The notes below the pieces were generated by a model, which saw only the letters and a list, made by a program, of their open reading frames with translations, made no database searches and was not told the origin of the DNA. From positions 62,001 to 126,000 of the forward strand of contig JANQPH010000011.1 in the NCBI GenBank assembly GCA_028285405.1: a stretch of DNA of 64,000 bases. Direction: 5' to 3'. Shown in pieces: positions 1 through 64,000 of the stretch. This stretch comes from Thermoleophilia bacterium. Its GTDB lineage: Bacteria; Actinomycetota; Thermoleophilia; Miltoncostaeales; Miltoncostaeaceae. The first letter of the stretch is position 1, and each line of letters begins with the position of its first letter. Both the position numbers and the translations under genes were made by a program.

Positions 1-225
1 GATCGCCGACCACTCGTGCCTGGTCGACAGCACCACCGCTCGGACTTGGGCCAGGCGAGCGAGGCGCGCGGCGGCGCGCGGCCGGGGGACCCCGACGACG
101 ACGGCATCAGCGGACTCGATTGGGCTCGGTCCGACTCGAGCCTTCCGAAGTCGCGCGAACAACTCCTGCTGGCGAGCCGGCTCTGCGAGCACGAAGACTC
201 GTACCCCTCGTGACTTCCTCGACAT
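1..225 (-). CDS. Partial hypothetical protein, N-terminal 75 residues only
   Basis: The minus strand is open from an ATG at 225 to the window edge, so the C-terminus is missing. A good Shine-Dalgarno (GGGAG, 6 bases before the ATG) supports the start. The visible part begins with a short basic stretch, then a hydrophobic strand (VRVFVLAEP), a helix-like segment (RQQELFARLRKAR) and a second strand (ADAVVVGVP). This beta-alpha-beta order resembles the start of a receiver-like or other Rossmann-type domain, but no acidic phosphorylation pocket can be seen in so short a piece. The function is unknown. Confidence 0.5.
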   Translation of the reverse strand, partial: MSRKSRGVRVFVLAEPARQQELFARLRKARVGPSPIESADAVVVGVPRPRAAARLARLAQVRAVVLSTRHEWSAI

Positions 226-415
226 CAGCGTCTCCCGTTCGACGGCGCACCACTTCCGTGGTGCTGGACAGGAGGTCGCTCAGGTCAGGAGTCAGTCGCG
301 AATGGTGTGCTTGCTCCGGGGGCTGGTGATGGTGACGACTCGGAGTCCGGTGTTCGCGCAGCCGGACTTACAGGGGCGTGGGGCTTCCGGATCGGTCCAC
401 GGCTGGCGTTGAGAG

Positions 416-805
416 CTACAGGCCGGCCGCTTGGGTGAGCCGGAGCGCCCGCTCCGAGTAGTCGGCGTTCGCCAGGAGGAAGCTCTTCTGCCAGCCCCAG
501 TCGTCCTCGACGAACATGGCGTACTCGGAGGCAGTGAGCTCGACCTGGTCGTTGACGTCGAGCTGCAGCATCCCGATCACCCGGTCGTAGTCCCTCGTGT
601 GATCCTCGGGACGGGGAAGGCTGAGGTAGGCGTTCTCGAGCTTGCCTTCACGGGCCTGCTGGTACAGCTCCTCCACTCGCTCGAGGACACGCTCCCGCCA
701 GCCCACGAGCGCCTCCTCGAAGATCCGGCGATGCCCGTCGCGGTTCTTCTCGAGGATCTCGATCAGCCGGAGCTTGTCCACCGTGATGCTGCGCTCGTCT
801 CTCAT
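416..805 (-). CDS. Conserved hypothetical protein, charged and helical
   Basis: This is a 129-residue cytoplasmic-looking protein without a signal peptide or membrane segment. The first 60 residues are rich in charged residues and predicted helical (KLRLIEILEKNRDGHRRIFEEAL). The second half contains a PRPEDHTRDYDRVIGMLQLD segment. The composition resembles small actinobacterial proteins seen next to phage-like or stress genes, but I do not recognise a named family. It stands alone, with about 150 bases to the next rightward gene. Confidence 0.8.
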   Translation of the reverse strand: MRDERSITVDKLRLIEILEKNRDGHRRIFEEALVGWRERVLERVEELYQQAREGKLENAYLSLPRPEDHTRDYDRVIGMLQLDVNDQVELTASEYAMFVEDDWGWQKSFLLANADYSERALRLTQAAGL

Positions 806-958
806 CCGACTCCTGTCCGGTGACGATTCGTCTCGCTCGACAGTCGGGCGGACGGTCTTCCGGCCTTACGGACTTCGGGATCTGACCGCTCCGAGGCCGT
901 CACGTAAGGCGCCACCGAGCCACGCAGGACTCATCGATCAACAGTCGAGGAGGTCTTG

Positions 959-1312
959 GTGGCTCAACAGGAAGTGGGCGGTGCCCCCGTCGTGCAGCAG
1001 CGAGGCAACGGCCTGGCGGTTGCGGCACTCGTGGTCGGGATCGTCGGTGCCGCATTCGGGCTCATCCCGATCACGTTCTTCATCGCGTTGGTGCTTGGGG
1101 TGATCGCCGTCGCGCTCGGTGGTCCGGCCCTGCGCGCTGCCTACAGGGGTCGGGGCCGCAAGGTGATGGCCTGGATCGGGACGCTGCTGGGGGTGCTCGC
1201 CATCGTGCTCGGGATCGTCGGCGCAGTGATCGTCAACGACGTGTTCGAGGACACCGAGCAGGAGCTCGAGCGGATCGAGCGCAACCTCGAGCGCGACCTC
1301 GACGGGCGGTAG
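959..1312 (+). CDS. Small DUF4190-like membrane protein
   Basis: A 117-residue protein with two or three hydrophobic segments (about residues 17-52 and 70-92) and a charged amphipathic C-terminal tail (EQELERIERNLERDL). The pattern of a Gly/Ala-rich double membrane hairpin with a short basic loop (YRGRGRKVMAW) is that of DUF4190-type proteins of unknown function. I chose GTG 959 rather than TTG 956, because GAGGAGG at 947-953 is 5 bases from the GTG and only 2 from the TTG. A second tiny membrane protein starts 9 bases after its stop codon. Confidence 0.75.
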   Translation: MAQQEVGGAPVVQQRGNGLAVAALVVGIVGAAFGLIPITFFIALVLGVIAVALGGPALRAAYRGRGRKVMAWIGTLLGVLAIVLGIVGAVIVNDVFEDTEQELERIERNLERDLDGR

Positions 1313-1320
1313 ACCGCGTC

Positions 1321-1464
1321 ATGGAGTGGTTCGGCATCCCGTGGTGGGTCTGGGTGTTCGTGATCCCGGAGGTGGTGATGGCGGCGATCTGGTTCGTGAT
1401 CGTCCTCCCGATTGCGGCCGTCGCCGCGCTCATCGAGCGCATGCGGGAGGACTGGGGCTCCTGA
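1321..1464 (+). CDS. 47-residue single-span membrane protein
   Basis: This short frame begins with ATG, 9 bases after the preceding gene. It encodes MEWFGIPWWVWVFVIPEV, then a long hydrophobic span and a charged end (IERMREDWGS). It looks like a single membrane helix with an aromatic N-terminal cap. The tight spacing suggests co-transcription and possibly translational coupling with the upstream membrane protein, since no strong ribosome-binding site of its own is visible. The function is unknown. Confidence 0.55.
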   Translation: MEWFGIPWWVWVFVIPEVVMAAIWFVIVLPIAAVAALIERMREDWGS

Positions 1465-1514
1465 CCCCGGCCGCCCAAGGCTCGCCGACGGGTAGTCGTC
1501 CCCGTCGACGAGGC

Positions 1515-1985
1515 TCACAGCCCCGGTGAGCGAGAGCCTCGGTTCGAAGGGCGTGTCCGGTGGATCGTGAAGCGCTTGCACGCGATGTGCTTGCTCACCC
1601 GCCCGTTCACGCGCTGCGTGGCCGATACGCACGCACGCGCCTTCTGACGGCGCAGGTTGGCCGTGCCGGTGAAGCGGGTGTAGAAGCTGCCCGACGTCCA
1701 GCCGCGCGTCCCTCGCTGGCAGACGTTGATCCGGTGCGATCCCACGCGCTTGACCGTGCGCCATCCACCCGGCGCCCGCACCTGGAGCGTGGCGCGCACG
1801 ACGGCACGGCAGGTCGATGCGTTGGGGGGCGACAGGATGAACCCGCTGACCTGGATGGAGATGCGGTCGTTGCGGTCGAGGTCGGTCACACGGACCGGGA
1901 CCGAGGTCGCCGGAGCGACGGCGCTCGCCCACAGCCCGGCTCCGACGACGAGCGCGATGGCGGATGCCTTCGGGAGCCCGGTCAT
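1515..1985 (-). CDS. Secreted protein of unknown function
   Basis: 156 residues. An N-terminal signal peptide (KASAIALVVGAGLWASAVAPA) is followed by a beta-rich domain with four cysteines, spaced as two probable disulfide pairs, and a basic C-terminus. The ATG at 1985 shares its A with the TGA of the preceding lipoprotein gene (TGATG), so the two are translationally coupled. An open frame continues upstream through the lipoprotein gene, but that part is a shadow. No known family is recognised. Confidence 0.75.
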   Translation of the reverse strand: MTGLPKASAIALVVGAGLWASAVAPATSVPVRVTDLDRNDRISIQVSGFILSPPNASTCRAVVRATLQVRAPGGWRTVKRVGSHRINVCQRGTRGWTSGSFYTRFTGTANLRRQKARACVSATQRVNGRVSKHIACKRFTIHRTRPSNRGSRSPGL

Positions 1986-2539
1986 CACAGGCTCCACTGG
2001 CCGGTGTCGCCGAAGCCGGACTCGGTCGACCACTGGAAGGTGCGCAGCGGCGCGGTGCTGACCTCGAAGCTCACCCACCCCTGCCGGGAGTCGCCTGGCG
2101 CGATCGTGAGCGATCCGAGCGCCGGCTCCTTCACCTCGAAGATGGTCGCGTCCCACTCGACGTCTCGTGCGTCCACGACCGCGGCCCCGTTCGAGATCGA
2201 GTCGTCGAAGGGCGCGTCGCCGGTGTTCCGGATCCGCATCCGAACGGCGGCGAACTGGTTGCCCGCGTCGGGCTCGATGAACTGGTTGGTGGACGGGACG
2301 GGGTTCTGGACCTCGAGCACGGTCGCCTGCACGGTGGTGTCGAAGCCGTCGAGCGTGATCGAGTCCCCGACCGCCGCCGACTCCTTGCCCGAGCCGGAGG
2401 AGTCCGGGGCCGCGCCGTCCTCGGCGACGGCCGGGTCCGGCTCGGAGTCGGGCTCGGATGTCACCGTGGTGTCGCAGCCCGCGAGCGCGAGCCCTCCCGC
2501 GATGAGCAGGGGCACCACAACCATGGTCGTTCGTCGCAT
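1985..2539 (-). CDS. Lipoprotein with DUF4352-like domain
   Basis: 184 residues. The signal peptide ends in a lipobox (LALAGC), so the protein is predicted to be lipid-anchored on the outer face of the membrane. An acidic Ser/Pro/Asp linker follows. A beta-sandwich then carries DUF4352/telomeric-repeat-like hallmarks: QFAAVRMRIRNTGDAPF and a late APGDSRQGWVSFEV. An upstream in-frame start at 2584 is possible, but the ATG at 2539 has GGAG 6 bases before it and gives a normal signal peptide. The family's precise role is unknown; members are often extracytoplasmic binding or chaperone-like domains. Confidence 0.85.
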   Translation of the reverse strand: MRRTTMVVVPLLIAGGLALAGCDTTVTSEPDSEPDPAVAEDGAAPDSSGSGKESAAVGDSITLDGFDTTVQATVLEVQNPVPSTNQFIEPDAGNQFAAVRMRIRNTGDAPFDDSISNGAAVVDARDVEWDATIFEVKEPALGSLTIAPGDSRQGWVSFEVSTAPLRTFQWSTESGFGDTGQWSL

Positions 2540-2677
2540 TCGGACTCCAAGCTGGTTCGCGGGACACGGAGGAGTCCGAGGCATGGGCCGTGGTTCTTAC
2601 GGGTCCGCCCGCCGTGCGAGCGTAAGTGGCGGTTGCTGCCGGCCTGACTCGTCGATGTCAGCGGCACAGGGAGCGGC

Positions 2678-3295
2678 ATGCCGAGCTGGATGCGGAGGAA
2701 GCGGGACCCGTGGGACCGGGTCCTCGCGGAGCACATCACGACCGAGATGCCCGCCGGCAAGGGGCGGCCCTGGTCGAGTTCCGATCTCGACCGGCGGTGG
2801 CTCATCGGCGGCGCGGCCGCGGTTGCCGTTCTCCTCGTCGCGGTCGGGGTGCTGGCGGCGCTCACGGTCATCAACAACAGCCGAGCGAGCCAGAACCTCG
2901 AGCGCGCGGACCGATGGCAGGAGCGCTCGGAGGAGCTGTCGGATCTGGTGTCCGTTCGAACGAGGTCGCTCAACCGGCAGACCGCCCGACTGAACGTCGC
3001 CTCGAACCGGCTGCGCAGTTCACGACGGGCGGTCCAACGATCCGAGGCCGACGTGGCAACGCTCGAGCAACGACAGAGCGAGCTGGCGGACGAGAAGGCC
3101 GCGATCGAGGATCAGCGGGGAGCGCTTGCGACGGTCGTCGTTCGGCTCGACGCCTGTCGCCTCGCCGTCGTCGATGCGTACAACGAGCTGAACGCCGGCT
3201 TCGACCCCGGTGTGCTCGTCGACAATGCCAACGCCGCCTGCTCGGAGGCGGAGGCGGTTGCGGACGACTACTTGGCGACGTACGGCGCACCATGA
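2678..3295 (+). CDS. Membrane-anchored coiled-coil protein
   Basis: 205 residues. A basic cytoplasmic N-terminus (MPSWMRRKRDPWDRVL) precedes one membrane span at about residues 43-65 and a long coiled coil (about 70-145; repeats of LERADRWQERSEEL type). A small C-terminal domain with two cysteines (DACRLAV, NAACSEAEA) should lie outside the cell and could be disulfide-linked. Its TGA overlaps the ATG of the protease gene (ATGA), so the two are coupled. This suggests that it scaffolds, or is processed by, the protease. The specific function is unknown. Confidence 0.8.
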   Translation: MPSWMRRKRDPWDRVLAEHITTEMPAGKGRPWSSSDLDRRWLIGGAAAVAVLLVAVGVLAALTVINNSRASQNLERADRWQERSEELSDLVSVRTRSLNRQTARLNVASNRLRSSRRAVQRSEADVATLEQRQSELADEKAAIEDQRGALATVVVRLDACRLAVVDAYNELNAGFDPGVLVDNANAACSEAEAVADDYLATYGAP

Positions 3296-4041
3296 GGTGG
3301 TTCGGCTACCTGCTGCTACCCGTCGTGCTGGTCGTCGCCGGATGTGCCGGGCTTGCCAGCGAGCCCCCGAGCGCATCGCCTGAGAGCCTCGCTCCGCCGC
3401 TCGAGGAGGAGGTGCCGGCGGCGGAGGGGATCGTGCGGGTCCGGGTGCCATCTCTCGCGCAGGACGGCTTCGAGCGGAAGGCGGACCGGCTGACCGTTCG
3501 GGTTCGCAACCTGTCGTGCGTCGGCGTTGGGACCGGATCGGGGTTCGCGATCGACGACCGGACGCTGATGACGAACCGGCACGTCGTCGCGGGCGCCAGC
3601 GAGCTCGAGGTGAACACCTGGGACGGGCGGACGCTCCGAGTCTCGGCGGCCGAGGTCGGGGTCCTCGGCGATGTCGCCTTCATGGAGGTGGACGGCGAGC
3701 TTCCGGTCGTCGGCGACCTGGACGGCAGTGCGCCGACCGGCAGCGAGATCGCGGCCGTTGGGTACCCGCTCGGCGGGGCGTTCACGATCGCTGAGGGCGT
3801 CGTGATCGACCGCATTCCCGGCGACGCGTTCGAGGTCCCGGGCGAGATCGTTCGGATCAACGCGGACGTCCAGCCCGGCAACTCGGGCGGCCCACTGCTC
3901 GACAACCAGGGGCGCGTGGTGGCTGTCGTCTACGCGATCGAGATCGCAACCGGCTTCGGTCTCGCGATCCCGATCGACACGGTCGACGAGCTGCTGGCCC
4001 GGGCGGGAACGACGGCGGTGCCGCCGTGTGGATACGAGTAG
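3292..4041 (+). CDS. Trypsin-like serine protease lipoprotein
   Basis: 249 residues. The lipobox VAGC places Cys18 at the mature N-terminus. The body is a chymotrypsin-fold (S1C/HtrA-like) protease. His97 lies in MTNRHVV, Asp127 in LGDVAF and the nucleophile Ser198 in PGNSGGP, so the triad is intact. There is no PDZ domain after the protease, unlike classical HtrA/DegP. Cys75 and Cys246 could form a disulfide that staples the ends. It is coupled to the upstream coiled-coil membrane protein. The likely role is extracytoplasmic protein cleavage; the substrate is unknown. Confidence 0.9.
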   Translation: MRWFGYLLLPVVLVVAGCAGLASEPPSASPESLAPPLEEEVPAAEGIVRVRVPSLAQDGFERKADRLTVRVRNLSCVGVGTGSGFAIDDRTLMTNRHVVAGASELEVNTWDGRTLRVSAAEVGVLGDVAFMEVDGELPVVGDLDGSAPTGSEIAAVGYPLGGAFTIAEGVVIDRIPGDAFEVPGEIVRINADVQPGNSGGPLLDNQGRVVAVVYAIEIATGFGLAIPIDTVDELLARAGTTAVPPCGYE

Positions 4042-4071
4042 GGTCGGCCCGTCGACCGAGCGGACCAGGGC

Positions 4072-4389
4072 CTACCGCACTGCGCGGTGGGTCTCGAGTG
4101 CACGGCGGTGGCCCGCGAAACGCGGAAGCTCCTCGGCCGCTTGGGACTCCCACCACCGACGATGCAGCGTCGGGCGCTTGGTCCGTGGCTTCCCGCAGCT
4201 CCAACACGAGCAGAAGCCGGCCACCGCGTTGTTGGCCAGCTTGCCGCGTTGCGTCGGCTGGCTCCAGTGCGAGTAGGAGCACAAGTCGACGTCCTGCCAC
4301 GAGCCTCCGGCCTCGTATCGCAGGCGCTTTCGGATCACGCGTCCACGGTGGTGGCGGCGCAGCGCGCGCCGCGAGTCTGGTCGAGCCAT
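4072..4389 (-). CDS. Small conserved Cys-rich basic protein
   Basis: 105 residues. It begins MARPDSRRALRRHHRGRV and carries CSYSHW, then GKLANN, FCSCWSCGKPR and a final RRWWESQAAEELPRF. The order basic N-terminus, Gly-Lys-Leu, CxCxxCGxPR and a closing E-R-rich helix matches a widespread but uncharacterised small-protein family with a probable zinc site. GGGAG lies 6 bases before the ATG at 4389. In-frame sequence extends upstream to 4632, but without family-like content. The gene neighbours an HNH endonuclease, the other small zinc-type protein here. Confidence 0.7.
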   Translation of the reverse strand: MARPDSRRALRRHHRGRVIRKRLRYEAGGSWQDVDLCSYSHWSQPTQRGKLANNAVAGFCSCWSCGKPRTKRPTLHRRWWESQAAEELPRFAGHRRALETHRAVR

Positions 4390-4410
4390 CCCGTCTCCCA
4401 CAGGTCGCGC

Positions 4411-4436
4411 CCCGACCCGGAAGGCCGGGGCTCGGG
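4411..4436. other. Hairpin in the gap between the Cys-rich gene and HNH gene
   Basis: CCCGA pairs with TCGGG and the inner CCCGG with CCGGG across a 4-base loop, leaving a 2-base bulge on one side. It has no T-tract. The gap 4390-4592 otherwise shows no gene. It could act as a terminator or simply shield the leader of either divergent gene. Confidence 0.3.
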
Positions 4437-4592
4437 TCTCTGTGGGAGTGGGTGCACCGGTCGACCGTAGCTCCCCGGTGTCAAACGGGTAAGGGGGCGC
4501 CTCCGGTTCCGTGACTGAAGGGCACGGGCATGCGAACGACACGCAGACCCATCGGCCACCGAGCGCGGCGTCGACAAGGTTCGGCCTGAGCC

Positions 4593-4886
4593 ATGGCCCC
4601 CCGTCGGTGGCGTCGTCAGGAGCGGATCGCACTCCTCGGGCAGCGGGCAGGCTGGGTGTGCCAGCTGTGCTTCGAGCCGGTCGATCCGAGCCTGTCGGGA
4701 AATCACCCCGACGGTGCGACGGCCGATCACGTCATCCCCCGGTCCATGGGCGGGACGAGCGAACCCGGGAACCTGCGCCTGGCCCATCGTCGATGCAACG
4801 AGAAGCTCGCGAGCCCGGCGCATCGCTCCGCGCGGGTCTTCCTCGAGGCCGGTGTCGTGCCTCCGGCCAGGTCGGCGGTGAACTGA
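4593..4886 (+). CDS. HNH endonuclease
   Basis: 97 residues and complete. CQLC near residue 28 and HRRCN near residue 65 give the treble-clef zinc cysteines. ATADHVIPRSMGG supplies the catalytic Asp-His, and NLRLAHRRCN the closing Asn and His of an HNH site. The fold is that of free-standing HNH nucleases of the McrA/5-methylcytosine-type group, but with no restriction partner, intron, intein or phage gene nearby. The role is therefore open: DNA repair, defence or a domesticated homing enzyme. The upstream ribosome-binding site is weak. Confidence 0.85.
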   Translation: MAPRRWRRQERIALLGQRAGWVCQLCFEPVDPSLSGNHPDGATADHVIPRSMGGTSEPGNLRLAHRRCNEKLASPAHRSARVFLEAGVVPPARSAVN

Positions 4887-4948
4887 CGTCGCGGCGCTCT
4901 GTGTGTTGCGGGACACGTCGGCGAGTCCTGCGACGGGCGGTCCGTTTC

Positions 4949-7243
4949 TTACGCGGACTCCGGCCGGCCGAGCTCGTCGTCGGCTGGGCCCGCCACCCGT
5001 TCCTCTCGCCGCCCAACTCGTGACATCGCCGACGGCCACCAGTTCCACCGCCCGAGCAGCGACACCGTCGACGGCACCAGCAGCGTCCTCACCAGGAACG
5101 TGTCGAGCAGGATGCCGAGAGCGATCGCGACCCCGAGCTGGCGCACCTGGTCCGTCGGGCTCGTGAGTCCCACGACGAGGAAGGTGGCTGCCAGGACGAG
5201 GCCAGCCGAGGTCACCGTGCCGCCGGTCGAGCGCAGGGCGGTCGCGACGGCATCACGGAGGCGGCGCTTGGCGGCCTCCTCCCGGATCCTGGTCATGACC
5301 AGGATGTTGTAGTCGGAGCCGAGGGCCATCAGGAAGACGAACATCAGGAACGGCAGGACGAAGTTGAGCCCGTCGGCACCGCCGATCCACATGAAGATGA
5401 TCACCGCGAGGCCGAGCGCGGCGAAGTAGCTGAGGGCCACGCTCGCGACCAGGTAGAGGGGCGCGATCAGGCTCCTCAGCACGATCGCGAGCAGGACGGC
5501 GATCAGCACGAGCACGACCGGGAGCACCGTCCGCAGGTCGTTGTTCGAGAGGTCCGAGATGTCGTAGGAGACGGCGGCGATCCCGGCCACGCCGACCTCG
5601 GCGGCGCCGACCGACTCGCCGACCCGGTCGACCTCGTCCCGCACATCGGGGATGGCGTCGAGGGCGGCGGTGCTCGCGGCCGGCCCGGCGGCGAGGGCGG
5701 TCTGGAACTGGACGGTCCGCCCGTCGGGGCTGATGTCGCGTCCGGATGCGCGGAAGGCCTCGTAGAGCGCCTCGGCCACCGCGATGCCCGCCGGCGGCAC
5801 GAGCGGCAGGTTGGCCGGGTCGCCGAGCTCCTCGCGCAGCTCGACCAGGATCGGCGCCGGGATCGGCCGCCCGGTCGGTGACGTGGGCCCGGTCACCGAG
5901 GCGAACACGTCGGACCGCTCGAGCTCGCGCTGCGCTCGCGCGACGCTGTCGAGCTCGGTGAACACCGGGCGGTCGAACCGCATGACGACGGTGGTCGGGT
6001 CGTTTGCCGCGGCGGGGAAGTTGGCCTCGATCAGCGCGGTCCCCTTGGCCGATCCGCTCCCGGACGGGCCGTCGTCGGCGGACCCGCCGAAGCCCCCGGC
6101 CGAGAATCCGATCGCGCACAGCGCCAGCGCTCCGAAGAACACGACCCCAGCAGCGAGCGCCCGCTTCGGGCGCGCGACGACTCGTTCGGCGATCCGGCCC
6201 CAGGCACCTTCGCCGACGTCCTCCACCCGTCGCGGCCAGAAGAGCGCTCGTCCGGCGATGGCGCAGAGCGCGGGCAGCAGCGTCAGGGCGGCGAGCAGCA
6301 TGATCGCGATGGCCAGCGCCAGCGCCGGCCCGAGGTCGCGGTACATCACGAAGGTCGCGAGCAGCAGTGACAGGAGCGCGACGATCACCGTTCCCGCCGA
6401 CGAGCTGATCGACGCCCCGATCCGCTCGACGGATCGCACGACCGCGGCCTTCGGGTCGAGCCCGTTGGCCATCTCCTCGCGCATGCGCAGCACCAGGAAG
6501 AGCCCGTAGTCGGTCCCGGCGCCGATGACGAGCACCGTGAAGAGGGCCTGGGTCACGGCCGAGACGTCGAAGAGCCCCTCGTTGGCCAGGGCGCCGATCG
6601 TGCCGCCGGCGACGACGAGTACGAGGACCGCGGGAAGCAGGGTGATGATCGGAGCGAGCAGGCTCCGGAACACAAGGAAGAGCATCACCAGCACGACCGC
6701 GTTGACGAGCAGCGCGGTCAGCTGGTTGCGATCGGCGTTCGACGCCGTGGTGTCGACCTCGATCGCGAGCTCGCCGGTGAGCTCGGCCTCGACCCCGGGC
6801 CCGAAGTCCGTCGAGGTGATCTCGCTCCGGATCCGGTCGACGAGCGGCTCGGCCTCGTCGCTCGAGGGCGAGACCGGCGTCGCCACCAGCGCGATCGCCG
6901 CCTTGCCGCTGCTCGCGACCCCCTCGGGCCGGACTGCGGAGACCTCGTCGAGCGCTCCGACCCGCGCCTCGAGCCCGTCGAGCTTGGCCAGGTCGCCGGC
7001 CGAGAGCGGGCCATCCTCCGAGGCGACGACGATCTCGGCGGTCGAGCCGTTGATCGGCTCGAAGGGGGCCGCCAGCTCGGCGGCCTCGACGCTCGGCGTG
7101 TCGCTCGGCAGGAACGCGCTCTGGCGGTTGTCGACGACGCTCGAGAGCGTCGGTGCCCACAGTGCGACGACGACGGTCGCGATCACCCAGATCGCGACGA
7201 CCAGGTAGCGAAAGCGCACCGCGAGGGCGCCGATGGTGCGCAT
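4949..7243 (-). CDS. MMPL-family RND transporter
   Basis: 764 residues with two homologous halves. Each half has an N-terminal span, a large extracytoplasmic domain (about 32-175 and 375-570) and a bundle of five or six spans. The conserved Asp-Tyr pairs thought to carry protons in MMPL exporters are present at 245-246 (GTDYG) and 644-645 (GSDYN). Such proteins export lipids or hydrophobic molecules using the proton gradient. The start at 7243 has CGGAGG just upstream. It is the last gene of a leftward set that begins with two flippase-like proteins, which suggests a joint role in moving envelope lipids; this is inference from context. Confidence 0.93.
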   Translation of the reverse strand: MRTIGALAVRFRYLVVAIWVIATVVVALWAPTLSSVVDNRQSAFLPSDTPSVEAAELAAPFEPINGSTAEIVVASEDGPLSAGDLAKLDGLEARVGALDEVSAVRPEGVASSGKAAIALVATPVSPSSDEAEPLVDRIRSEITSTDFGPGVEAELTGELAIEVDTTASNADRNQLTALLVNAVVLVMLFLVFRSLLAPIITLLPAVLVLVVAGGTIGALANEGLFDVSAVTQALFTVLVIGAGTDYGLFLVLRMREEMANGLDPKAAVVRSVERIGASISSSAGTVIVALLSLLLATFVMYRDLGPALALAIAIMLLAALTLLPALCAIAGRALFWPRRVEDVGEGAWGRIAERVVARPKRALAAGVVFFGALALCAIGFSAGGFGGSADDGPSGSGSAKGTALIEANFPAAANDPTTVVMRFDRPVFTELDSVARAQRELERSDVFASVTGPTSPTGRPIPAPILVELREELGDPANLPLVPPAGIAVAEALYEAFRASGRDISPDGRTVQFQTALAAGPAASTAALDAIPDVRDEVDRVGESVGAAEVGVAGIAAVSYDISDLSNNDLRTVLPVVLVLIAVLLAIVLRSLIAPLYLVASVALSYFAALGLAVIIFMWIGGADGLNFVLPFLMFVFLMALGSDYNILVMTRIREEAAKRRLRDAVATALRSTGGTVTSAGLVLAATFLVVGLTSPTDQVRQLGVAIALGILLDTFLVRTLLVPSTVSLLGRWNWWPSAMSRVGRREERVAGPADDELGRPESA

Positions 7244-7341
7244 GTTCCTCCGGGGAAGGGGGTGCGGCGCGTGGGCCCCCACACGCCGCGATGTTCGATC
7301 GGCCCCCTCCGCCGGCGACCTGAGGCGGTGCGCCCGTCTCG

Positions 7342-8340
7342 CTAGAGCAGCTTGGCCTTCCGCAGTTCGCGGAGGGTCTCGACCCCGTACAGCGCGGGCA
7401 GGTAGATGTTGAAGGCGCGCATGAGGATCGCGGCTGCGAGCGCGTTCGCCTCGGGCACACCGACGACGACCAGCAGCGCCGCGGTCGCCCCGGCACTGAC
7501 CCCGATCCCGCCCGGCGTGGGGATGACCCCACCGACCGCCACGGCGCCGCCGGCGACCAGGAGCGCCTCCCAGAACGTGATCCCCGGCCCGGGCAGTGCG
7601 GCGACGATCAGCAGCACCGACGCCGAGAACGCCAGCCGCTCGATCAGTCCGCCGCCAAAGATCTCGAGCACCTGTCGCGGCGACTTCAGGGACCGCCATG
7701 TCTCGGTCAGGGTCGAGACGAGCGGCGGCACGACCCGCGTGCGCACCCACGGGACCAGCACGATGGCGAGCAGCCCGGCGATCAGCACGGCGGCCATCGC
7801 GACGACCAGCGGCCACGCGTCCCCGAGCTCGGAGACGAACGCGCTGCCATGCGCCCCCGCGCCGACGGCGACACCGGCGATCACCAGCACGACCACGTCG
7901 ACGACCCAGCCGGTCACGGTCGCGAGCGGGGCCTTGCCGACGGCCTCGGCCCGTCCGGAACCGGACTTCTCGGCGTAGTCGACGGTCATCACGAGGCGCG
8001 CCGAGTCGCCCGGTGTCGCGAGCGCGAACAGCTGGATCGCGTACTGCAGCTGGGTCGTCCGCAGCCAGGCCAGCGGCCGTCCCATCGCGCCGCGCAGCGC
8101 CATCGTGAAGGCGACGAACCGCACCTGCGAGGCGGCGAACGCGGCGATGAGCACCCCGGGGGATGCCGCCGAGAACGCATCGCCGAGCTCGCGCAGGCCG
8201 ACCTGCGCCAGCGCCAGCCCGATCGCCACCAGCGCGACGATCGTGAGGACGCCGATGACCAGCGTCTTCCACGAGATCCGCCGGACGGGCCCCGCCCAGG
8301 CGAGCAGCCGCGAGAAGGCGTGGTGGTGGCCGGCGGTCAC
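7342..8340 (-). CDS. Lysylphosphatidylglycerol synthase TM-region (UPF0104) protein, copy 2
   Basis: 332 residues with about eight membrane spans. Family signatures are visible: LQYAIQLFALATPGDSARL in the middle and GGVIPTPGGIGVSAG near the C-terminus. The family (LPG_synthase_TM, flippase-like) is the membrane domain of MprF without its tRNA-dependent catalytic part, so lipid flipping or transport is more likely than lysyl transfer. The GTG start at 8340 follows the TAG of its paralogue with no gap. It is closely similar to that paralogue along its whole length, indicating tandem duplication. Confidence 0.88.
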   Translation of the reverse strand: MTAGHHHAFSRLLAWAGPVRRISWKTLVIGVLTIVALVAIGLALAQVGLRELGDAFSAASPGVLIAAFAASQVRFVAFTMALRGAMGRPLAWLRTTQLQYAIQLFALATPGDSARLVMTVDYAEKSGSGRAEAVGKAPLATVTGWVVDVVVLVIAGVAVGAGAHGSAFVSELGDAWPLVVAMAAVLIAGLLAIVLVPWVRTRVVPPLVSTLTETWRSLKSPRQVLEIFGGGLIERLAFSASVLLIVAALPGPGITFWEALLVAGGAVAVGGVIPTPGGIGVSAGATAALLVVVGVPEANALAAAILMRAFNIYLPALYGVETLRELRKAKLL

Positions 8341-9372
8341 CTAGAGCAGCCCGGCCGTGCGCAGCTCTCGCATCGTCACCAACCCGTAGACCGGCGGCAG
8401 GTAGACGTTGAAGCTGCGCTGGATCAGGCCGGCGGCGACCGCGGACGCCTCGGGCACGCCCACCAGGATCAGCCCGGCGGCGAGGGCTCCCTCGGCGACG
8501 CCGATTCCGCCCGGGGTCGGGATCAGCCCACCGACGACGAGCGATCCGCCGCCCACCAGCAGCGCCTCCCAGTAGGAGATGCCGTGGCCGGTGGCCGCCA
8601 CGGCGGCCATCAGCGACGCGGCGTAGAGGAGCCGCTCGAGCAGGCCGCCGCCGAAGATCTCGGCCACCTGGCGGGGCGAGCGCAGCGAGTACCAGGTCTC
8701 CTTGATCACCCGTACGACCGGCGGGATCACGCGCTCGCGGATCTGGCGGACGACGAAGAGCGCGACGAGCGCGGCGACGACGAAGCAGGCCGCCACGAGC
8801 AGGATCGGCCAGACGCCCTCGATGTCGTTGGTCACGCCGCTGCCGTGCAGGCCGCCCCCCACGGCGGCCCCGGCGATCAGGATCACGGCGAAGTCGACGA
8901 ACCAGCCGGTGATCGTCGCGAGCGGCGCCTTGCCGATCGCCTCTGCGCGGCTGAAGCCGCACTTCGCGGCGAAGTTGACGGTCATCACGAGCCGGGCCGA
9001 GTCGCCGGGCGTGGCCAGGGCGAACAGCTGGATCGCGTACTGCAGCTGGGTGGTCCGCCACCATGGCAGGGGCCCGCCCATCGCCCCGCGCAGCGACAGC
9101 GTGAGCGCCTGGAACCTCGTCTGCGACGCGACGAACGCGAGCGCGAGAAACAGCGGCGAGGAGTCGGCGAACGCGTCGACCAGCTGGCTGAAGCCGATCT
9201 CGGCGAGCGCCAGCAGCAGGAACGTGACCGCCGCGACGGTCAGGATGGCGACGACGACGGTCTTCCACGACAGGTGTCGCAGCCGCCCGACCGCCCACTG
9301 GTGCAGGCTCGCGCCCGGGTGGTCTGCGTCGGCGCCCCGAAGATGAATGTGCGGCACCGGAATGTGGCTCAC
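8341..9372 (-). CDS. Lysylphosphatidylglycerol synthase TM-region (UPF0104) protein, copy 1
   Basis: 343 residues, first gene of the leftward flippase-flippase-MMPL set. It has a soluble N-terminus of about 35 residues with several His and Asp, then about eight spans. The motifs TQLQYAIQLFALATPGDSAR and GGLIPTPGGIGVAEG match the next gene almost exactly. AAGGA lies 7 bases before the GTG. Either the pair works as a heterodimer, or each copy serves a different lipid. Confidence 0.88.
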   Translation of the reverse strand: MSHIPVPHIHLRGADADHPGASLHQWAVGRLRHLSWKTVVVAILTVAAVTFLLLALAEIGFSQLVDAFADSSPLFLALAFVASQTRFQALTLSLRGAMGGPLPWWRTTQLQYAIQLFALATPGDSARLVMTVNFAAKCGFSRAEAIGKAPLATITGWFVDFAVILIAGAAVGGGLHGSGVTNDIEGVWPILLVAACFVVAALVALFVVRQIRERVIPPVVRVIKETWYSLRSPRQVAEIFGGGLLERLLYAASLMAAVAATGHGISYWEALLVGGGSLVVGGLIPTPGGIGVAEGALAAGLILVGVPEASAVAAGLIQRSFNVYLPPVYGLVTMRELRTAGLL

Positions 9373-9491
9373 GCACGTCCTTCGGTTGAGGGTGCCGGAT
9401 TCTCGCGCACGGCCGGCCGGCGTGTGCGCCGGGGCGCGCCGCCTCTCGGGCTCGAGACCGCGGCGGCAGCGTGAGCCAGTAGCATCGCGCC

Positions 9492-10937
9492 GTGCCGCGG
9501 CGCCCCTCCGGCCTCGATCGCCGGCTCGCCCACGTCGAGCGCCCCACCGGGCTCATCCGAACCCTCGGCGTGCCCACACTGGTCGGGATCGGGCTGGCCT
9601 CGGTGGTCGGCTCGGGGATCTTCGTGCTCTCGGGCCAGGCGGCGGCGCGCTTTGCGGGGCCGGCGATCATCATCAGCTTCCTGATCGCGGCGTTGATCGC
9701 GACGCTCCCGGCGCTCTGCTTCTCGGAGCTCTCGACGACGATGCCGGTGTCGGGGGGCGCGTTTGCCTACACCTTCACGGTGTTCGGCCCGCTGATCGGA
9801 TGGATCGTGGCCTGGGCGCTGCTCGTCGAGTACCTGGTCGGCGCCGCCGTGATGGCGATCGGCTGGGCCAGCTACGCGGAGAACATCGCGCAGGAGTTCG
9901 GCGCCGAGATACCCGGCGCCATCGCGCAGGGCCCGTTCGCGGACGATCCCGGCGTGATGAACCTGCCGGCCGCGATCCTCGTGGGCCTCGCCGCACTGCT
10001 GTTGCTGCAGGGCGCGTCAGAGTCGGCCCGCGCGAACGCGATCCTCGTCGCCATCAAGCTCGGCGCGCTGCTCCTGTTCGTGGTGATGGGCGCCACCGCG
10101 CTCACGGTCGACAACTGGGACCCGTTCTTCCCTCCGTCGGAGGGGTTCGGTGAGTTCGGCGTCACCGGGGTGCTGCGGGCCGTCGGCGTGGTGTTCCTGA
10201 CCTACATCTCCTTCGACGTCATCGCGACCGCGGCGCAGGAGGCCAAGAACCCCGGCCGCTCCCTTCCCACCGCGATGGGGGCGACGCTGGCGCTCGCCGC
10301 GCTCGTCTACGTCGCCGTGGCGCTCGTGATGACCGGCCTCGTGTCGTACACCGCGCTCGACGTGCCCGACCCGCTGAGCATCGCGCTCGGCGCGCACCCA
10401 AACCTGGACTGGCTTCGCAACCTGGCGAACGCCGCCGCGGTGGCCGGATTGGCGGCGGGGGTCGTGTCGCTCCTCTACGGCCAGAGCCGGATCCTGATGC
10501 GGATGGCGCGGGAGGGGCTCATGCCGCGGGCGATCGGGCGCGTCGACACCAGGACCGAGAGCCCGCGCACCGCGATCCTGGCGTGCGCCGGCGCCGGGGT
10601 GCTCATCGCCGCATTCGGCTCGTACAACGTGCTCGCGATCACGATCAGCGGCGGGACGATCGTCGCCTACGGGATCGTCTGCGCGTCGGTGCTGCGCCTG
10701 CGCAAGCTGCGGCCCGATCTGGAGCGCCCGTTCCGGGTGCCGTTCGGCCCGGTGGTGCCGATCGCCGGCATCGTCGCTCTGGCGTGCGTGTTCTTCCTGC
10801 TGCCGCCCCGGACGCTCCTCATCGTCGCGAGCTGGATCGCGATCGGGCTCGTGGTGTGGTTCCTCTACACCCGCCACGAGTACCGTCGCGCCGTCGAGGA
10901 GCAGCGCGCCGTCGCCGAGGGGGGCCAGTCGGGCTGA
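9492..10937 (+). CDS. APC-family amino acid permease
   Basis: 481 residues with twelve predicted spans. The family's first-helix motif (GSGIFVLSG) starts at about residue 37. A second typical block, LCFSELSTTMPVSGGAFAYT, follows, and GQSRILMRMAREGLMP occurs near residue 335. This is the pattern of the cationic amino acid transporter (CAT/YhdG-like) branch of APC secondary transporters, which take up amino acids with protons. It stands alone between the leftward flippase set and a small membrane protein, so the substrate cannot be inferred from neighbours. Confidence 0.9.
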   Translation: MPRRPSGLDRRLAHVERPTGLIRTLGVPTLVGIGLASVVGSGIFVLSGQAAARFAGPAIIISFLIAALIATLPALCFSELSTTMPVSGGAFAYTFTVFGPLIGWIVAWALLVEYLVGAAVMAIGWASYAENIAQEFGAEIPGAIAQGPFADDPGVMNLPAAILVGLAALLLLQGASESARANAILVAIKLGALLLFVVMGATALTVDNWDPFFPPSEGFGEFGVTGVLRAVGVVFLTYISFDVIATAAQEAKNPGRSLPTAMGATLALAALVYVAVALVMTGLVSYTALDVPDPLSIALGAHPNLDWLRNLANAAAVAGLAAGVVSLLYGQSRILMRMAREGLMPRAIGRVDTRTESPRTAILACAGAGVLIAAFGSYNVLAITISGGTIVAYGIVCASVLRLRKLRPDLERPFRVPFGPVVPIAGIVALACVFFLLPPRTLLIVASWIAIGLVVWFLYTRHEYRRAVEEQRAVAEGGQSG

Positions 10938-11078
10938 GCCCGGCCGCGGCCACGAAACGGCCGGTGTTTCGCGTCGGCCAAATCGGCAAAGGTCCGACCT
11001 CCACCCTGTCGAACGCACCGGCACCAAGCGGCTCCGCCGGGGGCCGTCGGGTGGATGTCGAGAGAGTGGAGGTGGACG

Positions 11079-11612
11079 ATGGCCCAGGTCGTCGAGGAGT
11101 GGACAGACCCGGCCGAGATGGTCGTCGTGCCACTCGTGCCGATCGCCGGATTCGTCGAGATCCGAGCGGCCCTGCAGCATGCGAACGCGGCGGTGAGCCT
11201 GGCGCGGATCGAGGCGGCTGACGACTCGATCGCGAGCGAGCTCGACCGGCTGTCGCTCAGCAAGGCGCAGCGGCTGGCGGACGGAATCTGGGAGTCGATG
11301 GAGCGGGCGGGGAACCCCAACCTGCCCCAGACCAAGGCGTTCGCTGAGCTCATCGCCGAGGCGGTCGAGGTCAGCACCGATCCGCTGGAGCGCGACGAGC
11401 CCGCTGCGGGGCGGGATCAGCTGGTGGCGCTTGCGGCGGCCGGTGAGGCCGCGTGGCATGAGGTCGAGGACGCCGAGAAGGACCCCGAGGACGAGGTGGT
11501 CGCACCCACTCCGGTCGTGGTCACCAACCAGCCGCCACTCGTGATGGCAACGCTGGGTGTGCTCACGGTTGGGATCATCGCCGGGCTTGCGGTGATCGCG
11601 GGACTGGGCTGA
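11079..11612 (+). CDS. Tail-anchored hypothetical protein
   Basis: 177 residues. The body is acidic and helical, without a signal peptide. The only hydrophobic segment is at the very end (VMATLGVLTVGIIAGLAVIAGLG), so it should be a tail-anchored membrane protein with its bulk in the cytoplasm. ATG 11079 is preferred over the in-frame ATG at 11055, because GGAGG sits 7 bases before it. A strong hairpin follows the stop. I do not recognise a family. Confidence 0.75.
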   Translation: MAQVVEEWTDPAEMVVVPLVPIAGFVEIRAALQHANAAVSLARIEAADDSIASELDRLSLSKAQRLADGIWESMERAGNPNLPQTKAFAELIAEAVEVSTDPLERDEPAAGRDQLVALAAAGEAAWHEVEDAEKDPEDEVVAPTPVVVTNQPPLVMATLGVLTVGIIAGLAVIAGLG

Positions 11613-11618
11613 CGGATC

Positions 11619-11640
11619 GGCCGGGCCTTTGGGCCCGGCC
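11619..11640. terminator. Hairpin after the tail-anchored protein gene
   Basis: A perfect 9-bp stem (GGCCGGGCC with GGCCCGGCC) closes a 4-base loop 6 bases after the stop codon. It lacks a T-tract, as is common in GC-rich actinobacteria. It probably ends the upstream transcript. Confidence 0.65.
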
Positions 11641-11848
11641 CCTCCGACATCGAGTGACCAGCCCGAGGCCGGCCACTGCCGGGCACCTCGGTCGGCCGCG
11701 GGTGTCCGGGTCGAGCCGGAGCACCTCGAGCGCCTGATGCCGGCCCCTGGAGGCGGGGCCCTTACATTCTCCTAACAACCGTCGCGTCACGAACGCCGAC
11801 TCGCGGAGTTGGCCGATCGAAACGTCACGACGGATGGGAGAACTCGAC

Positions 11849-13744
11849 ATGGTGGACCACCGAGCAACAGGCGCCCTCCGGCGACGCTCGCGTTTCGGCT
11901 GCGCCTCGCTCTCGCTCGCGGCCGCACTGGGACTCGGCGGCGCCATCGTCGCTCCGAGCGGGGTCGCGGCGGTTGGCAAAACGACCGAGCCGATCAGCGT
12001 CACCCCGGCCGGCGCGGTAGGCGACGGGAGCAGCGCACCCGCCCAGGTGTCGGGCGACGGGCGCTACGTCGCCTTCGGGAGCACCTCGTCGAACCTGGTG
12101 CCCGGCGACACCAACAACTCGCAGGACGTCTTCGTGCGCGACACCGTCACCGGCACCACGACGCGGGTCAGCGTGGCCACCGGTGGCGCGCAGGCGGACA
12201 AGGGCGGTCGCGACCCCTCGATCTCGAAGGACGGCCGCTTCGTCGCGTTCGAGTCGAGCTCACCCGACCTGATCGGCAGCGACGCCAACGCAAGCCTCGA
12301 CGTCTTCGTCCACGACCGCCAGACCGGCACGACGACCCGCGTGAGCGTCGCCGACAACGAGAACGAGTCCAACGACGACTCACGCGACCCCTCGATCTCG
12401 GGTGACGGATCGCGAATCGCGTTCCGGTCGAAGGCGACCAACCTCGTCGGCCAGGTCCTGCCGAGCCGCGAGATGATCTTCGTCCGCGACACCACGACCG
12501 GTGAGACGGTCCACGTCAGTCAGGACACCGCCGGGGGTGCGCCAACCAGCGACAACTTCCGGCCCCAGATCTCGGCCGACGGTGGCCACGTCGCCTTCGC
12601 GTCGCTCGCCACCGACCTCGTTCCGGGCGACGGCAACGGTGCGGCCGACGTGTTCGTGCGCGACCTCGCCCTCGGCATGACGACGAGGGCGAGCGTCGAC
12701 TCGGCCGGCGGCGAGGCGGCCGGCGGCTCGGGGGACCCCGGGATCTCCGATGACGGCAGCAAGGTGGTCTTCGAGTCGAGTGCTGCCGACCTCGTTCCCG
12801 GCGACGCCAACGGCGCGGTTGACGTCTTCGTGCGTGACCTGACGGCGGGAACCACCAGTCGACACAGCCTCGGCGCGGGCGGATCGCAGCTGGCCAGCGG
12901 TGGGAATGACCCCGCGATCTCCGGCGATGGAACCCATGTCGCGTTCCTGTCGATCGACGCCGGTGTGGTTCCGGGTGACGGCAACGGCGCAGGCGACGTC
13001 TTCGTGCGCGCCATCCCGACAGGCACGGTCGAGCGGGTGAGCGTCGCTGCCGACGGCGCCGAGAGCCAGTTCGAATCGGGCATGGACGATCGGGCGCTCT
13101 CGACCAACGGGGCGCGCATCGTCTTCGATTCGGACGCGCTCAACTTCATCCCGGGCGACGACAACGATTCGAGCGACATCTTCTTGCGCCGGCCGGGCGA
13201 CCCGCCCGTCGCGGGTGGGGGCGCTCAAGCCCCGGCGGCATCGGGCACGGCTGCCGGGCCCTCCTTGCGGGGGTCGGCGGCACGGACCTGTCGGGGGAAG
13301 GCCGCGACCATCGTGGGCACGCCGGGCAACGACGTGCTTCGCGGCACGCGGCGCGCCGACGTGATCGTGGCGCTCGGCGGACGGGACCGGATCATCGCCG
13401 GACGCGGTAACGACACGATCTGTGCCGGCCCGGGGAACGACACCGTGCTGGCCGGCCTCGGACGGGACGTCGTACTGGGGCAGGGCGGCCGGGATCGCCT
13501 GCGGGGTCAGCGCGGCCGCGACGTCCTGATCGGCGGTCTCGGCCGGGATCGGCTCTTCGGAGACCGCGGCAACGATCTGCTGCGCGGTGGCCTCGGTCGG
13601 GACATCCTGATCGGCGGGCTCGGTCGCGACCGGATGTTCGGCGACCGCGGGCGCGACCTGTTGCGCGGTGGCCTCGGCCGGGATCTCGGCATCGGCGGAC
13701 CCGGTCGCGACCGGTTCTGGTCGGTCGAGGTGCGGCGGGCCTAA
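11849..13744 (+). CDS. Secreted beta-propeller protein with C-terminal RTX-like repeats
   Basis: 631 residues. A signal peptide (about 1-41) is followed by seven TolB/PD40-type repeats of about 48 residues, each opening with S-x-D/N-G-x-x-(I/V)-x-F and closing with DVFVRD, consistent with a seven-bladed propeller. A linker leads to about fifteen nonapeptides of the GGxGxDxUx kind (about 485-620). Many of these carry Arg where Asn is usual (GGLGRDRLF). RTX repeats fold into a calcium-bound beta roll in secreted proteins; the propeller probably binds a protein or glycan. The start at 11849 has GGGAG upstream. The stop overlaps the convergent dehydrogenase gene. Confidence 0.88.
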   Translation: MVDHRATGALRRRSRFGCASLSLAAALGLGGAIVAPSGVAAVGKTTEPISVTPAGAVGDGSSAPAQVSGDGRYVAFGSTSSNLVPGDTNNSQDVFVRDTVTGTTTRVSVATGGAQADKGGRDPSISKDGRFVAFESSSPDLIGSDANASLDVFVHDRQTGTTTRVSVADNENESNDDSRDPSISGDGSRIAFRSKATNLVGQVLPSREMIFVRDTTTGETVHVSQDTAGGAPTSDNFRPQISADGGHVAFASLATDLVPGDGNGAADVFVRDLALGMTTRASVDSAGGEAAGGSGDPGISDDGSKVVFESSAADLVPGDANGAVDVFVRDLTAGTTSRHSLGAGGSQLASGGNDPAISGDGTHVAFLSIDAGVVPGDGNGAGDVFVRAIPTGTVERVSVAADGAESQFESGMDDRALSTNGARIVFDSDALNFIPGDDNDSSDIFLRRPGDPPVAGGGAQAPAASGTAAGPSLRGSAARTCRGKAATIVGTPGNDVLRGTRRADVIVALGGRDRIIAGRGNDTICAGPGNDTVLAGLGRDVVLGQGGRDRLRGQRGRDVLIGGLGRDRLFGDRGNDLLRGGLGRDILIGGLGRDRMFGDRGRDLLRGGLGRDLGIGGPGRDRFWSVEVRRA

Positions 13745-14970
13745 GCCGCGTTCGCGACGAACCGGTACAGCGTCCCCGCGGCGATGACGTAGATGGCTCC
13801 GTCCCCGTCCCGGCCGAAGCTCGTCACCTGGCCGAGGTCGGGGCCCAGGTCCATCTCGACGCGCACGTCGCCCGGGTCCGGACCGGCGCGCATGCTCCAG
13901 ACGGTGCCGCTGCAGAAGTCCGAGAACAGGTACCGACCGTCGATGGCGGGCACCGACTCGCCCCGGCTGACCTCGCCGCCGGTGATCGAGCATCCGTCGT
14001 CGCGGCCGTACTCGTAGACGGGCGGGGTCGGCGGCGCCGGGCCGTCGATCGCATCGGCGCCCGCGAACTCGGCCGTGCCCTCGAACGCGTTCCAGCCGAG
14101 GTTGGCGCCCGCCTGCTCGCCGGCCGGCAGGTAGTCGACCTCCTCCAGGTCGTCCTGGCCGACGTCGCCGATCCAGAGGTCGCCCTGGGCGGGGTCGAAG
14201 CTGAAGCGCCAGGGGTTGCGGGCCCCGTACACGAAGATCTCGGGCGCGCCGCCCCCGTCGGCGAACGGGTTGCCGGGCGGGATTCCGTAGGGCAGCCCGC
14301 CGGTGCGGGTGTCGACATCGATGCGCAGGATCGAGCCGAGCAGCGTGTCGGTGTCCTGGCCGTTGCCCTCGGGGTCGCCACCCGAGCCGCCGTCGCCCAC
14401 GCCGACGTACAGGAGGCCGTCCGGGCCGAAGATCACCTCGCCGCCGTTGTGGTTGGCAAAGGGCTGCTCGATCTCGAGCAGGACACGCTCGCCGTCGGCC
14501 GCGGTGTCGGCGGTCGCGCGCTCCATCTCGACCACCTTGGTCGTCCCGCCGGTGTCTGTGTAGTTGAGGTAGAAGCGCCCGTTCTGCGCGTACTCGGGGT
14601 GGAACGCGAGGCCGAGCAGGCCCTGTTCGCCGCCGCTCACGATCCGGTCGGACACGTCGACGAAGGGCTCGGCGAGCGGCGTGCCGTTCTCGAGGATCTG
14701 CACCTGCCCGGACTGCTGCACGACGTAGAGTCGGCCATCGTCGCCCGGCGCCGAGGTGACGTAGAGGGCGTCGCCGAGATCGCTCGCCACGGTCTCGAGG
14801 CGCAGACCGTCGGGGCCGCCGTCGGTCGTCGTCGGCGCGGGGGTCGTGGCCTCGGTCTCGATCGTCGCCGGCTCGGCCGAGTCGTCGTCGCCGTTGCCGC
14901 CGCAGGCGACGGCGATCGGCAGGACGATCGCGGCCACGGCCAGCGGGACGAAGGTGCGCAATCGGCGCAT
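13741..14970 (-). CDS. PQQ-dependent-type sugar (glucose/sorbosone) dehydrogenase lipoprotein
   Basis: 409 residues. A lipobox (AVACG) anchors it outside the membrane. A Thr/Asp-rich linker follows, then a six-bladed propeller of the GSDH/sorbosone dehydrogenase family: GGEQGLLGLAFHP, FANHNGGEVIFGPDGLLYVGVGDGG, GARNPWRFSFD and GDVGQDDLEEVDYLP are all present. Members oxidise sugars with PQQ; many actinobacterial homologues are uncharacterised. ATG 14970 is chosen over an upstream in-frame start, because it begins the signal peptide. TACGGT lies 7 bases before it, so the mRNA may be leaderless. Confidence 0.9.
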   Translation of the reverse strand: MRRLRTFVPLAVAAIVLPIAVACGGNGDDDSAEPATIETEATTPAPTTTDGGPDGLRLETVASDLGDALYVTSAPGDDGRLYVVQQSGQVQILENGTPLAEPFVDVSDRIVSGGEQGLLGLAFHPEYAQNGRFYLNYTDTGGTTKVVEMERATADTAADGERVLLEIEQPFANHNGGEVIFGPDGLLYVGVGDGGSGGDPEGNGQDTDTLLGSILRIDVDTRTGGLPYGIPPGNPFADGGGAPEIFVYGARNPWRFSFDPAQGDLWIGDVGQDDLEEVDYLPAGEQAGANLGWNAFEGTAEFAGADAIDGPAPPTPPVYEYGRDDGCSITGGEVSRGESVPAIDGRYLFSDFCSGTVWSMRAGPDPGDVRVEMDLGPDLGQVTSFGRDGDGAIYVIAAGTLYRFVANAA

Positions 14971-15071
14971 CGATCCGACCGTAGCGGGCCCCGGCGGCGT
15001 GTCGGTGGGCCGCGGGTCCGGGGCCGACGGCCTCGAGGCGTGCCCGCCGGGCACGGTGGGAGACTCCGGGC

Positions 15072-15503
15072 GTGCCCGTTCCGAACTCGGTGATCGTCGC
15101 GTTCTCGCGCGCCCAGGCCTGGGTCTACTCGCGTTCCCGCGGTCGGGTGTGGGGACGCTTCCGCGGTCGCGACGTGCTGCTGCTCTCGACCATCGGCTCC
15201 CGCTCGGGCAGGCGGCGCACGACGCCGCTCGTCTACGTGCGCGACGGCGACTCGCTGGTCGTCACGGCGAGCAACGCCGGTCGCGACCACGACCCCGGCT
15301 GGGTGCACAACCTGCGCGCTGAGCCGTCGGCGACGGTCACGACCGGCGAGCGCACGCGGGCCTGCGCGGCCCGCTTCGCCGAAGGCACCGAGGCGCGGGA
15401 GCTGTTCGGGCGCCTCGTGGCGCACTCGCCCGGCTTCGCCCGCTACGAGGCGATGACCGACCGACGCTTTCCGGTCGTGGTCCTGACCCCGGAGGCGCCG
15501 TGA
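15072..15503 (+). CDS. F420H2-dependent nitroreductase-family oxidoreductase
   Basis: 143 residues, the usual size of the deazaflavin-dependent (Ddn/Rv3547-like) split-barrel family. The recognisable core is LLLSTIGSRSGRRRTTPLVY, followed by VVTASNAGRDHDPGWVHNL, which in this family lines the F420-binding site. These enzymes use reduced F420 to reduce quinones or other hydrophobic acceptors. The TGA lies within the GTGA that starts the next gene, so the two are coupled. Its presence implies that the host makes F420. Confidence 0.9.
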   Translation: MPVPNSVIVAFSRAQAWVYSRSRGRVWGRFRGRDVLLLSTIGSRSGRRRTTPLVYVRDGDSLVVTASNAGRDHDPGWVHNLRAEPSATVTTGERTRACAARFAEGTEARELFGRLVAHSPGFARYEAMTDRRFPVVVLTPEAP

Positions 15504-16294
15504 GCGATCGCGTCGGGGTGATCACCGGCACCGGCCTGTACGAGCTTGAGGCGCTCGACCGCCGCCGGGTCGAGCGGGTGGAGACGCCGTACGGATCCGT
15601 CCGCGTGTTCACGGGCCGCCTGGCCGGCGCGAAGGTCGCCCACGTCCCGCGGCACGGACCGGGGCACGCCCGCCTGTCGCACCAGCTCGACGCGCGCGCC
15701 ACCATCCTGGCCCTGCGCGAGGTCGGCGTGAGATGTGTCGTGGCCACCACCGTGTGCGGCGCGGTCTCGGACGAGCTCGAGCCGGGCAACGTCGTGGTCT
15801 TCGACGACCTGCACTTCCCGTCCAATCGCCTGCCGAGCGGCGAGCTGTGCACGCTCTTCGGCGAGGGGTACGCGCGGCCCGGGCACTGGATCTTCGACCT
15901 GCCGTACTCGGAGTCGGTCCGTCGCGCGGTGATCGCGGGCGCGGACATCGCCGGCCTGGACCCCTGGGACGGTGGAACCTATGGCCACGTGGACGGGCCC
16001 CGCCTCAACAGTCGCAGCGAGATCGCGGCGCTCACCGACCTCGGGGTGTCCGCCATCAGCCAGACGGGAGGCCCAGAGACGGTCTTGGCCGGGGAGGCAC
16101 GGCTGCCGCTCGCCCTCGTGGGGTACGTGGTCGATCGGGCGAACGGCGTTGGCACGCCGACCCCGCCGCACTCGATCGCGCGCCATCTGGAGAGCTCCAA
16201 GGAGGTGCTCCAGAGCATGCTCGTCGCGTCACTGCCCGGTCTGGCCGCCGAGCGTCACGAGCCGCCGGGGACCGTCTTCGGGTTCGACGGCTAG
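15500..16294 (+). CDS. S-methyl-5'-thioadenosine phosphorylase/purine nucleoside phosphorylase family
   Basis: 264 residues. The N-terminus VGVITGTGLYE matches the phosphate-loop region of MTAP, and VPRHGPGH is its second phosphate-binding block. SQTGGPETVLAGEARLPLALVGYVVDRANG gives the substrate-side Glu and Asp. Such enzymes cleave 5'-methylthioadenosine, or another purine nucleoside, with phosphate. TVCGAVSDELEPGNVVVFDDLHF is also typical. The GTG start overlaps the previous stop by 4 bases. Its TAG shares a CTAG with the convergent gene. Confidence 0.9.
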   Translation: MSDRVGVITGTGLYELEALDRRRVERVETPYGSVRVFTGRLAGAKVAHVPRHGPGHARLSHQLDARATILALREVGVRCVVATTVCGAVSDELEPGNVVVFDDLHFPSNRLPSGELCTLFGEGYARPGHWIFDLPYSESVRRAVIAGADIAGLDPWDGGTYGHVDGPRLNSRSEIAALTDLGVSAISQTGGPETVLAGEARLPLALVGYVVDRANGVGTPTPPHSIARHLESSKEVLQSMLVASLPGLAAERHEPPGTVFGFDG

Positions 16295-17013
16295 GCCCGA
16301 GTGCTCGCCGGCGCCGAGAACACGGCGGTCACCCCGGGCGAGAAGTGGACGAGCGGCTCGCCGGCCGGATCCGGCAGGCCGGCCGCCTGCACCATCGATT
16401 GCTCGAGCCACCGCACCTCGGCGCTCGCGAGGGGCCAGCGTTCGTGGGTCACCGGCGAGCGCAGGAGCCGGCCTGCCCACGATGTGAGCGCCGCCCACCG
16501 GGCGGTGAGGAACTCGGCCAGCTCGTCCTCCTCCGCCGGCTCCCCGACCTCGACCTCGATCGCGGCGCCCGTGTGGGAGGCGCGCGGCCAGCGTCGGGTC
16601 AGCGCGTACCGGTGGCGCCCGCCCTCGCGGGCGTGGGTGGCGCGGGCGAGGCAATAGCGCGCGCCGACGCTGGCCCGGGCCAGCGCCACGACGTCGAGGA
16701 GAGGCACGTCGAGCGAGAAGAACCAGACCGCCGGCCGGCCCGACGGGTCGCGGACGTAGGTGCGTACGTTCACCTCGACGAACCGCCGGTGGTGGGGGAG
16801 GGCCGGCACGCCGACCGGCCGCAGGCCCTCCATCACGAACGGGACGAGCCCGACCCAGGCATCGCCGTCGAAGGTGTCGACGCGAACGCCGCGGGGCAGC
16901 AGCTGCTGGACCTCGGCCGGCCGGTACCGCCAGTGCAGGAAGGTGACCTCGCGCCAGCGCTGGGTGAGGATCGGCCGACCGGGAAGCGCCGCCGCCCCGT
17001 CCCAGTCGCTCAC
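16291..17013 (-). CDS. DUF2071 (YqjF-type) protein
   Basis: 240 residues. WREVTFLHWRYRPAEVQQLLP at the start, WVGLVPFVMEGLRP, FVEVNVRTYVRD and GVWFFSLD-like (AVWFFSLDVP) blocks identify the DUF2071/acetoacetate-decarboxylase-like fold. The family's activity is not established. The GTG start at 17013 overlaps the stop of the FAD oxidoreductase gene by 4 bases (GTGA), so the two proteins are probably made together. A longer in-frame extension upstream lies inside that gene and is rejected. Confidence 0.88.
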   Translation of the reverse strand: MSDWDGAAALPGRPILTQRWREVTFLHWRYRPAEVQQLLPRGVRVDTFDGDAWVGLVPFVMEGLRPVGVPALPHHRRFVEVNVRTYVRDPSGRPAVWFFSLDVPLLDVVALARASVGARYCLARATHAREGGRHRYALTRRWPRASHTGAAIEVEVGEPAEEDELAEFLTARWAALTSWAGRLLRSPVTHERWPLASAEVRWLEQSMVQAAGLPDPAGEPLVHFSPGVTAVFSAPASTRA

Positions 17014-18425
17014 CCGAGCACGCCCGCGAGCGCCGCGTGCGCCGCGTGGTACCCGCACATCCCGTGCACGCCACCCCCCGGGGGGGTCGACGCCGAGCAC
17101 AGGAACAGTCGCGGGTTCGGCGTGCGGTGGGGATGGAGGAGCGTGGGGCGGCGGACCAGCTGCAGGCCCCCGTGCGAGCCGCCCGTGATGTCGCCGCCGA
17201 CGGCGTTGGGGTTGTAGGCGGCGTACCAGGACGGCCCGGCGACATGGCGCTCCACGATCGTGTCGCGAAAGCCGGGCGCGAACCGCTCGATCTGACGCTC
17301 GATCGCCTCGGACATGTCGCGCTGGGAGCCGTGCGGCACGTGGGTGTAGGCCCACAGGGTGTGGCCGTCGTCTGGGGTGCGGGTCGGGTCGGCCAGCGAC
17401 TGCTGCCCGACGAGCACGAACGGCGTGGCCGGGTGCTGGCCCCGCCAGACGCCGGCCTCGGCCGCGGCGATCTCGCCGATCGTGCCACCGACGTGGACGG
17501 TTCCCGCCCGTCGGCAGTCCGGGTTGGTCCAGGGGATCGGCTCCGACAGCGCGTAGTCGAGCTTGAACGCCCCGGGTCCGTGCCGGTAGCGGGCGAGCGC
17601 CCGCCGGTATCCGGCCGGAAGCTCGTCGCGGGCGATCGCGTTGAGCTGGCCGGGGTTGGTGTCGAAGAGGATCGCCCGTGCTGGCGGCAGCTCCGACATC
17701 GACGTCACCTGGTGGCCGCACTCGATCGTCCCGCCGAGCGACTCGAGCAGTCGCTCCATCGCGGCGATCAGCTCACCCGAGCCACCACGCACCACGGGCC
17801 ACCCCGCCGCGTGACCGGCCGCCGACAGCAGCACGCCGAAGGTCGCGGTCGCGGGCCGGTTGAGCGGGAGGAACGCATGCGCGGCGGAGCCGGCGAAGAG
17901 CGCCTTGGCCTCGTCGCTCCGGAACAGCCTGGCGGCGAGCAGCGCAGACGGGGCGCTCCGCAGGCCGAGGCCCGCGAGGCCGAGGGGATCGCGAGGGCGG
18001 TGGAGCGCGGGCCCGAGCACGTCCGGGACGACTCGGTCGAAGCGCCCGGCGGGCCGGCCGACGAGCCAGCGCCACGCGCGCCCGTCGCGGCCGAGGCGCT
18101 CGCAGGTGGCTCGCAGCGAGCGCTCGAGGACGCCGGCCCGGCCACCGTCGAGCGGATGGGCTACCGGCGCCTGCGGGTGCACGAGGGCCAACCCGCGGGC
18201 AGCGAGATCGAGCTCGCGGAAGAACGGGGATGCCGCGGCGAGCGGGTGGATCGCCGAGCACACGTCGTGCAGGTAGCCGGGGCGGGTCAACTCGGCGGTT
18301 CGGGCGCCGCCACCGGCGACGTCCGCCGCCTCCAGCACGCGCACCGACCGTCCGGCTCGCGCCAGCGTGATCGCGGCCGCGAGGCCGTTCGGGCCCGAGC
18401 CCACGACGACTGCGTCAACCCCCAT
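17010..18425 (-). CDS. Phytoene-dehydrogenase-like FAD oxidoreductase (PYROXD2-like)
   Basis: 471 residues. A dinucleotide-binding motif opens the protein ([20 protein letters not shown], with a following acidic E at ADVAG). GGARTAELT is the FAD-phosphate loop of the carotenoid/retinoid oxidoreductase group. The C-terminus has [14 protein letters not shown] and [18 protein letters not shown], typical of the family. No phytoene synthase or other carotenoid gene is near, so a carotenoid substrate is not implied. ATG 18425 is chosen over TTG 18437. Confidence 0.88.
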
Positions 18426-18478
18426 GGTGGGATTCAACCGCCCTCGCTCGCGCGCGGCCCGGTCCTCCCGACCGGTGT

Positions 18479-18503
18479 CCCCGCGGCGCTCGGCACCGCG
18501 GGG
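18479..18503 (-). terminator. Hairpin after the secreted protein gene
   Basis: CCCCGCGG and CCGCGGGG form an 8-bp stem around a 9-base loop, 30 bases downstream of the leftward gene ending at 18534 and before the next leftward gene. There is no T-tract. Confidence 0.5.
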
Positions 18504-18533
18504 AGTCTCGCTTGGGGCCCGGCGGTGGCCCCG

Positions 18534-19679
18534 CTACCGCTGTGCCTGTGCCACCCGGTACGCGGTCAGGAACTCGCCGGCCTGCTTGCCCACGCGGAAC
18601 AGCGTGAGGCCGTTGTCGAAGAACTCGGCGTTCGCGCCGGAGGCCGCCAGCAGGACCTGGCAGGTCATCGGGCTGGCGTCGCCGCAGGCTCGTTCGGCGC
18701 CGGTCGGCTGGGCGTCCGCCCGCGTCAGCATCAGGTGGATCCTGGTCCGCTTGCCGCCGTAGCGCCGCTCGAGGTAGTTGGCGATGCGCTGCGGTCCGCG
18801 AGCCCACTCGAGCGCCGCCACCGGCAGGCCCGGCTTGCGGTACATCTCGATGTGCACGCCGCCCGCGAGCGCGAGTCCTTCGGCCACGCCGATCCACGCG
18901 GGCCGGACGGGCTTGCGGCCGCGCCGGTCCTGGGTGAAGTGGGCGCCCCGGCCGTTGGCGATGGACGTGACGAACGCGGGAGCCATGTACGCGTGCACGC
19001 GCTGGGCGTACGTGCCGCCGTCACGGTGCTCCATCCGCGAAAGCATCGCCATCGCGTTGCTGAAGGCACGCCCGGTGGACTCCTCGGGAGGCTGCGGGGG
19101 CTGGATGGTCTTGCGGAGGATCTTCCAGCCGTTGCGGTTGCAGCGCAGCCGGAACTCGGTCGGGAACGACCCGAGCACCTTGCCGTTGCAGCTCAGCATT
19201 CGCTTCTCGACGACGGGCTTCGGGTCTCGGAACTGGTTGCCGATCTCGTCGATCGCGACCTGCCCTGACTCGGCGCCGTCGCGGGGGCGGTCGATGGCCG
19301 CCTTGAGCGCTCCTGCCATCCGCTCGGGAGTGCCGAGCTTGGCGAGGGCGTGCCCGTTGACCTTCGCGAGACCTCGGTGCAGCCCACCGTTGACGACGCC
19401 ACGGCCGTTGCGGAAGTCGCCACCGATGCGTGACCGCGGTTGGTCGTCGTCGGTGCAGTAGGCCGCCTGGTCGCCGGTCATCTGCCGGAAGACGTTGTCG
19501 CCGGTGCAGCTGAGGCGGCGCGGGCCGGTGAGGAGGGTCTTGGCGCCCTTGGCGTCGTAGACCACGGTGCGAGGCTCGTCCGGGTGTCCGTGCCAGCTGC
19601 CTCCGCCTTCTGCGGCCATCGCCGGCACCGCCAGGGCGCCCGTCACGAGGGCACCAGCCACCAATCCAGCCTTCAGCAT
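18534..19679 (-). CDS. Secreted hypothetical protein
   Basis: 381 residues. The signal peptide [23 protein letters not shown] is followed by a mature protein with eight cysteines, likely four disulfides. Blocks such as [22 protein letters not shown] and [19 protein letters not shown] do not belong to a family I recognise. GGAGG lies 7 bases before ATG 19679, which decides the start over one 36 bases upstream. It is a single-gene unit with a terminator-like hairpin after it. The function is unknown. Confidence 0.78.
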
Positions 19680-19888
19680 CCAACGGCCTCCAACTCGTTG
19701 CGTCCGTGCCCTCACTCACTCGGCTGGAAACCTCTAGAACATGACCCCAAGCGCCCACGAATCCGGCCTGGCCGCGCGAGGGCCGACGATTCCGGACTGG
19801 GCGAGCGGTTTCGGCGTTTCGCGCACCCTTCCGATTGGTGCGGCACGGGACGGACGGGCCGGTGGTCACGTGGCTAGGTTTTCGGACG

Positions 19889-20959
19889 ATGCCGTCGCCA
19901 GGCTCAGCACCCCAGCCGGTCCGGGCGCTCCAGGCCGCGGGCCAGCAGGTCTGGCTCGACGACCTGAGCCGGACCTCGATTCAGTCCGGCTTGCTCGTGC
20001 GGGCGATCGAGCAGTGGGGGGTCACCGGCGTGACGTCGAACCCGGCGATCGTCGCGCGGGCGGTCCGGGGCAACTCCGCCTACGACGCGGCGATCGCGCG
20101 GCAGGCCGGCACCGGGTCGGCTCCGGAGCAGATCGCGATGGGGCTTGCGGTCGAGGACGTCGCCGGGGCGGCGGACCTGCTCCGCAAGGTCTGGGTCGAG
20201 TCGGGCGGTGCCGACGGGTGGGTGTCGATCCAGCTGCCGCCGCGGCTCGCCGACGACACGGCCGCATCGGTCGAGGCCGCGCTCATGCTCCACGAGCGCG
20301 TCGGCCGGTCGAACGTGCTGATCAAGATGCCGGCGACCGAGGCTGGTGTTCCGGCGATCGAGGAGGTGCTGGCCGCGGGTGTGCCGGTGACCGTGACGCT
20401 GCTGCTGACGCCGGGCCACGTCGCCGAGGCGGCCGGCGCCTTCGTCCGCGCGATCGAGCGACGGGCCGCGGCCGGTGCACCGCTCGACGTCCGCTCCTAC
20501 GCCGCCCTCTACGTCAGCCGGTGGGACCGGGACCTGGCGCCGGACGCCGCCGGGCTCGGAATCGCCGTCGCGGACGCCGCCTACGGCGCGTCCAGGTCGG
20601 TCTTCTCGGGGCCGCGCTGGGAGGAGCTGACCCACCGGGGGGCACGTCCGCAGACGCTGCTCTTCGCGTCGACGGCGAGCCGCGACCCCGAGCTCGGAGC
20701 TGGCTACTACGTCGAGCGGCTCGCGGCTGCCGGGACGGCGAACACCGTTCCGCCCGACGCCCTCGAGGCGTTCGTGAGCGGGGGGAGCGTTCGGTCGACG
20801 CTCAGGGGCGAGCCGGACGAGCTGGAGCGGCTGGCCGGGGGAGTCGACGTCGACGCCCGCGGTGCCGAGCTGCAGGCCGGCGCGGCGAGCGGTTCCGCGG
20901 ACGCCTGGAACGAGCCCCTCGTCGAGCTCGAGAGGCGGGCGGGCGCGGCCGCCGGCTGA
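19889..20959 (+). CDS. tal: Transaldolase
   Basis: 356 residues, the size of actinobacterial Tal. VTSNPAIVARAVRGNSAYD holds the N-terminal substrate motif. Lys146 in NVLIKMPAT is the Schiff-base lysine. VPVTVTLLLTPGHV and SVFSGPRWEEL-type blocks follow. It moves a dihydroxyacetone unit between sedoheptulose-7-phosphate and glyceraldehyde-3-phosphate in the cytosol. No other pentose-phosphate gene is adjacent, which is unusual for actinobacteria, where tal often sits beside tkt and zwf. TAGGTT ends 8 bases before the ATG and there is no ribosome-binding site, so the message may be leaderless. Confidence 0.92.
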   Translation: MPSPGSAPQPVRALQAAGQQVWLDDLSRTSIQSGLLVRAIEQWGVTGVTSNPAIVARAVRGNSAYDAAIARQAGTGSAPEQIAMGLAVEDVAGAADLLRKVWVESGGADGWVSIQLPPRLADDTAASVEAALMLHERVGRSNVLIKMPATEAGVPAIEEVLAAGVPVTVTLLLTPGHVAEAAGAFVRAIERRAAAGAPLDVRSYAALYVSRWDRDLAPDAAGLGIAVADAAYGASRSVFSGPRWEELTHRGARPQTLLFASTASRDPELGAGYYVERLAAAGTANTVPPDALEAFVSGGSVRSTLRGEPDELERLAGGVDVDARGAELQAGAASGSADAWNEPLVELERRAGAAAG

Positions 20960-20965
20960 GGCACG

Positions 20966-22147
20966 TCATCGCGGCGCCGACTCCGCCAGGCCGGCCCGGG
21001 GCACTCCGAGGCCAAGGGGTCGGGGGACGACCGCAAGCGCGGCGAACCAGAGCGCCCCAACGACGAGCAGGCCCACGCGCCCGCTCCCGGCCGCCGAGAA
21101 CGTGAGCCCGACGAGTGGTGTCCCGATCAGCGCGACCGCGTTCGCGACCGCGTTGACCATGCCCGCCGCCTCTCCCGGTGCGTCTCGCCGGGTGAGCGCC
21201 GCGCCGGCGAACGCGGCAGCGAACGGGATACCTCCGGCCACGCCCACCACCACCGCCCCGAGCGCCGCCAGCGGTGCGCCACCGGCGAGGGCGATGGCGA
21301 GCGTGCCGAGCCCACCCGCGACGAGTGAGGCCTGGACGATCGACCGAATGCGCAGCGGGAACCGCGCGAGTAGCCATCCGCCGAAGGGCCGGGACACGAC
21401 CGACAGCGCAAGGACCGTTGCGGCGATCGCGGAGGCGGCCGTCCGCCCCGCCTCCGTCTCGCGCACGACGAGCTCGGTGGTCCAGATGGCGATGATGAAG
21501 CTGAGCCCGTACGCGGCCGCATAGAGGGCGGCGATCGCCCACAGGCCGGGGTCTCGTATGAGCGCCCCCGTCTTGCGCGACGTCTCCGCGATCGGCCCTG
21601 ACTTCGACCACTCCGGCGCATCACGCTCCGCATGCCACTCGACAGCGATGAGCGCGAGCCCCGTCGCGACGATCACCAGGCTGGCGACGAGTGGGGCTCG
21701 CCACTCGAAGGCGCTGTAGAGGAGCGGAACGGTCACGAGCGCGACCCCACCGGACGCGAGCGCGATCCCGCCGTACAGCCCCTGTCCGAGCGCCCCGATG
21801 CCGCACTCGCGGAGGTGCCCGATCCCCGCGATGAAGCACAGGCCCGTCCCGGCTCCGGCGATGAGGCGCCCAACGACGAGGAGGCCGAACGACGGCTCCA
21901 GAATCGCGACGAGGCTTCCGGTGGCGATCAGGAGGAGGCCGAGCGCGCCGGTGGTCCGGGCGCCGACGCGGTCGCTCATCGCTCCCGCCGGAATCTGGAC
22001 CAGCACATGGGTGACCAGGAGCGCGGCGGTCGCGACCCCGATCGCCGCAAGGCTCACCCCGTAGTCCGCGGCGAGCCCCGAAGCGACTCCTCCGAGCGCG
22101 GACGGACCGAAACCGGTCGCCGCGGCGAGCGAGAAGCCGACGGCCAA
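20966..22147 (-). CDS. MFS transporter
   Basis: 393 residues with twelve spans in two six-helix halves. The loop-2 motif reads GAMSDRVGARTTG, and VVGRLIAGAGTGLCFIAG is helix 4. The class resembles the CynX/NimT and NarK-like uniporter or antiporter branches, but the substrate is unknown. The only canonical start in frame is TTG 22147, without a ribosome-binding site, and the frame stays open upstream. The true N-terminus is therefore uncertain. It points away from the acetyl-CoA synthetase promoter. Confidence 0.85.
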   Translation of the reverse strand: MAVGFSLAAATGFGPSALGGVASGLAADYGVSLAAIGVATAALLVTHVLVQIPAGAMSDRVGARTTGALGLLLIATGSLVAILEPSFGLLVVGRLIAGAGTGLCFIAGIGHLRECGIGALGQGLYGGIALASGGVALVTVPLLYSAFEWRAPLVASLVIVATGLALIAVEWHAERDAPEWSKSGPIAETSRKTGALIRDPGLWAIAALYAAAYGLSFIIAIWTTELVVRETEAGRTAASAIAATVLALSVVSRPFGGWLLARFPLRIRSIVQASLVAGGLGTLAIALAGGAPLAALGAVVVGVAGGIPFAAAFAGAALTRRDAPGEAAGMVNAVANAVALIGTPLVGLTFSAAGSGRVGLLVVGALWFAALAVVPRPLGLGVPRAGLAESAPR

Positions 22148-22314
22148 CCCGAGCCGACGGGTTCGGGCGCGAGCGTCCGCGCCGCTGCTCAGGCGCGACT
22201 CCCGACTGAGGCCTGGGGATGGGGGCTCATTGCGCGTCGGTCTTCGTCACAGTTCACGCGATCGTAAGCGGCAGAAGCCGATCAGGGGTCACGACGCCAA
22301 TATCGTAAGTGAAG

Positions 22315-22343
22315 TTGACGATCAATCCAACCAGCGTTAGTCT
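22315..22343 (+). promoter_or_regulatory. Promoter A of the catabolic regulon
   Basis: TTGACG (22315-22320), a 17-base spacer and TAGTCT (22338-22343) form a clear housekeeping-type promoter in an AT-richer patch. It has the same -35, spacing and position relative to the paired operators as promoters B and C. It drives the small Cys/His protein and acetyl-CoA synthetase. The rest of the gap 22148-22461 shows no gene. Confidence 0.8.
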
Positions 22344-22350
22344 GACTTCC
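22336..22350 (+). promoter_or_regulatory. Regulon operator A1 (GTTAGTCTGACTTCC)
   Basis: The first, weaker copy of GTTAGYSNNRCTNNC. It starts 2 bases before the -10 box, so a protein bound here would block RNA polymerase. Its centre is 21 bp from operator A2. Confidence 0.65.
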
Positions 22351-22356
22351 AGATCA

Positions 22357-22371
22357 GTTAGCGAAGCTAAC
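22357..22371 (+). promoter_or_regulatory. Regulon operator A2, perfect palindrome
   Basis: GTTAGC, a 3-base centre and GCTAAC make the most symmetric copy in the window, just downstream of the expected transcription start. A dimeric helix-turn-helix protein is the expected ligand. The most likely one is the XRE-cupin regulator encoded at 37044-37838. Confidence 0.8.
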
Positions 22372-22461
22372 GCACACACGCGGATTCGTGGGTCCGGCCA
22401 GGGGGCGAGCGGAGCGGCAGACGGCCGGTGGGCCTCCCTGGGCCGACGGGAAGGAACGGAT

Positions 22462-22749
22462 GTGAGCCACGTACTGACTGCGGTGGCGCTACGCCAGCCT
22501 CAGCTCGACGCGATTCACGCGCGGGTCACCGGGCGCGTACCGCTCCCGCTGAGCGCCGGCTTCTCGGGCTGCGAGGTACGAGTACCGGCTGCGCGATCGA
22601 ACGTTCGGCACCGGCGCTGTGGCCGGCGGGCAGTGTTCTCGCTCATCCTGCTCGACGGCGAGCGGGTCGACGTGTGCCCGGAGCACGCGGAGGCCGGTGG
22701 GCCGTCGAGCGAGTCCCGGCCGCACGGCGACCATCGGGACCCGGGCTGA
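22462..22749 (+). CDS. Small Cys/His-containing protein, first gene of the acs unit
   Basis: 95 residues from a GTG with AAGGA 6 bases upstream. No signal peptide or membrane span is visible. Cysteines and histidines cluster in the second half (FSGCEV, RHRRCGRRAVF, VDVCPEHAE), which could form a small zinc site. It ends 4 bases before acs, so the two are co-transcribed from promoter A. I do not recognise the family. Its place in a regulated catabolic unit suggests an accessory or regulatory role, but that is inference. Confidence 0.65.
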   Translation: MSHVLTAVALRQPQLDAIHARVTGRVPLPLSAGFSGCEVRVPAARSNVRHRRCGRRAVFSLILLDGERVDVCPEHAEAGGPSSESRPHGDHRDPG

Positions 22750-22753
22750 CGCC

Positions 22754-24715
<1,962 letters not shown>

Positions 24716-24740
24716 TCGGCGGGTCGAAGGTGGCCGCCGA
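24716..24740. terminator. Hairpin between convergent acs and FAH-family genes
   Basis: TCGGCGG pairs with CCGCCGA over 7 bp, directly after the acs stop codon, with an 11-base loop. It may stop transcripts from both directions. The rest of the gap to 24810 holds nothing else recognisable. Confidence 0.45.
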
Positions 24741-24810
24741 CCGGACCTCCTGACGGCGACGACCTCCTACGATTCCCTCAGCGCCGACGGGGCAACGAGC
24801 TCTCCGCCCG

Positions 24811-25635
24811 CTACCGCGACTTCGATTGGACGGGGTTGCGCAGTCGGCCGAGCCCCGCGATCTCCATCTCGACGAGATCGCCTGGCTGCAGTGACCGCTG
24901 CGGGTCCATGAACTCGCCGCACCCCCACGGCGTCCCGGTGATCACGAGGTCGCCTGGCTCGAGCGTGAACGCCCGCGAGCAGAACGACAGGATCTCGGCC
25001 ACCCCGAAGACCATCTTCGAGGTCGACGAGTCCTGAACCGGTTCCCCGTTCACCCAGGTCTGGAGACGAAGCGACTGCGGGTCGGCGACATCGTCGGCGG
25101 TCACGACGGCCGGACCGACGGGGCAGAACGTATCGAGGCTCTTGCCCCGCACCCACTGTCCGTCGCCGAACTGCAGGTCCCGCGCCGAGACGTCGTTGGC
25201 GACGGTGTAGCCAAATACGTGATCGAGCGCGTCGGCTGTCTCGACGTCCTGCATCCGCGTGCCGATGACCACTCCGAGCTCCACCTCCCAATCGACCCTG
25301 GCCGTGAGCTCCCGATCGATGACGATCGGGTCGTGCGGCCCGGCCAGGCTCGACGGGAACTTGGCGAACACCAGTGGAGCGGAGGGTTCGTCGAGGCCCG
25401 CCTCCGCGATGTGGTCGCGGTAGTTCAGGCCGATCGCGACGATCTTGCCCGGGCGCAGCGGCGCGCCGAGGGTCGCCTCGGAGACGGGGCCGAGATCATC
25501 GCCCCCATCCGCCGGCGTGCAGAGCTCGCCAAGGACCTCGTCGGGCTGGTCGGCGGTGGACAACGAGACGAGCCGTCCATCCGCTTCGGTGGCGAGCGCC
25601 CATCCGTCTGCGGTTCGAACGTTGTAGATGCGCAT
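24811..25635 (-). CDS. Fumarylacetoacetate hydrolase family protein
   Basis: 274 residues. A short N-terminal domain (MRIYNVRTADG) is followed by the FAH fold. KIVAIGLNYRDHIAEAG opens the catalytic domain, and DWEVELGVVIG carries the acidic metal ligands. GYTVANDVSARDLQ, GKSLDTFCPVGP and ITGTPWGCGEFMDP are standard family blocks. Such enzymes hydrolyse or decarboxylate beta-diketo or ring-cleavage acids using a divalent metal. It is the last gene of the long leftward operon and so probably acts late in the pathway. AAGGAGAGG precedes ATG 25635. The exact substrate cannot be read from sequence. Confidence 0.9.
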   Translation of the reverse strand: MRIYNVRTADGWALATEADGRLVSLSTADQPDEVLGELCTPADGGDDLGPVSEATLGAPLRPGKIVAIGLNYRDHIAEAGLDEPSAPLVFAKFPSSLAGPHDPIVIDRELTARVDWEVELGVVIGTRMQDVETADALDHVFGYTVANDVSARDLQFGDGQWVRGKSLDTFCPVGPAVVTADDVADPQSLRLQTWVNGEPVQDSSTSKMVFGVAEILSFCSRAFTLEPGDLVITGTPWGCGEFMDPQRSLQPGDLVEMEIAGLGRLRNPVQSKSR

Positions 25636-25723
25636 GCGGCCCCTCTCCTTTGGTCGACGACCGTTCACAGCTCGGGTGCCGGGGGATTGGATCGGTCACC
25701 CATGGCGTGCGCCTTCTCATCCG

Positions 25724-26221
25724 TCAGTCGTCCGAGAGGCGCTCGACCAAGCTGATCCTGGTGCGGATCGGAATACCCCCCTCGATGCTCATCGAGACCG
25801 GACATCGCTCCGCGATGTCGCCCAGACGAGCAACGTCCTCGGCCGAGAGCGTCCCCCTCACCTCGATCTCACGGGAGAGCTTCTTGATCCGGACGTCGAT
25901 GTTGTCGTCGTCGGCCAGCGCGGGCAGATCGCCGCCGGGGCGCTCCCTGCCCGTGGCCATTCCGGCGATCGCGTTCACGCTGACGCGGCAGTCGTCGAGC
26001 TCGATGCCTTCGATCTTGGCCTGCGACGCCAGGGTGGAGATCGTGCACGCCGCAAGGGCCCCGGCGACCTGAGCGAACGGGCTCGGGCCGGTGCCGTCTC
26101 CGCCGATCGATCGGGGCTCGTCACCGACCCAGACATGGCCCTCGCCGCGAATGACGGCGCCGACCGACAGCCACCTGACCGCCTGCACCGCCCCGATCGG
26201 CTCGTTGATCTCGTTCCCCAT
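25724..26221 (-). CDS. OsmC family protein (operon copy 2)
   Basis: 165 residues of the OsmC/Ohr fold. The two redox cysteines expected in the family are present in LAACTISTLA and ERCPVS. The late block CPVSMSIEGGIPIRTRISL is typical. OsmC/Ohr proteins reduce organic hydroperoxides; some members have other roles. It lies 12 bases after the ABC ATPase gene. A second, divergent OsmC protein is encoded earlier in the same operon, an unusual feature for a catabolic cluster. Confidence 0.88.
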   Translation of the reverse strand: MGNEINEPIGAVQAVRWLSVGAVIRGEGHVWVGDEPRSIGGDGTGPSPFAQVAGALAACTISTLASQAKIEGIELDDCRVSVNAIAGMATGRERPGGDLPALADDDNIDVRIKKLSREIEVRGTLSAEDVARLGDIAERCPVSMSIEGGIPIRTRISLVERLSDD

Positions 26222-26233
26222 GCAGCGTCCCTC

Positions 26234-27850
26234 CTAGGGCAGCGCCATGCGCAGCAGCTCTGTGTAGTCGGCGGTGTGCCCGTCGACCGTTCCGACGATG
26301 CGCCCGGCGCGCATGACGTGGATCTCGTCGGCGAAATCGATCAGGTCCTCGAACTCTGAGCTCGCGATCAGCGCGCCGAGCTTGTTCTCGTGCACGAGCT
26401 GCTCGACGATCTCTCGGATCTCCTGCTTCGCGCCGACGTCGATGCCCTGGGTTGGCTCCTCGAGCAACAGGAAGCTCGGAACGCCTTGGATCGCTCTCGC
26501 CAGCGCGACCTTCTGCTGGTTGCCGCCGCTCAGCTGTCCGGCGGGCACGTGAATGCCGGCCCCGCGAATGTCGAACATCCGTGAGTACTCGCCGGCGCGC
26601 TGAGCCTCGGCGCCGCGCTTTCGGTAGCCCACCCACGACAGCCCGCCGGTCACGGGGAGGGCGATGTTCTCGCGAATGCTGAGGAGCCCGGCGATACCGG
26701 CGGTGCGCCGGTCCGCGGGCACCAGCTCGAGACCCTTGCGGACGGCGACCGCGGGCGATCCTGGCCGGAGCGCGGTACCGCCGATGGTGACGTCGCCCCG
26801 GTCGTAGGCGATCCTGCCGGCGAGTGCGGCGAGGAGGGGTCCGAAGCCGGCGCCCTGGACGCCGGCGATGCCCACCACCTGCCCCGGCCTGACGGTGAGC
26901 GACACGTCCTCGACCTGTCCGTCGACGGACAGGCCACGCACGTCGAGTGTCCCGGAGGTCGCGCCACGGACGCGGTTCAGGCGCTTGCGCTCGCCGCGTC
27001 TCTCGCCGTGGTTGACCTTGGTCATCAGGTTGATCAGCCGCTCGCGGTCAACCTCATCGCGGTGGAACGTTCCGACGAGCTTCCCGTCCCGGAGGACCGT
27101 GAGTCGATCGGCGATCCGGAGCACCTCGCTGAGACGGTGGCTCACGTAGACGACGGCGACCTTGCCCTCGTCTCTGGCCCTCGCCAGCCATTCCAGCAAG
27201 TGGTCGGCATCCGCTGCCGAGAGCACCGCGGTGGGTTCGTCGCACAGCACTACCGATCCCTCGGCGACGAGCGCATGCGCGATCTGGGCGAGGCGCAACT
27301 CGGAGACGCTCATCCGGCCTGCCAGGCGATCCGGGTCCAGGCGAGCGCCGACCCGCTCGAAGGCGGCCTCGACGACCTCGCGCTCTGATCTGCTGGTCCT
27401 CGAGCGACGCACGAAGGGGCGCTCGAGCCCGAGTAGGACGTTTCGGCCCACCGTGAGCTGATCGCATGCCTCGACCTCCTGGGGCACGAGCTTGATCCCG
27501 TGCTTGCGACCGTCGCGTGGCGAGCGCAGACGCACCTGCTCCCCACCCATGACGATCTCTCCGCCATCGGGCTGATAGGCGCCCATCAGCAGCTTGAGCA
27601 GCGTCGACTTCCCGGCGCCGTTCTCACCGACGACCGCGTGCACCTCGCCCCGCTTGGCGTCGAAGCTGACCGAGTCGAGCGCCCGCACCCCGGGAAACTC
27701 CTTCGTGATGTCGACCAGCCTGATCGCCGCAGGGTCGGCACCACGCGTCGCCGAGCGACCCGAGGGCGACCTGCGCATCCGCCCTCGGGTCGCCTTCCAC
27801 AGGGCCTGCCCGGTCGTGCGCAGGCCGCCGGTGGGGCTGGCGTCAGCCAT
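26234..27850 (-). CDS. Sugar-type ABC importer ATP-binding protein (RbsA/MglA-like), system 1
   Basis: 538 residues with two fused nucleotide-binding domains. Domain 1 has an intact Walker A (GENGAGKST) and Walker B (VVLCDEPTAVLS), but its signature is degenerate (MSVSELRLAQ). Domain 2 has a degenerate Walker A (GVQGAGFGPLL) but an intact LSGGNQQK signature and LLLEEPT. This mirror-image pairing is normal for the MglA/RbsA family. About 40 extra N-terminal residues precede domain 1. The start overlaps the binding-protein gene by 8 bases. Confidence 0.92.
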   Translation of the reverse strand: MADASPTGGLRTTGQALWKATRGRMRRSPSGRSATRGADPAAIRLVDITKEFPGVRALDSVSFDAKRGEVHAVVGENGAGKSTLLKLLMGAYQPDGGEIVMGGEQVRLRSPRDGRKHGIKLVPQEVEACDQLTVGRNVLLGLERPFVRRSRTSRSEREVVEAAFERVGARLDPDRLAGRMSVSELRLAQIAHALVAEGSVVLCDEPTAVLSAADADHLLEWLARARDEGKVAVVYVSHRLSEVLRIADRLTVLRDGKLVGTFHRDEVDRERLINLMTKVNHGERRGERKRLNRVRGATSGTLDVRGLSVDGQVEDVSLTVRPGQVVGIAGVQGAGFGPLLAALAGRIAYDRGDVTIGGTALRPGSPAVAVRKGLELVPADRRTAGIAGLLSIRENIALPVTGGLSWVGYRKRGAEAQRAGEYSRMFDIRGAGIHVPAGQLSGGNQQKVALARAIQGVPSFLLLEEPTQGIDVGAKQEIREIVEQLVHENKLGALIASSEFEDLIDFADEIHVMRAGRIVGTVDGHTADYTELLRMALP

Positions 27851-29063
27851 CCCCTGGCTCGTATCCCTCTTGGATGTACTCCAGCGTCCTCGCCGTCTCG
27901 TCGACCGGCAGGTCCTCCGCTGTGTAGGTCGTCAGGGGGATGCACGTCAGGGCCGGAATGTCCGTGTCTCCGTTGAGGATCGAGACCGCCGTGCCGACGC
28001 CCTGGTAGCCCATGGGCGTCGGGGTGATGCCGATCAGCTTGGAGATCGAGCCGTCCTCGAGATCCTCGGCCGACTGCGGATCCAGCCCGTTCGTGATGAA
28101 CGCGATGTCCTGTGCGTTCGACGGCAGTGCGTCCGGGTCCAGGAGCAGGTTGAACACCGTGTAGACCCACTGCGCGTCCGGGTTCGCCTGGAAGGCGTTC
28201 TCGAACGACTGCAGTCCCTCCGCCGGATCGACGTTCTGCGTCGGCGACGCGACGATCTCGATGTTCGGGTACTCCTCGTCGACCCGCTCCTTGAAGCCGG
28301 CGACCCGGCTCGCGGACCACGTTGCGTTGGCCGGGCCGGCGATGATGATTCCTGGCCCCGCATCCTCGCCGAGCTCCTCGACGAGCAGGTCCGCGGAGTC
28401 CCGGCCCATCTGGTAGTCGTCCTGCATGATCATGTAGGCGTCGGGGGAGGCGGCCTCGGTGCCCACGATGACGACCGGGATGTCCTCCTGCCGGAATCGA
28501 TTGACGACGGCCACGCCACCCTGGATGTCGGTGGGAATCACGACCGCGGCATCGATCCCGGTCCGGATCAGCTGCCCGGCCTGATCCAGTTGCTGCTCTG
28601 GAGAGGCGTACCCCGTACCGGCTGACACCAGCTCCAGATCGACGCCGGCCTCATCAGCGGCGCGAAGAGCGCCGCTCGAGCCGGCTTGGTAGTAGTGGCC
28701 CGCGAGCGTGGGCTCCATGAATCCGATGGTGTAGTCGCCGTCGGCTGTCGGTACCTCGTAGGCCGCCGCCTCTTCGGGCGTCGGCTCGACCGTGCACGGG
28801 AGGTTGGTCGCCAGCTTCTCGTCGGTCGACAGCGCCTGATATTCGGCGTACGCCTGATCATCGGGCGTCGCCGCGATCTCACGGCCGTCGGCGCTTGCGC
28901 CGTTGCCGTCGTCGTCACCGCCGCACGCCGCGAATGCGAATGCGGACATGCCCCCGATTGCGAGGACCAAGCCGGCTTGCCCTGTCCTCTTGAGCAAGCG
29001 GGCGCTCCGTGCGCGCCGCCGCCCTCCCGATTTGCGTGGTCCACGTTGGTTGGTGGTGTTCAC
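27843..29063 (-). CDS. Sugar-type ABC importer substrate-binding lipoprotein, system 1
   Basis: 406 residues. A long basic leader and a lipobox (AFAAC, Cys47) give a lipid-anchored protein. The mature part is a periplasmic-binding-protein type I (ribose/AI-2/galactose cluster B) fold: YTIGFMEPTLAGHYYQAG, QLDQAGQLIRTGIDAAVVIP and GPGIIIAGPANATWSASRVAGF. The ligand is unknown; the two systems in this regulon have clearly different binding proteins. The GTG start at 29063 follows AAGGAGGGG. Confidence 0.9.
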   Translation of the reverse strand: MNTTNQRGPRKSGGRRRARSARLLKRTGQAGLVLAIGGMSAFAFAACGGDDDGNGASADGREIAATPDDQAYAEYQALSTDEKLATNLPCTVEPTPEEAAAYEVPTADGDYTIGFMEPTLAGHYYQAGSSGALRAADEAGVDLELVSAGTGYASPEQQLDQAGQLIRTGIDAAVVIPTDIQGGVAVVNRFRQEDIPVVIVGTEAASPDAYMIMQDDYQMGRDSADLLVEELGEDAGPGIIIAGPANATWSASRVAGFKERVDEEYPNIEIVASPTQNVDPAEGLQSFENAFQANPDAQWVYTVFNLLLDPDALPSNAQDIAFITNGLDPQSAEDLEDGSISKLIGITPTPMGYQGVGTAVSILNGDTDIPALTCIPLTTYTAEDLPVDETARTLEYIQEGYEPGDG

Positions 29064-29111
29064 GTCCCCTCCTTAAGGGTGTGGAGGCAGGCTGCTGCCT
29101 GCGACTTGACC

Positions 29112-30188
29112 TCAGACGTCGTCGTTCGCCGGTCCGTCGGCCGCTTCGCGCATCGGTCCGGCCTGGCCACCTCCACCGCCGCCGCGCCTGCGGAGTCGTC
29201 GCACGAGCGACCAGTCCGCGATGTTTCGCCGCTGGTTGAAGACGACCGCGAGGACGAGGACGACCCCGGTTGTCATCTGGCGGGTGAACTCCGAGACGCC
29301 CACGATCTCGAGGCCGCTCGTCAGGACCGTGAGGATCAGGACGCCGATCGCGACGCCAAGGAGCCGGCCACGGCCGCCGCCGATGGCTGCGCCACCGATC
29401 ACGGCGGCCGCGATGGACTCCAGTTCCAGTCCAGCCCCGAGGCTCGCCTGACCGACGGTGACGCGCGACGCCAACATGACTCCTGCCACCGCGGCCAACA
29501 TGCTGCAGAAGACGTAGGCGAGGATCTCGTATCTGGCGACGGGGATGCCGGAGAGTCGAGCGGTCTCGCGGCTTCCGCCGATGGCGTAGATGTAGAGGCC
29601 GGCTCGCAAGCGGTTGAAGAGGATGTAGGCGACGGCGATGACGATGACGGCGATGCCCACCGTTGCCGGGATCGGGCCCCAGTCGGTGGCTCCGAACCAC
29701 TTGAGGTTCGGATCGCTGATCGGGACCGACGCGCCGTTGCTGAGCTCGTTCGAGAGCCCGATGAGAAACGTGAGCATCGCCAGGGTCGCGACGAACGCAT
29801 TCACCTTGAGCCTTGCGATCACGATGCCGTTGACGAGGCCGACCCCCGCGCCGGCGGCAAGCGCCAAGAGCACCCCGGGGACCAAGCCGTAGTCATCGGC
29901 GTTGAGCGCGAAGACCGTCGACGCGAAGCCGACGGTGGCGGCAACCGAGATGTCGAAGCCACCGACCACGAGCGCCGCCATTTGCCCGATGGCAACGACC
30001 ATGAGTACGCCGGCCTGGCGGCCGAGGATCTCCAGGGTGTCGGAGCCCCCGAACACATCCGGGCTCCAGATCCAGAAGACGACGTACATGAGGACCAAGA
30101 CGACCAGGAGCTGGCTCTCGAGCCTCGGAAGGCGCCCGAACAGCGCCCTCACATCCGCGGCGGCGGTGCTAGTTGATTGTGTAGCCAC
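29112..30188 (-). CDS. Sugar-type ABC importer permease (RbsC-like), system 1
   Basis: 358 residues with about ten spans. Family blocks are VVGGFDISVAATVGFAS near residue 75, AIGGSRETARLSGIPV, and ESIAAAVIGGAAIGGGRGRLLG. The C-terminal tail is cytoplasmic and rich in Arg and Gly. It would pair with the ATPase at 26234 and the binding protein at 27843. The GTG start lies 20 bases inside the end of the preceding SDR gene, so translation is coupled. Confidence 0.9.
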   Translation of the reverse strand: MATQSTSTAAADVRALFGRLPRLESQLLVVLVLMYVVFWIWSPDVFGGSDTLEILGRQAGVLMVVAIGQMAALVVGGFDISVAATVGFASTVFALNADDYGLVPGVLLALAAGAGVGLVNGIVIARLKVNAFVATLAMLTFLIGLSNELSNGASVPISDPNLKWFGATDWGPIPATVGIAVIVIAVAYILFNRLRAGLYIYAIGGSRETARLSGIPVARYEILAYVFCSMLAAVAGVMLASRVTVGQASLGAGLELESIAAAVIGGAAIGGGRGRLLGVAIGVLILTVLTSGLEIVGVSEFTRQMTTGVVLVLAVVFNQRRNIADWSLVRRLRRRGGGGGGQAGPMREAADGPANDDV

Positions 30189-30930
30189 AGTCGACCATCA
30201 GCAGGTGGCCGTGGACCATTCGTGCGTCCGGGCCAGCGAGGAAGACAGCGGCCCGAGCGATGTCCTCCGGCTCCGGAAAGACGCCTGCTGGGATCCTCGA
30301 CTTGATCGCCTCTGCGATCTCCGGGTTCTCCTCGAAGAGCGGCTTGACCATCTCGGTCAGCGTCGCCGTGGGCCCGATCGCGTTGACGTTCACGCCCTTG
30401 GCGGCCCACTCGACCGCCAGGGCTCTCGTGAGCTGCGCGACACCGCCCTTGCTCGCCGCGTAGACGGAGAACTCGTGCATCCCGACGACGCTGAACGTCG
30501 AGGCGAGGTTGACGATGTTCCCGCCGCCACGCTCGATCATTCGGCGGCCTCCCTCCTGGCAGGAGAAGAAGAGCGCCTTGAGGTTCGTGTCGAGGACCTC
30601 GTCCCAGTTCTCCTCGGTCACCTCGAGCGCGGGGCGGTCACCCTGGACGCCGAGGCTGTTGACCAGCAGGTCGGACTCCCCGAGCTCGGCTTCGATCTCG
30701 TCGAAGATCGACGGCATCAGGGAGACGTTCGTGAGATCGGCGACGACGGAATGGCTCTTGGCTCCGTGCCGGTCGATATCCGCGACGGCGGCGGCCAGGG
30801 CGTCCTCGTCTCGGCCGATGACCGCCACGCTGGCGCCCTCTTGCGCATACGCCGTCGCGATCGCGCGGCCGAGCCCGCGAGAGCCGCCGTTCACGATCGC
30901 CACCCGTCCTTTCAGCTTGCCGTCTTGCAT
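30169..30930 (-). CDS. Short-chain dehydrogenase/reductase (operon copy 2)
   Basis: 253 residues of the classical SDR type. The cofactor motif is NGGSRGLGRAI, the catalytic Ser is in NLASTFSVVG, and Tyr and Lys are in YAASKGG. The usual NNAG block is changed to VNSLGV. It resembles gluconate/2-keto-3-deoxygluconate 5-dehydrogenases, so oxidation of a hydroxyl in a sugar-acid-like compound is plausible but not proven. GAGGAGG precedes ATG 30930; the upstream in-frame start at 30960 is not needed. Confidence 0.9.
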   Translation of the reverse strand: MQDGKLKGRVAIVNGGSRGLGRAIATAYAQEGASVAVIGRDEDALAAAVADIDRHGAKSHSVVADLTNVSLMPSIFDEIEAELGESDLLVNSLGVQGDRPALEVTEENWDEVLDTNLKALFFSCQEGGRRMIERGGGNIVNLASTFSVVGMHEFSVYAASKGGVAQLTRALAVEWAAKGVNVNAIGPTATLTEMVKPLFEENPEIAEAIKSRIPAGVFPEPEDIARAAVFLAGPDARMVHGHLLMVDCGYTIN

Positions 30931-30997
30931 GACACCTCCTCTCGGTCTCACCGCAATCACTTCGAGGCGGCCGCGTGCTTCAGCGCGGCCGCGGACT

Positions 30998-31570
30998 TCA
31001 CATACTCAGCTCCGCGATCCGCTCGCCGTTGCACACGACCTCGGTGCTGATCGGCACCGAGGCGACGAGCGACTGCTCGACGAAGCAGGCCTGCTCTGCG
31101 GTGCGCACCATTTGCTCGACGTCGTCCGGACTCGCGGACGACTCGATGGTGATCGTGTTGGTGACCTTGAAAGCTCGTCCGGACCGGGTCTGGTTCCTCC
31201 AGGCCCCGGACTGCTCGTAGTAGTAGGTCTGCTCGACCGTCGCGGATTGCAGGTCGAGCTTGTTCGCCTTCGCGTATTGGGAGATCTGCGTGAGGACGCA
31301 GAACGCGCCGGCAGCTGCCAGGTAGGTGAGCGGCTCCGGCGCGCTGTCCTCACCGCCGAGGGGCTGACCCTCGTCGGAGATGACCTGCCAGGCGCTCCCG
31401 ACGGGATGCTCGTGCGCGACGTGCGCACGCTTTCTCTCGCCGTCGTCGATGGTGGCCGACGCCCGGACGACGATCGCGGCACCATCGGTCTCCTCGGGCG
31501 GCAGCCCGGACCGGTCGGCGCGATCGGTCAGCCTGCGGACGATCGGCTTGTCGGTGGGTGTGTCAGGCAC
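30998..31570 (-). CDS. OsmC family protein (operon copy 1)
   Basis: 190 residues. PEPLTYLAAAGAFCVLTQISQYAK and the late AEQACFVEQSL supply the two cysteines of the OsmC fold. It is longer than, and only distantly similar to, the second OsmC protein of the operon. The GTG start overlaps the amidohydrolase stop by 8 bases. Peroxide reduction is the known role of the family; why a catabolic operon should encode two is not clear. Confidence 0.87.
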   Translation of the reverse strand: MPDTPTDKPIVRRLTDRADRSGLPPEETDGAAIVVRASATIDDGERKRAHVAHEHPVGSAWQVISDEGQPLGGEDSAPEPLTYLAAAGAFCVLTQISQYAKANKLDLQSATVEQTYYYEQSGAWRNQTRSGRAFKVTNTITIESSASPDDVEQMVRTAEQACFVEQSLVASVPISTEVVCNGERIAELSM

Positions 31571-33332
31571 TGAGCACGACCTCCAGCCGCTCGCAGGGCT
31601 CGACTCGAATGAGTCCTTCGTCGGAGAGCCTGATGTCGCCGATCTCTCCGCAGGCGAAGCTGAACTCGAGCTGCGCGAACGGGCTCCTCAGGGGACAACC
31701 CAGCTTCGCGATCTGCTCGAACGCGTGATCGAACTTCGCCGCGATCTGGGCCATCGGCTCCGTCGACATCAGGCCCAGGAGCGGAAGCTCGACCAGGCTG
31801 AGCACCTCGCCGTCGGCAACGACGACCTTTCCGCCTCCGACCTCGGCGAGGCAGTTCATCGCGATCGCCATGTCGTCGGTGTTCGTCCCGACCGCGACGA
31901 GGTTCTCGCAGACGGCGTTCACCGATGAGGCGATCGCTCCCCGCTGGAGCTCGAACCCCTGCACGAACCCGGCGCCGGCCCCAGTGCCCTTGCCGAACCT
32001 GTCGACCATCGCCAGGGGGAGCACGTCCTGCTCGAGGTCCGGCAGGACGACTCCGTCCTCGACCCTGAGGGTCGCCCGGCGCTCATCGGTCACGAGGCTG
32101 CCCTGTGTGATCCCGATGACCCGCACGTCGACCTGGGACGCCCCGCTGTCGCTGGTGACGACCAGATGTCCGGGCTCGATCGGCCGGTCGAGCTTCACGC
32201 TGCCGAAGAAGGCCCCGGGGTAGTCCTGCGCGGGGAGCTTGACCGTCATCTCGCCGTCCTCGACAACGGTCTTCCCGCCCACCAGCACTCGTTGGATCGA
32301 GAAGTCGGTGAGCTCGTCGACGAGCAGGATGTCCGCGTGCCGACCGGGGGCCAGAACGCCCATCTCCTTGTCGAGGCCGAACACCTCGGCGTTGTTGATC
32401 GTGCCCATCTGAACCGCGAGCGCGGGTGGCACGCCGTGGGCGATCGCGACCCTGATGTTCTCGGCGATCGTCCCTTCGTGAAGGAGCTTCTCGGGCGACG
32501 CCAGATCTGCGCAGAACGCGAGTTGGCGCGGGTCGATCTTGTGCTCGGTGTAGACCTTGACCAGCGCCGGCACGTCGAACGCGCCCGAGCCCTGCCTCAT
32601 CAGGAGCCGCAGACCCGCCCGAGCCTTCATCAGCGCCTCGTCGGTCCCGACCGCCTCGTGGTCGGTCGAGGCGCCCATCGCCACGAACGCCTGGGTCTGC
32701 CGAAAGTCCGCGCCCGCCGCGTGTCCGGTGATCGTCTTGCCCTGCTCGAGGGTCGCCTCGAGCAGGCCGAGGAAGTCATCCCACTTATCGACGATCGGGA
32801 TGAACGGCGGCTCCTCCAACCCGAAGCACCCGTCCCACGACAGCATCTCGTGCATGTCCTCGACCTCGATGCCCGGTGCGGGCTGCAGGCCCAGCTCCCG
32901 GTTCTGCAGGTACGCGAGGGTCGGAACGACGAAGATGAGGCGCAGCGGCGTCGAGTCGAACGCGTCCTTGAAGAAGCGGACGGCGTCCTTGCCGCCGACG
33001 ATTCCCTGGCCGTAGAAGCCGTCCGCGTTCGCCGTCACACCGCCGAGCAGGAGTCCCTCGACGAACTCGTTGACGCCCAGGTAGCTGTGGTACATGTGGA
33101 GATGGGCGTCGATCAGCCCTGGTGTCACATAGCGGCCGTCGGCGTCGACGATCTCGGTGTCCTTGCCACGTGTGTAGGCGACGTCGCCGACGGCAGCGAT
33201 CCTTCCGCTCTTGATCGCGATGGTCGCCTCGTAGACCTCTCGTGTGAGGACGTTGACGACCCTGCCGTTCGCGACGATGGCGTCCGCGTCGGCCCTTCCC
33301 ATTGCGACGTCGATCAGGTCTCGTCTTGACAC
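31563..33332 (-). CDS. Adenine-deaminase-like amidohydrolase
   Basis: 589 residues, the length of adenine deaminase (Ade). GLIDAHLHMYHSY gives the HxH metal motif. GHAAG, DHEAVG, FCADLASPEKLL, APGRHADILLVD and the C-terminal LPLLGLMSTEPM block follow in Ade order. Two places differ from classical Ade: the ESS after HxH is replaced by YHSY, and the DPHE metal motif is replaced by ADGFYG. The substrate is therefore probably not adenine but another cyclic amide or amidine. It lies in the middle of the catabolic operon, 93 bases after an SDR gene. Confidence 0.85.
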   Translation of the reverse strand: MSRRDLIDVAMGRADADAIVANGRVVNVLTREVYEATIAIKSGRIAAVGDVAYTRGKDTEIVDADGRYVTPGLIDAHLHMYHSYLGVNEFVEGLLLGGVTANADGFYGQGIVGGKDAVRFFKDAFDSTPLRLIFVVPTLAYLQNRELGLQPAPGIEVEDMHEMLSWDGCFGLEEPPFIPIVDKWDDFLGLLEATLEQGKTITGHAAGADFRQTQAFVAMGASTDHEAVGTDEALMKARAGLRLLMRQGSGAFDVPALVKVYTEHKIDPRQLAFCADLASPEKLLHEGTIAENIRVAIAHGVPPALAVQMGTINNAEVFGLDKEMGVLAPGRHADILLVDELTDFSIQRVLVGGKTVVEDGEMTVKLPAQDYPGAFFGSVKLDRPIEPGHLVVTSDSGASQVDVRVIGITQGSLVTDERRATLRVEDGVVLPDLEQDVLPLAMVDRFGKGTGAGAGFVQGFELQRGAIASSVNAVCENLVAVGTNTDDMAIAMNCLAEVGGGKVVVADGEVLSLVELPLLGLMSTEPMAQIAAKFDHAFEQIAKLGCPLRSPFAQLEFSFACGEIGDIRLSDEGLIRVEPCERLEVVLSA

Positions 33333-33425
33333 GTTCGCTCTCTTTGGACGTGAGTTGCGGCGCGCGCGGCGTCGTCGGGATCGCCGCGCTCGAACCGGGT
33401 GTTCGCAAGTGAACGGAGCATCCAG

Positions 33426-34220
33426 CTAGTGGGCGGTCCAGCCGCCGTCGACGACGAAGCACGTGCCGGTGGCGAACCTGGACCGTTCGCTCGCGAGAAA
33501 GAGCGCTGCTTCAGCCATGTCGCTCGGCTCGGCTGCGAAGGAGCCCGACTCGCCCATGCGCAGCGGGGTCATCCGCTCGAAGGCCTGGAGCATCTCGGGG
33601 TCGCTTCGGAGTCCGGCGTTCAGCTCTGTCACCGTCATCCCCGGACAGAGTGCGTTGACGTTGATGCCGTACTGGCCGTACTCGACCGCGAGGCTTCTGG
33701 TGAGGTTCACGACGGCGCCCTTCATGGAGCAGTAGGCCGCCATGCCGTGTACGCCCACGAAGCCGAGATTCGAGGCGACGTTCACGATCTTGCCCGCCCT
33801 CTTCTCGACGAAGAAACGTATGGCGGCCTGGTTGCAGCAGAAGAGTCCCCTGAAGTTGACGGCGAAGTGCGCGTCGAGAGCCTCGGGGGCGATGTCGACG
33901 AAGTCACCCGTCGGACCGATGTTTCCGGCGGCGCAAACCAGGATGTCGAGGCCGTGGCGGTCGATCGCCTCACCGACGACCTTCTGAACTGCATCCGAGT
34001 CGGTGACGTCGAGCCTCAGGAAGTGGGCGTCGCCACCGGCGGCGTCGATGACATCGTGTGTCGGCTGACCGCCCTCGCGCGGATCGTCGCGGATGTCGGC
34101 CACGAGTACGACGGCCCCTTCCTCGGCGAACTTGAGCGCGATCGCTCGACCGATTCCCGAGCTGCCCCCAGTGATCAGCGCCACCTTTCCGGCGAGGTCA
34201 CCGGTGCCGGTCTCAGCCAT
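33426..34220 (-). CDS. Short-chain dehydrogenase/reductase (operon copy 1)
   Basis: 264 residues. TGGSSGIGRAIA is the cofactor loop and VADIRDD suggests NAD(H). CAAGNIG replaces NNAG. NVASNLGFVG has the catalytic Ser region, and YCSMKGA holds Tyr and Lys. DGGWTAH closes the protein as in 3-oxoacyl reductase-like SDRs. The ATG overlaps the dehydrogenase stop by 8 bases; a GTG 6 bases upstream is an alternative. It is about as different from the second operon SDR as two separate pathway steps would be. Confidence 0.9.
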   Translation of the reverse strand: MAETGTGDLAGKVALITGGSSGIGRAIALKFAEEGAVVLVADIRDDPREGGQPTHDVIDAAGGDAHFLRLDVTDSDAVQKVVGEAIDRHGLDILVCAAGNIGPTGDFVDIAPEALDAHFAVNFRGLFCCNQAAIRFFVEKRAGKIVNVASNLGFVGVHGMAAYCSMKGAVVNLTRSLAVEYGQYGINVNALCPGMTVTELNAGLRSDPEMLQAFERMTPLRMGESGSFAAEPSDMAEAALFLASERSRFATGTCFVVDGGWTAH

Positions 34221-35211
34221 GTCCACGCCCCGGCGAGGTCGTCGTCCTGCTCGTGGTCACGCTGCCGACGGGACGATCGGGCGGCTCGCCGTTCAACGCG
34301 CGCACCACTTCAGCGGTTGCCCGGTCCTGGAGCTCGCGCTGCGCCTCGATGGAATAGAAGCCCATGTGGGGAGTGAGGACCGCCCGCGGATGCCGCCTCA
34401 GCGGGTGGTCTGACGGCAGTGGCTCCGGATCGGTGACGTCGAGCGCGAGCCCGGACAGCGCACCGCTCTCCAGTGCCGCGAGCGCCGCCTCGTTGTCGAT
34501 GAGGGGGCCACGAGACGTGTTGATGAGGATCGGCGCCCGCGTCATCGCCGAGATCAGCCCCTCGTCGACCATGTGGTGCGTCTCGTCTGTGAGGGGTACG
34601 TGGAGGCTGACGAAGTCGGCGTGCGACACGGCCTCCTCGAGGCTCGCCGCACGACGTACCTCCGGGGCGAGATCATCGACGAGCGGGTCGAAGCAGACGA
34701 TCTCAAGGCCGAAGCCACGCGCCCGGTCGATCACACGTCGCCCGATGCCACCGGCACCGATCACCGCGAGCACCTGCTCGCCGAGCCGGCGTACGGTGCC
34801 GTCGGGCATGGACCACCCGCCCTCGCGGGTCGACGCCGCCGCGGCGACGATGTTGCGCCCGAGGCTGAGAAGCAGTCCGACCGTGTGGTCGGCGACCTCG
34901 TCCAGGCAGTAGTCCGGAACGTTCGTCACGGGGATCCCGTGTTGGTCCGCCGCGGCGATGTCGATGTTGTCCGTTCCGATCCCAGAGCGCGAGATCACCC
35001 TGCAGCCACCCGTGGACGCGGCGTCGACGACGGATCCCGTGATGGTCGCGTAGCACACAAGAAGCGCCTCGATGTCCCGCGCCGCGTCGACCAAGCTGGC
35101 CTCGTCGACGCTCTCGGCGAGAAACGGCTCGCCCCCTGCGGCGCGAATCGCGTCGAGGGTGCGGTCGAGATCAGCGAATACGTGATCAGTGATCAGCACA
35201 GGTCGCGTCAC
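34213..35211 (-). CDS. D-2-hydroxyacid dehydrogenase (NAD)
   Basis: 332 residues of the phosphoglycerate-dehydrogenase-like fold. The NAD motif GAGGIG lies at 152-157. The catalytic triad is Arg234 (NTSRGPLID), Glu263 (VTDPEPLP) and His282 (LTPHMGFYS), all present. SRSGIGTDNIDI is also standard. It interconverts a 2-keto acid and a D-2-hydroxy acid. GTG 35211 overlaps the stop of the M24 gene (GTGA); an upstream in-frame extension lies inside that gene. There is no ACT domain, so a serine-pathway role is unlikely. Confidence 0.92.
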   Translation of the reverse strand: MTRPVLITDHVFADLDRTLDAIRAAGGEPFLAESVDEASLVDAARDIEALLVCYATITGSVVDAASTGGCRVISRSGIGTDNIDIAAADQHGIPVTNVPDYCLDEVADHTVGLLLSLGRNIVAAAASTREGGWSMPDGTVRRLGEQVLAVIGAGGIGRRVIDRARGFGLEIVCFDPLVDDLAPEVRRAASLEEAVSHADFVSLHVPLTDETHHMVDEGLISAMTRAPILINTSRGPLIDNEAALAALESGALSGLALDVTDPEPLPSDHPLRRHPRAVLTPHMGFYSIEAQRELQDRATAEVVRALNGEPPDRPVGSVTTSRTTTSPGRGHG

Positions 35212-36512
35212 GACGCCAGCACGTCCTCGTAGAACGGGTGCTTGGTGAACAGGACCGGCCCGTCCTTCGTGACGAGCAGGTTCTCTTCCAAGCGCACGGT
35301 CTGCTCGAGGCCCGGGTGTCCCGCGAACGTCTCGCAGGCGAAGTACATGTTCTCCTCGAGCTCCACCGGGTAGTCCAGCGAGTACGCGCGAGAGATCCAC
35401 ATCCCCTCGTACAGCGACAGGCCGATGGAGTGGGCGAACTGCTGGAGGGTGACGGTGCCGTACTTGTCGTCGGCGTACTCGGGGAACTTGGCCGCGACGT
35501 CGGCGGTCGTGTTGCCGGCCTTCATCATCTCGATGGCCGCGTACATGCTCTCGTAGCACTCCTTGTAGAGATCTCGCTCTTTCGGAGTGAACGGGGCGTC
35601 GACCTTGAAGCAGCGGACGAAGTCGACGAAGTAGCCGCCGGGCCCAACGGCGTTCTGGTCGATGATCACGAGGTCGCCCTGGCGGATCACCTTGTCGGTG
35701 TGCCAGCGACGGTAGGGGCTCGTGTTCCCTCCAGACGCGACGATGATGTCGTAGACGAAGTCGAAGCCGTTGTCGTAGAGGTACTCGTTGACCTTGGCCG
35801 TGATGGTGCTCTCACGGACCCCGGGCTTCAGCCACTCGTTCTCGATCTTCCAGAACGACGTGTCGCCGAACGCGCTCGAGATCTTCAGGCACTCGAGCTC
35901 GTCGGGCGTCTTCACGATGCGGGCGCCCGACATGGCGGGCCAGGCGCTCACGATGTTCAGCCCGGCGCGATCGAAGGCGGCCATCGCGGAGGGGTCGGCG
36001 ATGTCGACGCCGATGTTCTCCCCCTGCACGCCGTGCTCGGTCAGCGCGTCCACGATCGACTGGACCATCTTGTCGGCCATCATCTGCTCGGCCGTCTCGG
36101 CCCACTTCCAGGTGATCGCGGGCCGGATGTTGCCGTTCAGCCAGGGAGCGTCGATCTTGGCGCACTCGAAGTCCGAGCCGGCCGTCTCGAAGAGGATCGG
36201 GTCGCCGTCGCGCGGCAACACGCAGTACCGAATGAAGATGTTGTTCTTCCAGTTCCCCTGGAAGACGCTCGTGATGTAGCGAACGTTCTCGCCGACGAAG
36301 CAGACGAGCGCACCCAGGTCGTGCTCCTCCATCTTCATCCGTGCCCGAGCCAGCCGATCCCGCCTCAGGCGATCGAAGTCCACGCGGGCCTGCCAGTCGG
36401 TCGCCGTCGTGCTGAATACCCGGCGCGGGTCGTGCTCGTGCGGCTTCCCGAGGAATGAGAGGTCCAGGCCCTTGCCCGTCGGTGTGAGCTCGTGCCCCGC
36501 GAATGTGGTCAT
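35208..36512 (-). CDS. M24 metallopeptidase-like protein (creatinase/prolidase fold)
   Basis: 434 residues. A creatinase-type N-terminal domain (GALVCFVGENVRYITSVF) precedes the pita-bread catalytic domain. The five metal ligands are recognisable: Asp285, Asp297, His361, Glu394 and Glu409. Besides Xaa-Pro peptidases, this family includes creatinase, ectoine hydrolase and the DMSP lyase DddP. The extra catalytic Asp that DddP has six residues after its His is not present here. First gene of the leftward operon, about 245 bases downstream of promoter B. Probably an amide- or C-N-bond-cleaving first step, but the substrate is unknown. Confidence 0.88.
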   Translation of the reverse strand: MTTFAGHELTPTGKGLDLSFLGKPHEHDPRRVFSTTATDWQARVDFDRLRRDRLARARMKMEEHDLGALVCFVGENVRYITSVFQGNWKNNIFIRYCVLPRDGDPILFETAGSDFECAKIDAPWLNGNIRPAITWKWAETAEQMMADKMVQSIVDALTEHGVQGENIGVDIADPSAMAAFDRAGLNIVSAWPAMSGARIVKTPDELECLKISSAFGDTSFWKIENEWLKPGVRESTITAKVNEYLYDNGFDFVYDIIVASGGNTSPYRRWHTDKVIRQGDLVIIDQNAVGPGGYFVDFVRCFKVDAPFTPKERDLYKECYESMYAAIEMMKAGNTTADVAAKFPEYADDKYGTVTLQQFAHSIGLSLYEGMWISRAYSLDYPVELEENMYFACETFAGHPGLEQTVRLEENLLVTKDGPVLFTKHPFYEDVLAS

Positions 36513-36735
36513 CGTGTGCTCCAGGGGTGTTGGTCGGTGCTCGGATGTGACGAGGCTTGGCGCTCGTCGGAAACGGGGCCGCCTGTGCGGGCTGCGCTAG
36601 CCAGTGCCAGCCGCCTCGTTTCTCCACACGCCGGCACGGCGCGACTCGCTGAGCCTCTGACCGTTGTCTGCCGTGCCGTGCGCAACGCCGTTGCTCCTTG
36701 CATCGATTTCCTGCGCCTCGAGTCGAGAACGCAAT

Positions 36736-36750
36736 GCAAGCATGACTAAC
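36736..36750 (-). promoter_or_regulatory. Regulon operator B2 (GTTAGTCATGCTTGC)
   Basis: Read on the minus strand, this is the promoter-distal copy of the operator. Its centre is exactly 21 bp from B1, as in the other two promoters. Confidence 0.7.
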
Positions 36751-36756
36751 TAATCC

Positions 36757-36771
36757 GGAAGCAACGCTAAC
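36757..36771 (-). promoter_or_regulatory. Regulon operator B1 (GTTAGCGTTGCTTCC)
   Basis: The promoter-proximal copy on the minus strand. It starts 2 bases before the -10 box of promoter B and covers it, so occupancy should exclude RNA polymerase. Confidence 0.75.
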
Positions 36772-36792
36772 CGTTGGCCTCGTGATCGTCAA
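36764..36792 (-). promoter_or_regulatory. Promoter B, driving the eleven-gene leftward operon
   Basis: On the minus strand TTGACG (36792-36787), a 17-base spacer and TAGCGT (36769-36764) match promoters A and C in sequence and spacing. The predicted leader to the M24 start codon is about 245 bases and holds no clear gene. The rest of the gap 36513-37043 shows only the operators and a hairpin. Confidence 0.8.
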
Positions 36793-36830
36793 CCAGCGGT
36801 CACAGAATGGAGCCTGGGTCCATACTGTTC

Positions 36831-36845
36831 GTCGCTGTCGCTAAC
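36831..36845 (-). promoter_or_regulatory. Possible auxiliary operator half-site D
   Basis: On the minus strand it reads GTTAGCGACAGCGAC. The left half matches the operator and the right half is degenerate. It lies about 74 bp (seven turns) upstream of B1 and has no -35/-10 of its own. It may help looping, or it may be chance. Confidence 0.3.
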
Positions 36846-36992
36846 CCGTCGTACGGGGCAGCGGGGTGTCGTTCGACGCGGAGCGCCCTGCGACGCCAGC
36901 GTCTCGAGCGCAATCGACCGCCCGGATTGCGGGTGGTGGCCGCCCAGGTACACGCGCGAGGCCGATTGCCTCGTCAGGCACGGGCCTCCGCA

Positions 36993-37018
36993 GCCCGGCC
37001 CCTGAAAGGGGGCGGGCC
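36993..37018 (-). terminator. Hairpin after the XRE-cupin regulator gene
   Basis: GCCCGGCCCC pairs with GGGGGCGGGC, with one bulged base, around a short GAAA-containing loop. It lies about 25 bases after the regulator's stop codon, so it probably insulates the regulator from promoter B downstream. Confidence 0.5.
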
Positions 37019-37043
37019 GAAGCCGGTCAGTCGGTCGGCAGCC

Positions 37044-37838
37044 TCAGCTGTTGCCGTCGCCCGGCGGCAAGCCCGGGACGGGCCCGTCCCCCGGGTCGCG
37101 GATCCCCAGCGTCGACAGATCGTCCCGGAGGATCACCGTGATCGCCCTGGTTTCGGTGTCGGTCTGGTTCACGTACCGGTGGGGTATCGAGGACGGGAAC
37201 GCGATCGAGTCGTCGACCTCGAGGTCGTAGCGCTCGAAGCCAACCGAGATCGTCATGGTCCCCTTGGTCACGAGCACGAGCTCGACGCCCGGGTGACGGT
37301 AGGACTGGCCGGCCGACTCGGCTCCGGGCGCATAGACGAGCTCGAGGAACTCGACGCCCTCGAGCGCCGTTGGCGTGAGCCGCTCCCACCGCACGCCCCC
37401 CTGCACGTCGAGAGACGCCCGCTCCCCGGCGCGAACCACGTACGGCTCGCGAGACTCGTGACTGGACCAGCCCGTTGCCGAGCCGGCCTCTTGTGGGGCA
37501 CGTAGCGCAACGGCGTGATCGGTCAGCTCGCCCGGAGGCTTGGATCGCGGCATGCCGCGCGGTGGCGGCTCGCTCGGGGCGCCGGCGTCCGCCGCCGGTG
37601 CCTCGGCGTCCACGAAGAAGCTGTCGACGGGAACCTCGAGCGCGCTCGAGATCGCGAACAGCGTTCCGACGGATGGCCGCGAGTTCCCGCGCTCGATCTG
37701 ACTGATCAGACTCGACGAGACGCCGGCGCTGCGGGCGAGCTCTGAGACGCGCATGTTCTGTGACGCGCGGAGTGTGGCGAGACGCTTCCCGATGCGCTCG
37801 GCAGCGGCCGCCGCCGACGCCCGGGCATCGACGGTCAT
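37044..37838 (-). CDS. XRE-family transcriptional regulator with C-terminal cupin
   Basis: 264 residues. An N-terminal helix-turn-helix of the XRE type (about 15-72; LRASQNMRVSELARSAGVSS with LISQIERGNSRPS) is joined by a Pro/Ala-rich linker to a cupin_2 domain (about 190-250). The cupin has the expected GVELVLVTKGTMTI and DSIAFPSSIPHRYVN strands. Such proteins sense a small molecule in the cupin pocket and repress, or sometimes activate, catabolic genes. It lies between promoters B and C and is the natural candidate to bind the paired GTTAG operators. AGGA 6 bases before ATG 37838 decides the start. Confidence 0.92.
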   Translation of the reverse strand: MTVDARASAAAAAERIGKRLATLRASQNMRVSELARSAGVSSSLISQIERGNSRPSVGTLFAISSALEVPVDSFFVDAEAPAADAGAPSEPPPRGMPRSKPPGELTDHAVALRAPQEAGSATGWSSHESREPYVVRAGERASLDVQGGVRWERLTPTALEGVEFLELVYAPGAESAGQSYRHPGVELVLVTKGTMTISVGFERYDLEVDDSIAFPSSIPHRYVNQTDTETRAITVILRDDLSTLGIRDPGDGPVPGLPPGDGNS

Positions 37839-37924
37839 CTTTCGTCCTGCTTCGCCCAATTCACGGCCGGGAGGTTAGCACCAGAGGCGGGCGGACGCGG
37901 CTCGGGGCCATTCCGTAACCATTA

Positions 37925-37953
37925 TTGACGGTAGGGCCCGTATCGGTTAGTGT
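37925..37953 (+). promoter_or_regulatory. Promoter C, driving the second ABC importer operon
   Basis: TTGACG (37925-37930), a 17-base spacer and TAGTGT (37948-37953). It has the same geometry as promoters A and B. The leader to the permease ATG at 38202 is about 240 bases, similar in length to that of promoter B. In-frame starts exist inside the leader (for example ATG 38025), but only 38202 has a strong ribosome-binding site (GAGGAGGGGG). Confidence 0.8.
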
Positions 37954-37960
37954 TGCTAAC
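37946..37960 (+). promoter_or_regulatory. Regulon operator C1 (GTTAGTGTTGCTAAC)
   Basis: A near-perfect palindrome with GTTAG and CTAAC arms. It starts 2 bases before the -10 and overlaps it fully. Confidence 0.8.
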
Positions 37961-37966
37961 GACACA

Positions 37967-37981
37967 GTTAGCCTAGCTCGC
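37967..37981 (+). promoter_or_regulatory. Regulon operator C2 (GTTAGCCTAGCTCGC)
   Basis: The second copy, 21 bp centre to centre from C1, with an intact left arm and a partly degenerate right arm. Confidence 0.7.
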
Positions 37982-38201
37982 GATCCACAGATGGTACGAC
38001 CACTGACCTTCACCCGGCGACACGATGGCGGAGCTCGACCGAGCGTTCGGCGAGCCGATGCGCCGAGCCGTCCGGTCCGCGCTCGCGCAACCGAGGTGGC
38101 TGAGGGCATGGGTCGTGGTCGGGGATGGCGTTCCCGCGGGGACGTGTCGACCGAGCCCAGGCAGACGACTGACGCCGAACATACGAGGAGGGGGCGCTGA
38201 C

Positions 38202-39242
38202 ATGACGGCGATCCGCCGACTACCGAGCCTCCCCCGAGTCAGCACCGAGCAGCTGTGGTCCGCGCTCGGGCTGCCAGCGGTGACGCTCGCGATGGTCCTC
38301 TACTTCGCGAGCCAGAGCCCGAACTTCCTCACCGTCGGCAATGCCCAGAACCTTGGCCGGAACATGGCGGCCCTCGCCGTTCTGGCCATCGGGCAGGCCT
38401 TTGTGATCGTCCTCGGGGAGATCGACATCTCACAGGGGGCCATCGTCGGGCTCGCAACCATCATGGCGGCGCTCGCGATGCAGGACGTCGGCGCGATCGG
38501 CATGCTCGCCGCGCCGCTCATCGGGCTGACGGTTGGGCTCGTGAACGGCCTGCTCGTCGCGTCCTTCTTCGTCCACTCCGTGATCATCACGATCGGAACC
38601 CTCACGACCGTGCGCGGCATCGCGTTCGAGCTCTCAGGGGGTCAACCTGTCACCGGGGACTTCTCCGAGGCGTTCACGTGGATCGGGACCGGCTTCGTGG
38701 GCCCGTTCCCGGCGCCCTTCGTGATCGCCCTCGGCGTCTGCGTCATCGCGATCCTGGTCGTGCGCTTCACCCGCTTCGGGCCATGGCTGTACGCGACCGG
38801 CGGCAACGAGGAGGCCTCTCGGCTCGCGGGCCTACCCGTCACGAGGCTGAAGATCGCCGCCTTCGGGATCTCCGGGCTCATGGCTGGAATCGCCGGGCTC
38901 ATTCTCGCGGCTCGCATCGAATCCGGGCAGCCGAACCTCGGCGCGGGCCTCGAGCTGCAGGCAATCGCGGCTGCGGTGATCGGCGGGATGGCGCTCGCGG
39001 GTGGGCGGGGTGCGCTCGCCGGGGTGCTGTTGGGCGTCGTCGTGCTGACGGTCCTTCAGAACGGCCTCGACATCACCAACGTCTCGTCCTTCACCCAGCA
39101 GATCATCAGCGGGTTGATCATCATCCTCGCCGTCGTCGTGGATCAGCTCCGTGGCGGCGGTGTGCTTGCTCGCTGGCGGCGCCGGCCCGGCAGGGCCCGC
39201 GTGCCGACAGGCCCGACCACCGGCCCGGCCGACAAGAAGTGA
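38202..39242 (+). CDS. Sugar-type ABC importer permease (RbsC-like), system 2
   Basis: 346 residues with about ten spans. VIVLGEIDISQGAIVGLATI, VVSFFVHSVIIT-like (ASFFVHSVIITIGTLTTVRGI), ATGGNEEASRLAGLPV and LQAIAAAVIGGMALAGGRG are hallmark blocks of the ribose/galactose/AI-2 permeases. The C-terminus is basic and cytoplasmic. GAGGAGGGGG precedes ATG 38202. First gene of the rightward operon under promoter C. Similar in blocks to the system 1 permease but clearly diverged, so the two importers were probably not made by a recent duplication. Confidence 0.92.
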   Translation: MTAIRRLPSLPRVSTEQLWSALGLPAVTLAMVLYFASQSPNFLTVGNAQNLGRNMAALAVLAIGQAFVIVLGEIDISQGAIVGLATIMAALAMQDVGAIGMLAAPLIGLTVGLVNGLLVASFFVHSVIITIGTLTTVRGIAFELSGGQPVTGDFSEAFTWIGTGFVGPFPAPFVIALGVCVIAILVVRFTRFGPWLYATGGNEEASRLAGLPVTRLKIAAFGISGLMAGIAGLILAARIESGQPNLGAGLELQAIAAAVIGGMALAGGRGALAGVLLGVVVLTVLQNGLDITNVSSFTQQIISGLIIILAVVVDQLRGGGVLARWRRRPGRARVPTGPTTGPADKK

Positions 39243-40795
39243 GCACGGTGGGCGCTCCGGCACTCTCGGCGATCGGGCTGAGCAAACGCTTCGGGGCGTC
39301 GATCGCGCTCGCCGACGTCTCGCTCGAGATCCTGCCGGGCGAGGTCCACGGCCTCGTCGGCGAGAACGGCGCGGGCAAGTCGACGCTCGTGAAGATCCTC
39401 TCGGGTGCCCACCCGCCCGACGAGGGGCACGTCGAGGTCGGCGGCAGGCGGGCACGGCTCGGCTCTCCGCAGGCGTCCCTGCGCTCCGGGATCAGCACGA
39501 TCTACCAGGAGCTCACGCTCGCGCCGGACATGACCGTGGCCGAGAACGTCGCGCTCGGCCGAGAGCCGCTCGGTGGCCGACTCGTCCTGCGCAGAGGCAA
39601 GCGCCGTTCGAGCACTGCCGAAGCCCTGGCGTCGATCGGCGCCCAGGAGATCAGCCCGGCGTCGCGCGTTCGCTCGCTTGGGATCGCCCCCCAGCAGATG
39701 GTCGAGATCGCGAAGGCCGTGTCGCGCCGAGGAACGCATGTGCTCGTCATGGACGAGCCAACCGCCGCCCTGTCCGGTGGGGAGGTCGAGCTGCTGCTCG
39801 ACGTCGTCCGGAGGCTCCGTCGCCAGGGTCTGGGGATCCTCTACATCACGCATCGGCTCGAGGAGGTTCGGGCCGTGGGCGACCGGGTGACGGTGATGCG
39901 AGACGGCCAGGTCGTCTCGACCCACGAGGTTGCCCAGGTCACGCAGGACGAGATCGTCGCCGACATGGTCGGTCGCCAGATCACCGAGTTCTTCCCTCCG
40001 CGGGACGTCGAGGTCGAGGAGCACGTCGCGATCGCGTGTGACGAGGTCCGGGTGGATCCGCACTCGCCGCCCGTCTCGTTCGGCGTCCGCCGCGGCGAGG
40101 TCGTCGGGCTCTTCGGGGTCATGGGCGCCGGGCGAACGGAGCTCCTGCGCTGCATCGCGGGGATCGACCGCGCCTCCGCAGGAGACATCCGGATGAACGG
40201 CAAGTCCGTGCGGGCCCGTGGCGCGGGGCCCTCGCTCCGGCGCGGCCTCGGCATGGTCACCGAAGACCGCAAGCGCCAGGGAATCGTCCCCCTCCGCTCT
40301 GTGGCGGACAACCTCGCGCTCAGCGTGATGGAGACCGTCAGCGTCGGTGGGGTCTTGTACTCACGTCGCCGACGCGACCGACTCGCGGCCGAGCTCATCG
40401 AGCAGCTCAGCGTCAAGACCGAGTCGACTCGGGCGCCGATCTCGTCGCTCTCGGGCGGCAACCAGCAAAAGTGCCTGATCGGGCGCCTCCTGGCCGCCAC
40501 ACCCCAGGTGCTCGTCCTCGACGAGCCGACGCGAGGTGTGGATGTCGGCGCGAAGACCGAGATCTACGAGATCGTCAACGAGCTCAGCGCCAGCGGTCAC
40601 AGCATCCTCTTGGCCACCTCGGATCTCCCGGAGGCCTACGGGATGTGCGACCGGGTGCTCGTGATGCGAAGCGGCGCGATCGTCGCCGAGCGGGTTCCGG
40701 CCGACACCACGACGAACGAGCTCTTGGCGCTCGCAGTTGGCGCCACAGAGCCCCCCTCTTCGCGCGAGGGAGCGGATGCGGTCCCTCTTGCGTGA
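39239..40795 (+). CDS. Sugar-type ABC importer ATP-binding protein (RbsA/MglA-like), system 2
   Basis: 518 residues with two nucleotide-binding domains. Domain 1 has Walker A GENGAGKST and Walker B VLVMDEPTAALS. Domain 2 has the family's degenerate Walker A (GVMGAGRTELL), the signature LSGGNQQK and LVLDEPTRGVDVG. GTG 39239 overlaps the permease stop (GTGA). It powers uptake through the permease just upstream. Confidence 0.93.
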   Translation: MSTVGAPALSAIGLSKRFGASIALADVSLEILPGEVHGLVGENGAGKSTLVKILSGAHPPDEGHVEVGGRRARLGSPQASLRSGISTIYQELTLAPDMTVAENVALGREPLGGRLVLRRGKRRSSTAEALASIGAQEISPASRVRSLGIAPQQMVEIAKAVSRRGTHVLVMDEPTAALSGGEVELLLDVVRRLRRQGLGILYITHRLEEVRAVGDRVTVMRDGQVVSTHEVAQVTQDEIVADMVGRQITEFFPPRDVEVEEHVAIACDEVRVDPHSPPVSFGVRRGEVVGLFGVMGAGRTELLRCIAGIDRASAGDIRMNGKSVRARGAGPSLRRGLGMVTEDRKRQGIVPLRSVADNLALSVMETVSVGGVLYSRRRRDRLAAELIEQLSVKTESTRAPISSLSGGNQQKCLIGRLLAATPQVLVLDEPTRGVDVGAKTEIYEIVNELSASGHSILLATSDLPEAYGMCDRVLVMRSGAIVAERVPADTTTNELLALAVGATEPPSSREGADAVPLA

Positions 40796-40900
40796 GTCCC
40801 GCTCGCAACCTGCCAATCGGGCGTCGCGACGCGCGACGCGTATCCCCGTGCGCCATCTCGCTGGCCACCTCGGGAGGGCAAGCATGAAAGGACAAGCACC

Positions 40901-41983
40901 ATGAAGCACGCACGAACGACGACCCGGCTCGTCGCGATCGGGGCCGCCGCCCTTGCCACGCTCGCCCTCGCGGCGTGCGGCGGCTCGGACGACAGCGGAT
41001 CATCCGACGTCGACCTGAGCGAGTTCGAGCCCTCCGCCGAGGTGGAGCGGGGGGTCTCGCAAGAGACGTTCGGCGACGTGGAGGCCGAGGGCGACTACTC
41101 GCTCGCGGCGACCCTCCCGTGGCTCGGAGACCCGTTCTGGGTCGGCGTCGCCTACGGCATCGAGAGCCGTGCGGAAGAGCTCGGCGTCGACATGAACCTG
41201 CTGGCAGCAAACGGCTACGGCGACACCACCAACCAGCTGAACCACTTCGACACCTTCGACACTCAGGGTGTCGACGGTGTTGTGGTCGGGGCGGTCGACA
41301 ATCAGGCGGTAGCTCCGCGAATCAACCAGCTGTGGGAGTCGGGTACACCCATCGCCTACGCAACCGTTCTCGCGGACTCGGATCGGAAGATGGGCGTCTA
41401 CACCGACGACGCGCTCGCGGGCGAGGCCCAGGCGGAGTACATCGCCGCCCAGGACCCCGACGCGAAGGTCGTGATGTTCTGCGGACCGCCGGGGGTCATC
41501 TGGCCGAAGCTCCGGTGCGACGCCTTCAAGGAGACGTTGGCCGAGAAGGCGCCGAACGCGGAGGTGGTCACCGAGAAGTACCACCAGATGGACCGTGCCG
41601 TGGTCGCCGAGATCATGGGCAACACCCTCCAGGCATTTCCCGACGCGACCTGGGTCTACAACAACACGGACCTGCAGGCCAAGGGCGTCGTCGATGCGCT
41701 TCGGGCCGAGGGGAAGGAGCCCGGCGAGGTCAAGGTCACGAACCTGACGATGAGCGAGGAGCTCGTCGACATCTTCCAGGACGGGTGGATCGAGTTCGCC
41801 GTCGCCGAGCGGCCGGTGCTCCAGGGCCGGCTGGCCGTCGATCAGCTGGTCCGCTCGCTGAACGGTGAGACCGACTTCCCTGGCACCTGGCAGATCGAGA
41901 TGCCCGGCTTCTCCGACATCGAGGAGTTCGATCAGGCCGAGGCGGACCTGAACTACGCACCCGGCGACTTCGACCCCAGCTGA
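40901..41983 (+). CDS. Sugar-type ABC importer substrate-binding lipoprotein, system 2
   Basis: 360 residues. The lipobox LALAACG gives a lipid anchor. The mature domain is a type I periplasmic binding fold with LAATLPWLGDPFWVGVAYG at the ligand cleft. NQLNHFDTFDTQGVDGVVVGAVD and WVYNNTDLQAKGVVDALRAEG follow, resembling the TorT/ribose-type binding proteins. AAAGGA lies upstream of the ATG. It differs strongly from the binding protein of system 1, so the two importers probably bring in different ligands. Confidence 0.92.
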   Translation: MKHARTTTRLVAIGAAALATLALAACGGSDDSGSSDVDLSEFEPSAEVERGVSQETFGDVEAEGDYSLAATLPWLGDPFWVGVAYGIESRAEELGVDMNLLAANGYGDTTNQLNHFDTFDTQGVDGVVVGAVDNQAVAPRINQLWESGTPIAYATVLADSDRKMGVYTDDALAGEAQAEYIAAQDPDAKVVMFCGPPGVIWPKLRCDAFKETLAEKAPNAEVVTEKYHQMDRAVVAEIMGNTLQAFPDATWVYNNTDLQAKGVVDALRAEGKEPGEVKVTNLTMSEELVDIFQDGWIEFAVAERPVLQGRLAVDQLVRSLNGETDFPGTWQIEMPGFSDIEEFDQAEADLNYAPGDFDPS

Positions 41984-42008
41984 TCGAGGGGTTGGATCGT
42001 CCAACCGT

Positions 42009-42042
42009 CACGGGCCCGGGTGGGTGCACGCCTGGGCCCGTG
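42009..42042. terminator. Strong hairpin between the convergent ABC and lipoprotein genes
   Basis: A 12-bp stem (CACGGGCCCGGG with CCTGGGCCCGTG, one G-T pair) closes a 10-base loop 25 bases after the binding-protein stop. It could serve both convergent transcripts. Confidence 0.7.
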
Positions 42043-42150
42043 GCTCGTCCTGGGCTCGTCCTCGCTGCGGACGGGTCCGCCGCCCTCATGGCAACGAGGT
42101 CGAGCCCGCAGATGCGAACACGCCCCGTCGCGGGGAGCCCGGCTGAGGCC

Positions 42151-43089
42151 CTACGGGGTCTGGCCGGAGACCCGCTCGAACTCCTGCGCCGCCTCCCGGA
42201 GCGCCGGCACCGTCGCGGCGACCGCTCCGAGGTCCCCGTCGGCGACCGCCTCGGACAGGTCCGCGAGCGGTCCCGACAGCTGCTCTCCCGCGGCGACGTA
42301 CCCCGACCGTTGCTCCTCGAGCTGCGGGTCGTCGAGCGTGTAGCTGGCCATGGAGTCCATGGCGGCCTCGAACTCGTCGACGCTCGCCTGCACCGCTCCG
42401 GCCTGCGCCTGCAGCTCGGCAGGGCTGTCGGCGCCAGTGAAGATCGCGCCGATCTGGTTGAGCGCGCTCGATGCGGCCGAGACGTCCAGCAGGTACTGGC
42501 CGGCCGCGCTCGCGGTGGTGTTGGTCGGCTGCGTGCCTGGATCCCCGAGCGTGTCGTCGGGTGCGGTCGCGGTCGTCGTCGTCGTGCCGTCGTCGTCGCC
42601 GTCCTCGTCGACACCGCACACCGCGAGGCCGATCTCCTCGGCGATCTCCGCGTTCTCTTCGTCGATGTTCCCGCCGCGCTCGCTGATGTCGTTGGCGACG
42701 GTGAGCGGGTCCTCGCCGTCGTCGATGCGCTCGATCGCCTCGCTGACCAGCTCGGCCGCCTCGTCGTTGTTGGCGCGCGCCTGCGCCTCGAGGTCGGCGA
42801 TCTCGGGCGGGACCGGGAGCGCCCTGAGCTCCTCGGTCTGGGCCTCGCCGAGCTCGAGCGTCCGGGCCAGGAAGTCGCGGAGCTCGTCGGGGTTCGTCGG
42901 GACGGCGACCGCCGCGAACTGCTCGTCGTAGCGGGCGCAGATCGCATCCGCCTGCGCGATGTACTCCGCGAGGGTGATGCTGTCGTCCCCGCTGTCACCG
43001 TTGTCGTCTCCGCCGCCACAGGCGGCGGCGATGGCGATCGCCCCGACCACGATCACTCCGGCGATGCTCTTGCGGGGGATCCTCATCAT
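42151..43089 (-). CDS. Lipoprotein of unknown function, helical
   Basis: 312 residues. A lipobox (IAAACG) and a Gly/Asp-rich linker lead to two helical domains. The first (about 38-160) holds two cysteines, AICARYDEQF and AVCGVDEDG, that could be linked. A Thr-rich linker leads to the second domain (about 190-310), a three-helix-like bundle with regular LxxA/A spacing. No family is recognised. GGAG 7 bases upstream supports ATG 43089. Confidence 0.82.
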   Translation of the reverse strand: MMRIPRKSIAGVIVVGAIAIAAACGGGDDNGDSGDDSITLAEYIAQADAICARYDEQFAAVAVPTNPDELRDFLARTLELGEAQTEELRALPVPPEIADLEAQARANNDEAAELVSEAIERIDDGEDPLTVANDISERGGNIDEENAEIAEEIGLAVCGVDEDGDDDGTTTTTATAPDDTLGDPGTQPTNTTASAAGQYLLDVSAASSALNQIGAIFTGADSPAELQAQAGAVQASVDEFEAAMDSMASYTLDDPQLEEQRSGYVAAGEQLSGPLADLSEAVADGDLGAVAATVPALREAAQEFERVSGQTP

Positions 43090-43199
43090 CGAGCTGCTCC
43101 AAGCCGAGGGGTCGAGAGACCGCGAAGCCTGCCAGACCGTCGGTTCTCCGGTTGTTGCGGTCCCCCCCGCCGGCGCCCCCGGGATGCAAGGCTTGGGGT

Positions 43200-45925
<2,726 letters not shown>

Positions 45926-45938
<13 letters not shown>

Positions 45939-47179
45939 CCGAGGTACGCGTTCCCGACTTGGGCGACTTCGCCGACGTTCCCGTGATCGAGGTGCTGGTC
46001 GAGCCCGGCCAGTCGGTCACCGAGGACGAGCCGCTGATCGTGCTCGAGTCCGACAAGGCCAGCATGGAGGTGCCGTCCCCCGCGGCCGGCGTCGTCGCCG
46101 ACCTGGTCGTCGCGGTCGGGGACGAGGTCTCGGAGGGTGACGTGATCGTCCGCATCTCGGCGGACGGCTCGAGCCCCGCACAGGAGGCCGCGATCGAGTC
46201 GGACACCTGGGCCGAGGAGGAGGAGCCGCGAGAGGAGCCCGAGGGGCCCGCCGCGGACGAGGAGGTCGCGGAGCCGGCGTCGGACGGCTATGCCGGGCCG
46301 GGCGCCCGCCGGCTGGCGCGCGAGCTCGACGTGCCGCTCGACGGCGTCGAGGGGACCGGCCGCAAGGGGCGCATCACCAAGGACGACGTGCGTGCCGCCG
46401 CCGGCTCCGGCTCGGCGCCGACCCCCGCGGCCGCACCCGCGCAGCCGGCGGGGCTGCCGCCGTGGCCCTCGGTCGACTTCGCCGCCTTCGGTCCGATCGA
46501 GCGGGCACAGCTGTCGCGGATCAAGCGGATCGCGGGGCCCAACCTCTCGCGCAACTGGGTGCAGATCCCGCACGTCACCCAGCACGACGACGCGGACGTG
46601 ACCGACCTCGAGGCGTTTCGCAAGGCGGTGAACGCCGAGCACAAGGGTGAGGGCGTCAAGCTGACGATGGTCTCGCTGCTGCTGAAGGCCTCAGCGGCTG
46701 CGCTCCGCCAGTTCCCCGAGTTCAACTCCTCGCTCGAGGGCGAGGAGCTCGTTCTGAAGCGCTACTACCACCTGGGCTTCGCCGTCGACACGCCCGACGG
46801 CCTCGTCGTGCCGGTGATCCGGGACGTCGATCAGAAGGGCCTGCTCGACATCGCCCGCGAGCTGGTCGAGCTGTCGGGCCGGGCGCGCGAGGGCAGGCTG
46901 CGCCGCGAGGACATCGAGGGCGGCACCTTCTCGATCTCGAGCCTCGGCGGGATCGGGGGCTCCTACTTCACGCCGATCATCAACGCTCCGGAGGTCGCGA
47001 TCCTGGGCGCGAGCCGGACCACGACGGCCCCGGTCTGGGACGGCGCCGAGTTCCGGCCCCGGCTCATGCTGCCGCTCTCGCTGTCGTACGACCACCGGGT
47101 GATCGACGGCGCCGCGGCGGCGCGCTTTGTGACCCACCTCGGGACTCTGCTGTCCGACCTGCGGCACGCGCTGCTGTGA
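45926..47179 (+). CDS. aceF: Pyruvate dehydrogenase E2 (dihydrolipoyl acetyltransferase)
   Basis: 417 residues. One lipoyl domain (1-80) carries the target Lys44 in ESDKASMEVP. An acidic Pro/Glu linker leads to the peripheral-subunit-binding domain (about 122-158: ARRLARELDVPLDGVEGTG). A Pro/Ala linker follows, then the catalytic domain with His390 and Asp394 in SYDHRVIDG. It passes the acetyl group to CoA and forms the core of the complex. A single lipoyl domain is the short form of E2. Confidence 0.95.
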
Positions 47180-48609
47180 GCACGGACGGATCTCCGGTCG
47201 ACCTCGCGGTCATCGGCGGAGGGCCCGGCGGCTACACCGCCGCCTTTCGCGCCGCCGACCTCGGTCTGTCCGTGGCGCTGGTCGAGCGCCACTCGAAGAT
47301 CGGCGGCGTCTGCCTGCACGTGGGCTGCATCCCGTCGAAGGCGCTGCTGCACGCGGCGAAGCTCCTGAGCGATGCGGAGGACGCGAGCGAGATCGGGATC
47401 GATTTCGGCCAGCCGAGCATCGACGTCGCGCGGCTGCGGGAGGCGACGAGCACGGTGGTCGGCCAGCTGGCGAACGGACTGGCGGGGCTGGCCAAGCGGC
47501 GCGGGGTTCAGATCATCCAGGGCGTCGCGCGGTTCGGGTCGCCCAACGAGCTGGCGATCGACGCGCCGGACGGGCACCGGACCCTCGCGTTCCGCAACGC
47601 GATCATCGCGGTCGGCTCCGAGCCCACCGAGCTCCCCGGGCTGCCGAACGACGAGCGGATCGTCTACTCGGAGGGTGCGCTCGCTCTGGGCGAGGTGCCC
47701 GAGCGGCTGCTCGTCATCGGCGGGGGGATCATCGGGCTCGAGATGGCGACGGTCTACGACGCCCTCGGCTCGACGGTCACGGTCGTCGAGGCCCTCGACC
47801 AGCTGATCCCCGGATGCGACTCGGATCAGGTCGTGCCCCTCGCGAAGCGCATCACCCGCCGCTATGGCGCGGTGCACCTGGGTACCCAGGTGGGCGCGAT
47901 CGAGGCGGGGGTCGAGGGGCTGGCGGTGGTCTACGAGGGCGGCGACGACCCGCCCCCGCCCGCGACCGTCGACGGCGTCCTGGTCGCGGTGGGGCGGCGC
48001 GCGAGCGGTGACCTGATCGGCGCCGAGCTCGCGGGGATCGAGGTTGGGGCGCGCGGAGTCATCCCGGTCGACGACCAGATGCGCACGAACGTGCCGCACG
48101 TCTTTGCGATCGGCGATGTCGTGGGCGACCCGATGCTCGCCCACAAGTCGAGCCGGCAGGGCATCGTGGCGGCCGAGGTGATCGCGGGGAAGGCGGCGTC
48201 CTTTGCGGGGCGGGTCGTCCCGTCCGTCGCCTACACCGACCCGGAGATCGCCTGGGCGGGGCTCACGGAGACCGAGGCGCAGGAGGCCGGCATCGAGTAC
48301 GAGGCATCGGCCGTGCCGTGGGCGGCGTCGGGTCGGGCCGTCCTGCAGGGGCGCGGCGAAGGCCGCACCAAGCTGCTGCTCGAGCCCGAGTCGCGCCGGA
48401 TCCTCGGCGCGGGGATCGTCGGAGTGCACGCCGGCGATCTGATCGCCGAGGCCGTGCACGCGATCGAGATGGGCTCCGACGCGGAGGACCTGGCCCTCAC
48501 CATCCACCCACACCCGACGCTCTCCGAGACGATCGGCATGGCCGCCGAGGCTGCAGAGGGGACGGTGACCGACCTCTACCTCGGGCGCCGAGCCCGCGCC
48601 GGCGGCTGA
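47176..48609 (+). CDS. lpdA: Dihydrolipoyl dehydrogenase (E3)
   Basis: 477 residues. FAD loop GGGPGGYTAAFRAADLG, redox cysteines 46 and 51 in GGVCLHVGCIPSK, NAD-binding GGGIIGLEMATVYDALG, the second FAD block VPHVFAIGDVVG and the C-terminal active-site HPHPTLSE are all present. It reoxidises the lipoyl group of E2 with NAD. The GTG start overlaps the E2 stop by 4 bases and its TGA is TGATG-coupled to the next gene. Confidence 0.95.
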   Translation: MSTDGSPVDLAVIGGGPGGYTAAFRAADLGLSVALVERHSKIGGVCLHVGCIPSKALLHAAKLLSDAEDASEIGIDFGQPSIDVARLREATSTVVGQLANGLAGLAKRRGVQIIQGVARFGSPNELAIDAPDGHRTLAFRNAIIAVGSEPTELPGLPNDERIVYSEGALALGEVPERLLVIGGGIIGLEMATVYDALGSTVTVVEALDQLIPGCDSDQVVPLAKRITRRYGAVHLGTQVGAIEAGVEGLAVVYEGGDDPPPPATVDGVLVAVGRRASGDLIGAELAGIEVGARGVIPVDDQMRTNVPHVFAIGDVVGDPMLAHKSSRQGIVAAEVIAGKAASFAGRVVPSVAYTDPEIAWAGLTETEAQEAGIEYEASAVPWAASGRAVLQGRGEGRTKLLLEPESRRILGAGIVGVHAGDLIAEAVHAIEMGSDAEDLALTIHPHPTLSETIGMAAEAAEGTVTDLYLGRRARAGG

Positions 48610-49364
48610 TGGCCGACGAGTCGCCGACTCCCGACGGCCAGGAGGATCCGCCGCCGGCGCAGGTCGATCCGCCCCCCGAGGCAGAGCAGCCACCGCTCGG
48701 GCTCGACGAGGCTTGGGAGCGGCTCTCGAGCACGGGCCGGGGTGTCGTCGTGCTCCTGGCGATGGCGCTCGTCATCGGCGCGGGGGTCGGGATCGGTCTG
48801 CTGGTCGCCCGCGACGACGGGGGCGGCGGGGAGCAGGTCGTCCTCGCCGAGACGGCCAGCTCGGTGGTGACCGTCGAGGGCCCGCCCGAGATCGAGACCG
48901 AGGCCGAGCCAGGGACCGAGGTGGCGCCGGTCCCCGATGCGACCGAGACCGAGACCGACTTCGTTCCGGTTCCCGTTCCCGAGGCAACCGAGACCGACGT
49001 GGTCCCCGTTCCGGTGCCCGAGGCGACCGAGACCGAGGTGCTGCCGGTACCGGTTCCCGGCGAGACCGTCACGGAGGGCATTCCCACCGAGACGGGCGAG
49101 CTCCCGGGTGACATCCCCGCAGACGCCGCGGTCTACACGTCGGCCAGCCCGGGCCCCGACATCGGTGCGGTGACGGTCGAGCGGGACTCGGTGATCACCT
49201 GGACCGGCGGCGGGCAGCGCTTCACGCTGGTCGACCGCACCAGCGGCCGCACGCTCGTCGACTCCTCGGCCGTCGGAGGGCGGGCCAACATCGAGGCGGG
49301 TCAGTACGACCTGGAGGTCACCGAGGGCGGCCCGGGCTGGGTGTTCGCGATCACCGACAGCTAG
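48609..49364 (+). CDS. Single-span membrane protein with Pro/Val/Thr/Glu repeats
   Basis: 251 residues. An acidic Pro-rich N-terminus stays in the cytoplasm. One span (about 44-68) follows, then a low-complexity stalk with three near repeats of the type VPVPEATETD (about 115-150). The C-terminal domain is beta-rich (VITWTGGGQRFTLVDRTSG, GQYDLEVTEGGPGWVF). Translation is coupled to lpdA by TGATG, a surprising partner for a surface-exposed protein. It ends in a CTAG shared with the convergent MFS gene. Confidence 0.8.
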   Translation: MADESPTPDGQEDPPPAQVDPPPEAEQPPLGLDEAWERLSSTGRGVVVLLAMALVIGAGVGIGLLVARDDGGGGEQVVLAETASSVVTVEGPPEIETEAEPGTEVAPVPDATETETDFVPVPVPEATETDVVPVPVPEATETEVLPVPVPGETVTEGIPTETGELPGDIPADAAVYTSASPGPDIGAVTVERDSVITWTGGGQRFTLVDRTSGRTLVDSSAVGGRANIEAGQYDLEVTEGGPGWVFAITDS

Positions 49365-50962
49365 CGCGTCTGGGCGTCGGGCGCCTCGACCTCGAGCGCG
49401 TGCTCCCGGTGCCCAGGGTGGCCGAAGTGTCCGTGCGGGCCCGGCAGCCTGAACCTGGCCGGTCGGTGGATGTAGGCGAGTAGCGCCACGCCGAGCAGCA
49501 GCACGGCTGCGCAGATGAACATCGCGGCCTGCAGGCCGACGACGAACGCCTGACCTGCCGCGTCGGTGATCTGCTCCTGGCTCAGGGGGGCGTAGCCATC
49601 GAGGTTCTCCTTGGCGGCGTCGGAGCCGGCGAGCAGCCCGTCGATCTCGTTGCGCTCGTCCTTGGTGAGCCGGCGCCCGAGCTCCTCCGTGATCTGGCCG
49701 AGGCGGGCCTGCTCGCGGACGAGCAGGACGGCGCCGACGATGGCCACGCCGAGGCTGCCCGAGATGTAGGCCATCGTCGAGCGGATGCCGGCGGCGACGC
49801 CGAACTTGGCCGGCGGCACGGCCCCGAGCGCCGCCGCGCTGACTGCGACCATCCCGAGCGCCTGTCCGACCCCGAGGGTGACGAAGATGAAGAACAGCGC
49901 GAGCTCGCCCGTGGTCGCGTCGGCAAAGGCCATGGCGATGCACCCCGCCGCCATCGTCAGGGAGCCGACCAGCATCGGGATCACCGGCCCGACGCGTTTG
50001 ATCAGCCTGCCGACGTGGGGCGAGAGAAGCGCGAAGCTGACCGGCCAGGGCAGCATCCGGACACCGGCCTCGATCGCGGAGTAGCCCTGGATGTCCTGCA
50101 GGAAGATCGCGACGATGAAGATGAAGGCGTAGACCGTGAAGTACGGACCGACGCCGACCGCGTTCGCCACGAGGAAGTCGCGGTTTCGCCCGAAGATCTC
50201 GACGTCGACGATCGGCGCCAGCGACCTGCGCTCGACCCAGACGAACGCCGTGAGCGGCACGATCGAGCCGAAGAGCAACACGAGGATGGCCGGCGAGCCC
50301 CAGCCCCACGTGTTCGCCTGGATGACCCCCAGCAGCAGCATCCCGACGCCCACCGCCAGCAGCGCGATGCCGGGCACGTCCACTCTGCGGGTCGCGTCGG
50401 GGTCCCGAGACTCGGTGAGGTAGGCCCGGCTCGTCGCGATGCCGACGACCGCGATCGGCACGTAGATCAGGAAGACCCATCGCCACGTGGTCGTGTCGAC
50501 GAGCAGGCCGTCGATGATCGGCCCGGCCGCCATGCCGAGCCCGGCGGCGATGGCCCAGTTGGCGACGCCCTTGCCGACCTCTTCCTTCGGCACGGCCGAG
50601 GTGACGAGCGCGAGCGAGAGCGAGTAGAGCCCCGCGCCCCCGAGTCCCTGGAGGACCCGCCCGGCGATCAGCACGAGCTCGTTGGGGGCGAGGCCGGCGA
50701 TCGCGCCGCCGAGCGCGAACACCACGAAGCTGGCGATGAAGATGCGTCGCCGCCCGAAGACGTCCCCCATGCGGCCAACGGTCACCACCGCGGCGGCGAT
50801 CGCCAGCATGTACGCCGAGATCGTCCACTGCAGCGTCGAGAACGACGCGTCCAGGTCGGCCTGGATCGCCGGCAGCGCCACGATCACCCCGACGCCGTCG
50901 ACCGCGACGGCGAAGATCCCGACGAGCGGGCCGAACACCTTGAGGAGCTCGCGCGGGTTCAT
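49361..50962 (-). CDS. MFS drug exporter, DHA2 (14-span) type
   Basis: 533 residues and about fourteen spans. Motif A is GRMGDVFGRRRIF. VLQGLGGAGLYSLSLALV is the antiporter motif C region, and WRWVFLIYVPIAVVG is the usual DHA2 loop. Members export drugs, dyes or metabolites in exchange for protons. A long loop near residue 440 (EELGRRLTKDERNEID) resembles the helical insert of other actinobacterial members. No regulator is adjacent. Confidence 0.92.
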   Translation of the reverse strand: MNPRELLKVFGPLVGIFAVAVDGVGVIVALPAIQADLDASFSTLQWTISAYMLAIAAAVVTVGRMGDVFGRRRIFIASFVVFALGGAIAGLAPNELVLIAGRVLQGLGGAGLYSLSLALVTSAVPKEEVGKGVANWAIAAGLGMAAGPIIDGLLVDTTTWRWVFLIYVPIAVVGIATSRAYLTESRDPDATRRVDVPGIALLAVGVGMLLLGVIQANTWGWGSPAILVLLFGSIVPLTAFVWVERRSLAPIVDVEIFGRNRDFLVANAVGVGPYFTVYAFIFIVAIFLQDIQGYSAIEAGVRMLPWPVSFALLSPHVGRLIKRVGPVIPMLVGSLTMAAGCIAMAFADATTGELALFFIFVTLGVGQALGMVAVSAAALGAVPPAKFGVAAGIRSTMAYISGSLGVAIVGAVLLVREQARLGQITEELGRRLTKDERNEIDGLLAGSDAAKENLDGYAPLSQEQITDAAGQAFVVGLQAAMFICAAVLLLGVALLAYIHRPARFRLPGPHGHFGHPGHREHALEVEAPDAQTR

Positions 50963-51033
50963 CGCGCGAGCCTATTCGGGCGTGGGCCGAAGCCGCTCAT
51001 GCGTCCGCCCGGCACTGCCGAGACCAGCGGGGC

Positions 51034-51240
51034 ATGGACACGAGGAGCAGGGCGGCGGGCACGGGACCCCCTCCGCTCGAGGTCACGACGTTCGGGCAGG
51101 CGCTCAGCCGCGCCGGGGTCCGGAGCCGAGCTCGCGAGCTCGCGACCCGGCCTCCGGGTCGGCCGAGCGTCCGAGTCCGCCTGGCCTCCATGCTCGACGC
51201 CGCCCGGTCGGGCCTCGCCGACCGACGCCGCCGCCGCTAG
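51034..51240 (+). CDS. Possible small basic protein
   Basis: 68 residues, Arg-rich, with a central TTFGQALSRAGVRSRARELA segment. It has no clear ribosome-binding site, but its TAG lies in a CTAG shared with the convergent lipoprotein gene, as for confirmed convergent pairs in this window. It may be a real small gene or a chance frame in GC-rich DNA. Confidence 0.3.
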   Translation: MDTRSRAAGTGPPPLEVTTFGQALSRAGVRSRARELATRPPGRPSVRVRLASMLDAARSGLADRRRRR

Positions 51241-51743
51241 CCGTCTGTTGTCGTCGACCCCTGGTCGATCGGCGTGCACTGTGGCGTCGACGGCTCCTCG
51301 GGCCAGCCGCAGACCGACACGAAGGTGCTGCCGACCGCGGTCTCGCCCGCGTCGATGCTGAGATAGCGATCGCCCATGGTCGCCTGGAGGCCCGTGCCGC
51401 CGGCACCCTGGCCACCGGCGTCGCCACCGACGATCTCCCAGCCCGACTTCTCGAGCTCGGTCTCGTAGGTGTCGACGACCTCCTGGGGCGTGGCGAGCGT
51501 GTCGTAGGACGCCAGCTCTCCGCCCTCGGGGATCGACTGGGTGCCGGTGCTCGAGCCGCCGCTCGGCGCGGGGACCCCCGCGAGCGGCCCCTCGGCCGGT
51601 GCGGTCTCGGTCATGGCCGGAGCGGTCGAGGTGGTGTCGGTGGTCGCCTCGCTGTCCGAGTCGTCGTCACCGCCGCATGCCGCGAGCACTCCCGCCGCGA
51701 GCACGGCGACTCCGAGCACGCCGAAGGTGCGTGCGCGTCTCAT
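51237..51743 (-). CDS. Small lipoprotein of unknown function
   Basis: 168 residues. The lipobox VLAACG is followed by an acidic/Thr-rich linker and a compact alpha-beta domain. That domain has ASYDTLATPQEVVDTYETEL, then EKSGWEIVGG and two cysteines (VSVCGWP, PQCTPID). The block ‘plastered’ helix plus KSGW strand recalls small extracytoplasmic domains of lipoproteins in actinobacteria, but the role is unknown. AGGGGG before ATG 51743 supports this start over GTG 51749. Confidence 0.8.
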   Translation of the reverse strand: MRRARTFGVLGVAVLAAGVLAACGGDDDSDSEATTDTTSTAPAMTETAPAEGPLAGVPAPSGGSSTGTQSIPEGGELASYDTLATPQEVVDTYETELEKSGWEIVGGDAGGQGAGGTGLQATMGDRYLSIDAGETAVGSTFVSVCGWPEEPSTPQCTPIDQGSTTTDG

Positions 51744-51822
51744 GGTCACCCCCTGGTTGGGACCGGCCCCACGATGGTCGTGGGGCGCTGTCCCGGCGAT
51801 CGTACGGTCCCGACCGGCCGCG

Positions 51823-52152
51823 TCAGCTCGCGGTGGGGGGTGGCGTCTCGGGGACCGCCTCTTGGTCGTTCCGAAGCCGATACGTGATCCGGCCCCGGTT
51901 CAGGTCGTAGGGCGAGAGCTCGACCCGAACGCGGTCGCCCGGGTTCACCCGGATGCGCGCGCGCCGGAGCCGACCCGCCAGCTTGGCGAGCACTTCGTGC
52001 CCCTCAGCGATCTCGACCTTGAAGAAGGTGTCGGGCAGTGCCTGGAGGACATCGCCCTCGACCTCGACGCCTTCTTCCTTTGCCGCCCCGCCTGGGTCCT
52101 TTGGGACCTTGTGGCGGCGGGGCCGACGGCCACGCTGGCGCCGTGTTCCCAT
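51823..52152 (-). CDS. Translation initiation factor IF-1-like protein with basic N-terminal extension
   Basis: 109 residues. Residues about 28-95 match the IF-1 OB-fold closely: [54 protein letters not shown]. It differs from housekeeping IF-1 (about 72 residues) in an Arg/Lys-rich N-terminal tail of about 27 residues and a Pro-rich C-terminal tail. It is not in a ribosomal-protein operon but is TGATG-coupled to a cold-shock gene. It may be a second IF-1 or an RNA chaperone derived from it. Confidence 0.88.
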
Positions 52153-52358
52153 CAGGCCAGCGGCGAGACGGACGAGGCCTGCGGCCCCTTGCGCCCCTCG
52201 GTCTCCTCGTAGCTGACGCGCTGCCCCTCGTCGAGGGTGCGAAAACCGTCACCCTGGATCTCGGAGAAGTGGACGAACAGATCCTTGCCCCCGCCGTCCG
52301 GGGTGATGAATCCATACCCCTTCTCGGACGAGAACCACTTGACGACGCCCTCTGGCAT
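52152..52358 (-). CDS. Cold-shock-domain protein
   Basis: 68 residues and a complete cold-shock OB-fold. [18 protein letters not shown] gives RNP1 (KGYGFI) and DLFVHFSEI gives RNP2 (LFVHF). It binds single-stranded RNA or DNA and prevents secondary structure. AAGGAG 6 bases before ATG 52358 fixes the start; a longer in-frame form is not cold-shock-like. It is the first gene of a csp/IF-1-like pair joined by TGATG. The gap 52359-52595 shows no other gene. Confidence 0.95.
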
Positions 52359-52595
52359 CGGCGCTCCTTCGCTTCGGCGTGGATGACAGACACACGCCCG
52401 AGCGTCGAGCCCGAGATGCCTTGTCTTTCCCGCGCAATCACATCCGGCAAAGCCGGACACTTCGGGCGTGACGGTAGCGCATATTGCCGCGGTATGGCTC
52501 GGAACGGGCCCATTGTGACGCGATCGACGCGGTCGGCTCGCGCTCGTTCGGACGAGCGGATTCGTCGCGATCTCAGCGCGCTTTGGCCGCCCTCG

Positions 52596-53438
52596 TCACG
52601 CCTCTGAGGCGACCGGCTCGGGCTGGCGCAGGATCACCTCGCGGTGCTCGTAGGGGATCGTGATGCCGGCCGAATCGAGCGCCGGCTTGAGCCGTTTCCG
52701 GAACTCTCGTCCGACCCGCCACTGCGATCCGGGCTCGGTGTGGAGGAAGAGCTTGATCTGGATCCCCGACGCGGCGAACTCGTCGACCCCGAGCACCCGC
52801 AGCCGGGACACCAGCGGGCCGAGGCGCGCGTCGTCCTCGATCTCGGCGAAGGTCGACTCGATGACCTCGATCGCGCGCTCGACGTCGTCGTCGTAGGAGA
52901 TCAGCAGGCTGAACACGTAGCGCGAGTAGTCGTACGTGCGGTTGCCCGTCACCCGCAGCTCGCCGTTCGGGATCACCCAGCGGGTGCCGTCCAGCGATCG
53001 GATCGTGGTCGCCCGCAGGCTGAGGCTCTCGACCTGACCGACGAGGTCGTGCTTCTTCAGCTCGAGCCAGTCGCCTTCGTAGTACTGGCCCTCGAGCGTG
53101 ATCGAGATGCCCGAGACGACGTCGCTTCCCCAGCCGGCTCCCGAGAAGGCCGCCAGCACCGCGGTCAAGAGCGCCACGGCCACGAGCGGCCCGCTGCCCA
53201 GACCGAGCGTGTCCACGAGGACGCCGACGGCGAACACCACAACGACGGCGACGAGCAGGCTGCGCAGAACGCGCTGGGCGGTCCTGATTCGCTGGCGCGA
53301 TCGCTCGGTGGGCTCGACCTGTCCGTGATCGCGCTCCGTGCGGTTCGCGATCGAGCGGTCGATCAGCCTCGCCCCGACGACCCCGATAGCGAGCAGCGTC
53401 ACGATCGCGATCGCGGTGGCGACCCATTCGAGGAGCAC
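52596..53438 (-). CDS. MscS-type mechanosensitive channel
   Basis: 280 residues. Two or three spans (about 5-25, 60-80, 86-110) end in a pore helix region rich in Ala and Gly (VALLTAVLAAFSGAGWG). The beta domain follows with GQYYEGDWLEL and RATTIRSLDGTRWVIPNGEL, which is the MscS signature. The C-terminal alpha-beta part is complete. It releases solutes upon hypo-osmotic shock. GTG start at 53438. Confidence 0.93.
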   Translation of the reverse strand: MLLEWVATAIAIVTLLAIGVVGARLIDRSIANRTERDHGQVEPTERSRQRIRTAQRVLRSLLVAVVVVFAVGVLVDTLGLGSGPLVAVALLTAVLAAFSGAGWGSDVVSGISITLEGQYYEGDWLELKKHDLVGQVESLSLRATTIRSLDGTRWVIPNGELRVTGNRTYDYSRYVFSLLISYDDDVERAIEVIESTFAEIEDDARLGPLVSRLRVLGVDEFAASGIQIKLFLHTEPGSQWRVGREFRKRLKPALDSAGITIPYEHREVILRQPEPVASEA

Positions 53439-53500
53439 GCGAAGACGCTAACGGTGGCTGCGGCTGGTCAAGCCCGCCGCCGACCGCGAAGATCTCGCGG

Positions 53501-53974
53501 ATGCCCGACGACGCAGCAGACCTCTCCGCCCGGGCGATTCACGCCGAGGACTTCGCGGTCGCCCGAGCCATCGTCGACGGCTGGTTCGACCGGCCCGTCG
53601 GTCTGGTGATGCACCGCCTGTTCTTCGAGGAGCTCGGTCCGTCCGGCGTGTGGCTCGGGGACGACGGTGCGCCGGCCGGCTTCCTGCTGGGGCTGGCCAG
53701 CGAGGCGGATCCGGAGCTGGCCTACGTCCACTTCCACGCCGTGGACCCGGCGTGGCGGCGCAGGGGCGTGGGGGCCAGGCTCTACCGCGAGTTCGGGGAC
53801 CGGATGCACGAGCGCGGACGTACGCGCGTGCGTGCCCTGGCGCCCCTCTGGAACACCGCCTCGCAGCGCTTCCACGAGTCGCTCGGCTTCGTCGGCACCG
53901 AGTCCCCCGGCCACGTGGGCCCGGGGCAGGACCGGATCGTCTACGAGCGCGCGCTCCCGATCACGTCGCCGTGA
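53501..53974 (+). CDS. GNAT-family N-acetyltransferase
   Basis: 157 residues. Motif A, with the acetyl-CoA pyrophosphate loop, reads VHFHAVDPAWRRRGVGARLY. It is followed by LAPLWNTASQRFHESLGFVG, the motif B region. It transfers an acetyl group from acetyl-CoA to an amine of unknown identity. It is an isolated gene ending in a strong terminator hairpin. Confidence 0.9.
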   Translation: MPDDAADLSARAIHAEDFAVARAIVDGWFDRPVGLVMHRLFFEELGPSGVWLGDDGAPAGFLLGLASEADPELAYVHFHAVDPAWRRRGVGARLYREFGDRMHERGRTRVRALAPLWNTASQRFHESLGFVGTESPGHVGPGQDRIVYERALPITSP

Positions 53975-53981
53975 CGATCAC

Positions 53982-54011
53982 GGACCCGCGCCGGGGTGGT
54001 GGCGCGGGTCC
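53982..54011. terminator. Strong hairpin between the GNAT and RTX-like genes
   Basis: GGACCCGCGCC and GGCGCGGGTCC form a perfect 11-bp stem with an 8-base loop, 7 bases after the acetyltransferase stop. Its position between convergent genes suggests a bidirectional terminator. Confidence 0.75.
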
Positions 54012-54049
54012 TGCGGCCCGATCCGGCGACCCGATCGGACCACTGCGGG

Positions 54050-54736
54050 TCACGCCTCGTTCGCGTCGGCTCCGCCGTCGCCCTTGCCGGGGTCGCCCCT
54101 GTTCACCCGCGGGGGCGGCGTGTCCTCGTCGCCCGGGTCGGACACGGTGTTGGTGTCCGGGATGATGCGCACGCGCTCGCAGGAGCGGTGGACGATGTCC
54201 TCGTCGCGGGCGAAGACGACGTCCCGGCCCCGGCCGCAGAAGATGGTGTCGACCTGCTGGTCGAGCGCCCGCGAGAAGATCACGTCGCGGCCCCGGCCGC
54301 CCACGGCGACGTCCTCGCCGGCCCCGAGGTAGATGGTGTCCCAGCCGTGACCGCCGAGCACGCGGTCATCGCCCGAGCCCCCGCTCAGGACGTCACCGCG
54401 CCAGCCCCCGAAGAGCGTGTCGTTGCCGGCCTGGCCGAGGGCGATGTCCCGTCCGGGACCCGACTGGATCACGTCGTCGTCGGGGCCGCCGAGCAGGGTG
54501 TCGCGCCCGCGGCCACCGAGCAGGACGTCGTTGCCGGGGCCGCCACCGACCAGGTCGGGACCGCGGAAGCCGAAGGCGACGTCGTTGCCGGCGGCGGCCT
54601 GGATGACGTCGGCGCCGCGCGTTCCGCGGAGGACGTTGTTGCCGTCATCGCCGTTGATGACGGCGGCGGCCGCAAGCGGTGTCGCGACCAGCGCGCCGAC
54701 CGTGACCAGCGCGGCGATGCGGGAAGAGGAAGGCAT
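54050..54736 (-). CDS. Secreted RTX-like (hemolysin-type repeat) protein
   Basis: 228 residues. A signal peptide (about 1-27) is followed by about twelve nonapeptide repeats (about 32-165; GGxGNDxLx and GGRGRDxLL kinds), consistent with a calcium-binding beta roll. Two cysteines (IFCGRGRD, RSCERVRI) then precede an acidic, disordered tail (PGDEDTPPP). There is no catalytic domain. GGAG 5 bases before ATG 54736 supports the start. It is similar in style to the repeat end of the protein at 11849-13744 but lacks a propeller. Confidence 0.85.
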   Translation of the reverse strand: MPSSSRIAALVTVGALVATPLAAAAVINGDDGNNVLRGTRGADVIQAAAGNDVAFGFRGPDLVGGGPGNDVLLGGRGRDTLLGGPDDDVIQSGPGRDIALGQAGNDTLFGGWRGDVLSGGSGDDRVLGGHGWDTIYLGAGEDVAVGGRGRDVIFSRALDQQVDTIFCGRGRDVVFARDEDIVHRSCERVRIIPDTNTVSDPGDEDTPPPRVNRGDPGKGDGGADANEA

Positions 54737-54912
54737 GGATGCTCCGAACGGGGAGGGATGGAATGGCGGCAATCCTCTCCGGCCGTTGTAAAGGGGCTCG
54801 GCGCGGACATGTAAGCGTTCCGCGCAGGCAGGTTCGGGATTCGTGTCGATCGCGCTGGGCGCGATGGGATCGCGCCCAGCGACGGCGCAGGAGTGCCCCG
54901 TAGCCTGCTCGC

Positions 54913-56319
54913 GTGAGCCGACAACAGCGCCTCACGCTCGTCGCCATGGCCTGCGCCGGGTTCATGATCGGGATGGACTTCACGGGCGCCGCGACGATCG
55001 TGACGTCGATCGAGATCGACTTCGGCACCGATCTGACGACGACCCAGTGGATCCTCACCCTCTACGCGCTGACGTTCGGGATGGGAATCGTGACCGCGGG
55101 CAAGCTGGCCGACGTCTTCGGCCATCGCCGGGTGCTGCTGATCGGGATGGCGATCTTCGGGCTCTCGTCGTTGACCATCGCGATCGCGCCAGACGTCTGG
55201 ATCGCGATCACTGCGCGGGGGGTGCAGGGGGTCGGGGGAGCGCTGATCTGGCCCGCCCTGGTCGCGATCTCGTTCAACTCGGTGCCGCCGGCGATGCGCG
55301 CGACCTCGGTCGGCCTCGTGCTCGGCGGGGCGGGGTTCGGCAACGCGATTGGGCCGATCATCGCCGGCGTGTCCGCCGAGCTCCTCACCTGGACGGTGCT
55401 CTTCTGGGTGAACGTGCCGCTGGTGATCGGGGTCGGCGCGCTGGTCCTGCGCTATGTCCCGCGGGACGCCGAGCGATCCGCCCGGGAGCCGCTCGACCTG
55501 CGCGGGATCGCGGTGCTCACCGTCGCGCTCTTCTGCGCCATGTTCGCGCTCGACGTCGGCGCGAGCGAAGGCTGGACGGCTCCCGGGGTGATCGCACTCT
55601 TCGCCGTCGCGGTCCTCGGTGTGGTGGCGTTCTTCGCGCTCGAGCCACGGGCGGTGGATCCCCTGGTCCCGCCCGAGCTGGGTAGGGACCGCGGGTTCGT
55701 CGCGGCGCTCCTGGCCAATGGACTGCTCGTGCCGGTGTGGTTCAGCACCTTCCTCTACCTGCCCCAGTACCTCGAGAAGTCGCTCGATACCTCGGCGCTC
55801 CTGGGGGCGGTCGGGATCGTCCCGGGAATGCTGGTCTTCGCGGTGCTCTCACCGATCAGCGGCCGCTTCTATCGAGCGCTCGGGCCGCGGCCGCTGATCG
55901 GCGTGGGGTACGTCGCCTTCATCCTCGCCGGGCTCAACTTCGCGGTCGCGCAGCCGGGCTGGGGTTACCTCGGCGTCCTTCCCGGGCTGCTCCTCCTCGG
56001 GGTCGGGGCCGGCCTGGCGATCGCGAGCGCGGGGACGGCGGCGGTCGCCGCGGTGGACCAGCAGCACTCGGGCCTCGCCGGCGGCCTGTCGTTCATGGTC
56101 CATCTGCTCTTCGGGAGCATCGGCGTGGCGGTCGCCACGGCCATCTTCACCGGCGTCGCGAGCCTCGACGCGACCGGGGACGAGTTCGCTCGGGGGATGA
56201 ACGCGGTGTTCGCGTTCGCGACGATCGTGGCCGTCGTCGGCCTGATCAACACCTACTTCATCCGCACCAAGGACGTGCGGCTCGGCACGGCCGACGGGGC
56301 CGGTCAGTCCTCGGCGTAG
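54913..56319 (+). CDS. MFS exporter, DHA2-like
   Basis: 468 residues. GKLADVFGHRRVLL is motif A, VQGVGGALIWPALVAISFN leads into the antiporter motif, and WTVLFWVNVPLVIGVG is the DHA2 loop. Twelve to fourteen spans are expected. The 3' end overlaps the convergent isocitrate-lyase-family gene by 16 bases. The substrate is unknown. Confidence 0.9.
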   Translation: MSRQQRLTLVAMACAGFMIGMDFTGAATIVTSIEIDFGTDLTTTQWILTLYALTFGMGIVTAGKLADVFGHRRVLLIGMAIFGLSSLTIAIAPDVWIAITARGVQGVGGALIWPALVAISFNSVPPAMRATSVGLVLGGAGFGNAIGPIIAGVSAELLTWTVLFWVNVPLVIGVGALVLRYVPRDAERSAREPLDLRGIAVLTVALFCAMFALDVGASEGWTAPGVIALFAVAVLGVVAFFALEPRAVDPLVPPELGRDRGFVAALLANGLLVPVWFSTFLYLPQYLEKSLDTSALLGAVGIVPGMLVFAVLSPISGRFYRALGPRPLIGVGYVAFILAGLNFAVAQPGWGYLGVLPGLLLLGVGAGLAIASAGTAAVAAVDQQHSGLAGGLSFMVHLLFGSIGVAVATAIFTGVASLDATGDEFARGMNAVFAFATIVAVVGLINTYFIRTKDVRLGTADGAGQSSA

Positions 56320-57200
56320 CGCTCGCCGCGCGCCCGGTGGTCGTCCATCCGGGTGACCTTCTCGAACTCCTCGAAGCCCATGAGCAGGTCGCCGGGCTGC
56401 GTCAGCACGCCGTCGGCCCGAAGGCGTCCCATGGCCGTCTCGATCGCGCGAGAGGCGGCCATCAGCCCGGTCAGTGGGCTGACGATCAGCCGGTGGCCGA
56501 GCTCGTCGAGCTCCGATGGGGTCAGGAGCGGCGTGCGGCCTCCCTCGATCATGTTGGCGACCAGCGTGACTCCCGGGACCTCCTCGCGCACCCGGCGCAG
56601 CTCGTCGACGCTCTGGGGCGCCTCGACGAACGCGGCGTCCACGCCGAGATCGCGGGCGGCCTTCGCGCGCACGATCGCCTCGTCGAGATCGATCGCCGCT
56701 CGCGCGTCGGTTCTCGCCACCAGGTACAGGTCGATCCCGGTCTCGGCCCGCCACTCCAGTACCGCGCGCAGCTTGCCCAGCCACTCGTCGCGGTCGACCA
56801 CCCGCTTGCCGGCGAAGTGGCCGCAGCGCTTGGGCCACTCCTGGTCCTCGAGGAAGATCCCGGCCGCCCCGGAGCGCGCGAGCGTCTCGGCCGTGTGCCG
56901 CGCGCTCAGCGCGTTGCCGTAGCCGGTGTCGGCGTCGACGATCACCGGACCGCCGCCGATCCGCGTGACGGCCCGCGCTGCGTCGGCCATGTCGGCGAGC
57001 GCGACGTAGCCCAGGTCGGGCACCGCCATCCGCGACGCCGAGACGGCAAAGCCGGAGACGAACAGGACGTCGAAGCCGGCGTCGCGTGACAGTCGGGCCG
57101 TGAGCGCGTCGTAGACACCCGGCATCAGGACCGGCCCCGCGGCGACCGCCCGGCGGATCGCCTCGGCGCTGTCTCGAGGAACGGGGGCCGCGGTGCTCAC
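56304..57200 (-). CDS. Isocitrate lyase/PEP mutase family protein
   Basis: 298 residues, the size of 2-methylisocitrate lyase and oxaloacetate decarboxylase. VIVDADTGYGNA supplies the metal-binding acids, and FLEDQEWPKRCGHFAGKRVV contains the KRCGH loop with the catalytic Cys of C-C lyases. AGVGIL-type Ser/Asn of PEP mutase is absent. It probably cleaves a C-C bond in a 2-methylisocitrate-like or related acid. There is no prpC/prpD nearby, so the substrate is unproven. Confidence 0.88.
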   Translation of the reverse strand: MSTAAPVPRDSAEAIRRAVAAGPVLMPGVYDALTARLSRDAGFDVLFVSGFAVSASRMAVPDLGYVALADMADAARAVTRIGGGPVIVDADTGYGNALSARHTAETLARSGAAGIFLEDQEWPKRCGHFAGKRVVDRDEWLGKLRAVLEWRAETGIDLYLVARTDARAAIDLDEAIVRAKAARDLGVDAAFVEAPQSVDELRRVREEVPGVTLVANMIEGGRTPLLTPSELDELGHRLIVSPLTGLMAASRAIETAMGRLRADGVLTQPGDLLMGFEEFEKVTRMDDHRARGERYAED

Positions 57201-57219
57201 GCCCCGAGCGTACCGGCGA

Positions 57220-57780
57220 TCAGCCCTCCGGGCCGGGGTCCAGGCCCCGGACCAGCACCCGCGCGACCAGGCCGCCGACCTCGACGGCGCCCTCGTCCTG
57301 GCAGGTCGCCATCAGCATGCCCTTCAGCATGTCGGCGCCGACCTCCACCGGGATCTCGCGCGTGAACTCGCCGGAGTCCTGGCCGCGCTGGATGAGGTCC
57401 ACGACGTAGGAGCGGATGACGTCGCTGTCGCGTTGCTCGGCCAGCTCGTCCTTGTTCACCACCAGCACCCGGTAGCGCACGATGACCCCGGTCAGCGCCT
57501 CGACCAGGCGGACGACGGCGTCACCCGCCGGACCCTCCTCGGGGCGGCTGGCCAGCACGGCCTGCTCGGCTTCCGAGACCGCCCGGTCGTGGATCGCCTG
57601 CATCAGCGCCGCCCGGTTGGGGAAGTGCCGGTAGAGCGTCGCCCGGCCCACGCCCGCCCGCGCCGCGATCTCGCCCATCCCCGCGTCGGGACGCTCCGAC
57701 AGCGATGCCAGGGCGGCGTCGAGGATCCGAGCGCAGTTGCGCTCGGCGTCGCTTCGCCGCTGCGGAGCTTCGATGGTCAC
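57220..57780 (-). CDS. TetR-family transcriptional regulator
   Basis: 186 residues. The N-terminal helix-turn-helix reads MGEIAARAGVGRATLYRHFPNRAALM (about residues 35-60). A ligand-binding helical domain follows. It is divergent from the MMPL gene, and an inverted repeat lies between them, so it most likely represses that exporter and itself until a hydrophobic ligand binds. GTG 57780 is the likely start; the frame is open further upstream but overlaps the divergent promoter region. Confidence 0.9.
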   Translation of the reverse strand: MTIEAPQRRSDAERNCARILDAALASLSERPDAGMGEIAARAGVGRATLYRHFPNRAALMQAIHDRAVSEAEQAVLASRPEEGPAGDAVVRLVEALTGVIVRYRVLVVNKDELAEQRDSDVIRSYVVDLIQRGQDSGEFTREIPVEVGADMLKGMLMATCQDEGAVEVGGLVARVLVRGLDPGPEG

Positions 57781-57807
57781 AGGTCGGTTATCTCTCGGGC
57801 GGCGGGG

Positions 57808-57836
57808 TTGAAATCGGGACAGCCATGTCTCAGAAT
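57808..57836 (+). promoter_or_regulatory. Probable promoter of the MMPL gene
   Basis: TTGAAA (57808-57813), a 17-base spacer and CAGAAT (57831-57836) lie 59 bases before the MMPL ATG. The operator overlaps and follows it. Confidence 0.5.
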
Positions 57837-57865
57837 GCCGCCGCAACTGAGACTCTAGCGTCTCA
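57827..57865. promoter_or_regulatory. Probable TetR operator with three half-sites
   Basis: TGAGAC (57848-57853) and GTCTCA (57860-57865) form a perfect inverted repeat with a 6-base centre. A further GTCTCA at 57827-57832 lies 33 bases upstream of the last one. They lie between divergent TetR and MMPL genes, downstream of the probable MMPL promoter, which is the classic position for repression. Confidence 0.7.
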
Positions 57866-57894
57866 TTCCGTGCCCGACGGTGGAGAGTAACCCG

Positions 57895-60156
57895 ATGAGT
57901 GACGACAACGGCCAGACCGGGCAGGACGCTCCACGTCCGCGCCACGAAGGGTCGATGGCGCGGCTGGCCCGCGCGTGCGCCAAGCACCGCCGCGTCACCA
58001 TCATCTCGTGGCTGGTCGCCGCGGTGGTGATCGTCTTCAGCGCGATCGGGCTCGGCGGGCAGCTCGCCGACGAGTTCACCATCCCCAACTCCGACGCCCA
58101 GCGGGCGATCGACCTGCTCGAGGAGCGGTTCCCGCAGGAGGCCGGCGACAACGCGCAGGTCGTGTTCGCGGTTCCCGAGGGCGAGACCCTCACCACGCCG
58201 CAGAACACCGCCGAGGTCGAGGGCGCGCTCGCCGAGGCGGGGACGATCAACGGGGTCACCCGAGTCGGCGACCCGTTCACCGATCAGGGCGGCGGCATCA
58301 GTGAGGACGGTCGGATCGCGTACGCCGAGGTCCAGTTCGACCAAGCGGCGTTCGAGGTCCCGCTCGAGGACATCGAGGCGCTCCAGGACGACCTGAACGA
58401 GCAACTGTCCGGAACCGGCATCCAGGCCGAGTTCACCGGCCCGGTCATCGTCGCCGCGGAGGCTCCCGCACCGTTCGGGACGCCCGAGCTGATCGGCCTC
58501 GGCGTGGCGATCCTGATCCTCCTCTTCATGCTCGGCGCGGTCGTCGGCGCGGTGATCCCGATCGGGATGGCGCTGATCTCGGTCATGCTCGGGATCTTCC
58601 TGCTGCTGATCGCGGCGGACTTCACGACCTTCAACACGATCACGCCCGTGCTCGCGGTGATGCTCGGGCTGGGTGTGGGCATCGACTACACCCTGTTCAT
58701 CCTCACCCGCTTCCGCGCGGCCCTCTCGCAGGGGATGAGTCCGGTCGACGCCGCCGCCGCGGCCGCCTCCACGGCCGGCCGAGCCGTGGTGTTCGCCGGC
58801 ATCACCGTGGCGATCTCGATCTCGGCCCTGCTCGTCATCGGCCTCGACTTCATCACCAAGCTCGGGCTCGGCGCGGCGATCACCGTCGTCACCGCGGTCC
58901 TGGTGGCGGTCACGCTGCTGCCGGCCGTCCTGAGCGCGCTCGGCCACCGCGTGAACAAGTGGAAGGTCCCGTTCATCACCCGCGAGGGCAGTCCCGCGGC
59001 CGACGAGCGCTCCTTCTTCGCCAAGTGGGGCCGGTTCGTGACGCGCAACGCCACCCCGGTGCTGATCGTGACCCTCGTGGTCCTGATCGTGCTCGCGGCG
59101 CCCGTGGCGTGGGCGCGGCTGGGGGCCGCAGACAGCGGCACCGCACCGCCCGGGACGACCCAGCGCGAGGCCTACGACCTGCTCGCCGAAGGGTTCGGCC
59201 AAGGCTTCAACGGTCCGCTGCTCGTCACGGTGGACCAGGCCAACGACCCCGACGCGGGCGAGGCGCTCGCCGAGGTGCTCGCCGCGCAGGAGGGCGTGGC
59301 GTTCGTTCCCCCCGCGATCGAGAACGAGGCCGGCGACACGGCGATCATCACCGTGTTCCCGACCTCCTCGCCGCAGTCGGCGGCCACCCAGGAGCTCGTG
59401 CGCGAGCTGCGGTCCGGGACGATCCCGACCGCGCTCGAGGGTTCCGAGGCCGAGGCGTTCGTGGGCGGCAACACCGCGGCGTTCGAGGACATCGCGACGC
59501 AGATCGAGGACCGACTGCCGCTCTTCCTGCTCGTGGCGATCGGGATCGTTTTCATCATCCTCTCGATGGCGTTCCGCTCGGTCGTGATCGCCCTGAAGGC
59601 GTCATTGACGACGCTCCTGTCGGCGCTCGCCGCGTTCGGAGTGCTGATCGCGGTCTTCCAGTTCGGCTGGGGCAACCAGATCATCGGCCTGGACACGACG
59701 GGACCGATCGAGACGTTCCTCCCGCCGATCATCTTCGCCATCCTGTTCGGCCTCTCGATGGACTACGAGGTGTTCCTCGTCAGCCGCATCCGCGAGGAGT
59801 ACGTGCGCCACGGCGACGCCCGGCGCGCGATCACCGACGGGATCTCGGCGATCGGACGGGTCGTGGTCGCGGCCGCGCTCATCATGGCGAGCGTGTTCCT
59901 GTCATTCGTGTTCGAGCCGGACCGTGGCATCAAGGAGTTCGGTCTCGGGCTCGGTGTGGCGATCCTGATCGACGCCTTCATCGTCCGAATGGCGATGGTG
60001 CCGGCGATCATGCACCTCATGGGAGACCGCATGTGGTGGATGCCGAAGTGGCTCGATCGGATCCTGCCGCGCATCACGATCGAGGCGCCCGAGTCGGATC
60101 CCGAGGAGGACGAGGACCGGGAGGGGTCGCAGCCGGCGCCGGCCGCCGGGTCGTAG
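57895..60156 (+). CDS. MMPL-family RND transporter under TetR control
   Basis: 753 residues in two halves. Asp-Tyr pairs lie at 264-265 (GIDYT) and 623-624 (SMDYE), as in proton-driven MMPL exporters. Large extracytoplasmic domains span about 55-195 and 405-540. The C-terminal tail is acidic. GGAGAG 7 bases before ATG 57895 sets the start. The neighbouring TetR gene suggests induction by the exported compound. It is only distantly similar to the MMPL protein at 4949-7243. Confidence 0.93.
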   Translation: MSDDNGQTGQDAPRPRHEGSMARLARACAKHRRVTIISWLVAAVVIVFSAIGLGGQLADEFTIPNSDAQRAIDLLEERFPQEAGDNAQVVFAVPEGETLTTPQNTAEVEGALAEAGTINGVTRVGDPFTDQGGGISEDGRIAYAEVQFDQAAFEVPLEDIEALQDDLNEQLSGTGIQAEFTGPVIVAAEAPAPFGTPELIGLGVAILILLFMLGAVVGAVIPIGMALISVMLGIFLLLIAADFTTFNTITPVLAVMLGLGVGIDYTLFILTRFRAALSQGMSPVDAAAAAASTAGRAVVFAGITVAISISALLVIGLDFITKLGLGAAITVVTAVLVAVTLLPAVLSALGHRVNKWKVPFITREGSPAADERSFFAKWGRFVTRNATPVLIVTLVVLIVLAAPVAWARLGAADSGTAPPGTTQREAYDLLAEGFGQGFNGPLLVTVDQANDPDAGEALAEVLAAQEGVAFVPPAIENEAGDTAIITVFPTSSPQSAATQELVRELRSGTIPTALEGSEAEAFVGGNTAAFEDIATQIEDRLPLFLLVAIGIVFIILSMAFRSVVIALKASLTTLLSALAAFGVLIAVFQFGWGNQIIGLDTTGPIETFLPPIIFAILFGLSMDYEVFLVSRIREEYVRHGDARRAITDGISAIGRVVVAAALIMASVFLSFVFEPDRGIKEFGLGLGVAILIDAFIVRMAMVPAIMHLMGDRMWWMPKWLDRILPRITIEAPESDPEEDEDREGSQPAPAAGS

Positions 60157-60180
60157 GCCCGGACCGGCCCGCTGGGTCGA

Positions 60181-60208
60181 GGGCCGCCGGCACATCCGTC
60201 GGCGGCCC
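60181..60208. terminator. Hairpin after the MMPL gene
   Basis: GGGCCGCCG pairs with CGGCGGCCC (9 bp) around a 10-base loop, 24 bases after the MMPL stop. It lies before a convergent gene and may serve both. Confidence 0.65.
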
Positions 60209-60249
60209 GTCGATCGGGGAGCGAGCGCGTAGGTTGCGCTCGGCTCCGG

Positions 60250-60669
60250 CTACATGCTCGTGGGTGCCCCGGGCTCGCGGGTACCGCGCCACACACCGTT
60301 CAGCGCCGACTGCAGGTACACGGTGTGAAGGCCGAGCACGATGAACGCGAGGACCAGCGAGAGCAGCGGCATCACCCGGTCCTCGGCCCCCGACATCTCC
60401 TGCGTCTTCGCCACCCGCTCCGGCGTCGTCCAGTTCGTCCAGAACCAGGGGACGATGATGTACGCGCCCGGGAAGATCGCGAGCACCGAGTTGGTCGGGT
60501 TGTTGTCGAGCGGCTGACCGATCGCGGCGCTGTAGTCGCGCATCTCGCGATTGATCTTGTACCACCAGACCAAGCCGTAGATGCCGAGCGTGATGATGCT
60601 GAGCGCCCACACCCCCCACGGGTGGCGGATCTTCACGTCGGCACCCTGGATGGTCAGCTCTTCGGCCAT
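60250..60669 (-). CDS. DUF4234-type small membrane protein
   Basis: 139 residues. The motif HPWGVWALSIITLGIYGLVWWYKINREMRDY is the DUF4234 signature (quoted here as key blocks HPWGVW, LGIYGLVWWYK and INREM). Two more spans follow. GAGGAG precedes ATG 60669. The function of the family is unknown. Confidence 0.87.
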   Translation of the reverse strand: MAEELTIQGADVKIRHPWGVWALSIITLGIYGLVWWYKINREMRDYSAAIGQPLDNNPTNSVLAIFPGAYIIVPWFWTNWTTPERVAKTQEMSGAEDRVMPLLSLVLAFIVLGLHTVYLQSALNGVWRGTREPGAPTSM

Positions 60670-60800
60670 CGGGGTCTCCTCGATTCGGGCCCCAGCCAGG
60701 AACTGAGGCTGGCGGCACACTACCCACGGAGTCGGGCGGGAGCGGCGCGCGACCGGGCATCTCGAGCGACCGGAACGGTCGCGCTCGACATGAGCGCGGG

Positions 60801-61565
60801 ATGTCGCCAGGCTCGCGGCCGGTGCGCCATGTGGACTTGATCACCCGGCTCGCTGTCGCGGCCATCGCCGGCGGGGCCGTTCTCTACGTCCTGCGGTTCG
60901 TGGCGACGGGCGGCGAGATCGGGCACCGCTTCCTGGTCCTGAACACCGTCCTCGCGGCGATCCCGCTCGTCGCGGCGGTCGCGCTCGTCAAGAAGCGCCG
61001 GCGCCGGCTCGAGGCGATCGTCCTCGGGCTCGTCTGGCTCGCGTTCCTGCCGAACGCGCCGTACCTCGTCACCGACCTGAAGCACCTGCCAGAGCCGGGC
61101 GGCGCGATCTACTGGTTCGACCTCGTCCTCATCTCGACGTTCGGGATGATCGGCCTGCTGTTGGGGAGCGCGAGCATCTATCTGGTGCACGACGCCGCTC
61201 GAGGGCGAGGCGGGATCGGGCGGGGCTGGCTGCTCGTGGCGGCGATCATCCCTCTGGTCGGGATCGGGGTGTCGCTGGGGCGGTTCGCTCGCTGGCACAC
61301 CTGGGACCTCCTCCTGGCGCCTCAGCTCATCCTCGGCGACGTGCTCGGAGGAGTCATCGATCCGCTCGGCCATCAGAAGGAGGTCGCGGTCGCGATCGCG
61401 ATGGCTTGGCTCGTCGCCGGCGCCTACCTGGTCTTCTTCGCCCTGATCGAGGCGCGGCCAGGGTCCGGGGCGGCCGGTGCGATACATCGTCATCCGGAGC
61501 CGCCGACTCACGGGCGCGAGGTAGGGTCGTCCCAGTGGTCCTCGCACGACGACAGTGGACGATGA
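60801..61565 (+). CDS. DUF1361 membrane protein
   Basis: 254 residues with about seven spans. GLVWLAFLPNAPYLVTDLKH is the DUF1361 hallmark, and SLGRFARWHTWDLL a second conserved block. The C-terminal 40 residues are polar and probably disordered. The start is uncertain: ATG 60801 has no clear ribosome-binding site, and GTG 60831 is an alternative. The role is unknown. Confidence 0.85.
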   Translation: MSPGSRPVRHVDLITRLAVAAIAGGAVLYVLRFVATGGEIGHRFLVLNTVLAAIPLVAAVALVKKRRRRLEAIVLGLVWLAFLPNAPYLVTDLKHLPEPGGAIYWFDLVLISTFGMIGLLLGSASIYLVHDAARGRGGIGRGWLLVAAIIPLVGIGVSLGRFARWHTWDLLLAPQLILGDVLGGVIDPLGHQKEVAVAIAMAWLVAGAYLVFFALIEARPGSGAAGAIHRHPEPPTHGREVGSSQWSSHDDSGR

Positions 61566-61702
61566 CGGGACGCGGATCGTGACCTGCGGCACGCGCCTCG
61601 AGTGGCCGGTCGGTGCCGGGCGCAGCGAGCTGTCCGGTCAGGGCAGGCCGCCGCGGTGCTCGTCCGTTCGGCCCGTCGTCCGCAGGGAGTAGATCGGGGG
61701 TC

Positions 61703-63043
61703 GTGGCCCAGCGCGTCGACGATCTGGTCGTCGGAAGCGGTCCGCTCGGAGCGATCGTGGCGCGCCGTCTGGCCGAAGGTGGGCGCAGGGTCGCGATCGT
61801 GGAGCGCGGCAGGGCCGTCACCGACCCTCCCGGCTCGCACCTTCGCAATCAGCCCGAGGCGGCCGATGACCCGGATGGGTTCTTTCCGCTCGGCGCTCGG
61901 TACCGAACCCTCTACGACGAGCGAGCGGCCGAGGATGGCCTGCCGGGGGCCTTCTGGACGTCCGTCGTCGGCGGCAGCGGCATCCTCTGGACCAACAACT
62001 GCCCCCGGGCCGTCGAGGGGGTCGATCGCCCGGACGAGCTGAGCTCGGGCGAGTGGGCCCGGTGCTACGCGCAGGCCGAGCGCTACCTCGCCGTCCGATC
62101 GGATCTCTTCGTGGACTCGTTCCGGCTGCGCGCCGTCGGCGACCGGCTGGAACGGGCCCTGGCGCCGGCCCACCGCTCGGTCTCGCGCCTGCCGTTGAGC
62201 GGATGGCGAGGTCGCGACGCGCCGATCCACTACGCCGCCCCGGCCGACGTGCTCGCCAGCGGGCCGCCCGTCGAGATCGTGCGCGGTGACGTCACGAGGA
62301 TCGGCCTCGGTGGCTCCCGGGTCACCGGTGTCGAGGTCGATGGCGTGCTGCGTCCCGCTGCGAACGTCGTCCTCGCCGCCGGGGCGGTCGACACCCCGGC
62401 CATCCTGTGGCGCTCCGGCGTCCGCCCGCCCGCGCTCGGCAGGTTCCTCTCGTACCACCACGTGCTCATCGCCCAGGTCGTGCTCGCCGACGGACTCTGG
62501 GACCAAGGTCACCCGGACGATCCGCCGCCGCGCCTGGGAATCCCACCGACGCCCGACAGGCCCTGGTTCGCGATGGTGCTCCGCGACACGTATCCGTTCG
62601 CGCCCGGGCCGTCGGACCGCGACGTGCCCGACGCGCGACTGCTCGAGCTTCAGCTCTTCTGCCCGATCGACCCGCGGCCGGACAACCGGCTTCGCGTGGA
62701 CGACGACGGTGAGGTCGCGTTCGAGATCGCCCCGAGCGCGGCCGACCAGTCGCGCATGCAGGCGCTCGAGCGGGACGCGGATGCGATCTGCGCGCTGATC
62801 GGCCGGTTTCGCGAGGGGTGCACACCGCGGTGGCTGACCCCCGACTCGTCTCACCTCATCGGCTCCTGCCGCATGGGGATGGACGCCGGCACGTCGGTGA
62901 CCGACACGTGTGGGCGGGTGCGCGGGTTCGAGAACCTCTATCTGGCGACCAACGGCCTGATCCCGTCGCGGCTGGCGGTCAACCCGACGCTGACCGGCGC
63001 GGCGCTGGCCGTACGGACGGCGGACGACATCCTCGCCTGGTGA
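61703..63043 (+). CDS. GMC-type FAD oxidoreductase
   Basis: 446 residues. The FAD motif VVGSGPLGAIVARRLAEGG opens the protein. VVGGSGILWTNN is the FAD-covering block. SSHLIGSCRMG and NGLIPSRLAVNPTLTGAALA give the catalytic His and Asn of the glucose-methanol-choline fold, closest in style to pyranose-oxidase/gluconate-dehydrogenase-like members. The GTG at 61703 directly precedes the FAD motif and is preferred over upstream in-frame ATG 61613. It oxidises an alcohol or sugar of unknown identity. Confidence 0.88.
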   Translation: MAQRVDDLVVGSGPLGAIVARRLAEGGRRVAIVERGRAVTDPPGSHLRNQPEAADDPDGFFPLGARYRTLYDERAAEDGLPGAFWTSVVGGSGILWTNNCPRAVEGVDRPDELSSGEWARCYAQAERYLAVRSDLFVDSFRLRAVGDRLERALAPAHRSVSRLPLSGWRGRDAPIHYAAPADVLASGPPVEIVRGDVTRIGLGGSRVTGVEVDGVLRPAANVVLAAGAVDTPAILWRSGVRPPALGRFLSYHHVLIAQVVLADGLWDQGHPDDPPPRLGIPPTPDRPWFAMVLRDTYPFAPGPSDRDVPDARLLELQLFCPIDPRPDNRLRVDDDGEVAFEIAPSAADQSRMQALERDADAICALIGRFREGCTPRWLTPDSSHLIGSCRMGMDAGTSVTDTCGRVRGFENLYLATNGLIPSRLAVNPTLTGAALAVRTADDILAW

Positions 63044-63067
63044 CCGAGACGGCTCGGTCGGGTGCGC

Positions 63068-63826
63068 TCAGTCGCCGCTCGAGCCGGGCCGCGTGGCGGT
63101 GAGCCGGTCGACGATCCACTTGCGGGCCGACCCGATCCTTGCCTGCTCGTCGGCATAGCGATGCTCGGCGCGCGCGGCTCTGTTGGGGTGGCGCGAGTAG
63201 CGGTGGTGGGCCCAAGGTGAGCTCGGCTTCGCGAGCCGGATCGCGCCGATCAGGCTCACGGGCAAGAAGAACACGCCGATGATGCCGGTCGCGATCTTGC
63301 CCTTCAGGATCGTGACGGCCACGAGCACGATGTTCGTCGCGGTCAGCGCCATGCCGCCGAGGAGTCCGATCCGGCTGCTGCGCTCCAGGTCGTCGACCCC
63401 GACGGGGCTGAGGCCGAGGAACAGCAGGCCCATGAACAGGCCGACCAGGATCACCGCGTCGATCGACTGGCGGCCCTCACTGCTCCAGTAGACGTCCTCC
63501 AGGTGCAGCCACAGGGCGAACTCGTCCATCGCAAGGGCTGCACCTCCGCCGAAGAGCGCCGCGAACACGACCGTCCAAGGCCCGCTGGGGTTGATGCCGA
63601 ACTCGAGGATCCCGGCGGCGAGCATCATGAAGATCCCGAACACCAGGTGGTGGATGTGGATTCCGCCGGACTCGACGTTCCCCGGCCACCAGCTGACACC
63701 GCGCCGGATCATGTGCACGGAGAGGCGGATGAACCCGAACGTCAGGATGAACGTGGCCACCATCCAGAAGAGCGGGCCCTTGCCGGGCTCGAGGATGAGC
63801 CGGTCGTAGAGGTCGACGATGGGCAG
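63068..63826 (-). CDS. Integral membrane protein, probable CTG start
   Basis: 252 residues with about six spans and conserved HIHHLVFGIFMMLAAG and DEFALWLHLEDVYW blocks. Protein-like sequence extends 21 residues upstream of the first canonical start (ATG 63763): LPIVDLYDRLILEPGKGPLF. CTG at 63826 has GGAG 5 bases before it, and an in-frame TGA lies just upstream at 63842-63844. CTG is therefore the best start candidate, although ATG 63763 cannot be excluded. The charged C-terminus (HHRYSRHPNRAARAEHRYADEQ) is cytoplasmic. The function is unknown. Confidence 0.82.
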   Translation of the reverse strand: MPIVDLYDRLILEPGKGPLFWMVATFILTFGFIRLSVHMIRRGVSWWPGNVESGGIHIHHLVFGIFMMLAAGILEFGINPSGPWTVVFAALFGGGAALAMDEFALWLHLEDVYWSSEGRQSIDAVILVGLFMGLLFLGLSPVGVDDLERSSRIGLLGGMALTATNIVLVAVTILKGKIATGIIGVFFLPVSLIGAIRLAKPSSPWAHHRYSRHPNRAARAEHRYADEQARIGSARKWIVDRLTATRPGSSGD

Positions 63827-63914
63827 CTGGGCTCCGTTCGGTCACGGGCGACGTGCTGTCAGACGTGCACGGGGAGTCTGACCGAGGGTGCGGGCTGCCG
63901 AGGAGGCGCTGCGG

Positions 63915-64000
63915 CTACCGGTCGTCGCCGCGCGGCAGGCTGCCGACGCTGACCGGGTGTGCCGTGGCGGCGGTGACCGCGTGCTCCGGATCGGGCTCCT
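63915..64000 (-). CDS. Partial CDS, C-terminal 28 residues only
   Basis: The minus strand is open from the window edge to a TAG at 63915-63917. It encodes an acidic, polar C-terminus (EPDPEHAVTAATAHPVSVGS, then LPRGDDR). Nothing of the fold is visible. It might instead be chance open sequence; its position before the leftward membrane protein is consistent with an upstream gene. Confidence 0.35.
   Translation of the reverse strand, partial: EPDPEHAVTAATAHPVSVGSLPRGDDR

What the first reader, a model, noticed from the sequence alone, without database searches (positions are those of the whole stretch)
31563..33332. Adenine-deaminase paralogue with two changed active-site motifs
The protein keeps the Ade framework (HxH, FCADLASPEKLL, C-terminal LMS block) but replaces the ESS after HxH with YHSY and the DPHE metal motif with ADGFYG. 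These changes touch metal and base recognition, so a different substrate is likely. Operon context supports this.
Basis: partly seen in the sequence, partly recalled or inferred. Interest (0 to 1): 0.6.

Follow-up and report, generated by a model that had tools for sequence, protein, structure and literature searches.

The report
Adenine-deaminase relative with altered active site
This gene encodes an enzyme with the overall fold and two-metal catalytic core of bacterial adenine deaminase, but it has lost a whole set of otherwise near-universal active-site residues and sits beside sugar-type import genes, so it probably breaks down some molecule other than adenine that has not been identified.

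Summary
In detail: window 33332-31563 (minus strand) encodes a 589-aa adenine-deaminase-fold protein with YHSY after HxH and ADGFYG where adenine deaminases have DPHE. The predicted structure matches Atu4426 adenine deaminase (3nqb) over its full length (TM 0.90; next fold 0.46). All six catalytic di-metal ligands and the substrate arginine are kept. Seven positions that are 97-100% conserved in 115 DPHE-type homologues (E81, D105, H107, E108, D277, H473, D474) are changed together. The protein belongs to a fully supported clade, separate from the Atu4426 clade, the YerA N6-methyladenine-type branch and a sister clade linked to nucleobase permeases. A CUT2 sugar-type ABC permease lies within 10 kb in 7 of 8 other clade loci versus 0 of 40 DPHE-type loci. 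M24 genes are near in 4 of 8; OsmC in none and FAH in one. Purine permeases or nucleoside hydrolases are absent (0 of 9). The genome has no other adenine deaminase, so 'paralogue' is inexact. Best reading: a two-metal amidohydrolase of unknown, probably non-adenine substrate in a sugar-like catabolic pathway; the reaction is inferred, not shown.

The parts
31563..33332 (-). Adenine-deaminase-fold amidohydrolase, 589 aa, N-terminal amidohydrolase barrel plus Adenine_deam_C domain
   Evidence: pLDDT 95.6; 3nqb TM 0.90
33081..33104 (-). HLHMYHSY (residues 77-84): metal-binding HxH kept; canonical E at residue 81 replaced by Y, canonical S at 82 by H
33009..33026 (-). ADGFYG (residues 103-108) in place of xxDPHE; Y107 and G108 invariant in the clade
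32901..32906 (-). Q143-N144 in a clade-specific insertion (YLQNRELG)
32811..32813 (-). E174, predicted bridging metal ligand (GLEEPP)
   Evidence: by alignment to YerA E179
32721..32723 (-). H204, predicted metal ligand
32658..32660 (-). H225, predicted metal ligand
32595..32597 (-). R246, equivalent by alignment to YerA Arg252 / Atu4426 Arg260, kept in all clade members
32502..32507 (-). D276 (metal ligand/general base, kept) and L277 (canonical second Asp of TDD, lost)
31911..31919 (-). N472-A473-V474 in place of (A/G)-H-D of the C-terminal AHD(A/S)HN motif
30998..31570 (-). OsmC-related protein, overlaps the 3' end of the amidohydrolase gene
   Evidence: OsmC_like_Se 139.8 bits, cut-off 95
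30169..30960 (-). SDR oxidoreductase; also directly downstream of the enzyme in L078/L079 (60%)
29112..30188 (-). CUT2 (ribose-type) ABC permease 1
   Evidence: 71% to L078
27843..29063 (-). CUT2 sugar-type substrate-binding protein 1
26234..27850 (-). CUT2 ABC ATPase (RbsA-like) 1
25724..26221 (-). Second OsmC-type protein
24811..25668 (-). FAH-family hydrolase
33426..34226 (-). SDR oxidoreductase 2, upstream of the enzyme
34213..35223 (-). D-2-hydroxyacid dehydrogenase family
35208..36512 (-). M24 peptidase-family protein, 84-90% identical to copies in L083, L172, L059
37044..37859 (-). XRE-type regulator; homologues near the enzyme in L083, L059, L172
38025..41983 (+). Second CUT2 importer: permease, ATPase, substrate-binding protein
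22619..24715 (+). Acetyl-CoA-synthetase-like acyl-CoA ligase (by sequence); homologue next to the enzyme in L083 (56%)

Best explanation
The protein is a two-metal amidohydrolase of the adenine-deaminase fold (COG1001 type) that belongs to a distinct subfamily with a rebuilt substrate pocket. Shown: fold, intact catalytic di-metal hexad by alignment (H77, H79, E174, H204, H225, D276), coordinated change of seven positions that are near-universal in DPHE-type members, monophyly of the subfamily, and repeated linkage to CUT2 sugar-type ABC importers and oxidoreductases rather than purine genes. Inferred: D276 and the metal-bound water attack a C-N (amine, amide, lactam or imide) bond of a small polar compound imported by the CUT2 system, and the product is passed to SDR/2-hydroxyacid dehydrogenases, the M24 enzyme and acyl-CoA enzymes for use as carbon and nitrogen source. 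The third metal site that Atu4426 has is inferred to be absent. Adenine is judged an unlikely physiological substrate. The substrate itself is not identified.
For: Metal ligands kept in all clade members, except E174 to D in L092 (ligand roles from PMC12133300). E81, H107, E108, D277, H473, D474 are 98-100% conserved in 115 canonical rows and lost in all nine clade rows; D105 is 97% conserved and lost in eight of nine. Clade support 100/98 in a 61-row tree, sister to a mostly non-DPHE clade with 96/90, stable with YerA-type rows added. Structure model pLDDT 95.6, top fold 3nqb TM 0.90. CUT2 permease within 10 kb 7/8 versus 0/40 (p=1.1e-7) and M24 4/8 versus 0/40 (p=3.6e-4). Purine permease or nucleoside hydrolase 0/9 in the clade versus 12/13 in the sister clade and 10/40 in DPHE-type loci. 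Operon order enzyme-SDR-permease-SBP-ATPase shared with L078/L079.
Against: No activity, ligand or coordinates were examined. R246, aligned to the arginine said to contact adenine, is kept. CUT2 importers could carry nucleosides. The absence of purine genes near the clade is only weakly significant against all other loci together (p=0.021), and most DPHE-type loci also lack them. Loci are few (9) and were retrieved by similarity to the query.
Confidence: 0.55

Rival explanations
1. An N6-substituted adenine or adenosine deaminase, working like Bacillus YerA/Bh0637: two metals, no third site, aromatic residues enlarging the pocket, with the nucleoside imported by the ribose-type ABC transporter.
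For: YerA lacks the third-metal residues (PMC12133300). By residue spacing from HxH, YerA Phe91 corresponds to Y81 here and Leu116/Phe117 to F106/Y107. The arginine is kept.
Against: YerA-type proteins (L183, L184) fall in a distant branch, so any likeness is convergent. No nucleoside hydrolase or nucleobase permease was found near the clade.
Confidence: 0.17
2. An ordinary adenine deaminase in which the changed motifs are tolerated drift.
For: Full-length homology, Adenine_deam_C domain, catalytic hexad and arginine kept. The only such gene in a 97.6% complete genome.
Against: Seven near-universal positions change together while Y107-G108, Q143-N144 and E173 are newly conserved; non-purine neighbourhood.
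Confidence: 0.12
3. A cyclic-amide (lactam, imide or hydantoin-like) ring-opening hydrolase, analogous to enamidase, feeding the M24 enzyme and dehydrogenases. This is a specific form of the best explanation.
For: Enamidase (2vun) is the second-best sequence hit in the PDB. Relatives neighbour luciferase-like monooxygenases, FAH hydrolase, BKACE, a cyclase-family protein and a GMC oxidoreductase, as is common in ring catabolism.
Against: The enamidase similarity is short and superfamily-wide (two stretches), and neighbours vary between loci.
Confidence: 0.2
4. A catalytically inactive or regulatory relative.
For: Loss of many conserved residues.
Against: The catalytic hexad is retained across the clade, and clade members at 40-68% identity keep open frames.
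Confidence: 0.04

Closest known systems
Adenine deaminase Ade (TIGR01178; Agrobacterium Atu4426, PDB 3nqb/3t81)
   Same: Whole two-domain fold, TM 0.90; di-metal ligands and arginine aligned and kept
   Different: E-S of ESS after HxH, DPHE, second Asp of TDD and C-terminal HD all lost; separate clade; non-purine neighbours; TIGR01178 score below cut-off
YerA / Bh0637 N6-methyladenine or N6-methyladenosine deaminase
   Same: Lack of the DPHE block; aromatic residue two after HxH; two catalytic metals by alignment
   Different: Distant branch in the tree; different sequences at the changed motifs; YerA neighbourhood not compared
Unnamed sister clade of Ade-like proteins (HIECSKL / SGLDQ; L095, L096, L105, L106)
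   Same: Nearest clade in the tree; also lacks DPHE
   Different: Linked to NCS1/NCS2 nucleobase permeases in 12 of 13 loci; the position of metal ligand H204 is Cys (GH to GC)
Enamidase (2vun)
   Same: Amidohydrolase superfamily barrel
   Different: 386-aa protein without the C-terminal domain; TM only 0.45 on the query length

Membership tests
Adenine deaminase (TIGR01178 equivalog) | Score above curated cut-off 472.5 | tested here: not met
   331 bits; but an Atu4426-like protein also fails at 371, so weak test
Adenine deaminase | Amidohydrolase barrel plus Adenine_deam_C domain, full-length fold | tested here: met
Adenine deaminase | Catalytic di-metal hexad HxH, E, H, H, D | tested here: met
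Adenine deaminase | HxHxESS and DPHE motifs, TDD, C-terminal AHD(A/S)HN | tested here: not met
   key positions 97-100% in 115 canonical rows, lost in the nine clade rows (D105 kept only in L092)
Adenine deaminase | Placement with the experimentally studied Atu4426 | tested here: not met
   separate starred clade
Adenine deaminase | Adenine to hypoxanthine activity | not testable with these tools
   needs purified enzyme
YerA-type N6-methyladenine deaminase | Groups with YerA-type proteins | tested here: not met
   L183/L184 (taken as YerA-type from HPF and residue spacing) lie on a distant branch
YerA-type N6-methyladenine deaminase | Activity on N6-methylated adenine or adenosine | not testable with these tools
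   needs assay
Amidohydrolase superfamily (COG1001 type) | Superfamily fold and metal site | tested here: met

The most novel reading that the evidence does not exclude
An adenine-deaminase-fold subfamily that has abandoned purines: it lost the third metal site and base-recognition shell and now hydrolyses an unidentified, sugar-like or cyclic-amide compound imported by CUT2 ABC transporters, in a catabolic pathway found in Actinomycetota and Pseudomonadota.
Probability: 0.45. Interest if true: 0.5.

Novelty: new variant of a known kind. Interest (0 to 1): 0.38.

Why it matters
Genes of this type score best against adenine deaminase models and could be named adenine deaminase automatically; the data here suggest that such a name would be wrong for a whole subfamily. 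If a new substrate is found, it would show the Ade fold used outside purine metabolism and would give a function to a conserved catabolic cluster, including an M24 protein that is itself unusually conserved.

Tried and rejected
A genome-contig scan with the single protein found nothing; it worked with an alignment. The primary papers on Atu4426 and on N6-methyladenine deamination, looked up by DOI from memory, are not held. Literature searches for a named Ade-like family with this context found none. I rejected 'always linked to M24/OsmC/FAH' and recent transfer of the M24 gene. I did not use the TIGR01178 cut-off as proof. Substrate-binding proteins gave only general sugar-binding hits, so the imported compound could not be named.

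Full report
What is there. The finding's coordinates hold one open frame on the minus strand, 33332 to 31563, GTG start, 589 aa. The start agrees with the close relative L078, whose N-terminus aligns. Pfam finds Amidohydro_1 and Adenine_deam_C. The best family model is TIGR01178 adenine deaminase at 331 bits against a cut-off of 472.5, and the best solved sequence is Atu4426 adenine deaminase 3nqb. A structure prediction with 65 homologues gives pLDDT 95.6. Foldseek places it on 3nqb with TM 0.90 over the full length, while no other fold in the list exceeds 0.46 on the query length.

Is it a paralogue? The window's genome (2.4 Mb, 97.6% complete) holds only this one gene of the type; the TIGR01178 search finds nothing else beyond a weak 21-bit superfamily match. 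So it is a divergent homologue, not a second copy. The genome is most likely Actinomycetota, class Thermoleophilia: genomes in the same class carry proteins identical to those of named Conexibacter loci (L064 = L082; L066 = L092). This is an inference from shared loci.

Active site. In YerA the metals are placed on His87, His89, Glu179, His210, His231 and Asp283, and these positions are said to align roughly with Atu4426 (PMC12133300; the placement is an AlphaFold 3 model). The matching residues here are H77, H79, E174, H204, H225 and D276, all present; only L092 has D for E174. R246 aligns with the arginine said to contact the base. In contrast, six positions that are 98-100% identical in 115 canonical rows are lost in all nine clade rows: E81, H107, E108, D277, H473 and D474. 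A seventh, D105 (97%), is lost in eight of nine and kept in L092. H107 is always Y and E108 always G in the clade. New conserved features appear: Q143-N144 in an insertion, E173, N472 and E563. The same paper states that Atu4426 has a third metal whose ligands YerA lacks, but its text does not list them. That the lost set includes the third-metal ligands is my inference.

Relatives. A scan with a six-member alignment found close relatives in named records: L078 and L079 (67%), L080 (66%), L081 (50%), L082 (41%), L083 (42%) and L092 (39%). Whole-genome searches had already given L031 (52%), L064, L065, L002 and L066. In a 61-row maximum-likelihood tree they form one clade with 100/98 support; the sister (96/90) is another clade in which the DPHE motif is altered, and Atu4426 lies elsewhere. 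Adding YerA-type proteins from Halobacillus, recognised by HPF around the second His and by residue spacing, leaves the clade intact and puts YerA far away. DPHE-type proteins surround the clade, so the changed motifs are probably derived, although the root is not inferred.

Neighbourhood. In the window the genes around it form a minus-strand run: M24, 2-hydroxyacid dehydrogenase, SDR, this enzyme, OsmC, SDR, CUT2 permease, substrate-binding protein, ATPase, OsmC, FAH. A second CUT2 importer on the plus strand lies beyond the XRE regulator. L078/L079 keep enzyme-SDR-permease-SBP-ATPase. With stretches of up to about 10 kb either side, a CUT2 permease is present in 7 of 8 other clade loci against 0 of 40 DPHE-type loci (p=1.1e-7). 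For M24 it is 4 of 8 against 0 of 40, for OsmC 0 of 8, for FAH 1 of 8. The eighth locus, L082, is a 9.7 kb contig that could hide an importer. Purine permeases or nucleoside hydrolases are absent from all nine clade loci, present in 12 of 13 sister-clade loci and in 10 of 40 DPHE-type loci (overall p=0.021). Other clade neighbours are luciferase-like monooxygenase, CoA transferase, BKACE, cyclase-family protein, GMC oxidoreductase and old-yellow-enzyme types.

Mechanism. The catalytic core predicts hydrolysis by a metal-bound water with D276 as base, as in other members. The rebuilt shell and the import and oxidoreductase context predict a non-adenine, small, polar, nitrogen-containing substrate. 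Whether the bond is an exocyclic amine or a ring amide cannot be told. The likeness to YerA at two changed positions keeps an N6-substituted purine deaminase alive as a rival.

Limits. The comparison loci were retrieved by similarity to the query, so the control group is not a random sample of adenine deaminases. Loci within a clade are related and counts are not independent. Residue roles come from alignment and one paper, not from coordinates. I found no activity reported for any clade member, in a library that lacks most subscription papers.

Noticed in passing
window 35208-36512 (-); L083:6821-8215, L172:6353-7705, L059:928-2286, L170:947-2329, L171:10991-12256: M24 peptidase-family protein that is 81-93% identical between loci whose linked genes are mostly 40-60% alike (about 70% to L171), while four-fold degenerate sites match only 31-62%: strong protein-level constraint, not recent transfer. 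It also occurs without the amidohydrolase (L170, L171), with the same 2-hydroxyacid dehydrogenase nearby.
   Followed up: partly
L105:9914-13565, L095:9983-13576: Sister-clade Ade-like genes occur as a tandem pair of different Ade-type proteins next to a nucleobase permease; one member has GC in place of the metal-binding GH.
   Followed up: partly
window 24811-41983: Two complete but different CUT2 sugar-type ABC importers flank the same catabolic cluster on opposite strands.
   Followed up: no
window 25724-26221 and 30998-31570: Two OsmC-type genes in one cluster, not conserved near the enzyme in relatives.
   Followed up: partly
L022, L025, L026: A further deep Ade-type branch without ESS/DPHE (HTHxx, ETDE/ETME), present in class relatives of the window genome.
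   Followed up: no
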